A stretch of DNA of 64,000 nt from Hirudinaria manillensis. Taxonomy: Eukaryota; Annelida; Clitellata; Hirudinida; Hirudinidae. Made by a program: the position numbers and the translations under genes. The stretch spans positions 6,754,001 to 6,818,000 of the forward strand of contig CM067530.1 of NCBI GenBank assembly GCA_034509925.1, read 5' to 3'. How positions within the stretch are numbered: position 1 is the first letter of the stretch; every line of letters begins with the position of its first letter. The notes under the pieces are model-generated. The model was not told where the DNA came from and searched no databases. It saw only the letters and a program-made list of their open reading frames with translations. Shown here piece by piece: positions 1 through 64,000 of the stretch.

Positions 1-1116
1 CCAGTACAATATGAATGGTTGGAAAGAGATTTGCAGGTTAATTTACATTCGCTCGATACATAAATTAATGACGTATGAGGTATTTCATTGAATTTACTTT
101 AATTGCAAGGAAGCCAACAAACCCGAAAACAGAGCAAAACAGCCTTGGATCGTCTCAATGTGTCACAGACCTTTGTATTGCTCCAACAGTAAAGACCCAG
201 AACATTGCGGATTCGTAGAAAATACAGTAAAATCAAATCGAGTTGTTTAAATTATTTCTTACGCGACATATTAAGCACATTGATTCAACATTTCAGATAA
301 GGGTAGGAATTCCAAAGACTCACGAGTACAGCATCGAAGACCTTCTCTACAAGCATGGAGTTGACATTCATTTCCAAGGTCACGAGCACTCATACGAACG
401 CATGTGGCCCGTTTACAACCACACTGTAAGTAAAGCAACATGCAAATTTGAAATGTCAAATATTTTATTAAATCGCCGACTTTGATTCCATCAGGTTTGC
501 AATGGAACAAAAGAAAACCCTTACAAGAACCCAAGAGCTCCCATTCACATCCTTTCAGGAGCAGGAGTAGGGATTAGTTCATCTGTTTTTATGAGCGGTT
601 GTTAACAAAGTAATCACGATTATTCATAAATGTATTGATTATTTATTGCTTTAAGCCCTTTAATTCTTGTAATGTTGACGAATGCCTGGAAATATTTCTA
701 AAGATATGATCTCTCAAGAAATTATAAGCTGTATTTTATAATCAGGGAAATCAGGAAGATAAAGATCCTTACCTGGAGAAGATTCCTCATTGGAGTGCAA
801 CTCATGTCACGGACTTTGGCTACACAGTTATGAAAGTTGCCAACAGCACTCATCTTTTCCTGGATCAAATATCAGTGGAGCAGGTACGTTTTAAGAAATA
901 CGAGTTATCAAATTATTAATTACTGATACTACCTGTTAGAGAGTTTTGGGATAAGATTCTTTAAAGTGTTATTGAAACATTATTATTTGGACTTTGCAAA
1001 CGATTTTTGAATTTTTCCAGAAGGGCAAAATTGTTGATTCCATCGTGGTGGAAAAGCATGCTCATGGAGCAGGCCTGTACGACTGCCACAAACACCAGAA
1101 AGACCAGGGTCGATAA
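1..1116 (+). CDS. ACP7: Purple acid phosphatase A (3' half; 5' end outside window)
   Basis: Iron/zinc-type metallophosphatase that hydrolyses phosphomonoesters; animal members are secreted or lysosomal glycoproteins. Exons by GT/AG and frame: 1-36, 110-226, 297-425, 495-566, 746-883, 1021-1116 (TAA). They match the last six coding exons of genes B-D in length and phase. Visible motifs: the CHRPLYCS block carrying the single-His metal ligand, and GHEHSYER with both ligand histidines (the GHxH motif). The C-terminal tail contains a DCxKH-like end as in C and D. AATAAA lies at 1174-1179. N-terminal motifs (GDxG, GDxxY, GNH) would lie upstream of the window. First of four head-to-tail paralogues. 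Family assignment is firm; enzyme activity is inferred. Confidence 0.88.
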
Positions 1117-1173
1117 GAATGCAGAACACCAAATTTACAATTTTTAATAATTCTCTTTTTAATTCCAAATCAT

Positions 1174-1179
1174 AATAAA
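1174..1179 (+). terminator. Poly(A) signal of phosphatase A
   Basis: AATAAA about 58 nt after the TAA stop of the upstream phosphatase gene. From there to about 2.08 kb I see only AT-rich intergenic DNA. Confidence 0.6.
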
Positions 1180-2080
1180 CGTTTTATCCCGTATTTTGTT
1201 GACAACTTTAGGCGTGTTTCGTTTAACTGGGTCTGGGAATTACCGCCGGGAAACGTTTTTAAAGTTTTTACCTTCAAAAATTAAAAATTATTGACAGACC
1301 AAACTAATAAAAGACAAGTGATCGTTCATAAATGATAGAAAATCTTTACCTCTTCACATCGCTTAAGTATGGATGCATAAATGGTTAATAAAACATGAAG
1401 GTGTTGATTAGTTTTGGTCATGGTTACCGAACTGCATACTACTGTAACCAATGATTATGCGAATCCTTAAATCACGATAAATAAATATATTGATTACATT
1501 AGATGTACGTCTCTGTCCTAATATTTTCTCTTTTAAATCGGTTTATTAATTCGTGGATGAGTGGAAATAATAAGCGAAAACTTTGTGACAATCAAGGTGC
1601 CTTTTGTCATATTTTGTTAATAACAAGTGGTTAGTAAAATCTCAGTGTCCGTTCAGGAGATGATCTTAAACTTAAATAATATCGCTTTTGAGTGGTTCTA
1701 TTGTGGTTCTATTCCTGATTAAAACTTATATCATCTAATAAAAATGAATTTTTGGTTAAAATATAAATAAAATAGCAAATATTTTACAACTCAACTGCTA
1801 AATTTGAAAACTTTCTGGAATCAAAATAATCCAAAGACATTTTGATACTGGTTAGTTTTCGTTAATAATCTTAAATAAGGAAAGTAATGGCCCGTTATTC
1901 AGTTTCTTCGAAAAGTTAATGACAAGTTATTAATATTAGGAATGCTGATTTATTAAAAATATATATTATTTGATCATATTATTTTATTTTATGAAATTAA
2001 TGAATACATTAACTCTGTAAACGCTTAAAGTGAATGTTAATTAGTCAGGGAGACGCCCGTGATCATATGACCAAGCTCTT

Positions 2081-2087
2081 TATAAAA
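2081..2087 (+). promoter_or_regulatory. TATA box of phosphatase B
   Basis: TATAAAA 44 nt upstream of the ATG at 2125, which implies a very short 5' UTR. Genes C and D instead have TATTTAA-like elements at comparable distances. Confidence 0.6.
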
Positions 2088-2124
2088 GATGGTTTGGTGT
2101 CGTAATAGTTCAGAAAACACAGAC

Positions 2125-4810
2125 ATGTTTCTCTTAGCGTTTATCTTGTCGCTTGGTTGCCTGGGCATCCAAGGTAATCAAGAATTTTATTTACAGCCTG
2201 AACAAATTCATCTCTCTTACGGAAGTTAGTTCTTTCAGTTTCTGTTTCTTGGTTAAATGATGCCTATTTAGAGTTAACAATTTTTATTGAGATTACAAAG
2301 ACTAGATAAACTTATCGAAGCATAAAATGTCATTAATTTCAGATGACGCAACCGAGATGGTTGTGACATGGGTAACACTAGATAAGACCAGACCATCCGT
2401 GGAATACGGCTTAAAGAAAGATGATAACTTGAATATGACGGTCAAGGGAAGCACTACCATGTTTCAAAACGGAGGATATGAAAGGCGTAAGGTGGCCATC
2501 CATCGTGCTACCATGACGCATCTTATTCCAGGCCTTGAGTATGGTATGAGAAAATGATCCGTGATTAATTTTTAATACCTTCACAGATTATTTTCATTTA
2601 ATTTAGCTTTAATTGCTCTAATTACCACTAAGACTACCATGTTAAAAGTGAAAATATTGATTTCAATCCAATGATCTTCCAGTCTATCGCGTCGGTTGTG
2701 ATTTGAGTGGCTGGAGTGATTTGTACTCGTTTCGTGCCATGAAAAAAGGAAACGATTGGAATCCAACAATTGCCGTCGTTGGAAATATGGGCCTCGAAGG
2801 TGCAGTTTCGATGCCATTTTTGCAGAAGGAAGCCCAGAAGAAGAACCTCGATGCCATCCTTCACGTCGGTAAGTTGTCGTTTCTGTTATCATTTCATATT
2901 ATTGCGAGTTATTAAGCAATTTAGGAGTTTAATAATATTCATTGCCCAAGATTTGTAATCGGTTGAGATTGAATAATTTATTTTTTAGGTGATATTGCCT
3001 ACAACTTGGACAGTGTAAGTGCTACTGAATGATTAGCCATTTAAATAAGTTCTTTCAGAAAAATTTATTTTATTTTAGGAAGACGGCAGAATTGGAGATT
3101 ATTACATGAAAAAAGCTCAGTCTTTTGCAGCTTACGTTCCTTACATGACCTCTCCTGGTCACCACGAGATGATGTAGTAAGTACACTTTTCAAAGTTTAT
3201 TTTTCACAAGATAAATTGATTTGAGTTCATGTTATTGTCAATGCAATTCTCCAGCAATTTTTCCGACTACAAAAACCGATTCAGCATGCCCGGAGGAAGC
3301 AAGGATGGTATGTTTTACAGGTAAGATGGACGATTTCTAAGTTTTTTAATTATATTTCTAATTATATATCTAGAATGACCCGTTTAGTTGCTTAATAATT
3401 TAATTAAATGTTCCTATGAAAATCATTTACGTCATTGACAGCGTCAACATTGGTCCAGTGCATCTGGTATCTTTCTCCTCCGAATTCTATTACTACAACG
3501 ACTATGGCTATTCACAAATCCCAAGACAGTACGAATGGCTTGTAAACGATTTGGAGGTTTGAATGCTTTTCTTTTTAACATCGATTTCTTATATTCGATT
3601 AAATTTGGTCAAACTTATAGAAAGCCAACAAACCCGAGAACAGGGCCAAGCAACCGTGGATCATCACCATGTGTCACAGGCCCATGTACTGCTCCAACGA
3701 TGTTGGCAAAAGGGAAGATTGTGCAAAAGTTGAAAACAAGGTCAGTTTTTAATGTTAATGTGTTTTTAGATTGTTTTGAATAAATATTAATAAATTGGAA
3801 TCTTCCAGATCAGAGTGGGAGTGAACGACGGAGTAAATTCCGTGTATGGAATCGAAAATCTTTTGTACAAATATGGAGTGGACATTCATTTCCAGGGTCA
3901 TATGAATTCGTACGAACGCACCTGGCCCGTGTATAACCTCAAGGTGATTTCGAGTTCAACTACTATCAGTGTCGTCAACGCAACTTAAGGGTTAATTAAA
4001 TTTATGTTGACAGGTTTGCAATGGAACTTCAGGCAAACCTTACAAGAACCCAAGGGCACCAATTCACATCAATACGGGAACAGGCGTAAGTTGACAGTTT
4101 TCCAATAATTCAGCGATGGTTACAATCAAACGGACGCAATTTGATATTTATTTTTTCAAAATTATCTTTATATATTATTTATGTTTTGTTAGACGCCTTT
4201 TATAATATAAGCCTATAATAAGTCCAATATTGTCTGTCATCAATGAAACAAACAAATCTCTGTTGAAGTAATTTAATTAATATATTTTAATTTCCTGCAA
4301 ATTATTTCACAGGGAAACTACGAAAGAGTCTCCAAATTTCTTCCCAATCCGCCACAATGGAGTGCTTTTAGGTCGGTTGAAAGCGGTTACACCGTCATGA
4401 AGGTCGCAAGCATGACTAAGATCTCGATCGAACAAATTTCAGTTAAGAAGGTAACTTTAATTTATTATTAACTTTAACCACATCACCAGTCATGGACAAG
4501 ACTGAGATTTATTGAGGAAAAATCGTATTAACAAACCACATGTATAGTATTTATGGGCTAAACTAAAATCTCGAGCTAGAAACTTTATAGTGACGATTGG
4601 AATGGAGATAAAGTTGATATCATTTATTACTGTAACGACAAATTCATAATTATTTTAATTGATGTAATATAATTAATATATTATTGTAATAAGTTAGTGA
4701 TAAATTAAATAAACCGCAACTGCACTTGTTTCCAGAAGGGAGCCGTCATTGACTCCATCGTCGTGGAGAAGAAAATTGGAAGCTCAAAAGGCTTCGATTG
4801 TGGATTGTAA
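2125..4810 (+). CDS. ACP7: Purple acid phosphatase B, predicted catalytically dead pseudoenzyme
   Basis: Twelve coding exons: 2125-2224, 2343-2543, 2683-2868, 2989-3014, 3079-3176, 3255-3320, 3442-3556, 3621-3740, 3809-3943, 4014-4085, 4313-4450, 4736-4810. All phases join and give about 443 aa with an N-terminal hydrophobic signal peptide. The domain order is that of the family: N-terminal Ig-like half, then the metallophosphoesterase half. Of the seven metal ligands, three are replaced: GDxG reads GNMG (Asp to Asn), GNHE reads GHHE (Asn to His), and GHxH reads GHMN (second His to Asn). GDxxY (GDIAY) and CHRP are kept. The frame is open and splice sites are intact, so this looks like a retained non-catalytic paralogue rather than a decaying pseudogene. 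AATAAA lies near 4894. Confidence 0.88.
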
Positions 4811-4893
4811 CAAGAATTTCAACAACAACAAGGAGGGACGTGTTTACGCGGTGTAAATGAGATTTTATCTCAAAACATTTTTAAAGTCTTTGT

Positions 4894-4899
4894 AATAAA
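4894..4899 (+). terminator. Poly(A) signal of phosphatase B
   Basis: AATAAA about 84 nt after the TAA at 4808-4810. Confidence 0.55.
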
Positions 4900-5529
4900 T
4901 AAATTATTTTCTTGATTACATTAAATCTGAAATTAGTCCTTTTTCAGAACTTTATTTTTACGTAGAAACCCAGTCAGAAAATAAAATTGTGCCTTAATTT
5001 TTATGTGGAGGTTTTGATTAAACAGTAGAATGTCTCTGACCTGTACAACCCTGTTAATACAAAATATTGAGCCCTTAAAAACTGTTAGCGAAATATGGAA
5101 GTTGCCTTGGAGATACAGAATCATATGGAGATATAGAATTGGAATTCGAGTGTGAAAACATTAGTTGCATGAGTCTTGAAAGAGCTGAGGAGACTTTAGT
5201 TTAATTTTGGAAGGAGTTTATACCTGGAAGACGCAAGGTTTCGGAGATGCAAACATTCGCCATGTGTACGACAGCCAATATTACAAGAAAGGTGCTTGGA
5301 TGAATCTATTATTAAAGTATTATTTCAGATAATGCTCAGAATTCATTCATACCTTATTGAGAAGACATAACAGAGAAAAATAACATGATTAAAAATTTCA
5401 AAATATCCCAAATTCTAATTCAAAAACAATCAGCAAATATTATAATAACTGATAAAATTTAGTTATAGGCCGATAAACTTAAAAACAACTAATATCTTAA
5501 TTATTGTAACTGAAATACGAATGCAAATA

Positions 5530-6050
5530 TTTTAAAGAAATTGAGAGCTAATTGAACTACTTTATTCTCAGTCGTGAAAAGAAAACACTCGTGGGACAAC
5601 TTAAGCATAACCATGAGTGCATAATCACCAGTGTATTATCATAAGTGCATAATTATCAGTACATTATCGTAGATGCATAATTATCAGTGCATTAAACATT
5701 CACCATCATTGACCCACACTGTCTAGACACACCTCTATGAGGTACCGGAAAGCATCACTTCCTCGTCCAAATACTCAATTGGTAACCCAACTTATTGAAT
5801 TCCTAAGATCCTGTTGCACCAAGTCACGCCAATATTATAGAAATTGATCTGTCATTTGCCTAATAATCATAGTAGTGACTTTCAAGATTGCATAAATTAT
5901 GCAAATTCTTTTTACAGTCACACCCTCGAGTTACATACTAGGGCATCGACAAAAAGCTAATTAATTATCGAAAGACAAATGTCTTCAATGAATATTTGTA
6001 AATAAAATAGCAGTCATGTGATTTCAAGCTATTTAAAGATCTTTGAAAGC
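5530..6050 (+). promoter_or_regulatory. 5' flank of phosphatase C, homologous to the flank of D
   Basis: About 500 bp upstream of gene C matches 9,925-10,440 upstream of gene D. Shared stretches include 'gagagctaattgaactac', an ACACTGTCTAGACACACCTC block, and a TATTTAA element near 6030 and near 10417. The promoter was therefore copied with the gene, and the two genes are probably co-regulated. The stretch 4,900-5,530 holds nothing I recognise. Confidence 0.55.
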
Positions 6051-6071
6051 GAAGATGTTCGAACCGTCGGT

Positions 6072-9000
6072 ATGTTTCTCATAGGGGTTGCCCTCCTGCT
6101 TTTCGTCCAGGGCCTCAGTGCCTATGAGGTCCACACCCAGCCTGAACAAATCCATCTGTCTCTCGGAGGTGAGTCTCGGAGTTAGATTGTAAGTCTTGAT
6201 GATTAGGAAATAAAATATAGTAGTGATGCGATATAATACGATATAACATGTTACATTTGATTATTTAAAATAACCGTTACCCACATCAACAGGAGTCATT
6301 AATTTAATGTATTAATTAACAAATGATAGCTAACGAGGATGAGATGGTAGTGACCTGGGTGACCTTGGATAGGGTAATAGATTCCGTTGTCGAGTACGGA
6401 TGCGCCAAAAGTGAGATAATGAACAAAGTCGCCAAAGGAGACTGGAAGAATTTCATGGACAAGGGCCATGAAAAACGCAACATAACCATCCATCGTGCCA
6501 CAATAACTGGACTTTTGCCAGATCACGAATACAGTGAGTTCGTTAAGAGGTCAGTCGATTTAGTGCATTCGATGACGAATCACCTTTCGTTCAGTCTACC
6601 ACGTCGGAAGTGATAGAGGATGGAGCGACATCTATTCCTTCCGCACCTTGAAGAGTGGACACAAGTGGAGTCCAACGATTGCCTTGGTCGGTGACATGGG
6701 TAACCTGAAGGGGGCTTCCATACCGAGACTCCAGAAGGAAGCTCAGAAGAAAAAATACGATGTTATCTTCCATGTTGGTCAGTATTTTCAAGCATTTATA
6801 TTTGAAACGTTCGATTATTAAATGATTTGCATGTTAATCATTTTATTTGCAATTATATTGTCATTGAGTCAGTAATTTCATTATTTTTATGCAGGCGATT
6901 TTGCCTACAACATGAACACCGTGAGTTAATTGCCTTTTTCTTTAAATATTTATATATATATAATAAATAATATTTATAAAAAATTGTAACGCATATATGT
7001 ATATGGTATCAAATATAATTACTGGCGATTGGGTGGTTTAGTGAGGTCATCGAAGGCTCGGCCGGGCTTCACGGCCCTGCTGCTACTTTTTGACAATATT
7101 CGATCATCTAGAGGAAGTAAAAGTCGTATAATAAATAATTTAATAATCTATCTACTAATATGTAATATAAACTTATTAATAATTGTAATTTATAATGCAT
7201 AATAAATTATAATATATAATTCAATCTCATCTTCAAGGATAACGGTAGAGTGGGTGACGCGTTCATGAATCAGATTCAGCCCATTGCTGCTTACGTTCCT
7301 TACATGACGGCTGTTGGTAACCATGAGAAGGCCTAGTTAGTAATTAACAAATACAACTATTTCATTTTAAAGCAATTCATTATTTACTAATCAATTACTC
7401 TTAAATCTTCCTTCAGCAACTTCTCGCATTACGTGAACAGGTTTACAATGCCAGGAGGTGATGGTCATGGAATGTTTTACAGGTTGGTTTCTCAAGCAAA
7501 TGCATAAAGAATATTTTTGAATTACATTAAACGTAATTCGAAAAATAAATTAATAACATCAAAATATTTTTCAAAAAGTTCATTAAAAGTAATTCGAAAC
7601 TTAAATTAATAAATCATTTCAGTGTGGACATAGGACCTGTCCATTTCGTAATATTTTCTTCCGAATTTTATTACTATACCGAGTACGGCACCAAACAAAT
7701 CGAAAATCAATTCAATTGGCTCGAGAAGGATCTTAAAGTGAGAATATTTTTTATTATTGTTGTTACTTTGCTGTAATATCATAGTATCTTTATTATTCAT
7801 TATTGGTTATCTTTGTTACAACTGCTAAGGGAGCGGCTTGCCTGAGAGAGTATCGTATTCCCCCCCCCTCCCCCCCAAAAATGCCTATCCCAAAAATATG
7901 CCCCATAGCGTATTTTTGGAAGAAAATTTAATATGCATTCCAGAGATTGCTTTATTTTCGGGGACACTCGATAGATGACTATTGTTGCCATTACCATCAT
8001 AATGATATTATGATATTATTTCCGCTCCTTTATATTCAATTCTATCGCCCAACAGGAAGCGAACAAGCCTGAGAACAGGGCCAAGCACCCTTGGATCATT
8101 ACCATGTGCCACAGACCTTTGTACTGCTCCAACACCGGTGACCCCGAACATTGTGGTAATAATACGAACACGGTACGTAAATACGTTTATGAAACTTAAA
8201 ACATCACAAACTTTGTTGCACGGACAAACAAATATAAATTAACTTTTAAAATATCCTCTTTGTTGATATCGCAGATTCGTGTTGGAACCTACAAAAAGCA
8301 TGAATTCGCTATGGAAGAGCTGTTGTACAGACACGGTGTCGATATCCACATCCAGGCACACGAACATTCATACGAACGAACATGGCCAGTTTACAACCTC
8401 ACCGTGAGTTCTTTTTTTGCTGAAAGATTATCTCTGATTCTTAACGAATCCCTTTGTTGATCCCAGGTGTGCAATGGAACATCTGGAAATCCATACAAGG
8501 ATCCCAGGGCCCCCGTCCACATCCTCACAGGAGCAGGAGTAAGTGCTCTTAATAGTCTAAAAATTAAACATTAATTTCATAATTTTACATAGGATAAAAA
8601 AGAAAATTATGATTATTACATCCAATCCTAAAGAAATACATTTCACGACCGATATATGACAAGCGACACAATAATAATTAATTTTTTCGAATTACTATAA
8701 AAATATACTTAGTTATACAAAAAAATACATAAATATGTTAATTATTTCGTGCGATTATTTTGAAATTTCGAAATTTTAGAAAACTTATTTAAATGTAATT
8801 AAAATCTCCTAAAGGGAAACATAGAAGGAAAGGATGGATTTTTTAAGAACGTATCTTCGTGGAGCGCTTTCCGCTCGACTGATCACGGTTACACCATCAT
8901 GAGAAATGCCAATGAAACGCACATTGCTTTCGACCAAATGTCTGTTGAGGAGGTACGATCGTGAATTATTTTTAATATTTCAATGCAATTTTATATAAAA

Positions 9001-9307
9001 TTATAAAATCATTGATTTATTTCAAACTAACCGACGAAATAACAACTTGGTAATGTCCGGTTTGATAATGATAATATAACGTATAACAATACATGGTATC
9101 TTTCTATATATCAAAAAAAGATGATATATAATAATGGTAAAGTCTTAATAATATATTTGTTTTTATCAACAGAACGGATTCAAAGTCATCGACTCCATTG
9201 TTGTCGAGAAACACAAACATGGTGCTGGCTTGTACGACTGCCACAAGCACAAAAGCAACCACCTCGACTCAGATTTCTTCAAGAAAATGCACCGAAACGG
9301 ATTCTGA
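6072..9307 (+). CDS. ACP7: Purple acid phosphatase C
   Basis: Exons 6072-6168, 6330-6533, 6595-6777, 6895-6920, 7238-7335, 7417-7482, 7623-7737, 8056-8172, 8275-8403, 8467-8538, 8815-8952, 9173-9307. Every junction keeps frame; product about 459 aa. A clear signal peptide starts MFLIGVALLLF. Metal-binding motifs: GDMG, GDFAY, GNHE, CHRP, and a GHxH motif in which Gly is Ala (AHEH) but both His ligands remain, so activity is plausible. Closest relative in the window is D, with near-identical exons 5-6 and 8-12. The 26-nt exon 4 encodes the GDFAY motif. Intron 4 holds an 18S rRNA fragment (7024-7128). A short upstream ATG at 6055 opens a frame that overlaps the main start. AATAAA lies near 9377. 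Confidence 0.9.
7024..7128 (+). rRNA. 18S rRNA 3'-end fragment (helix 44 region) inside an intron
   Basis: Within intron 4 of phosphatase C lies 'cgattgggtggtttagtgag', a GC-rich variable stem, then 'ctagaggaagtaaaagtcgt'. These are the near-universal blocks flanking helix 44 at the 3' end of eukaryotic small-subunit rRNA. The homology stops abruptly at 'gtcgta|taataa', so the 3' terminus is missing. The equivalent intron of gene D (11321-11569) lacks it, so it was inserted after the C/D duplication. It is a non-functional piece, not an rRNA gene. Confidence 0.88.
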
Positions 9308-10457
9308 TAAAATGACGACATAACTTTGTCAACATCCAATATTAATCCAATAATGTTGTTCATGTTTCAATGTCTCAATAAAAATACATTTTGATATATT
9401 TAAATCAAAATATAATGAGGTCATTTACGACTCATTGGTATTCACAACTTTAATCTTGCGAGGTGGTGTCCAATAAGTAATCTTTCAAGAAAATACAAAG
9501 AAAAAACAATAAGAACTGCTAAAAAAAAAACATGCACTTGAGTTAAGAATCTTAACTGATATCAAAAATTACCGAATTGATACGAAATTGAATCGCACTG
9601 TTAAATAACACTTTCGAATGAATCGATTTTCAGGATGGAAAAGAATTGGTGTGGAGTTTGGCAATCGTGGATAACAGTGGGTTAATATCAAATCCAACTA
9701 TAAAACATTGTGAGGAGACAAAACGGTGGCAGATCATGGAGTCGTGGGCATGACCTGCAGAAAGAATCAAATCAATCAAGTCTTTGAACCGGAACAGAGA
9801 CGGATGCCTTTTAAATAGAAAAATGGAACATTTGCAAACCTTTCCCCGTAACTAATAAACTTAATGTTAAATAATATCTTGATTGTTGTAACTAAAAGGA
9901 AAATTATAATTGAAAAGTGAAATACGAATGCAAATATTTTAAAGAAATTGAGAGCTAATTGAACTACTTTATTCTCAGTCGTGAAAAGAAAACAATCTTG
10001 GGACGACTTACGAACAATCATGAGTGTATTATCATAAGTGCATAATTATCTGTGCATTAAACATGCATCAGTGACCCACCTATAAACCACACTGTCTAGA
10101 CACACCTCATCGAGGTAACGGGAAGCATCACTTCCTCGTCCAATTACTCAACTGGTAACTCAACTTATTGAATATTCAAAATCCTGTTGCATCAACTCTC
10201 GTCGATATTATAGAAATCAATCCCTCGTTTGCCTAACAACACGGTTGTGACTTTCTTGATTAAATAATACTTAAATGCAAATATTATGCAAATTCTTTTT
10301 AGAGTTATACACCCTGTTACACACTCGGGCATTACCGAGAAGATACTTAATTAGCGAAAGGCAAAGGTATTCAAAGAATATTTGTAAATAAAAGAACAGT
10401 CACATGATTTCACACTATTTAAGGATCTGTGATTTAGAAAATTGACAAACCGTCAAC

Positions 10458-13400
10458 ATGCTTCTCCTGGGGGTTGCTCTCCTGTTTTTCGCCCAGGGCG
10501 TCAGTGCCCGAGTGATTTACACTCAGCCTGAGCAGATCCATCTGTCTCTTGGAGGTGAGTCCTTTAGATTTTATGTTTTGATGATTAGGAAATAAAATAT
10601 GAATTGATACGATGTAATACGATATAACATGTTACAGTTGATTATTTAGAATTACCGAAATGCAATCGTTATCAACAATAAAAGGAGTCGTTAACTGAAT
10701 TTTTTAATCAACAAATACTAGCTAACGAAGATGAGATGGTAGTGACCTGGGTGACCCTGGATAATGTAGAAGGTTCCTTCGTCGAGTACGGATGCGCTAA
10801 AAGTGCGAAGATGACCAAAGTCGCCAAGGGATACTCGACCAAGTTTATGGACGGAGGCGATGAAAAACGCACCATCATCATTCATCGCGCCACCATGACT
10901 GGACTTTTGACAGATCACGAATACAGTGAGTTCATTAGGCGGCTAGTTGCTGGCAACTAGTGCATTCGATGACTAATCACCTTTTCGTTCAGTCTACCAT
11001 GTCGGAAGTGACATCGGAGGATGGAGCAGCATCTATTCCTTCCGCAACTTGAAGGGTGGGCACAACTGGAGTCCAAAGATTGCTTTTGTTGGTGACATGG
11101 GCAACAAGTATGGGGCTTCCATACCGAGACTCCAGAAAGAAGCTCAGAATAAAAAGTACGATGCTATCTTCCATATTGGTCAGTATTTTCAAGCATTTTT
11201 TTTTCGTAATATTTGGAATGTTCGATTATTGTACGAGTTAATCATTTCATTTGTAATTCTATATTCATTGAATAATTTCATTATTTTCATGCAGGTGATT
11301 TTGCCTACGATATGCAAACTGTGAGTTAATTTTGCTCTTTTCGTTCGTTGAATATTAACCTAATAATCACATTAATCACATTTTCATATTTAATTAATCA
11401 GCAAAAGTAAATACTGTCACAAACATGTAATATTTAAAACAGTGGCAATGTTGTACTTAAAACATTATATATCTATTTAATATTTATATCGAATATGAAA
11501 AGAAGAAAATATATTTATTATAAATTATAAATCATATATTATATTATACGTTTCATTCTTATCTTAAAGGATAATGCCAGAGTGGGTGACGCGTTCATGA
11601 ATCAGATTCAGCCCATTGCTGCTTACGTTCCTTACATGACGGCTGTTGGTAACCATGAGATGGCCTAGTTAGTAATTAACAAACAGTAACTCTTTTATTT
11701 CATTTTAAAGTGATTCATTATTTACTAATCAATTACTCTTAAATCTTCCTTCAGCAACTTCTCGAATTACGTGAACAGGTTTACAATGCCAGGAGGTGAT
11801 GGTCATGGAATGTTTTACAGGTTGGCTTCTTAAACAAGTGCAACATAATGATTATTTTTCATTTACAACATTAAACGTAATTCGAAACATAAATTAATAA
11901 ATCATTTCAGTGTGAACATAGGACCTGTCCATTTCGTAATATTTTCTTCCGAGTTTTATTACTATACCCAGTACGGCACGCAACAAATCAAAAATCAATT
12001 TGATTGGCTTGAGAAGGATCTCAAGGTGAGAATATTTTTTATTATTATTGTTATTTAACTATAATGCCCTATCTTTATTATTTATTCGTGGTTACAACTG
12101 TTAATGGAATGTGGCCAGCTTAAGTTTCTCCATAAATAAGCCCTGTAGAGTTGTTCGTAATGTAAGCCATCCCCGGAAGTAAGCCTTAGTTAAGATCTGA
12201 GATCGGCTTTTACGGTAATAACATAGATTAGTTGCAGTAAATGAATTCTGTTGATTTTAAAATATTAATGTAATGCAGTAAGTAATAAGTGACTAAAACA
12301 GTATGCTTATGTTCCATATAATGGTATTATTACTTTTGTTATAATAACTATCACCTGTGATTTTCAAATTATCCTCATTAATTATTATTGTTGCCATTAC
12401 CGTCATAACATTGATATTATTTCCGCTCCTTTACATTTAATTCAATCGCCCATCAGGAAGCGAACAAGCCTGAGAACAGGGCCAAGCACCCTTGGATCGT
12501 TACCATGTGCCACAGACCTTTGTACTGCTCCAACACCGGTGACCCCGAACATTGTGGTAATAATACGAACGCGGTACGTAAATACGTTTATGAAACTTAA
12601 AACATCACAAACTTTGTTGCACGGATAAACAAATATAAATTAACTTTTAAAATATCCTCTTTGTTGATATCACAGATTCGTGTTGGAACCTACAAAAAAC
12701 ATGAATTCGCTATGGAAGAGCTGTTGTACAGACACGGAGTCGATATCCACATCCAGGCACACGAACATTCGTACGAACGAACATGGCCAGTTTACAACCT
12801 CACCGTGAGTTCTTATTTTGTTGAAAGATGATCTCTAACTCTTAACGAATCCCTTTGTTGATCCCAGGTGTGCAACGGAACATCTGGAAATCCATACAAG
12901 GATCCCAGGGCCCCCGTCCACATCCTCACAGGAGCAGGAGTAAGTGCTCTTAATTTCTAAAAATTACACATTAATTTATCAATTTTAATTATTCAATGCG
13001 ATTATTTTAAAATTGCTAAAATTTAAAAAAAATGAAAACGTAGTTAAAATTTCCTAAAGGGCAACAAAGAGGGAAGGGATGGATTTTTTAAGAACTTATC
13101 TTCGTGGAGCGCTTTCCGCTCGTCTGATCACGGTTACACCATCATGAGAAATGCCAATGAAACGCACATTGCTTTCGACCAAATGTCTGTTGAGAAGGTA
13201 CGATCGCGAATTGTTCTTAAGATTTCAATGCAATTTTATATAAAACTATAAAATCATTGATTTATTTTAAACTAACCGTCGAAATAACTAATTCATAATG
13301 TCGGGTTTGTTAATGATAATATAAAGTATAACAACACATGGCATCTTTATATCATTTTATATTAAATGTAAGACGTTATATAATAGTGGTGAAGTCTTAA

Positions 13401-13563
13401 TAATATATTTGTTTTTATCAATCAACAGAACGAATTCCAAGTCATCGACTCCATTGTTGTCGAGAAACATAAACATGGTGCTGGCTTGTACGACTGCCAC
13501 AAGCACAAAGGCAGCCACCTCGACGCAGATTTCTTCAAGAAAGTGTTCCGACATGCACTCTGA
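10458..13563 (+). CDS. ACP7: Purple acid phosphatase D
   Basis: Exons 10458-10554, 10722-10925, 10993-11178, 11295-11320, 11570-11667, 11755-11820, 11911-12025, 12457-12573, 12676-12804, 12868-12939, 13060-13197, 13429-13563 (TGA). Product about 460 aa with a signal peptide (MLLLGVALLFF...). All metal ligands are present: GDMG, GDFAYD, GNHE, CHRP and AHEH (Gly of GHxH replaced by Ala, as in C). Exon 9 contains the left breakpoint of the 12.8-40.4 kb tandem duplication, so its last three and a half exons recur at 29.47-30.24 kb. This is the only complete phosphatase of the array touched by that event, and it remains intact. Confidence 0.9.
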
Positions 13564-13639
13564 TGAAATGACAATATAATGATAAATTTGTTCAATACTC
13601 ATATTATTTTTTTTTTCAACTTAATAAAAATATATCTCA

Positions 13640-14960
13640 ATCTAATTCGAAATATATTGCTCATTTATGGCTCATCGCAATTAACAACTTCAATCTTATT
13701 GGTAATTATTATAATTATAAGTAATTATTTGCATGAAAATTTAAGAAAACAATAAGAACTGCAAGGAGACACAAGTTCAGATTCTTAACTTATACACACA
13801 AAAAATTACCAAATTGAAGCTGAAATTAAATTGCATTACTGAGTAACATTTTCGAAAGGATCGATTTTACGGAGGGAAAAAATTGGTGTGGAGTTTGGCA
13901 ATCGTGGGTAATAGTGGATTTGATATTAAAAGGGTTAATATCAAAACCAACTATAAAACAGGGCGTGACCTACAGAAATAATTAAATCTTTTAAGCCCTT
14001 AGGGATAGGCAGATAACCTAAATAAAACATTTGCAAACATAATCCCGTGATTAATAAACTAATTAAATAATATAATATAAGCTAAATGAGTTAGATTCCC
14101 CACTGCATAATGATATCAAAGTGACGGTTATACATTTAACATCTAATTTCATCCTTCACGATATACAATATAAAATGCAACATAAGTAAGCCACACAAGG
14201 CCTTTCACAAATTATCTTGTTAGAACTTGCCAAGTACTCATTACAAATTGGTAACCACTAGAAGATATAGGAGCGAACGAATGAAATTTGATTTCATACC
14301 TCAGGAAACTCTTTTGGAGAAATGCGTACAATTTAATCAACAGAAAACGGTCTAGAAAGAACTCTACTTGCGTTAGGCTGCGATTCTAGGTTCCAATATC
14401 CCCCATGTATTTATGATCCACTTTCTTGTAACAACTGATTACGAAACTAGTCAAATAATTATTAGCGACTCTTGCATTAAACAATCAAATTAACATAACC
14501 TCCCCAAAGCCATCTCGAAGCTTGTACAGACTTGAGGAAGATTCCATCGCAGTATTAATTAAACACTCTATTTATTTACATAGTTCTCCCAGGAACCCAA
14601 ACATTTAAATATGTTTATAAACAGTCAATAACCAACAGAAATAGGACCCTAAATAGGAAAATTCAAAAGCCAAACTTAAAAATATTCTCCTTTCCTCACA
14701 TTCCATTGAGTTATCTATCAATTCTAATAAATTAAATAATAATCCCATTAAATGCCTCTTCACGATGACTTCCACTCCATGTTCAATTTCATTGGTCATC
14801 AAATGAAAATCTGAAATTCTTAACTTGTTCAAGAGAACGTAAGATCAGCAATCAAGACGTCGATAATAATTTTTATCAGAAACGCACCCGCAAACTATAA
14901 ACAAACGTAAACTTAAGCGAGACGAGACGCAAGATCCTATTAATACGTAACAAATATTTT
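13640..14960. other. Intergenic, phosphatase D to TLE copy 1
   Basis: AT-rich spacer between the 3' ends of two convergent genes. I see no gene. A 75-codon minus-strand frame at 14605-14832 is shared with the right copy only because the whole segment is a recent duplicate, and it lies beyond the TLE poly(A) signal. Confidence 0.6.
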
Positions 14961-14965
14961 GTTAA

Positions 14966-14971
14966 TTTATT
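14966..14971 (-). terminator. Poly(A) signal of TLE copy 1
   Basis: AATAAA (minus strand) about 55 nt after the TAA stop at 15026-15028. The same signal follows copy 2 at 31584-31589. Confidence 0.6.
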
Positions 14972-15025
14972 GTAGGCTTAAGAGGACGATAGATGTTTTT
15001 GCAGTGGCAACAGTCATGACGTTAG

Positions 15026-19637
<4,612 letters not shown>

Positions 19638-21452
19638 GTCGTATGGAAAGTATTTTCCTATCTCCGAGCGAATTTATAACGAAAACTAAGAAAGCAAAAC
19701 TCGAAGGTACGACAACACAAAGACAGTGCAGCAATCCGACGAGAACCGCGAACTAAAAACCAAAGACTTGAAGCGAAATGTTTGGGCTATAAAAATGTAA
19801 TGCAATTTACAAAATACCATGTGAAATATTTTTAAAATAAATTAGCATAAAGCGCGCTGATATTCGGTTTAGATAAGATCGTTAGGCGCTCATTGCTTAC
19901 CATTGTTGGTGGGCGGAGTCCGAGTTTGTTGGCGTTTTGTTCCACTTTCGTTAATTATGCAATTATGCAGGAGCGGATGTCAATCATCCGTCGGTGACCA
20001 TTAAGTCCAGCCCCTGACGGTGACCGAACTTCTTCTCATTGTCGTTAGAGTTAATAACACGAAATCGTTTGTTGTGAGAGCCTCGAAAGAGCAGTCGAAG
20101 ACTTGTTACCTCAGGGTCAGGGGTGACATCTCCCGACGGTCGTAGATAATTCTAATTGGTTGGCTAATTTGATAGGCGTCGATTGGGTTGATGGTTGAAC
20201 CGGGTTGGATCTTAATGGGCTAATTGCATTTAATAATAATAAGTCAGTCAGTCGCTTAACCATTGAAACAGGTGAAAACATGAAATTGATGCAGTTGTTC
20301 GTTAATTGAAGACACGTGACGATTTCGAATCGTTTTCAACGCTCGATTTGTTTGCACTCGAGAAGCAATGGACGGACGGACGGACGAAACCATTGAAAGC
20401 GGATTAAAATATTTCATTCGATCCAAGAACTCGACAAGGCATTGTTTATTTGAGATTCTTATAACTTATGGCTTTCTCTGCCGGATTTCAGTAGATTTAA
20501 AGCAACTCAATGGTTAAAAAGAGTATGTCGTGGGCGGTTTGGGCGTAGAAGAGAAATAATGGCAAATGATGCCAATTTATAGATTAACAGTTCAATCTGT
20601 TTCATTTCAAATGCTACTCGGCGCGTTAGCAATTTTTGACATAACGTTGTCAGTGAAGCAGCAAATCAACGATTACATAACACGCAGTTAACGCACAGTT
20701 AATGTTTAGTTAATGAATAGTCAACGTATAGTTAAGTAACAACGAATCACGTAACGAAATCTGCCAAAGAATTGTCCACGGATAAACCCGAGTCTCCCTT
20801 TTAAAATGTTTTTCCACTTCGGATTAAATAAGAATTTAACATTTTATTAACAAATAATTTCAAACAACGCATAGAAACAACATGAAATTTTTTTTGCTCG
20901 AATTCTTGACATTCATCTTGTCACGTCATGATGATCTTTATTCATATTTGTTATCATCATCGTCGTCGTCATCATCTTCACCCAACATGTTGATACTTTC
21001 ATCCCGCGACACATGAGCAAACACTGCTTTTGTAGGGGAAATCTCAAATATTCATTTAGTTTTACGGATGTTTTAAATACTTTAACAACTTTTGTAGAAT
21101 TAATGAATTAATTCATAAAAATGCAATTATTGAATGTAATTAAAAAAAGTTCAATTATCGGGACAAACACGGACGTCCACGAAAGTTTTTGCAGCTGTGT
21201 TGGTGGGGGGGGATGGAGAAGTATTTTGAAATGCTTGGGATTTAAGGTCAAGATCTGTAGTGAGGTGTGAAAATAAATTAAGTGACTAACCAAGTAAATT
21301 ACGTTTTAGTAGCTTGAACACGTTAGTAATTACATAATTCTATATAATGTATTTTTAACAATTTGTTAATAACTGATTGATAACGTCATTACTACTATTG
21401 CGTCACAAAACCAGTAATTAATCCAATGTTAATAAATAAAACAAAACAACAG
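19638..21452. other. 5' flank of TLE copy 1
   Basis: Upstream region of TLE, duplicated almost unchanged at 36,261-38,211. It should contain the TLE promoter and any non-coding first exon, but I could not place a TATA box or first exon. A short (GACG)n run occurs near 20,372. No protein gene seen. Confidence 0.5.
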
Positions 21453-23535
21453 AGATGCGTTTGGGTAAAGGGGTGTTTATGCCTTCAGTAAAGGTTTTCA
21501 TGGACGACACCACCATCGTTCTAAACAGGCAGCAGATTGTTCAAAGAGCCCTTGACAAGCTCAATGATCTACTCCAATGGTGTCGCATGGCTCTGAAGCC
21601 CGCAAAATCCCGGAGTCTTTCTCTCACAAGAGGGAGAGTTCGCAGCGACGTGTGCTTCACCGCCGGAGGACAACGCATTCCGACGGTCTCAGAAGAGCCA
21701 GTAAAGAGCTTGGGAAGAGTTTTCGACGTGTCCCTCCGCGACAAAAACCAGGAGGCAGCCACTGTGAGTAGTATGACCGACGGTCTGAGAGCGATTGCAG
21801 AATCGCCGCTACAGGGCAGATTCAAAGTCTGGCTCCTGCAGTTCGTCCTGCTACCAAGACTGCTGTGGCCATTGACATTCTACGAAATAGGCCTGCAGTC
21901 GGTAGAAGAGATGGAAAGGAAAATAAATCGGTGTACAAGGAAATGGTTCGGGTTACCGCCTTCGCTATCGTCGATCGCCCTGTACAGCAGAAGCACACGG
22001 TTGAGGCTGCCCCTCAGATCCATCGTTGAAGAATATAAAATTAGCAAAATCAGAACTCAATGGTCGCTCAACAACTCCAGTGACAGCAGGGTCCGCGATG
22101 TCATGCCGCAACTCCGCTCAGGAAGGAAATTCAGAGCCCAGGAAGAAATTGAGGAATCCGAGGCAATCCTAGCCTTCGAGGAGAAAAGAGGACCCGTGCA
22201 GGTAGACCGCCATGGAGTCGGATGGAACCATTTTCCAAGATGGTCCACAGCGAATGTGCAGACAAAAGCCGCCATGATAATCCAAGAGAGAAGGCGAGAG
22301 ATGGAGACCGAAAGGATTGCGCTGGCAGTGCAGCAAAGCCAGCAAGGACAGTGGACAACCTGGGAAGACGTCATCCAAAGATCCATCACATGGAAAGACA
22401 TTTGGAAAAGTCTCCCCTCCGCTTGGCATTCCTCATAAGGTCGGTCTACGACGTGCTCCCTTCCGGGTCCAACTTACAGAAGTGGGGGATGGTTCAAGAC
22501 GCCAGCTGCGAGCTCTGCGGAGGTGAACAGTCACTCCGGCACGTGCTTTCATCATGCCCGTACGCCCTTGCTCACGGTCGCTACACTTGGCGACATAACC
22601 AAGTCCTGCAGGTCGTGGTCGAGGCGGCTAAGACGGCATGCTCCCAGGCAAATGCCCGAGAAATCGCGGCACCAAGAAGAATGTACTTCTTAAGAGAGGG
22701 CTCAACGCAGCACCGCAAAAGGAACATGGCCCAAATGAGGGACTTGCTATCCACAGCCAAAGACTGGACAGTTGCGGCAGACCTGCAGGGAGAAAGGCAC
22801 TACCACCAGGTGATACAAGAGAGCGGCAAGCGGCCTGATCTGGTGCTGGCGTCGGCAGCAACCGATTCCGTCATTATCGTAGAGCTGACGGTCCCATGGG
22901 AGGACCGAATTGATGTCAGCAATGCTCTGAAGAGCGACCGGTATGAAGAGCTGAAGATGGATTTAGAGGGGAAAGGTTATAGCGCCCGTGTGTTACCAAT
23001 AGAAGTCGGAGCGAGAGGGCTGGTAGGCAAGTCTACATACGCCTTTCTCAGGAAGATAGGCCTTTCAAACAGGCAAACCAAACAGTTCGTCCAGAAAATA
23101 GCCGAGTCCGCAGAATCGGCTTCTCACTGGATCTGGACAACGAAGGACCGAGGGTAAGCCTCAGACACGGCGAGGCTAGTCGTCCCTGTCCACTCCACCA
23201 AAACAGGGACTCCAGTGTAAGACCAGGAAAGAGACACCCCGGACGGCATTCACACCAAAGTGATATAAGAAGTGCCGTAACGGCTACTTTGACGGTTTTT
23301 CGGACGGCGGAGCCCTCGCGGAATTTTTTGTAAAATGGCTGTGCGAGTATTGTTTGTTTGTCGGAAGTCGTTGTCTGGTTATCGGAAGAAAGTATCTGGC
23401 AGGGACATCCGCTTGATCAACGGATGCGGCCCAGCCCCCGAGAGTGTCAGGATTCAGGGCCGAAACACTCGTAGAGGGGGCCATTCCTCTGAAGATCCCT
23501 GTCAGAACGCTCGCTCAAGAGTTTCTATCAATTTC
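21453..23535 (+). mobile_element. 5'-truncated non-LTR retrotransposon with restriction-like endonuclease (R2/NeSL/HERO-type)
   Basis: Insertion in the left duplication copy only. It joins host sequence at 'aaaacaacag' (21452). Its 3' non-coding region, GC-richer than the host, runs to about 23,53x, where it merges into a (TA)n-like microsatellite. It begins just upstream of the reverse-transcriptase catalytic box, so most of the RT is missing. The right copy carries about 155 bp of host sequence at this place (38,212-about 38,366) that the left copy lacks, so the insertion replaced target DNA. Confidence 0.8.
21455..23157 (+). pseudogene. RT C-terminus, CCHC finger and RLE endonuclease (frameshifted)
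   Basis: Two overlapping frames that make one protein. Frame 1 (21455-22438) opens with the RT box FMDDTTIV, then thumb-like sequence. Frame 2 continues from about 22,405 to 23157 with a CCHC zinc knuckle (CELCGGEQSLRHVLSSCP) and the endonuclease signature RPD...ELTVPWE plus a downstream Lys/Tyr block (KSDRYEEL). A single-nucleotide indel near 22,400-22,415 explains the switch. With the missing 5' part, the copy is dead. Domain order RT-CCHC-RLE is diagnostic of the site-specific early-branching LINE groups; which clade I cannot decide. Confidence 0.82.
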
Positions 23536-23539
23536 TATC

Positions 23540-24330
23540 AATATATATATGTATATGTATATATATGTGTATATATATGTGTATATATATTTAAATTACG
23601 TGGTTGTTTCTGTTCTCTATGTTTGGTATTCCCCATTTCCTTTATTTATCTCAGTTTTGAACAGCACTAAAAGAAAGTAAATCCAAAGCGGAATGATCGT
23701 AATTAGCCTGCATAGCTTCCATAATTAGTCGAATTTTGTGTGGTTAATTTGCCATCTTGAAACGTTGGTCCTTCATTAATTTCAATTATATTCAATAATA
23801 TTCAATTAATATTCTCTTCGTCCGACAATCACGATTGATTTTCAACTCAAAATGTTTCAATTACTAATTAATTTTTTAATTAATCGCAGGAAATAAATTG
23901 CAAAAGAAATATTTTGTTTTAACACGAAATGAAGGAGAATTTCAAGTCGCAAATATACCCGATGATGGTTTCATTGGAACCAATTTTCAAGTTTTCTTAG
24001 CTTTTTCAATAGGTTTTGCTTCGTTCTTGAATTTTTGATTCTATTTTTTTGCAGATATTTTCAAGGTTTTATTATTAAAACTTATTTTACAAAATTTTTA
24101 AATTAATTCAAGATTTAAACGAGTTTAAAAAATAAAACAAGTCTTCACTGAAATCATGTTTTTAATGACCTCCTAGCGATTAAAATGTAATTACAAGATA
24201 CACCTGGGGATTAAAAAGTAATTTTCAAAACATTTCTAGCGATAAACAAATTAACCGTTTTCTGAGTCATCTAACTTATCAGTTTCAATAATAGGATTTC
24301 TCTTCTACCTAAAATTGAAAACAAATTTAA
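23540..24330. other. Non-coding host DNA between retroelement and EP exon 3
   Basis: AT-rich, starting with an alternating TATATGTG microsatellite. Matches 38,370-39,130 in the right copy. No gene recognised. Confidence 0.5.
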
Positions 24331-24334
24331 TTAA

Positions 24335-25433
24335 TTAATTTAATTCATTAAAAAACAATTTTAATTTTAAACGCGAACAAGTCCAAGAAATTCCGACCCT
24401 GAAGGGCAATCTGTCCGATCGCAGCACGGAGCGAAATTGTTTGTTGGGACGGAGGACGTCCCTCTTCTCCTCTGGCGATGAATCGATGTTCCTCCGTTCT
24501 TGCGACCTCTTACCGTTACCTGAATTTCAAGTAAACGCTGGCGAATCGCAGTCTCGAGGCCGTGGCTTCCTTTCAAGTTCGGACGGTAATTAAAACTCTT
24601 TTCGACGATAAGGAAGCATTCGATGCTCGACAACGTCTTACATCACTTGCGCAGAAGAAAATAGATTGAAAAATGTTCACGATAAAGACTTCATTTGAAT
24701 ATGAAAGAACATGCCCAAGTCTTTTTCCCGCCCGCCCGGGTTTTTTTTTTGGCGGCAAAAATGCATGTAGGAATGAAAGGAATGAATTTAAATGAAACTA
24801 AGACGTTCAATTCACATTTTTGAAGCCACTCAAGTAAAAGAGAGACTTATAACTGCTTTGTCTTCAATACGCGCTTTCAAATGAAATTCTTGAGTAGTTG
24901 TAAGCAATAACAATTTCACTGAAGATGCAATGAAGAAGAAGATGATGACGATGGCATTGATGATGATGATGATGATGTTGGTGGTGGGGGTAATGGTGGC
25001 GATTGCAGGACGATTATGGAAGCGTGGAATTTTAAATTCCAATTCGTTCGTGCATTTCAGATGAATTGTTGACAAAATGAACCATTTCGATGATGTCCTA
25101 TTGGGACTACTCCCCAAATTGACTCTCGAAAGATATCTAATTGCCTCTTTTAGGATCAAACTCAGTTCCGCTTCTGAGATCCGTTAGTATGAGGTCATTG
25201 AAGAGGTAAGAGGTTCGATTTGAAGCTGATGGCGTGATTGACTGGAAGAGGGCCAGATGCTACTCCATACATCACTAACAACACCTGCAGCATCACTACA
25301 GGTGCGAAAGACTTTTATTCAAAACGAATTTTCTTCTATTGTGCGGAGAGGAAAAAAAAACACGCACCCGAGAAAAACATTTCAAACTCACCTCCGAGAC
25401 ACGCGTGTATGGCCCACTCCCCGGTGCATTTCG
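24335..25433 (-). pseudogene. Headless copy of the GGNG excitatory-peptide gene (exons 2-3 only)
   Basis: Exon 2 (25392-25433, 42 nt) and exon 3 (24335-24519) are, as far as I can read, identical in coding sequence to those at 40184-40225 and 39141-39325. They include the peptide core WAIHACLGGNGKR. The signal-peptide exon and promoter lie outside the duplicated segment, because the breakpoint falls in intron 1. In addition, a LINE sits 54 bp upstream of exon 2. Without a start codon or signal peptide it cannot make the secreted hormone unless a new first exon was recruited. Confidence 0.82.
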
Positions 25434-25595
25434 CTGTGGATCGTAAATTATTTAATTAATTAACAACAATAATAATTGTTTTTATTTTTTATTTATTTAT
25501 TTATTTCTCAACAAATTGAAGGGTCATCCAATGACCACTAACACAAATTTGAATAAGTACAGCAGATTGTGCGTAAATAAAGTGCAGAAGCAAGC

Positions 25596-28451
25596 TTAAA
25601 TTGATAGGTATTTGTTAAAGTCAGTAGTCGAGATGCAAGATTTAAATCGGGAAAAGGTTGAGGAGTTTATTATATCAAGGGGTAAGGAGTTCCAGGGCTT
25701 GATGATCCGGTTGGTGAAAAAGTTCTGCCTGTGACTGGTGAGACACTTCTCTTGGCGTAGACGAAGGGGATGACCACGGGTTCTGGAAGCTAGAAATGTA
25801 GGGAACTCTGGAATCTTGCATATAGTATGGCCGTGGATTATTTTGTAGCATAGGCATAAGTCACAGATGAGGCGACGATGTTCGAGTGTTTTGAGTCCGA
25901 GTTGTTTTAGTCTGTTAGGGTAGGGCAGAGCTCTGAGACCAGGAATCATTCTTGTGAAATATTTTTGCACCTTTTCTATTTTCGTTTTAAGCTGTTTGGT
26001 GTGTGGGTTCCATATTGGGGAGCAGTATTCGAGAATCGGCCGGACGAAGGAGCAGTATGCTTTGGTTAAAATGTTTTTGTTCCTGGTGCGAAAGCATTTG
26101 GAAATCAAACGTAACCTCACAAATGCTTTGTGGACAATATTGCTGATGTGTGCCTTGTAAGTAAGTTTGTCGTCGATGAGGACTCCGAGATCCCGGGTAG
26201 TTTCTAATAGAGGTACTGTTTGTGATGAAATTGTATAATGTCTGGGTGGAGTCCTGGTACGAGCTGACCTGACAGAGATTTGGATGCATTTCTCCGGAGC
26301 AAGCTGTAGTTGCCACCTGTTGCTCCATGACACCAACTTATTAATAGCAGACTGCAGGGAGGAACTTTGAGTGAGTGGTGATGCTGAGTACAGTTTGATA
26401 TCGTCAGCAAATAGTTTTGATTTGACGTAGTTATCGTTAAGCGTATCGGTAACATCATTAATGTATATTAGGAAAAGTGTAGGTCCAAGCACACTCCCCT
26501 GAGGCACGCCACTAATCACGTCCATTTCATTGGAAAGGTGGCCATTAATTTTTACTGCCTGGGTTCGGTTGGATAAGAAAGCTTCAAGCCATAAAAGTAG
26601 ATTGCCTGAGATGCCATAGGCCTGAAGTTTAGATAGTAGCTTTAGGTGAGACACCGAGTCGAAGGCTTTTCTAAAGTCAAAGTATATTATGTCTGTTCCC
26701 TGGTTCATTGATGCCGACCAATCATATGTACATTCAATCAGGTTGGAGCACGTAGATCTGGAATTTAAAAAGCCATGCTGTTCAGGTGATATGAGGTTGT
26801 TAGCTTGAAGGTAGTTTAAGATGTCTTTGTTGATCATCCGTTCCATTGCTCGACAGCAGGAGGATGTGAGCGATATTGGTCGGTAGTTACCAGGATCAGA
26901 AGTGGCCCCTTTTTTGTGTACGGGGGTTACATGGGCAGATCTCCAATCAAGGGGTAATTCGTGCATATTGAAGGAGAAGTTGAAGATATGGGAGAGTGGC
27001 AAACAGAGACCAGCAGCGCAGTTTCTGAGGAGAGTGTTAGTGATTCCATCCGGACCAGATGAGAGGGACGGTTTGAGCTTGCGGAGTGTCTGGTATGTGC
27101 GATCAGGAGTGAACATTAATTGATCAATTTTTTTGCTGGTGCGTGGAGACATAGTATGGCATATTCCATCATCGATTGTGAAAACACTGCAAAAGTATCT
27201 ATTGAAAATATTTGCTATTTTATCTGGATCTGATGTGTAGAGTCCATCTTGGGCTTTTAACTCTTGCACTGGGTTATGTGCTGAAAGTTTGCTGTTGATG
27301 AAGCGGTAAAACTGTCCTAAATTGCCGGTCAGTGCCAGCCTGATTTCCTGGATTTCGTGGTGTTCATCTATGACTTTCTTGAGTTTTTTGGAGAAAGCGT
27401 TGAAAATAATTTTGTCTTCGCTTCTTTTGCTTTGATGCCACTTGCGAAAGGCTTTAAGCTTTAGTTTTTGAGCCTTTAGAATGAAACTGGGGTAGGAAGG
27501 CTTGAGTGATTTTATAGTGGTGCCGAGTTTGACACGTTCGGGAGCGATGCTATTGATGCCGTTGCTAACAATATCTGTAAACACTCTCCAACAGTCATCA
27601 ACAGAGAAGCAGTATTGGAACAACTCATTCCAATTTATGTTGCAAAGGTAGCTGTCTAGATTTTCATAGGCTGATTTAGTTAAGTGTCTGTATCTCAGGT
27701 TATGAATTGTGACTGGTTGGGTTGGAAGATTCACTTTGAAGACAATGGTGTTATGGTCGCTCTGGGAGATTCGTGGCATTATCCTGATGTCTGATATGAA
27801 ACATGAATCGTTGGAGAAGAGCAGGTCTAAGATGTTAGATTGTCGCGTTGGTGACTGGACAAATTGGTGAAGTCCCATCTCGTCAAATAGGTTGATAAAT
27901 GTATTATAGATTTCATTGTTGGGGTGGGAGTGGTTTTGCCAGTTGACACACGGAAGGTTGAAATCTCCCATGACGCATACCAGTCCAGTACTCCTGCACA
28001 GATAGTCCAAACAGTGGACACTTCTTTTGGCATACTCAACGGAATTTGAATTGAACCCGGTTGGTCTGTAATAGGTAATAACTCGGCAAGTTGAACAACA
28101 CGTAAGAATATCAACACAAACGATTTCAATGGATTTGTACTCCAATGGTATGGGTATTTGTCTAACTTTAAGATTTTTCTTTACAAGTAGAGCAACACCT
28201 CCACCCCGAGAGCCCCTGTCGCAACGAAAAGCCTGGTATTCTTTTAACAGAAATAAGCCATCGGGTTCGCTGTCCAACCAAGTTTCAACCAAACCAAAAA
28301 CCTCTAGGTTGTGGCTTTTCAAAAACAAAGATAGTTCTTCTCTTTTGCTGATTAGGCTTCTGATATTTGTGGAGGCCCATGATTTTGGTTCATTTCCGAA
28401 AGGGCTGAGAGGTTGGTTGTGTCTCGGTTGCGGATGCCTTTGTTGAGCCAC
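25596..28451 (-). CDS. LINE ORF2: APE-type endonuclease and reverse transcriptase
   Basis: 951 aa without a stop. The N-terminal third is an exonuclease-endonuclease-phosphatase domain: Asn in TNIRSL near residue 29, catalytic Glu in GLVETWLD near 57, MGDFNLP, and the SDHN box near 245. The RT domain spans roughly residues 480-740: GPDGI, NYRPISLTS, FDFRKAFDSVSH, GVPQGSVLGP and the catalytic FADDIKLY. The C-terminal region resembles the conserved tail of CR1/jockey-type elements. It overlaps ORF1 by 62 nt in another frame, so translation probably needs re-initiation or termination-reinitiation. All motifs expected for activity are present. Not a host gene. Confidence 0.92.
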   Translation of the reverse strand: MAQQRHPQPRHNQPLSPFGNEPKSWASTNIRSLISKREELSLFLKSHNLEVFGLVETWLDSEPDGLFLLKEYQAFRCDRGSRGGGVALLVKKNLKVRQIPIPLEYKSIEIVCVDILTCCSTCRVITYYRPTGFNSNSVEYAKRSVHCLDYLCRSTGLVCVMGDFNLPCVNWQNHSHPNNEIYNTFINLFDEMGLHQFVQSPTRQSNILDLLFSNDSCFISDIRIMPRISQSDHNTIVFKVNLPTQPVTIHNLRYRHLTKSAYENLDSYLCNINWNELFQYCFSVDDCWRVFTDIVSNGINSIAPERVKLGTTIKSLKPSYPSFILKAQKLKLKAFRKWHQSKRSEDKIIFNAFSKKLKKVIDEHHEIQEIRLALTGNLGQFYRFINSKLSAHNPVQELKAQDGLYTSDPDKIANIFNRYFCSVFTIDDGICHTMSPRTSKKIDQLMFTPDRTYQTLRKLKPSLSSGPDGITNTLLRNCAAGLCLPLSHIFNFSFNMHELPLDWRSAHVTPVHKKGATSDPGNYRPISLTSSCCRAMERMINKDILNYLQANNLISPEQHGFLNSRSTCSNLIECTYDWSASMNQGTDIIYFDFRKAFDSVSHLKLLSKLQAYGISGNLLLWLEAFLSNRTQAVKINGHLSNEMDVISGVPQGSVLGPTLFLIYINDVTDTLNDNYVKSKLFADDIKLYSASPLTQSSSLQSAINKLVSWSNRWQLQLAPEKCIQISVRSARTRTPPRHYTISSQTVPLLETTRDLGVLIDDKLTYKAHISNIVHKAFVRLRLISKCFRTRNKNILTKAYCSFVRPILEYCSPIWNPHTKQLKTKIEKVQKYFTRMIPGLRALPYPNRLKQLGLKTLEHRRLICDLCLCYKIIHGHTICKIPEFPTFLASRTRGHPLRLRQEKCLTSHRQNFFTNRIIKPWNSLPLDIINSSTFSRFKSCISTTDFNKYLSI

Positions 28452-29178
28452 TCTGAGCGGTTTTCAGTCTTCTCTGGCATCTTTTCTGGTAGGCCGCTTC
28501 AGCTTCGCTGGGCGTCAAGTCATAGTTCATGAATACTTTTCTGACGGCAGCATCTTGGGAAATTCTGAGAATTCTAGAAGACGAGATCAAGTCTCTTACT
28601 GCCTCAGAGTTCGAGAGAGTGATACAGAGCTTAGTATTAGTAGGATCTTTCCCAAAACGACGTATATTTGTGATGGCAGGCTTCACAGTGAGATTCTGCT
28701 CGATGAAGTTATGTACAAGTTTGGTATCGTCGAGTGTTGGTTGAGCTGGTAAGCCGGAAACAATAACATTTGTTGAGCGCCTGCTCTTCTCAACTCTTTC
28801 TTTTTCGGCGTTCCACAAGACATTCTTGATCTCTGTCAAATCCACGCTGGGGGCACGAGTTACAAATGACTGTTCGAGAGTCTCCATCCTGGTCAGAAAC
28901 GTTTTAGTCATCTCATTCAGAGCTTCAGTCAACGTTTTGGTTATTTGCGACATCATGACCTGAATTGTTGTTGAAAATGCCTCCAACATCTTATTCATAT
29001 TGGTGTTCATTTGGCCAATTGCATTCGTCATGTGCTCCCCCAGCTGTTTTGTCAGGAGGTTCGAATTTTCATTCGCTTGTTTCATAACAGCGTTCAAAAT
29101 CATTTCGAGGCTATCCGGCGTTAGCGACCTCGCCATTTCAAACAAATTTACCGAATTAGTGTATTTCAGTGAGTACAA
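28390..29178 (-). CDS. LINE ORF1: coiled-coil RNA-binding protein
   Basis: 262 aa open frame 5' of ORF2. The first half is a heptad-like coiled coil (NLLTKQLGEHMTNAIGQMNT, then repeated hydrophobic spacing), expected to trimerise. The second half resembles the RRM plus C-terminal domain of ORF1p (NVIVSGLP, FIEQNL, IRRFGKD, ISQDAAVRKVFMNYDLTPSE). The C-terminus is rich in Ser/Thr/Gln. A second in-frame ATG (MARSLTP) at 29136 is an equally good start. It would bind element RNA and act as a chaperone. Confidence 0.85.
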   Translation of the reverse strand: MYSLKYTNSVNLFEMARSLTPDSLEMILNAVMKQANENSNLLTKQLGEHMTNAIGQMNTNMNKMLEAFSTTIQVMMSQITKTLTEALNEMTKTFLTRMETLEQSFVTRAPSVDLTEIKNVLWNAEKERVEKSRRSTNVIVSGLPAQPTLDDTKLVHNFIEQNLTVKPAITNIRRFGKDPTNTKLCITLSNSEAVRDLISSSRILRISQDAAVRKVFMNYDLTPSEAEAAYQKRCQRRLKTAQSGSTKASATETQPTSQPFRK

Positions 29179-29464
29179 TAAAATTAGACTGTTAGCTGGA
29201 GGTATATTCTATTTATAACGACGTTTTGTGCGAAAATCAACGGAGAAAGGTAAACCTGCCCGCACTCTATTAACGCTCACAACAATCCCTTAACGCTCAC
29301 AACAATCTAATGAAATATTAATTAGTATTAATATGATTATTATTCAATTATTTAATAAAATGAGAACAACAGTGGTATACATTGGTCACCTCTGGTTCCA
29401 CGAACAGTCTCGTCTGATCGAAGTCTCCATCTCCTTTCTATTCGTCCTTCGTCGCGCCCTAACC

Positions 29465-30416
29465 TGGCCAGTTTACAACCTCACCGTGAGTTCTTTTTTT
29501 GCTGAAAGATTATCTCTGGTTCTTAACGAATCCCTTTGTTGATCCCAGGTGTGCAATGGAACATCTGGAAATCCATACAAGGATCCCAGGGCCCCCGTCC
29601 ACATCCTCACAGGAGCAGGAGTAAGTGCTCTTAATTTCTAAAAATTACACATTAATTTATCAATTTTAATTATTCAATGCGATTATTTTAAAATTGCTAA
29701 AATTAAAAAAAAAATGAAAACGTAGTTAAAATTTCCTAAAGGGCAACAAAGAGGGAAGGGATGGATTTTTTAAGAACTTATCTTCGTGGAGCGCTTTCCG
29801 CTCGTCTGATCACGGTTATACCATCATGAGAAATGCCAATGAAACGCACATTGCTTTCGACCAAATGTCTGTTGAGAAGGTACGATCGCGAATTGTTCTT
29901 AATATTTCAATGCAATTTTATATAAAACTATAAAATCATTGATTTATTTTAAACTAACCGTCGAAATAACTAATTCATAATGTCGGGTTTGTTAATGATA
30001 ATATAAAGTATAACAACACATGGCATCTTTATATCATTTTATATTAAATGTAAGACGTTATATAATAGTGGTGAAGTCTTAATAATATATTTGTTTTTAT
30101 CAATCAACAGAACGAATTCCAAGTCATCGACTCCATTGTTGTCGAGAAACATAAACATGGTGCTGGCTTGTACGACTGCCACAAGCACAAAGGCAGCCAC
30201 CTCGACGCAGATTTCTTCAAGAAAGTGTTCCGACAATATAATGATAAATTTGTTCAATACTCATATTATTTTTTTTTCAACTTAATAAAAATATATCTCA
30301 ATCTAATTCGAAATATATTGCTCATTTATGGCTCATCGCAATTAACAACTTCAATCTTATTGGTAATTATTATAATTATAAGTAATTATTTGCATGAAAA
30401 TTTAAGAAAACAATAA
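29465..30416 (+). pseudogene. 5'-truncated duplicate of phosphatase D
   Basis: Created by the duplication junction. Only the end of exon 9 (from about 29465 to 29485), exon 10 (29549-29620), exon 11 (29742-29879) and exon 12 (from 30111) remain. All N-terminal metal motifs are lost, and GHxH falls just left of the breakpoint. In exon 12 a 20-bp deletion after the codons for VFR removes the stop seen in D and extends the frame into former 3' UTR up to 30416. By chance the junction leaves an open frame (29333-29542) that runs from EP-intron DNA into the exon 9 stub. No promoter is expected, so I call it a pseudogene. Confidence 0.88.
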
Positions 30417-30419
30417 GAA

Positions 30420-31580
30420 CTGCAAGGAGACACAAGTTCAGATTCTTAACTTATACACAAAAAAAATTACCAAATTGAAGCTGAAATTAAATTGCATTGC
30501 TAAGTAACATTTTCGAAAGGATCGATTTTACGGAGGGAAAAAATTGGTGTGGAGTTTGGCAATCGTGGGTAATAGTGGATTTGATATTAAAAGGGTTAAT
30601 ATATAAAACAGTGAATGATGGGCGTGACCTACAGAAATAATTAAATCTTTTAAGCCCTTAGGGATAGGCAGATAACCTAAATAAAACATTTGCAAACATA
30701 ATCCCGTGATTAATAAACTTATGAAATAATATAATATAAGCTAAATAAATTAGATTCCCCACTGCATATACAAATACAATATAAAATGCAACATAAGTAA
30801 GCCACACAAAGCCTTTCACAAATTATCTTGTTAGAACTTGCCAAGTACTCATTACAAATTGGTAACCACTAGAAGATATAGGAGCGAACGAATGAAATTT
30901 GATTTCATACCTCAGGAAACTCTTTTGGAGAAATGGGTACAATTTAATCAGCAGAAAACGGTCTAGAAAGAACTCTACTTGCGTTAGGCTGCGATTCCAG
31001 GTTCCAATATCCCCCATGTATTTATGATCCACTTTCTTGATAACAACTGATTACGAAACTAGTCAAATAATTATTGGCGACTCTTGCATTAAACAATCAA
31101 ATTAACATAACCTCCCCAAAGCCATCTCGAAGCTTGTACAGACTTGAGGAAGATTCTATCGCAGTATTAATTAAACACTCTATTTATTTACATAGTTCTC
31201 CCAGGAACCCAAACATTTAAATATGATTATAAACAGTCAATAACCAACAGAAATAGGACCCTAAATAGGAAAATTCAAAAGCCAAACTTAAAAATATTCT
31301 CCTTTCCTCACATTCCATCGAGTTATCTATCAATTCTAATAAGTTAAATAATAATCCCATTAAATGCCTCTTCACGATGACTTCCACTCCATGTTCAATT
31401 TCATTGGTCATCAAATGAAAATCTGAAATTCTTAACTTGTTCAAGAGAACGTAAGATCAGCAATCAAGACGTCGATAATAATTTTTATCAGAAACGCACC
31501 CGCAAACTATAAACAAACGTAAACGTAAACTGAAGCGAGACGAGACGCAAGATCCTATTAATACGTAACAAATATTTTGT
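30420..31580. other. Intergenic, truncated phosphatase to TLE copy 2
   Basis: Counterpart of 13,740-14,960. AT-rich, no gene seen. The TLE poly(A) signal is at its right edge (31584-31589, minus). Confidence 0.55.
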
Positions 31581-31643
31581 TAATTTATTGTAGGCTTAAG
31601 AGGACGATAGATGTTTTTGCAGTGGCAACAGTCATGACGTTAG

Positions 31644-36260
<4,617 letters not shown>

Positions 36261-38370
36261 GTCGTCTGGAAAGTATTTTCCTATCGCCGAGCGAATTTAT
36301 AACGAAAACTAAGAAAGCAAAACTCGAAGGTACGACAACACAAAGACAGTGCAGCAATCCGACGAGAACCGCGAACTAAAAACCGAAGACTTGAAGCGAA
36401 ATGTTTGGGCTATAAAAATGTAATGCAATTTACAAAATACCACGTGAAATATTTTTAAAATAAATTAGCATAAAGCGCGCTGATATTCGGTTTAGATAAG
36501 ATCGTTAGGCGCTCATTGCTTACCATTGTTGGTGGGCGGAGTCCGAGTTTGTTGGCGTTTTGTTCCACTTTCGTTAATTATGCAATTATGCAGGAGCGGA
36601 TGTCAATCATCCGTCGGTGACCATTAAGTCCAGCCCCTGACGGTGACCGAACTTCTTCTCATTGTTGTTGGAGTTAATAACACGAAATCGTTTGTTGTGA
36701 GAGTCTCGAAAGAGCAGTCGAAGACTTGTTACCTCAGGGTCAGGGGGTGACATCTCCCGACGGTCGTAGATAGTTCTAATTGGTTGGCTAATTTGATAGG
36801 CGTCGATTGGATTGATGGTCGAACAGGGTTGGATCTTAATGGGCTAATTGCATTTAATAATAATAAGTCAGTCAGTCGCTTAACCATTGAAACAGGTGAA
36901 AACATGAAATTGATGCAGTTGTTCGTTAATTGAAGACACGTGACGATTTCGAATCGTTTTCAACGCTCGATTTGTTTGCACTCGAGAAGCAATGGACGGA
37001 CGGACGGACGGACGAAACCATTGAAAGCGGATTAAAATATTTCATTCGATCCAAGAACTCGACAAGGCATTGTTTATTTGAGATGTTTATTCTTATAACT
37101 TATGGCTTTCTCTGTCGGATTTTAGTAGATTTAAAGCAACTCAATGGTTAAAACCTGTGTTAGTCGTGGGCGGATTGGGCGTAGAAGAGAAATAATGGTA
37201 AATGATGCCAATTTATAGATTAACAGTTCAATCTGTTTCATTTCAAATACTACTCGGCGCGTTAGCAATTTTTGACATAACGTTGTCAGTGAAGCAGCAA
37301 ATCAACGATTACATAACACGCAGTTAACGCACAGTTAATGTTTAGTCAACGTATAGTTAAGTAACAACGAATTACGGAACGAAATCTGCCAAAGAATTGT
37401 CCACGGATAAACCCGTCTCCCTTTTAAAATGTTTTTCCACTTCGGATTAAATAAGAATTTAACATTTTATTAACAAATAATTTCAAACAACGCATAGAAA
37501 TATGACTGCCTTAAAAATATGAACATCTTAAAATTATGTCGTAGGACCATTTTGTTTTGTTTTTACATTTCAGTCAACATGAAATTTTTCTGCTCGAATT
37601 CTTGACCTTCATCTTGTCACGTCATGATCTTTATTCATATTTGTTATCATCATCATCGTCGTCATCATCACCATAACCGTCGTCGTCGTCATCATCACCA
37701 TAACCGTCGTCGTCGTTATCGTCATCATCATTACCCAACGTGTTGATACTTTCATCCCGCGACACATGAGCAAACACTGCTTTTGTAGGGGAAATCTCAA
37801 ATATTCATTTAGTTTTGTGGATGTTTTAAACGCTTTAACAACTTTTGTAGAATTAATGAATTAATTCATAAAAATGCAATTATTGAATGTAATAAAAAAA
37901 GTTCAATTATCGGGACAAACACGGACGTCCGCGAAAGTTTTTGCAGCTGTGTTGGTGGGGGGGGGGGGAAGGAAAAGTATTTTGAAATGCTTGGGATTTA
38001 AGGTCAAGATCTGTAGTGAGGTGTGAAAATAAATTAAGTGACTAACCAAGTAAATTACGTTTTAGTAGCTTGAACACGTTAGTAATTACATAATTCTATA
38101 TATAATGTATTTTTAACAATTTGTTAATAACTGATTGATAACGTCATTACTAGTATTGCGTCACAAAAACCAGTAATTAATCCAATGTTAATAAATAAAA
38201 CAAAACAACAGTCTTGTTTATAAAAAAAAACACTTTCGTGCAAAAGTTTTCCAAAGAACCAATTGATTGATCCTGAATATCCCTGCCAAACCCGTCCAAA
38301 TTCTATCGACCCAACTCGTTTTGTACACAAAACCTGAACGTTTGAGAAATTGTTTAAAAATACAATATAT
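36261..38370. other. 5' flank of TLE copy 2, ancestral state
   Basis: Counterpart of 19,638-21,452, plus about 155 bp (38,212-38,366) missing from copy 1 where the retroelement sits. Contains an imperfect GAT/GAC trinucleotide tract at 37,645-37,735, a G-run near 37,958 and a (TA)n near 38,370. No gene recognised. Confidence 0.5.
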
Positions 38371-39140
38371 ACGTATATATATATATATATATATTTAAAT
38401 GTTATTTATGTTCTCTATGTTTGGTATTCCCCATTTCCTTTATTTATCTTAGTTTTGAACTGAACAAAAAGAAAGTAAATCCAGAGCGGAATGATCGTAA
38501 TTAGCCTGGAAATCCCGCATAGCTTCCATAATTAGTCGAATTTTGTGTAGTTAATTTGCCATCTTGAAACGTTGGTCCTTCATTAATTTCAATTAATATT
38601 CAATAATATTCAATTAATATTCTCTTCGTCCGACAATCACGATTGATTTTCAACTCAAAATGTTTCAATTACTAATTAATTTTTTAATTAATCGCAGGAA
38701 ATAAATTGCAAAAGAAATGTTTTGTTTTAACACGAAATGAAGGAGAATTTCAAATCGCAAATACACCCGATGATGGTTTCATTGGAACCAATTTCAAGTT
38801 TTCTTAGCTTTTTCAATAGGTTTTGCTTCGTTCTTGAATTTTTGATTCTAGTTTTTTGCAGATATTTTCAAGGTTTTATTATTAAAACTTAATTTACAAA
38901 TTTTTTAAATTAATTCAAGATTTAAACGAGTTTAAAAATAAAACAAGTCTTCACTGAAATCATGCCTTTAATGACCTCCTAGCGATTAAAATGTAATTAC
39001 AAGATACACCTGGCGATTAAAAAGTAATTTTCAAAACATTTCTAGCGATAAACAAATTAACCGTTTTCTGAGTCATCTAACTTATCAGTTTCAATAATAG
39101 GATTTCTCTTCTACCTAAAATTGAAAACAAATTTAATTAA

Positions 39141-41676
39141 TTAATTTAATTCATTAAAAAACAATTTTAATTTTAAACGCGAACAAGTCCAAGAAATTCC
39201 GACCCTGAAGGGCAATCTGTCCGATCGCAGCACGGAGCGAAATTGTTTGTTGGGACGGAGGACGTCCCTCTTCTCCTCTGGCGATGAATCGATGTTCCTC
39301 CGTTCTTGCGACCTCTTACCGTTACCTGAATTTCAAGTAAACGCTGGCGAATCGCAGTCTCGAGGCCGCGGCTTCCTTTCAAGTTCGGACGGTAATTAAA
39401 ACTCTTTTCGACGATAAGGAAGCATTCGATGCTCGACAACGTCTTACATCACTTGCGCAGAAGAAAATAGATTGAAAAATGTTCACGATAAAGACTTCAT
39501 TTGAATATGAAAGAACATGCCCAAGTCTTTTTCCCGCCCGCCCGGTTTTTTTTTTGCGGCAAAAATGCATGTAGGAATGAAAGGAATGAATTTAAATGAA
39601 ACTAAGACGTTCAATTCACATTTTTGAAGCCACTCAAGTAAAAGAGAGACTTATAACTGCTTTGTCTTCAATACGCGCTTTCAAATGAAATTCTTGAGTA
39701 GTTGTAAGCAATAACAATTTCACTGAAGATGCAATGAAGACGCTGGCATTGATGATGATGATGGTGGTGGTGGTGGTGGTGGTAATGGTGGCGATTGCAG
39801 GACGATTATGGAAGCGTGGAATTTTAAATTCCAATTCGTTCGTGCATTTCAGATGAATTGTTGACGAAATGAACCATTTCGATGATGTCCTATTGGGACT
39901 ACTCCCCAAATTGACTCTCGAAAGATATCTAATTGCCTCTTTTAGGATCAAACTCAGTTCCGCTTCTGAGATCCGTTAGTATGAGGTCAGTGAAGAGGTA
40001 AGAGATTCGATTTGCAGCTGATGGCGTGATTGACAGGAAGAGGGCCAGATGCTACCCCATACATCACTAACAACACCTGCAGCATCACTACAGGTGCGAA
40101 AGACTTTTATTCAAAACGAATTTTCTTCTATTGTGCGGAGAGGAAAAAAAAACACGCGCCCGAGAAAAACATTTCAAACTCACCTCCGAGACACGCGTGT
40201 ATGGCCCACTCCCCGGTGCATTTCGCTGTGGATCGTAAATTATTTAATTAATTAACAACAATAATAATTGTTTTTATTCATTAATGAAATATTAATTAGT
40301 ATTAATATGATTATTATTCAATTATTTAATAAAATGAGAACAACAGTGGTATACATTGGTCACCTCTGGTTCCACGAACAGTCTCGTCTGATCGAAGTCT
40401 CCATCTCCTTTCTATTCGTCCTTCGTCGGGCCCTAACCTGTACCTCCTCTCAATACCTGTTCAATTGGTTGGGTACCGTTGATAATATTCTTTATACGAA
40501 CGGTTCCGACCAAAACAAGCGTGAACCGTTGCTATGGCGACTATAAATTTAAATATCACGTGATCGTCAACAATTTGTCTTTCATTGAACTTCGTACTGA
40601 AGTCCTTTCCATTATTTTACAGCTGTAAAAAAAATACCCTCAAAAGTACCCCAAAAAGTACCCAAAGTACTTGGAATCATCCAAAAGATGGATTAAAATA
40701 TTTTCTTGCAGCCAATTTCATGATTTATTGAATATATTTTCATAATCAAATTTCACGACAAATGATTTTCTTTCATCTAATTATGTTAATTTATTTCGTG
40801 AATAAATTAACTATATGTAAATTTTTTATTAATTAAGAATAAATAAATTGATTTTACAAAAATAATTTGGAACAGTATTTGATAATTTGACGTCCACGAC
40901 TTGATTACTTCAAGACACCAGTAATTGTAACGAAATAATTGCTTTTCGATGTAACGAGACGCAGAGAAACGTGTTTAATTAGCCACAAAGAAGCATTTAT
41001 TACCATTTATTATAAATACAAAGAATATCGTTATTTTGAAATATAATAGGTATATTAATAGTTAAATTAATTATATTAATGGTTAAATTAAGAAAATTAT
41101 TATTTATTATAATATAATTTATATGTATTTAAATATAATTTCAATGTCAGATTTAGAAATTGATACTTTTTCCAAAAGTGATAGGATATCATTGAGACCT
41201 GATAAGTTCTTAAGATTGTCTATTTTTGTATATTTTCTTATTCACTGAAGTTCAATGAAAGTCTTCAAATAATTATTTAATATTAATATAAATTAATATA
41301 AATTAATATAAATTATTACAATAAATTATTACAATATATTATAATCGCTTTAAAATTTTAATCGAAACAAGAGAGAATCATTCGGGAATTTAAAAGTTGG
41401 TAATAAATTAATAACAAGTTAACCTTTAAGTTTATAATAAATTCATAATTAAATTAATTTTAAGTTAATTCTAAGTTGATATTATCTTCATAGAAATACC
41501 AAGTTGGTGGTATTGTTGCTTATAAAAAGTTAACATTACGTTAATAAATAAATACGATAAATAATAAATATAAGGTTAAATAATAAATAATTAAAACATC
41601 TCCAGCTTTGAGAACTGGACTAACCTCTCGTGACGTGCACAAGGAAGAGGAAGAAGACGAAGAGGATGAACTTCAT
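39141..41676 (-). CDS. GGNG-type excitatory peptide (EP) preprohormone
   Basis: Secreted neuropeptide precursor, about 92 aa in three exons: 41625-41676 (signal peptide, starts MKFILFVFFLFLVHVTR), 40184-40225 (42 nt), 39141-39325 (TAA). Phases are 1 and 1 with clean gt/ag sites. The spliced product has the hydrophobic leader, then at once KCTGEWAIHACLGGNGKR. GKR is an amidation plus dibasic cleavage site, so the mature peptide is a C-terminally amidated 15-mer with one Cys-x8-Cys disulphide loop. K-C-x-G-x-W-A-I-H-x-C-x-G-G-N is the hallmark of annelid/mollusc GGNG myoexcitatory peptides, which I recall as related to arthropod CCHamides and acting through a bombesin-receptor-like GPCR. The rest is a spacer with further basic sites. 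A TATA box lies 55 nt upstream. Intron 1 holds the duplication breakpoint. Confidence 0.88.
40441..41600. other. Intron 1 of the EP gene, unduplicated part
   Basis: AT-rich sequence to the right of the duplication breakpoint. A 92-codon plus-strand frame (40268-40546) crosses the breakpoint. Its left half also occurs at 29.33-29.46 kb. I see no family resemblance in it. Confidence 0.5.
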
Positions 41677-41730
41677 GGCTCAAAAGATAAAGACAGCAAG
41701 TTGCTCAACAGGATGTTCTAAGTGACGTCC

Positions 41731-41737
41731 TTTTATA
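41731..41737 (-). promoter_or_regulatory. TATA box of the EP gene
   Basis: Minus strand reads CTATAAAAGG, 55 nt upstream of the ATG. A TGACGT core (CRE-like) lies right beside it at 41723-41728 and another at about 41879. CRE-type sites are common in peptide-hormone promoters; function here is inference. Confidence 0.65.
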
Positions 41738-41894
41738 GCTTCTCCACGGCCCCCGTGGACTGAAGATGACAATTTTCTTCAACCGACGATGGTTTATAAG
41801 GGTTTTGTGAGGTCCGTGAAATTCCACTCGACATGTCAAGTGGTCTGACGATGAGAGCATCATTCGTGACTCCATCGATGACGTCGACATGACT

Positions 41895-42080
41895 TGCTGT
41901 CATCTGCACTCCCATCCGTTCACCTGCATTCCCATACATTAATCTGCACTCCCATCCATCCATCCATCCATCCATCTGCATTCCCATTCATTCATTTGCA
42001 CTCCCATCCATCCATCTGCATTCCCATACATTAATATGCACTCCCATCTGTTCACCTGCATTCCCATACATTCGTCTAAA
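41895..42080. repeat. Degenerate minisatellite upstream of the EP promoter
   Basis: Repeated blocks of the form CTGCAnTCCCATnCATTnAT, with an internal (CATC)n run near 41,955-41,975, occupy about 180 bp, some 150-340 bp upstream of the TATA box. Confidence 0.75.
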
Positions 42081-42089
42081 ACACAAACC

Positions 42090-45000
42090 ATTCATGGTGG
42101 CCAAACACGAGAACATTTTCGAATCTTTAGTCTTTTTTATGGTTATTATTATTTATTTTTTTTACTTTAGGAAGTCAGGAACCGACCCAAAAATAGGATG
42201 CGATTAAAAACCTTTTTTTCTAAAAAACCTGGCGACAAAATAAAAACAGTTTCACTTCAGAGGCTAGGAGGGGTTTTGGCCTCGATACCTGACAATTTGT
42301 GGGATTTAAAAAGTAATTTCCTGTTGAAATCCAAGTAAATTAAATTAAATTTTTTAATAAAATTAAATGAGTTTTATTTTGTGCGAATAAATGTTATAAA
42401 TGTTATTAAAATGTTGTAACCAAAAAAATGGAAACCGAGGAGGATGTGTTGCAAATGTGAATATTAAACAAAATAAATATACGAAAAAAAAATTAAACAA
42501 CGGAACTGTTTATAATGTTTATAATGTTTATAATGTTTAATTATCCACTTCTATACAACATGAGTGGTGTTTACGATCACGCAGCTTAAACTAAACACGG
42601 TTCAAGGACCTGTATAATGTTCATCCTAATATAATATGATTCATCTAATGTTATAATAAAATATAATTCATTTAGTATTTCAATATAATATAATTCATTA
42701 AGTATTTTAATATATAAAATCTCCTGAATGTTCAACATAATTCAAGTACAAGAAAGACAAAATTTCAAACTCTCAAATACATCAACAAGTTTTCATAAAT
42801 AATTTCATAAATAATTTTCATTCATAAATACTTTTTTTTTTACGACAGAATGATAAAACCTTGGAAATCCCCTTCCTTTTGAAATAATAAACGCTGGAAT
42901 TTTGTCTCGTTTTGCTGAATTATTTTGGTCGAACTCGACTTTGACAATTAACGAACATGTTTGTTTGATGAACATGTTCTTATTTTATTTTTAATAACTT
43001 TATTTTAATAATATTTTATTTTATTTTACAAACTCGTGCTAGCGGCCCTTCGTGGCCCTTCTTGGCCCTTCAGTTTCGAAAATAAATAAATAAACAATAT
43101 AATTCATTTAATATTTGTTTTACACACATAATTTATAAATCAAATTCCTTTCTGAGCCACTTTGCCATCTTTATGAGTTCACAGAAAAATTCGAGCAAGA
43201 ATTGGCAAAAATAAATATAATCATTTAAAATATAATCATAAATAATTATTTTTTTTTATAAAATGTTTATTTAATATCATCACTTATCCTCAACTCGCAT
43301 GTTAACCGCTTTGATGCTTTGAAACAAAAATACAAGTGAATGAATAAACATTATAATAACATTATAATAACATTATTATTACATTATTATTACATTATTA
43401 CAAGATTATTTTTACTTTGCATGGCTTCCAGGAAACGAATTGACGTCTATTTGAGGCTCAGAAGAAGAGAAAGAATGCAAAATGGATAAAAGCAAAGGGA
43501 TAATAAAGGGATAATATCAAAGGTGATCATCTTTTGAAGCCAATATAATTACTTATGAAGTATTATAATTACTTAATTATTACATCCTCTGCGCAGAACC
43601 TTAAGGCAAACATCGGTGACAGAGTATTAAGTACAAGAGCAGTACAATTAAGTACTCGAAGAAGCAAACTTCTCTAGAGGCAGCATAGCTCTTCACCAAA
43701 ATGTGAAGAAGTTCATTCGATTCATTCATTCATTCATTCATTCATTTATTCATTCGTTCGTTCATTCAATAACTTCAATTAATTCTGCCTTTTTTTAAAT
43801 ATTAACTTATTATAAAACTTAAATTGAAGACTGATTGATGTTTATTTAATTGTTATCTCTGGTGGTTCTCATAACAAGTTCTGATCATCTGATTATGGAC
43901 GCTAATATATACAGTTTGTGTAATTAAAGCCAATTAATATTATTTACAACAAGATAATTACAAATTCAACCCGCCTTTTGAATAACGCCCAAACCTTTTA
44001 AGGTAAAAATATCCAGTTCTTGCAAAAAAGAAACAATAAACAATTTAATTATTCGACCAATGTTGAATTTCGAATTGCTACATTTGCTGACCTGAAGGAT
44101 ATCACTTTGCACTGCTATGTTCTCGAGAAGAATCACTCCAATCATGCAAGTCGATGTAATTAAATTCTTGTAAATCGTTTTAATTAGAAACAAAAAAAAG
44201 GTCTCGCACCGAGGAAATTAAAAGCACTGACGTTTCAAATGCCTTGCCTTCGATCGAGGAATGGTTGCCAAGGTAACGTGTTAAAGAATACATTACTAAC
44301 TGGATTGTTACGATGGTGAAGGCTAATAATTCTGTTAATAATCAATTATTTTGTAATGTAGGTGGTCCATGTTTACGTTGAAGCAACGTATTATTAGGAG
44401 GTTCGAATGGTTTCGATCAATCCCTGTGCAATTGAAAACAAAGCAAGTCATACAAATGTATTTTTTTTTAAATAATAAAAAAATAAAAAGCAAAAAAAAG
44501 AAGAATTTTTCAAAGTATTAATAAATTATAATATGAATAAATAATCTTCTTTCTCGAGACGAAAAGTGGAACCAATTACTATTTGAGCAAAACAATGCCG
44601 ATAGATGGACATTTTCAAACTGACTCAAAGTATAATCCAGGAGAGTGATATAAGTAAATATAATATGTAATATATTTAAACAAATATATAAATGTAATAT
44701 GCAATATATGTATACATGTAAACAAATATGTAAATGTTTTGGGATCCATTCCGTTATTTAAATTCTCAATTGAAAATGATTTGCGATCAAACAATAATTT
44801 ATTTTGATTGTTTGAACAAAAATTGGGACATTTTAATTCAAAATCGGAGTTGGAGGCTGCCATTAAGAAGTACTTCCCTGTAGGTTGTGAAAGTGAATTT
44901 CATAAGAAAATTAATTATTCATATAATTATTATTATAACAATTATTATATTTGGCCAGATATGGCGTGCTTTACCCTAGCTTGACGAACAACTTGCTAAA

Positions 45001-45721
45001 AGAATAATTTCGATTTTATAAAAAATAATTTTATTTCGGATAATATTTTTATTTTAAAAAATACCTCTAAATGCTTCGAATAATTTAAATTATTAAATAT
45101 ATTTCTAGCTAAAAATATAAGTATGTCACTGGAAAAACAGTTCTTAATTACTCGACCGCCCACAGAGACCCATTCTGGCGACTTTGAACAAACTTCCTGA
45201 TTTGACACAATGTTTTTGAATTTGAAACGAACGGCAATTATTAAAGCATTTGTTAATTATTACTTTTTTAATTACTTATTAATTTGTTTTTATTATTTAA
45301 TATTCAATTATTTATGAGAATTCAGTACAATATTTATCCAATTCGAGGACGCATCTTAATTTTTTTCTAAGTGACTTTTCGGATAGAAATATTCTCATTT
45401 TTGGTTTTAGTGATTTATGGAGATATCATTATTATTATTATTGTTATTATTATTATTATAGTTATTATTATTATTATTATTGTTGTTGTTGGTGGTGGTG
45501 TTATGGTCATTACCAATATTATATCAATTTCCAATCATGAAATTATTGACCCTGAAGAATTGTTTTATATTTATAAACAATCAGAAATTTTTGTCTGCTC
45601 TTAAGAATCGATCAACAATCACACAGAGGAGTTATAATTGCAAATGATTGATAGTAAAAATAATGGTCAATAATAATAACAAATAATAATAATTTCAATA
45701 ACAACAAATAATAATAATAGC

Positions 45722-45765
<44 letters not shown>

Positions 45766-46800
45766 TAATAATAATTATTATAATTATAATTATAATAAAA
45801 GATAATTAATCGTGTAATGCCAAATATATCAAAGAGTCTTCATTTAAAGATGTAACTTTGTGATGAAAGAGGGAGGATGTTACAAGTCCAATGAAGGTTT
45901 TTATAAATTGAAAATGGAAAATAAAAAAAATGCAGAATTAAAATTGCAGAAATGAAATTACATTTTAAAATGAAATTTCATCATCATCATCCTAATTGCC
46001 ACGTGATGGCAACGCAGGTATCAAAACAGATCCAAGTAATAGTCACTGACTATTCACGTCAAGCTGATGATAAAGTTTTACACTGATTCACTAAAATTAT
46101 TTGCTTAATTTTATTATTATTTTTTTAAAATATATTTTTATGAATTCATTAAAAATATTTGGAGGGACAAAATCCCAACAACTGGCACGTGAACGGGTTG
46201 AAAGGTCATCTTTTGTTTCGTTTGTTTTGATTGTTTTGATTGTTTTGATTGAATCCGCTCAACTTTCTTTGTTGAAGTTTCGGAACCTTTGAAGAACCCA
46301 CAGGGGGAGCTGAAAATGCAACAGGAGAGTGTGAATTTATAGATTAATACATTTGTTTTATTAAATTTAAAATTTGTTATTTAAATTTTAAATATTCACA
46401 AATAACGTTTACCACTTTATCAATGTTTAGTAATTAATTAATTTATTTATTTATTTATTTATTTATTTATTAACATCGTACCATTTGAAATGTATGTTTA
46501 TGGATTTTAAATCTTCATAGAAGCTCAACATAATTGTTTGAAAGTGATTGATTTTCGGTTAAAATTTATTGATTGAAAATTGGATGAAGTCTTGAATTGA
46601 AGAAATCAATCAAACTCAATTCAATAAAAATAGATACAATTACTCACAATTCAATGATTTATTAATATTAATTAATAATTAAATTACTTCAATAAATAAT
46701 AGCACAATAAATAAATAAATTACCTCAAATAAACCTATAATTAATTAATTAATTCACTTAAATTAAACTCGACGACCTTATCTTTAAATTATAATCGATG
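42090..46800. other. AT-rich, gene-poor region
   Basis: No gene I can support. Contains a (ATTC)n run near 43,720-43,765, (ATT)n tracts at about 45,425-45,490 and (AAT)n at about 45,660-45,795, and (TTTA)n at 46,438-46,472. A 45-nt minus-strand piece near 45,150-45,200 reads EVCSKSPEWVSVGGR between an ag and a gt, faintly like the start of an M13 peptidase ectodomain, but nothing around it supports a gene. Confidence 0.5.
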
Positions 46801-46848
46801 TATTTATTTCTCAATTAATTAAAATTAAATAAACCAATTAAATTAATG

Positions 46849-47280
46849 TCAACCTCTCACCCGCCTAATTCTTTTCCTGAAAGTCGTCTGTTCGTCACTG
46901 AAGTGTGAACCGTCGTTCATGTCTTTGCCCCTCTTGTATTGTCTGGCTAAGGTTTATTTATGTTTAATGTTTTTTTATTTAAATCTATTTTCAATTAATT
47001 TAAGAGTAGCATTTCGAGCACAGCTTAGTTATTTAGGTATTTAGGTATTAATAAATAAAATTAATCTCCTTTAATGGAAGCAAAAAACGTTACCCATGGC
47101 GCAGGCCACGTAATATTGCCTGCTGGTACATTCAACTGAAAAATGATTTATTTATAAAAATCCATTCTATGCATTTAAAAAGCACAAACCACCATCCTTC
47201 CCGGACTTACAGGCAAATCCGTAGTGCAGGGCGAGCAGAAAGACCAGAGACAATTGAAAGTAAAGACGACTTAATGTCAT
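46849..47280 (-). CDS. Small secreted peptide precursor, probable diverged EP paralogue
   Basis: Three exons: 47211-47280, 47094-47135, 46849-46946 (TGA), phases 1 and 1, about 69 aa. Exon 1 encodes a typical signal peptide (FQLSLVFLLALHYGFA). Exon 2 is exactly 42 nt, as in the EP gene, and has Cys-x8-Cys (CTSRQYYVAC) at the same positions. Exon 3 begins with a dibasic KR where EP has GKR, but GGN is replaced by ARQ, so no amidation at that site. The tail ends ...RIRRVRG before the stop, so a second, C-terminally amidated arginine-rich fragment is possible. Shared exon lengths, phases, orientation and cysteine spacing argue for common descent with EP 5 kb to the left; sequence identity is otherwise low. 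A minus-strand TATAAAA lies near 47,612-47,618 and AATAAA near 46803. Confidence 0.68.
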
Positions 47281-47299
47281 TTCACGCTGATCTTAAGCG

Positions 47300-50200
47300 G
47301 ATGCAAAAAGTTGTGCCTCCCTAGCGGAACTACCTGCGATAAAATGACTTCACGCAGACGACGGAGGCTTCTTGAATGAATTGCTCGCGGGTCTCCCTAA
47401 TTGTTCTTGCTGTTAATTGCACCAATTAATTTAATGACAGATGTTAATTAGGAAAGAATTCCTAATCCACTGTCGCACGCTTTCATAGAGAGCAATTATT
47501 AGCTCATAACTTTGTCTTCTGAGAAGTAAAACGATTACAAACACCTTTCTAGGCGTCTCTTTCATCGTTCAGAGAAACAGGACCGAAGTTAGGTAAACAA
47601 GTTAGTGACGTTTTATACCCTTGTTGTAATTCTTTGAAGAATTAATTTTATTATTCATTGGAAATAATTTTTAATCAGAAGACCGAAGATGCAAGTTGTC
47701 TCAATTGGTGCTGTCGGACGTTAAAGGAAATAAATGCAAAATGGTTGTACGTGATAAACTTCAATTCGTTTTAGATATTCATTTAAAAGAAAATTAATAA
47801 ATATTTACTTTTTTAATCGGCTAATATTACCATCTCAAAATTATTCCCACGGTTTCATTTTCCCTCTCGGCATCCATTAAAAGATGAATCCTGAATACTA
47901 CCGAAGTTCACAGCGATTAATTGAAGAGCCATAATAAGCCAGGAATTCAGCAAATCGAATGACGAACTTGGATCTTCTGTACGAACGTAATTCAAAATCT
48001 TCATCCCATTTCAAGAGGCGTGAGTGACATTCACATGGCTGTTCGGGTCCAAATCCAAACCCCCCAAACTAATACTGTATTACTGTTTTTTTTTTCATTG
48101 ATTGTTATTTATTTCAAAAGCAGAGGACAAATGCTCCCTGTCGGCTGCTCACCCAGAAAATGAAAAATTAATTAGCAGTGAAAGGTAAGAGTTTGACATA
48201 AACATGCCATTTGTATGAAAACAAAAACAAAACAAAATGAATCGTATGTAGATCGGGGAGGCAACAATAAAAAAAAAACGTTATTGTATCCTTACGATTA
48301 TCATATTTGCTCTGATGAGCCTACTTTTTGTGTCAAAACTCGATTGATGAAGTTGCTATTGACAACCACATCAACAAGACGAAGATGAGCAGACGATTTG
48401 AAGAATATTAGATCCATGGTCGAGTGAGGAAAACCATTCGAAAGTAATTTCGAGTTCTTTTTAACTTTTCATAGGCGTTTTATTGAAAAGATTAGAAGTT
48501 TATCAGTTAGGAAGTTCTCACAGAGACTCAATATTAAGATAATGTCAGGAGACAACCGATTCCAAGCCAGAGAAGACGATGTTGCAAGCTTTTTTTGTCG
48601 AATTTAATCTATTTTCCATCCCAAAGTCCAGGACTTTGCAACGTGGTCAAAGGTCAGCAGCCCCTCCTTAGGTCGCAGTTTCAGAAATTCTCCTTTTTAG
48701 TTTGTCCAGAGAAGACCTTATCCTGCTTGTAAAGTTGGTGAGAAATTTATAAAAGAAATTCGTGAGATCAATGCATCCCCGACATGACAGACTCCAAGCT
48801 TTTTAACAGGAATTAGCAAAGCTTTTGCCGTGCCGTCTGAATATTTCATCGTTCACTTCCTCTGCTGGTGTGGCAGCTTCAAAGCGTTCATCTGACAACG
48901 ATTTTGGACGTACTCTCGAACAACGAGCTTTGATAAATTTAATCTTTTATATAGAAATTAAACCGTAAATAAACGGATTATTATTTTTATTCAAATTCAA
49001 ACCTAGTTCAAGAATTCAAGCTATTGATAAAAAGTATAATCAAGTCCAACAAACATTTCCATTAGAAAAGCAACAGTACGTTCCGTATTATCGTTCTCCT
49101 TTTTTATCATTTTTAATCATCTTATGATTATTATGATTATTATTATTATGATTATTATTATTAGTAGTAGTAGTAGTATTATTATTATTATCATTATTAT
49201 CATTATTATTATTATCATTATTATCATTATCATTATTATTTCGAATAAAAGTCTTCTTTCTATTGGAACTCAAATGAACAGTTTCCTTTCACCTTTCTTA
49301 TTCAGATATTTATTTATTTATCAAATTAATTATTTAATTGATAATATAGATAATTTATAATAGACAAGTTAATTATCAAATTTAAATTAATTTCAAGGCA
49401 TTTTCAGTTTTTATAATAATCTGACATTCACGTAATGTTTAAATTACACTGAAATATAATAATAGCAATAACAATATTAAGTGTTTTATAATTCTTTATC
49501 TTTGGTCATCGGCTTTTACAAGTAATTTGTTTTCAGTGCCAGGCATTTTTAGCCGTGTTTTAAGTATTCATAAAATTAATCTTTAGGCCTTGAAAATTCA
49601 ACAAATTTAACGATATTTGTTGAATTAAATAATTTAATAATAATTTAATATAACTTGCGTGTAAATCATTTGCGGATTTCCTGTAATTCTTTGTTGTTTG
49701 GCTTTTGTGCCATTTAGTAAGAATTGTGTAATTAAGAAGTGACATTGGCTGATAAGCCATGACTGATGAGATATTATAATTATCTTGAATATTAAATAAA
49801 ACATTCCATTGCTTAATTGCAATGTAAACTTTCTGTCTCTCAGCAGTTATCAAAATTTTCAGAAATTGTCCTGCTATTTCGTAAGGTGTGGCGTCCTAAC
49901 AAATAATACGCCTAATATATCTAACAAATAGCATCGATTACGAATATATTATTATTATTAATTAATTAAATTATTATTATTATAGATGATTAAATTAATA
50001 ATTTAATTTAACTAAGAGCTCCAAAGCAGTGGTGATCGGGTTATAAATTAAAGTTCGTTCATTCCTGACATTTGGAAACAAGCTATTTGTCTGTTTGTAA
50101 ATTTGTGCGCCACTACAGCAATTATTGTATTTGAAATTGTATTTGAAATTGAAACAAGAATTGTATTAAACGATAATAATATTTGTATTCGAAAACATTC

Positions 50201-51400
50201 CAATGTAGCAACAACGTAAGACAACTTCACACCTCACTCAAGCGCATCTGGTGTCAAATAAGGTTCGAAACCTAAAACCACTGTCGACGAGCCTTTAGAA
50301 TAACTTCTAATTTTTTGATCTTATTTTTTTCTCTTTATAAACAAAACGCATCGGAATCAAATCAGAAGATGATTTTTCAAGCCCAGGCGAGCATCCATCG
50401 ATGACTTGAATTCTTTTTAACTGCTTTCCATCGATTTAAAACTATTTTCATGACATCTGCAGTCTTCGGTGACAACATACCGCGAAAGAAAACAAAAGAT
50501 TTGCGCGTTTGACACCTTGACTTCCGGATCCGAATTTTCTCGTGAACAAATTAATTTTCATTAATTTTGCAAAAGTCCGAATCCTTTTTGGATTACGTTC
50601 GTTTCATGCCATCAATTTTTATCTTTATTTTTTAGATAAATTGCATGAAAATCAACCCCCAATATATGAACTTACATGAAAGCTTGGACCTTCCATGACG
50701 ACCATTCTCCTTGTGAATTCAGGTATTTAAACTTAGATGATGACGTGGTGGTTGATAAACATTTGGAACAATGCTTGCAATTTGCATTGAAAACGATCTT
50801 ATGATTTCTATTTGTATTTGTATAGGCTCAAGATTTTGAGCTAATCCTAACCCTAGTTTTTCAACTTTTCATAACGAATTTTCTTGCAGAGTTAACGGAG
50901 CTCTGATGAGTCCCACAAAATTTTCAGAGACTTTCAATTGTCCGACGAATTCGGCCATGAAGCAGGAAAATAAATGTCTCATCTGGTAATTCAGACGGGT
51001 GAACGTTGAAAAGTGAATTTCTATCAAGATTGTTTAGTAAAAATAGATGCTCGAACTACTCTGAAAATCTGGATTCAATTTTTAATTAGAACAGGTTATA
51101 ATATAATACAATATATATATATTTTTAAGCTTTTCGTTGGCATTTATTTGTTTATTTTTAATTCCTGTTACCTTGGCGAACGAATTTAAATTTATTGACC
51201 CCGATTTTTTAATCGAATTTCTTAACAATTATTGAAATTAACAGTATATGTCAAATATGTTACAGATTATATCCTGACGTCAAAACTTGTTCATTTCAAA
51301 TCTCGGCTTAATTATTATTTTTAATATATTTTATTCTTCATCGTTTAACGGTAGAACACTTTTTTTGTAATAAATTATCTTGACCTTTGATTTGGCCGTT
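47300..51400. other. Intergenic, AT-rich
   Basis: No coding exon I can support. An imperfect (ATT/ATC)n tract occupies about 49,105-49,240. Shorter (TTA)n runs occur near 49,945-49,985. Confidence 0.5.
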
Positions 51401-51423
51401 CTTTTCAACACTAAATTCCTCTG

Positions 51424-51490
51424 AGCAGGAGGTGCCCGACCTTTGGTCCGAGGACCCCCCAGGGGTCCATGAAAACTTTCCTGAAAAGTT
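51424..51490. mobile_element. Possible hAT-type transposon terminus
   Basis: 'caggaggtgcccgacctttg' followed by GTCCGAGGACCCCCCAGGGG and TCCATGAAAA looks like the ends of many hAT elements (CAGnGGT...GGTCCGCGGACC...). I found no matching inverted terminus or 8-bp target duplication, so this is a weak call. Confidence 0.3.
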
Positions 51491-51771
51491 AAAATAACCC
51501 ATCGAAAGAGATATAACTACAGTTAATGTAAGGTCAGCTCAGACTATTGTAGCGATAACCACTCCTTAGTTTTACATTCTAGCGTTTTGCCCGGAAATTA
51601 AGTTAGGGTCTTACGATAATATTTGCCCCAAAACACGAGGTAGATCCTATTTTCGGATAATGTCTTCCTTGACATGATTGACAACACGATCTACAATTTG
51701 AGGCTCCGCTTTTCTGTTGCATGCATCATCGTCGGCAGGAATTTCATTATTATTATTATTATTATTATACA

Positions 51772-52611
51772 CATTTTTCCTGCTTCTTCTCGGTCTCACA
51801 GCCGGTGATGAATGAATGCTGAGCACTACCAGTGCTCTCAGCAATTCACCCAAGAACTTTTCGAAGAATGTGGGCAGTGCCCAGCAAGGAGATCTTCTGA
51901 ATCTCCGAAGTCTTTGGTCGTCCTGGTATCAACTCTACATACTTTGTAAAGTCTTTTCTTAGCGTTCCGAGCGCTCCTACAACTACCTAACGGAACGACT
52001 TTAGACTTCACTTTCCACATCCGGTTGATTTCAATCTCCAGGTCCTTGTATTTGCTAATTTTTTTAGCTTCTTTGAGCGCGATGTTCTTATCATCCGGGA
52101 CGGAAACATCGATTAGCATGCACGACTTGGATCTCCTGTCATGGATAACAATGTCAGGTCTGTTGGCCAATATTTTCCTGTCCGTGATAATCGCATAGTC
52201 CCATAGAATGGTGTAATCTTTTATATTCGTCACACTTTGGGGCGTGTGCTCGTACCATTTCTTTGGAACTTCCCATCCTAGCTCACGGCATACAATTCAG
52301 TGGATGTAACTGGCCACCTTATTATGTCGGTGCAAATATTCATTTGCTGCTAACACAGTGCAACCCGACGTTATGTGGCTTATCGTTTCTTGGGCCTTGC
52401 CACAGATCCTGCAATTGCCATCTATCTGCTGCTTCAATATCATACGTTGATGGTAACGTGTGTTTAGTGTCTGGTCTTGAGCTGCCATGATCAAACTCTC
52501 AGTTTCGCCTTTGAGCCCAGCGCTTCTTAACCAAGCACAGTTTGCTTCTTTGTCCACCCAATTCTTTTCTAAGTTACAAAATGTCCACCCAATTCTTTTC
52601 TAAGTTACAAA
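51772..52611 (-). mobile_element. Dong/R4-like retrotransposon remnant A
   Basis: 3' part of an element, lying between (ATT)n tracts on both sides (51,747-51,771 and from 52,612). Its coding content is annotated separately. A 29-bp piece ('tgtccacccaattcttttct...') is directly repeated at 52,551 and 52,580, next to the right-hand microsatellite. Confidence 0.7.
51838..52557 (-). pseudogene. CCHC finger and RLE endonuclease of Dong/R4-like element A
   Basis: Minus-strand frame with a CCHC knuckle (CRICGKAQETISHITSGC) followed in the same frame by WDYAIITDRKILANRPDIVI, LIDVSVPDD and KYKDLEIEI, the restriction-like endonuclease of R4-group LINEs. One in-frame TGA near 52,297 interrupts it. RT is missing (5' truncated). 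Only 3'-end debris of a once-mobile element. Confidence 0.8.

Positions 52612-53504
<893 letters not shown>

Positions 53505-53556
<52 letters not shown>
53505..53556. repeat. (TTA)n microsatellite
   Basis: About 17 units flanking the 5' end of remnant B. Confidence 0.9.
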
Positions 53557-53559
<3 letters not shown>

Positions 53560-54298
53560 ATGTAATAAATTAAATGACGTAACTGAAAATCCCTGAAGCT
53601 ATTTAAAGTTGAGCTAAATCATGATGTTCAAAATAAAAAAAATAAGCAACAACATTATATAATATAATAATAACTTGATGATGAAGATGATTACTATTAT
53701 TACTATTATCTTTATTATTATTATCATTATAATTATTATTATTATTAAAACCTAACATTAAATAATAACAAATTGCTCCATTGAATTTGTTTGCTTGTTA
53801 ATGTCAACCCAATCGCTTGTCCAAACAGGAATCTGATTGAAAAGAAATAATTTGATTGAAAATCTTTTATGCAAATTTTGTACGCAAATCTTTAGCTTGA
53901 GGTTTACGTCTCGACTTGTGTTTTGGAGAATTGCACTGACTAAGAAGTTTATGTCTGTTAAAACGCTTGCTTACCTACTTGGACGAAGTCATTACATAAA
54001 CTTAGTTTCTCGAGCTGTAAAAAAAAACCTAGAGATTAATCATCTGATCTTCTGTACTAGGCAATCATCTAAATAATTTATTGCGCTCATCTGCTGCCGT
54101 AAAAGGATATAGTGGATGCAGCCATGAAAGCAGAAGTTGAACAAAAAAAATGAGTAACGTAAGTAAAGTCTCTACGAAAGTCAAACGAAACTTCGGTTAC
54201 GAACGTAAAACCAAAATTATTCGAACGAAGTTAAACAAACTGACTCTTAAACAGATCACAGCCATCACTAATTTATATCCTCGAGCGGTATTATTACG

Positions 54299-54533
54299 TC
54301 ATACAACATATTGGTGATAATCCACGCTGGACTTTACACAAAGTGACTGGTTATTTGACACTGAATCATCAACAGTGGATTCTTGGTATTTTACATGTGA
54401 AATCGTCGGTTGCTTTTTAAACGTTTCCTCGACTGAACATCCACCGTTCGATTCACCTCTCTTCCTACAACATATTTTTGTGCAGAATTCGCAGAAGATT
54501 TCCAGTGCTTGGAAAGAGGAGAAATTCCTTTTT
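54299..54533 (-). other. Candidate terminal exon of an unknown membrane protein
   Basis: After an ag (…ttttattgcaaaaag) the minus strand is open for 78 codons to TGA at 54299. It reads like a cytoplasmic tail: FCEFCTKICCRKRG, then Ser/Thr-rich sequence with VKYQES and DYHQYVV. A second open piece at about 54,650-54,745 (ag boundary, ...TPACIYEELCL...) lies upstream. No flanking exons found; low confidence. Confidence 0.25.
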
Positions 54534-55877
54534 GCAATAAAAACAATCATTTGTTAACCGGCTTTCGAGAAGCTTGCAGAATAGCAAATCGAGTATCGCA
54601 ATTCACTACTGGATCTGTTTTCTGGAGCAACGTGACCTAGTACAACTAAGAGGATTTGTTTCCATTGTGTTTCGTTGAGAGGCAGAGCTCCTCATAGATG
54701 CACGCCGGAGTAGCTGCATCGTCCACTAGTGGTCGGTAATGCTTCTGAGTGCGAAATAAAAAGTGGATGTTCAGATCTCATCCTGGCTTCCTCAACCGAT
54801 TAGGATTGACTCACCGTAAATCTTTGGAAATTCGGATTTCAATCTCACTTTATTAGTTTTGTTAGATTCTAAGCTAAAAGGTGAGTTCTTGGATGATTTC
54901 AGTTGAACAAAATGACGTTTTCCTAAATCGAAAAGACGGAATAAATGACCAATATGAAATTTATAACTCATGTTTCAACTTTAGCCTACATCTGCCTCGT
55001 TCGCTAATGACTCTCGTAATGTGATGCCACACATGTTCTAACAATCTTCTCTTTAAATAGCAAGGAATAATCTTGAAGACGAAACAGATGTTTTAAAAAT
55101 AAACGCAAAAACGTTTAAATCTTTAAACATTATAAATGAACTCGTAGAACTTATAACATTAAGTTCGGCATTGCGTGCAGGTGTAACAAGCAATTTAATT
55201 TTTTTTAGTAATTCTAACATCGACTCATTAGTTCAAGCGACGATATTTTGTTTGGCTTGTTTTGAGGATATGTTTTGAGTAATTGGGCAGCACTTAATGA
55301 CATCACATGCTTTTAATTATACCTTGTAACATTAATAAATGTTTCTTCTCGGGAGATGTTAACGCCGTCGGCAGAAAATGTTTTAGACGCTAATGCAAAT
55401 TATGGTTTCTTTTGGCCGAGAGTTACGAATCTCAGAAATTTGGTTTTCTCTTTTTCTTTTTATTTTTCCAAAACTTTTATGGGCATAATATATTAATAAA
55501 TATCTTGGAATTAACGTATGAAGTAGAATGCTTCTTGTACTAGGATATTTGATATTTGTTTGTGCAGGAATCAGTTATGTAGAAGGCTAACGTGTGAGTT
55601 TTTGGATTTTTACTTCTGATGATTTGCAATATTAATTTATTTTTTAAATTGGAATGAAAGTGTAATTGAACTCTTTACTAAAAGGTACTTCATATCACTT
55701 TGCCTTGTAATTCATGACAATGAATTCAACATCCCACATTTACACAAATCACATCTCCCACATGTTTGCAACATTTTGGAAACTTTGGAGTGCCATTCAA
55801 GGTTTTAGAGGATTTGTATATATTTTCCAAGCTGATTTGATGATGTTACATACTTAAAAATGTTTCTTTTTTGTTAG

Positions 55878-56554
55878 AGGATACAGAGAAAGCAATACTT
55901 TATGCTTTGATCGGTGCTTTTATTGGTCTCTTTGGGGTGTTATTGGTCATCAACATCGCTCTTTGTCGGAAATTGGAGAATATCGAGAGAAAAAGAAGAA
56001 GTGCAAGACACGAAGGCAGCATCGAAGAATTTGGGAGAAAAAAGCAATATGAGAAAATTTCTTCAAATGAGAAGTTGCATGAAATGGAAAGGGCTCCATC
56101 TGGAGGTTGGACCTTTCATGAAGAGTATTCCAAAAACTGTCAAAACCCTCAGTCCTTTGCCTCGAGTCCCCTGCTCCCCGTATGGGATGTTTTTGTGCAT
56201 GTGGAGTCTCCTCATGAAAGCCCTGCACTCGTAAGCGTGTCCAAACAACATCTCGGACAGGGCGAGCCGTTTTTGCCGTCGCGAGCTTCGTGTCCCTTCG
56301 AAGAGGAGGATGCTACTATGAGCACCCAGAAACAAGATTTTGTCTCCAAATCGTTACCTCATCAACTTTTCCCCAGCAGCAGTCGCCAAGAGGAATTTGT
56401 AGATTCGCCTCTGGACTCCGTTACCTTGAATAACAACAACGAAGATGTGAGCAGTATTTGGGTCAGGAGAAGTCATTTAAAGCTGGCAAACGACCGGTCA
56501 CCTTCTCCGATATTGCTTCCCTTGGCTCATCGTTCCTCCCTCACCGAAGTCTGA
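55878..56554 (+). CDS. Unknown single-pass membrane protein (3' exon)
   Basis: Open for about 225 codons from an acceptor (ttttttgttag at 55877) to TGA at 56552-56554. Near its start is one membrane segment (LYALIGAFIGLFGVLLVINI) followed by CRKLENIERKRR, a positive-inside stop-transfer. The rest is a 170-residue polar tail rich in Ser, Pro, Glu. I do not recognise the family. The 5' exon is unclear: a short secretory-like ORF at 55528 (MLLVLGYLIFVCAGISYVEG) lies 300 bp upstream but meets a stop before its gtgag. AATAAA occurs at 56952-56957. Confidence 0.5.
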
Positions 56555-56959
56555 ATGTTGTCAACCTAGTCAATGCCAGAACCGTGCGTTCACTCAACTC
56601 AGGTTTTTTCTAAAGAGGCCTTCAGATTTTCATGCACCTGGCAGAACGTTTTGGATGCTCCTCACCACACGTCTTCGACCAATCCTGCGTCATTCCATTT
56701 AAGGCATTGCTTGCAATCTTTTGTATATGTTTTATTTAAATTTATTTTTTACGGTTGTCTTAAAAGGGGATTGATTGTAATTAGCAGTATTTTTTGTGCC
56801 TTATAGAATCTCAGTCTGATCTGTGTTCTTGGTGAGATTCTTACATCCCTCTGAACTATTAGACATTTTGATGCCAGCTGAGAATTTTATGGAATTAATT
56901 ACTTGTGCTTGAAAGTCTGCACTCTTTTTATTTCTTATGAAATCTTTTATGAATAAATG

Positions 56960-58390
56960 ACCTTTATGGATAGAATGTCTAGTTATTTTGCCAAGTATTA
57001 ACATTGGAATTAACTATCAATTTATTATGTCTTAATTTATTATATTTCATTTTATTATATTTCAAGCAAATATTTGGCTATTTTCGTTAGTTTGTCTTGT
57101 TCAATGCAGCAGTTTTCTAAGGCACAATATAATTTTTTTTGGAGGTGGGCCGGGATGGGGTGTGTGATACCCGTGCAAAGGTTTCCGATGATCAAATAAG
57201 TTGAGCAGTAATTAAATATCTACCCCTTCGATAAAATCCTGAGCGTGTCGCCTCATGATGGATTAATGTATTACTTGCGAATCTCTTGGGCTCTGAAGCT
57301 TGTTGATGCTAGTGGATGACTCGGGGATGTCTGTTATTATTCGTTGGTTACAAAAATAGAAAAAAAACCCATACTATTGCTTTAAATGATGCGATAGCCT
57401 TATGAGGCTAAAAATTAAATTCCACAGATTTCTTTGGTTAACCTTGCCAGGAGACTCGCAATCTCATGCTTACAAGAGTGCGAGGCATAAAAAAATCCAA
57501 AATGGATGTTAAATGTCTGATGATATGACACAATCTACCTATCTGAGTTGATGTTTTTTATGAGGATCGTTTCATTCAACCCCTCAAAGAACCGTCGCCG
57601 GTAAAGTTCTAAGTCACATTCGTTTAATGCGGTTGATTTTTTATTCTATATAATGGCTCGCAATTTAATTCGACCAAAAGCCTCAAAATACACATTTTTA
57701 CGCACTTTGATTTTATCTGAAACCCCATGTCAGAGGATGCGCTACGCATTGATGCTTTGATCGATTGGCCGGAGACAACCAAGTTAGGCCAATTAGGAAA
57801 ATTCTTGTTAGTTATTACATTTAAAAATTTAGTCAATTATTTTCTAGATTACAATTTTGAAATTAAATATATTTAAATTTACTGTTATAATTTAGTAATA
57901 TCAAAATGTTATGCTTACCAAAAAAAAAAACATTGAGCGAAATTTAAAGAATCTACTGTTACATTTTAAAATTGCTTGGACTGCGTGAGTTGCTTATATT
58001 TATATTTTCGATTTGAATTGAAATATTGCTAAGTTTGAGTGAGATTCATGGCATGATCTTATCTCTAAACAACTTATTATTTCTCATTACCTTTGTAAAC
58101 TGTATCACTTAAATCACCAATTTTAAATATTTATGAATGGTTGGAAGAAATTAGATGAATGGATATGTATAAGAAATGAAAGAATAAACTCGCAGGTTTC
58201 AAAATTAATATTAGATAGACAGAGGATACCCTATGTCAACAGCAATTATTACATACAAACTGAAATTAGGTTAAACACATGTGCATTACATGCATTCACA
58301 ATAGTTTGCTTTAATTTTGTTATAGAATATTAAAAATTTCTTTTTGCTTAATTTTTCTTTAATTTATATGTATATTAATTGCAGGATAAT
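56960..58390. other. Intergenic before RBM34
   Basis: AT-rich sequence without a recognisable gene. The RBM34 promoter should be at its right end, but I see no clear core element. Confidence 0.5.
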
Positions 58391-58399
58391 TTATGCACG

Positions 58400-60981
58400 A
58401 TGTCCTCCAGTGACTATGTGCCCGGTTGCATATCACAATATTTGAATAAAAGTGGAACCACAACAGAAGAAGGAAACATAAGCAGCCTCTTCCAGGTTTT
58501 ATTTAATTAGTTTGTCTTTTAAGGCAACACATTATATTATATTTATGAGCAGGTTGTCAACAAAGTAATCCCTCCAACAGTGAGTAATAAACATCCAGTG
58601 ACTGTTAACCCAGCTGATGAAACTGCTGGAGAACAAACTAAGCCAGTCAAGTAATTAAGATTTTACATTTTAATTTTGTGTTTTTATTGAATGTCACGTT
58701 AATCCATAATTATCATTTAAAGGAAAAAGCTAAAGGAATGTAAATCAAATGCAGAGAAGCGAATTTTCTTGAAGCCTCTCAAGGAACGTCTTCAGGAAAG
58801 GAAGAAGCATGACAGCAGGACTGTTTTTGTGGGCAATGTCCCCCTTTCTACAAACAAGAATGTAATTTGAATCAATAATACTCATTAACTATATGTCCAT
58901 GCATTTTATGCATGAGAGAAATCAGTGATAGAAATGAGCTATTTGGAGCATTGTTAAATCGTAGAGCTAAGCTTTATTTCTTAGCTTGAAATTGAGATTA
59001 TCGGTTTGCAGGAATTGCTGGCATTATTCAAGAAATGTGGTAAAGTTGAATCAATCAGGTTCAGGTCCATGGTCAGTTGAAACTATTTAGTGAAAGTCAT
59101 AAAATAATTTCTTAATGGTGGCAATATTTATCAGCCAGTAAGTTCACTTAAGGCACCAAAGATGGTCTCAGTTATAAAGTAAGTCCATATCTTATGATAG
59201 AACAACTTTTGTTGGATATGCATACTTTGGAAACAATTTGCCTTTCAAAGATGGAAGCAATTTGATTCATATCTGATTGAATTTGTTTTATCCACCATCA
59301 TAATAAATATTGAATCCCATACAGAAAAGACTTTAAGGATAAAAGGACAAGCTCCAATGCCTATGTTGTCTTTTTGAATGAAGAATCAGTTCAGGATGCT
59401 TTAAAATTGTTGGTAATCATTTTATATCAGATTAAAATGTTGAGTTCAATGAGCTTGAAATTTATTTATTCTAAAGCACATTGACTTTTACCAGGAAATG
59501 CTTTAGAACATATAATTATTTCGTGCAGCTTAAAATGCTTTTTTGCAACACGTCACTCCTCTCTGAGGGGCCTGGTTGTTTAAGATGGGTCTTGCAAGTG
59601 ATGCTTAATAAAATTTGTTGTTATGGCTACTGACTAATACAAAGAACATAACCATCTTGCTAACCTACAGGTTGCCAAAACTTATACTTGATTTTCATTT
59701 TAATCAGGAATAATGTTGAATTCAAAGGTCAGCATCTGAGAGTTGACCATGCTGCCAAGAATAAAAAGGTTTAACTTTTCTTACATCCAGTCAATATTCT
59801 TGAAACAAAATAAGTTTTTAAACTTAATTTTGATATTGTTTCAGTCCTCCTCTCGGAATTCAGTATTCGTTGGTAATTTACCGTTTGGTGAGCATCATTC
59901 ATTGTGATATAGTTACGTCTGTGGTTGTTGTATTGATAACTGGTGATCACTGTTTTGCAGATGTGGAAGAGGAGAGCCTGAGAAATTATTTTGATGTTTG
60001 TGGAGTTATTGATAACATCAGAATAGTAAGAGACTCCAAAACCCTGCAGGGAAAGGGTTTTGGTTATGTTACCTTCCAAGTAAGTTGTCACTAGATGAAT
60101 AATATTTGATTTTTTATATTTAGAGTGGTCCAACAGTTTATGTTGAAATTTATGTCAGCTTTTATGAGAAGCAACACCTGTGCCAAATTTTAAGAATTTT
60201 AGATAAGGTTTAGTAGATTGTACATCTAACCAACCAACCTGAAGTTTAAAACATGATTGCAAAAGTGACAGCGATTCATTATAAGCTTCCAATCGGGAAA
60301 TGTTAAAGTTGTCAAAATAAATAGGACACGTATGATTTATAAAAGATATTTTCTTATGTGTTTATTTATGGATTAGATTTTTATTCCATGGGTCTCTCGA
60401 GTTTGGAAATAATCCTTTCAATTATTGAGGGCAATTGGATTCTCCATAGGCACATTAATCTATTTTGGTTAAAACTATTGACTGTGTTGAAAGTTCAAAA
60501 ACCTTTACCACCAACAGTTGGACTACTAAAATATATTCACATATGTATAACTATATACGAATGCAAATTCATCCAGGACAAAGGTTCTGCTGATGTTGCT
60601 TTGTCCCTAAATGGAAAGAAGTTCCTGAATCGAGAGCTGAGACTTGAAAAATGTGTTAAAAAGAAGAAGGAGGCCCCAGCAACCTCAACAGTTAAAAATA
60701 ATTCCAAGCCTCAAAGACCAAAGCCAAAGGTTGTTTGCTTTTTAATTTTTCTACCAAATGTTCTGTTATGGGAACATAAATTTTACTCATGTTACTGATC
60801 GATCAATGAGACCTGTGTAATGAAATATGTCTTATCACAGAACAAACAAGTCAAATTGCAATTGAAAGAAAAGAAAGAGGCCAAGAAGAGGGAGATAATT
60901 GCCAAGAAGTTGCTGCCAAACAAGTACACCAAGAACAAGAAAGTCAAGGAACGCTGGAGGAATCGGGCCAAAGCTGAATAA
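58400..60981 (+). CDS. RBM34: RBM34/Nop12-like two-RRM nucleolar protein
   Basis: RNA-binding ribosome-biogenesis factor (yeast orthologue Nop12 acts in 60S maturation). Eleven exons: 58400-58495, 58553-58650, 58723-58861, 59012-59071, 59135-59178, 59325-59408, 59708-59768, 59845-59887, 59961-60079, 60577-60729, 60841-60981 (TAA). Phases all join; about 345 aa. RRM1: RNP2 TVFVGNVP, then a second half ending FKGQHLRVDHA. RRM2: RNP2 SVFVGNLPF, RNP1 KGFGYVTF, ending NRELRLEKC. The C-terminus is a long basic tail (KKKKEAP, NKYTKNKKVKERWRNRAKAE) typical of nucleolar proteins. The exon 6 donor (gttggt) was chosen because the alternative gtaatc gives a stop. A 6-codon uORF (ATG 58393) precedes the start. 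Confidence 0.92.
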
Positions 60982-60982
60982 A
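60977..60982 (+). terminator. Possible poly(A) signal overlapping the RBM34 stop codon
   Basis: AATAAA includes the TAA stop (60979-60981). If used, the 3' UTR would be only about 20 nt, which would keep it clear of the convergent cyclin L gene 600 bp away. Confidence 0.4.
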
Positions 60983-61487
60983 TATAACTATCTTGAGTTA
61001 AAGAATCATTGTTTCTCTAACAATGTTTGTTGGCATCATACTTTACTATTATTCTAAACATAGATGAGGGTTGTGAATTGCATAATATCAAAAACAAAAC
61101 CTCAGAAGAGACCGCCAGCCTTTGGCAAAAACTGGCATGTCAGCACTTGATGCTTTTCCGAGAGCTTATGAGGCAATGAGGTTTCACAAGAGTGAATATG
61201 TAATATGTCTATAAGTAATATGTCCCTTGAAGGTCCGATTTGTTATCAAACTAAGTTACAACCCGCACACAGCAAACATACAAATCCTCCTAAACATGTG
61301 AAGATGCCTGATGTCTGTCGAGACATGATACACAGCAAAAACAATAAATTTGAGCACCTTCCTTCATGCAAAAGAACAATAAGTATCTTATCTAAGGGCA
61401 ATGTAGTCAAATTTCTTGTTCCTAACAACCAAAGTGATTCAGTTCGACACCACATTCACAATTGAGAAGGTTTTGTGATTTAGTCCG

Positions 61488-61493
61488 TTTATT
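61488..61493 (-). terminator. Poly(A) signal of cyclin L
   Basis: AATAAA on the minus strand about 120 nt after the stop at 61612. Confidence 0.5.
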
Positions 61494-61611
61494 TACACTA
61501 TGTACAAGACACCACCACAATTGTGTGGTAAGGACTTATCAGCAAAACATTAAAAATCACTGTTCCTGAGAATAACGTTTCGGGACTCGTCCGGGCGGTC
61601 CCCTCCGATCG

Positions 61612-63857
61612 TTAATATCGCGACGAATGTTTCGAGTGTTTGTACTTGTAATCTCTGGAATGCCTGGACTCTTTATAAGCTCCAGGAGAGGGAGTTCTAG
61701 AATAGGAATACTTATGTCGGCTATCCCTTGCCACTTTCGAATCTTGGTATGATATCGGAGACTGGGACCTTTCCCTCCTCCTCTTTTTACTCTTCTCTTT
61801 GTGATGACTGTATTTGTCAGTGTACTCGTACTCCATTTTCTCTGGCATCAGTCGGTCGAGTCCGTTGGCTCTTCCCTTTTCATTTTCTTCTGATCTGATG
61901 ATGTTGTCAGACTTGTACGAGTGTTTATCGTTCCTGTATTTGTCCTTCCGAACTTCGCCGTCTGAATATCTCTTTTCGTTTAGCTTGTGATCGTGAACTC
62001 TGTCACCCCTGGAATGGTTGCGACTGCCAGTTTTCTCCGGAACGTCGGAACATTTGTCATTCTTTTGATCCTCCAAAGATTTTACTCTCAACTCTGCTTT
62101 TTTCTTACATAAACGGCTCAATTCTTCCCTAAAATTAAATAGTAAAAGTTAATCTTTTTTGTTCTCAAATTCTGTCAAAAACTATTATAACATACCCAAG
62201 AGTAAGAGTGGGCCTGTCTTGATAATCATCTTTTTTGCTACTCATTATTACAGGAGATGGATGATTCGACTCTTCTGGAGAGGCATTGCTGGTATTAGTG
62301 CCGTCTATGGCCTGCTTTATCTCCTTTGCTTTCAATTTGGCATCACTCTGTTGTTTCTTTAAATTGGTCACAATTGCTTCAAGCTCTTCAATGTTTGGCT
62401 GTAAGCAGAAATACCTTGTTAATAGGTTTATATATGATTAAGTAATCAATATTGCAAACTAACCTTTTTCCTATTGTAAAGAGACAGAATAGTTTTTGAA
62501 ATTCTTTGCATTTCAGCTTCATCTGCACCCATAAGCAACCACCACGGCGGGCAGTTGGGCAAAGATATCTGGAGTTTTCGGGCAGCTAGGTAGATGCAGG
62601 CACAAGCGATCGTTTCTGGACTGAATCTGACAAACACGTCCGTTCTGAAGCTGTCGTTCATGTAATTCCTAAAATAAAACAAAATCAGATTGCAATGCAC
62701 TGCAATCATAAAATGTTTTTGGCATTCCTAGGGATAATACTCAATAATCAGTAAAGCTATCATCTAAGTGCTGCGCCAGAACAATGTTTATGAATGTTTT
62801 CTCTTAAAAATGTGGCCAATTAAATTTTGAGAAATCAAAAAACAGGTGAGGTCCAGTTCCAATTATTGCATCTGAAATCTGGAGAAATAAATTGTATTTG
62901 AGTCCATTTTTGAGTTACCAAATGATGGCAATTCCTTGGGCCTAATCTGGGATGAGGACAAAAGGTAATTGTAATTTAAGTGCTCTTCCATATCGAAACT
63001 ATTACTGTTACAAAATCATAATTGTTATGAAATTCCAATTAAATCATTTAAATCAGCTCTTAAATTCTCATCCACACACACTAAGTCACCATCCACAAAT
63101 GACACCAAACTACGGTCTCTGGTGGAAGTTGAATGATAATCCATGCTTCGTCACTTCCGAGCACTGGTCTTCTAAAGGATTAAGTCACAACTAGGTACTC
63201 TATCACCTGCACAGGCAGGCAAATAATTAAGAAAAAATTATTTCACCAAAGGTCTCTATGGCACTTAGATAATTATTGCAAAATACTGATTATTGAGCAA
63301 ATCACCCAAGAAATAATCGAGACTTAATAATGTAAGTGCTGCTTACCAAGCGGTTTGAACCAATTGCCTGTTCCTCTCGCAATCAATCAATTGGAGATAT
63401 ATAAAAATCATCTGCAATGGAGTGAATCATCACAATCGATTCCAAAACGATCAGGTGGTAAATAAATTACTTACTTTGTGAGGATGATTGACATGCATGC
63501 AGAATCCGAACTCTTTCAATATCCGCCTTTCTGCTTTAATAACTTGATTTTTAAGATTCGTATAATGAGCATCCAAGAGCATAGGTGCAATCATCCTTCA
63601 AGTAAATTTAAATAATCTCTCAACCTTACAAAACAATAACCATTTAAAATAAATTAGAAAATATCCCCTTACTTCTTATTCTTGACTTGTTTAATGTGAT
63701 GAAAGACATTTATGACATCTCTGGTCTTCCTAGGTCCTTCCTCTAGCCTCGATGAAAGTAGCACTGAAGCCATGGCAACAATTTCTACATTATGCTTTAC
63801 AAATGATTTCCTATAATAAAACCTCTGGAAAATTACTTGTCCCATGGCCATTGCTAC
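61612..63857 (-). CDS. CCNL: Cyclin L (5' end outside window)
   Basis: Regulatory partner of CDK11-type kinases in nuclear speckles, coupling transcription and splicing. Exons in minus order: 63673-63857, 63475-63595, 63347-63411, 62464-62668, 62196-62398, 61612-62128 (TAA); phases close. Cyclin box 1: [54 protein letters not shown]. Cyclin box 2: [40 protein letters not shown]. The last exon is a charged, RS-like tail ([40 protein letters not shown]) as in cyclin L but not cyclin K/T. The N-terminal exon was not found in the remaining 140 bp. Convergent with RBM34. Confidence 0.93.
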
Positions 63858-64000
63858 CTGAACAATGAAAGTATAAAAAGTATTAATTAAGCAAACATTT
63901 CATTTCGAGCTTCCCACTGCATCACAAAGCATTAATCAGTTCTATTATATATTTATATATACAGTATTATTCTATAAGAGCCCATCATCTTCTTTAGTAG

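Follow-up and report, generated by a model that had tools for sequence, protein, structure and literature searches.

The minus strand at positions 39141-41676 of a 64,000-nt stretch of the Hirudinaria manillensis genome (hereafter the window) raises the question of whether three very short exons together encode an annelid GGNG/excitatory peptide (EP) precursor, and how a second copy of two of these exons nearby is to be read. The original prediction had proposed an in-frame join of the three exons, and its coordinates, lengths, and frames were all borne out by translation and by GT-AG splice sites. The exon structure was observed directly: joined in frame, the exons (52 + 42 + 185 nt) give a coding sequence of 279 nt including the stop and a precursor of 92 aa. 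A tiny multi-exon precursor that is invisible to motif and ORF searches has now been placed, with the following features.

41625..41676, minus strand: coding exon 1, with the start codon, the predicted signal peptide MKFILFVFFLFLVHVTR and base 1 of an Ala codon; GT donor
40184..40225, minus strand: coding exon 2, with (A)KCTGEWAIHACLG and base 1 of the codon for peptide Gly14; AG acceptor, GTGAGT donor
39141..39325, minus strand: coding exon 3, with the remaining GN-GKR, the C-terminal propeptide and the stop; TTCAG acceptor, open to TAA
41732..41737, minus strand: putative TATA box TATAAA, from a motif scan, 61 nt 5' of the start codon
38875..38880, minus strand: putative polyadenylation signal AATAAA, from a motif scan, 261 nt 3' of the stop

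The spliced precursor translates as MKFILFVFFLFLVHVTRAKCTGEWAIHACLGGNGKRSQERRNIDSSPEEKRDVLRPNKQFRSVLRSDRLPFRVGISWTCSRLKLKLFFNELN, in which the signal peptide is followed by a single KCTGEWAIHACLGGN-GKR. Both introns of the peptide gene are GT-AG introns of phase 1, with the donors GTTAGT (exon 1) and GTGAGT (exon 2) and the acceptors CACAG and TTCAG. Intron 1 measures 1399 nt and falls where the signal peptide ends, while intron 2 splits the codon for Gly14 of the 15-residue peptide after its first base. The donor of exon 1 reached a middling score of 3.7 and that of exon 2 a score of 7.6. The predicted signal peptide has a hydrophobic core of 3.48 (Kyte-Doolittle, 9 residues) and, by rule of thumb, a TRA|K cleavage site. 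A further TATAAA, likewise from the motif scan and of presumed function, begins at 41798, 122 nt 5' of the start codon.

The peptide gene is real and an unremarkable representative of a neuropeptide family already known, and a partial duplication of recent date lies next to it. We are highly confident that it is an annelid GGNG/EP precursor, for which processing and action are predicted below, and that the neighbouring copy of exons 2 and 3 is a recent duplicate, most likely silent. Passages of PMC6617912 describe the trochozoan EP precursor as a signal peptide directly followed, as is the norm of the family, by one two-cysteine peptide ending in GGN-GKR; they characterize the peptides by two cysteines enclosing an aromatic residue and often also His, and by GG or GA before a usually amidated end. 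The Hirudinaria precursor has this anatomy, and its peptide, KC-TGEWAIHA-C-L-GG-N-GKR, carries all of these features, the amide being a prediction. The GGNG signature of annelid and molluscan EPs that had been claimed for it is further supported by residue identity to two printed peptides, scallop GGNamide and earthworm GGNG1, with two apparently misprinted earthworm rows excluded. In the scallop Patinopecten, GGNamide (GKCRGRWSIHACLGGNamide, as printed in a passage of PMC5996578) has the same residue at 12 of 15 positions, or at 13 of 16 with the following Gly; the two peptides have the ACLGGN end in common and differ in the ring by T/R, E/R, and A/S. Identity to earthworm GGNG1, as given in part of PMC11922444, amounts to 11/15 residues, or 12/16 when the last Gly is counted. 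The C-x8-C ring with W and IH and the GGN(G) tail are also common to the leech and earthworm GGNG/EPs, namely LEP of Hirudo nipponia and Whitmania pigra and EEP of Eisenia. A Pfam search of the precursor returned 0 families, and the PDB search with the peptide returned no match.

Two observations would suit a chance arrangement with no gene present: the exons are very short, and a DNA pattern for GGNG matched the genome 8 times, compared with 4 times for its reversed control. However, the in-frame joins, the order of signal peptide and KR site as in the EP family, and the high identity to known EP members all argue against chance, and so does the ring sequence. Written as an 18-base degenerate DNA pattern, WAIHAC occurred twice in the 148.4 Mb genome (148,429,096 bases, 23 contigs searched), both times in the window, and the reversed-pattern control gave 0 matches. 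Likewise, C-x3-W-x4-C-x-G, scanned for in all six frames of the window, matched at 2 places, in exon 2 and in the duplicate of exon 2. When the genome was searched with the whole precursor at E up to 10, all 5 matches corresponded to exons 1, 2, and 3 and to the duplicates of exons 2 and 3. The peptide gene was not among the 8 matches of the GGNG pattern because the intron cuts the motif; by itself this DNA motif is weak and uninformative, whereas the WAIHAC ring sequence is informative. The probability that no gene is present is therefore regarded as negligible.

Exon 1 is the best local candidate for a first exon, yet the other two exons are on firmer ground. It was the single candidate (41676-41625) in a first-exon scan of the minus strand at 40226-46000, for which we set the thresholds ourselves (ATG, 14-40 residues, phase-1 donor of at least 2, hydrophobic core of at least 2.2). 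Under stricter settings (core of at least 2.9, donor of at least 4), 2 candidates appeared in the whole window on both strands, exon 1 being excluded by its donor of 3.7; such first exons are therefore rare, though chance ones occur. The precursor of Hirudo nipponia, as reported in a passage of PMC6617912, has spacer residues between signal peptide and EP that are absent from the three-exon model of Hirudinaria. An additional small exon in intron 1 is therefore conceivable, or a different first exon, either of which would add a spacer before the EP; intron 1 with its 1399 nt is roomy enough for a cassette exon, and the middling donor of exon 1 points in the same direction. Such a different 5' structure is nevertheless considered unlikely: the direct junction of exons 1 and 2 is in frame and yields a plausible signal-peptidase site, the scan of 40226-46000 returned no other signal-peptide exon above its thresholds, and direct adjacency is what the passages on the EP family would lead one to expect.

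With the three-exon model retained, we infer the expression, processing, receptor pairing, and function of the EP gene as follows. Exon 1 would provide the signal peptide, cleaved after Ala18, and exons 2 and 3 would jointly provide one peptide, in which a disulphide is expected between the two cysteines. Cleavage of the propeptide at KR would expose the Gly, which PAM may convert into an amide to yield KCTGEWAIHACLGGN-NH2. The earthworm peptides are printed with a free GGNG-OH end in the part of PMC11922444 that lists them, whereas the Hirudinaria peptide carries GKR; amidation of the leech peptide is therefore predicted, not certain. Released from neurons, the peptide would excite muscle through a bombesin-type G-protein-coupled receptor. 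The leech crop-gizzard is excited by EP according to a passage of PMC6617912.

The genome was searched for matching components and for markers of its phylum. A PAM exon was observed, with PAM accounting for 13 of its 14 PDB matches and dopamine beta-hydroxylase for the remaining one; another match in the genome to the Pfam family of this exon is dopamine beta-hydroxylase-like. The assignment to Lophotrochozoa that had been drawn from the peptide is supported by the erythrocruorin linker family (PF16915), which is not known outside annelids and which had 8 matches in the genome, 7 of them above the cut-off. The control of 0 matches in 14 genomes says little for the linker family because the animal-wide 7tm_1 family was likewise found in 0 of the 14. 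For a destabilase exon in the genome, the best of 4 PDB matches was 8bbu, a structure from Hirudo medicinalis.

At least two bombesin-type receptor-like genes were observed in the genome and are candidates for the EP receptor. The single-exon receptor gene at C5:5328332-5329429 had bombesin-family receptors as the best 8 of 638 PDB matches (NMBR, E = 1.2e-50), and its seventh helix carries NPxALY, a feature of bombesin and endothelin receptors. The motif scan of the seventh helix took in 30 loci of 160 matches to 7tm_1. In a whole-genome search, bombesin receptors were the best 8 of 265 PDB matches for an exon at C3:12321456-12321749, and an exon on C13 was ambiguous between the bombesin and opioid receptor types. 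Elevenin receptors are close relatives of the bombesin-type receptor group, as stated in a passage of PMC12002301, and the C5 and C3 genes are therefore treated as candidates. Since the PAM exon and the bombesin-type receptor-like genes lie in the same genome as the peptide gene, the ligand-receptor pairing is directly testable.

Exons 2 and 3 have a duplicate in the window that was overlooked in the original prediction and that is part of a tandem segmental duplication. The duplication was observed directly in the assembly by self-comparison, and its parts are the following.

12780..29466, no strand: copy A of the tandem segmental duplication, made up of 12780-25486 and 29308-29466 and containing insertions absent from copy B
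29461..40440, no strand: copy B of the tandem segmental duplication, with its right edge within intron 1 of the peptide gene
25392..25433, minus strand: exon 2 duplicate in copy A (exon 2A), identical to exon 2
24335..24519, minus strand: exon 3 duplicate in copy A (exon 3A), identical to exon 3
25487..29307, minus strand: LINE-type retroelement in the former intron 1 of copy A, missing from copy B

Copies A and B differed by 145 substitutions in 10,552 aligned bases (1.37%), as counted from 6 of 7 BLAST pieces with one piece of less than 150 bases left out. The LINE has open frames of 955 aa, with endonuclease and reverse transcriptase, and of 272 aa (25596-29208, minus strand), with RVT_1 and endonuclease domains in frame 25596-28463, and as it is confined to copy A, it was most simply inserted after the duplication. 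Substitutions at this level and insertions in a single copy are within the range that heterozygosity could produce, so that the duplication might be an assembly error in which two haplotypes were placed end to end. On the other hand, the window contains no N, the junction near 29461-29466 is continuous and its joined ends have TG in common, and nothing in the window duplicates the right flank (40441-64000), the left flank being uninformative as it sits in an older tandem repeat. An assembly error is accordingly judged improbable.

The duplicated unit also bears groucho/TLE exons, the C-terminus included (TLE1 1gxr, E = 2.8e-41), and thus doubles at least the C-terminal exons of groucho/TLE. 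The two C-terminal (WD40) regions, 14967-15710 and 31585-32328 on the minus strand, are nearly identical, with 6 differences in 744 bases, and both have long open frames. Groucho-like matches also occurred elsewhere in the genome, on C7 and C10. In 21453-23560, a further stretch unmatched in copy B, a zinc-binding domain associated with reverse transcriptases reached the cut-off.

Because the right edge of the duplication falls in intron 1, copy A is devoid of exon 1 and its upstream region. The first-exon scan found no signal-peptide exon for copy A in 25434-29460 or 29461-39140, and the second copy is therefore probably silent. Under this model, an edge within intron 1 would have placed the copy of exons 2 and 3 beyond the copy-B groucho exons, leaving behind exon 1 and the upstream region. 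Expression of exons 2A and 3A would call for long-range splicing from exon 1 across groucho, so that the same peptide would arise from two exon sets. They do lie downstream of exon 1 on the same strand, with splice sites identical to those of exons 2B and 3B, and they showed 0 differences in 227 bases between the copies, for which P = 0.043 at the overall rate (intron 2: 13/858). Still, the splice would have to jump about 16 kb including the groucho exons, the local identity is weakly significant, and the non-coding DNA flanking exons 2A and 3A is also nearly unchanged between the copies; together with the result of the first-exon scan, this makes expression of the second set very unlikely. 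Selection preserving exons 2A and 3A was also considered, but a P of about 0.04 gives it too little support to be claimed. Through the partial duplication, one copy of a neuropeptide gene appears to lack the exon for secretion.

The deeper relations of the gene were compared by peptide and by intron phase. Bombesin-type peptides have the C-terminal sequence WAxGHxM, whereas the Hirudinaria peptide has WAIHACLGGN. Passages of PMC6617912 describe bombesin-type peptides without a cysteine ring, unlike the Hirudinaria EP, and present trochozoan EP as orthologous to arthropod CCHamide, which likewise has two cysteines and a peptide directly after the signal peptide. CCHamide ends in an amidated C-terminal histidine, whereas the Hirudinaria peptide ends in GGN-GKR. 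Bombesin-type receptors belong to the same group as EP receptors, and according to the same source, in the part concerned, only receptors truly indicate the orthology of EP/CCHamide with deuterostome bombesin-type peptides.

The precursor genes of chordate and echinoderm bombesin-type peptides (GRP, NMB, and echinoderm BN) have a common phase-1 intron within the peptide, as described in a passage of PMC12002301. EP intron 2 likewise interrupts the peptide coding sequence in phase 1, a comparison made by phase, and the Hirudinaria gene has an extra intron at the signal-peptide boundary compared with bombesin-type precursors. The intron inside the peptide raises the question of whether EP/CCHamide and bombesin precursors have a gene structure in common. 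If EP intron 2, which splits the codon of the penultimate residue (Gly14 of 15), descended from the same ancestral intron as the one within the peptide of bombesin-type genes, gene structure would link the EP/CCHamide precursors of protostomes with the bombesin precursors of deuterostomes, beyond their receptors. The phase by itself says little for this link because other neuropeptide genes have phase-1 introns as well, such as the beetle periviscerokinin genes, whose several coding exons are all joined by introns of phase 1 (in the relevant passage of PMC6585902), and the ancestral-intron reading is held to be unlikely. A limited literature search turned up no work that sets the intron positions of EP or CCHamide genes beside those of bombesin genes; PMC6617912 uses neither the word intron nor the word exon, and the CCHamide passages of PMC4237046 and PMC6585902 give no CCHamide intron phases.

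Scans of the window for tRNA genes and for Rfam families (gathering threshold) were empty. The older tandem repeat to the left of the duplication spans 5508-14109 on the plus strand, in pieces 80-95% identical, and by eye resembles purple acid phosphatase exons in its motifs. Pfam returned 0 families for 10977-11324 and PDB no match for 10682-10957. At 61612-62727 on the minus strand, one frame had a weak match to the cyclin C-terminal domain (23 bits, cut-off 22) and a second frame, which was assigned to no family, is RS-rich by eye; both frames together resemble cyclin L.
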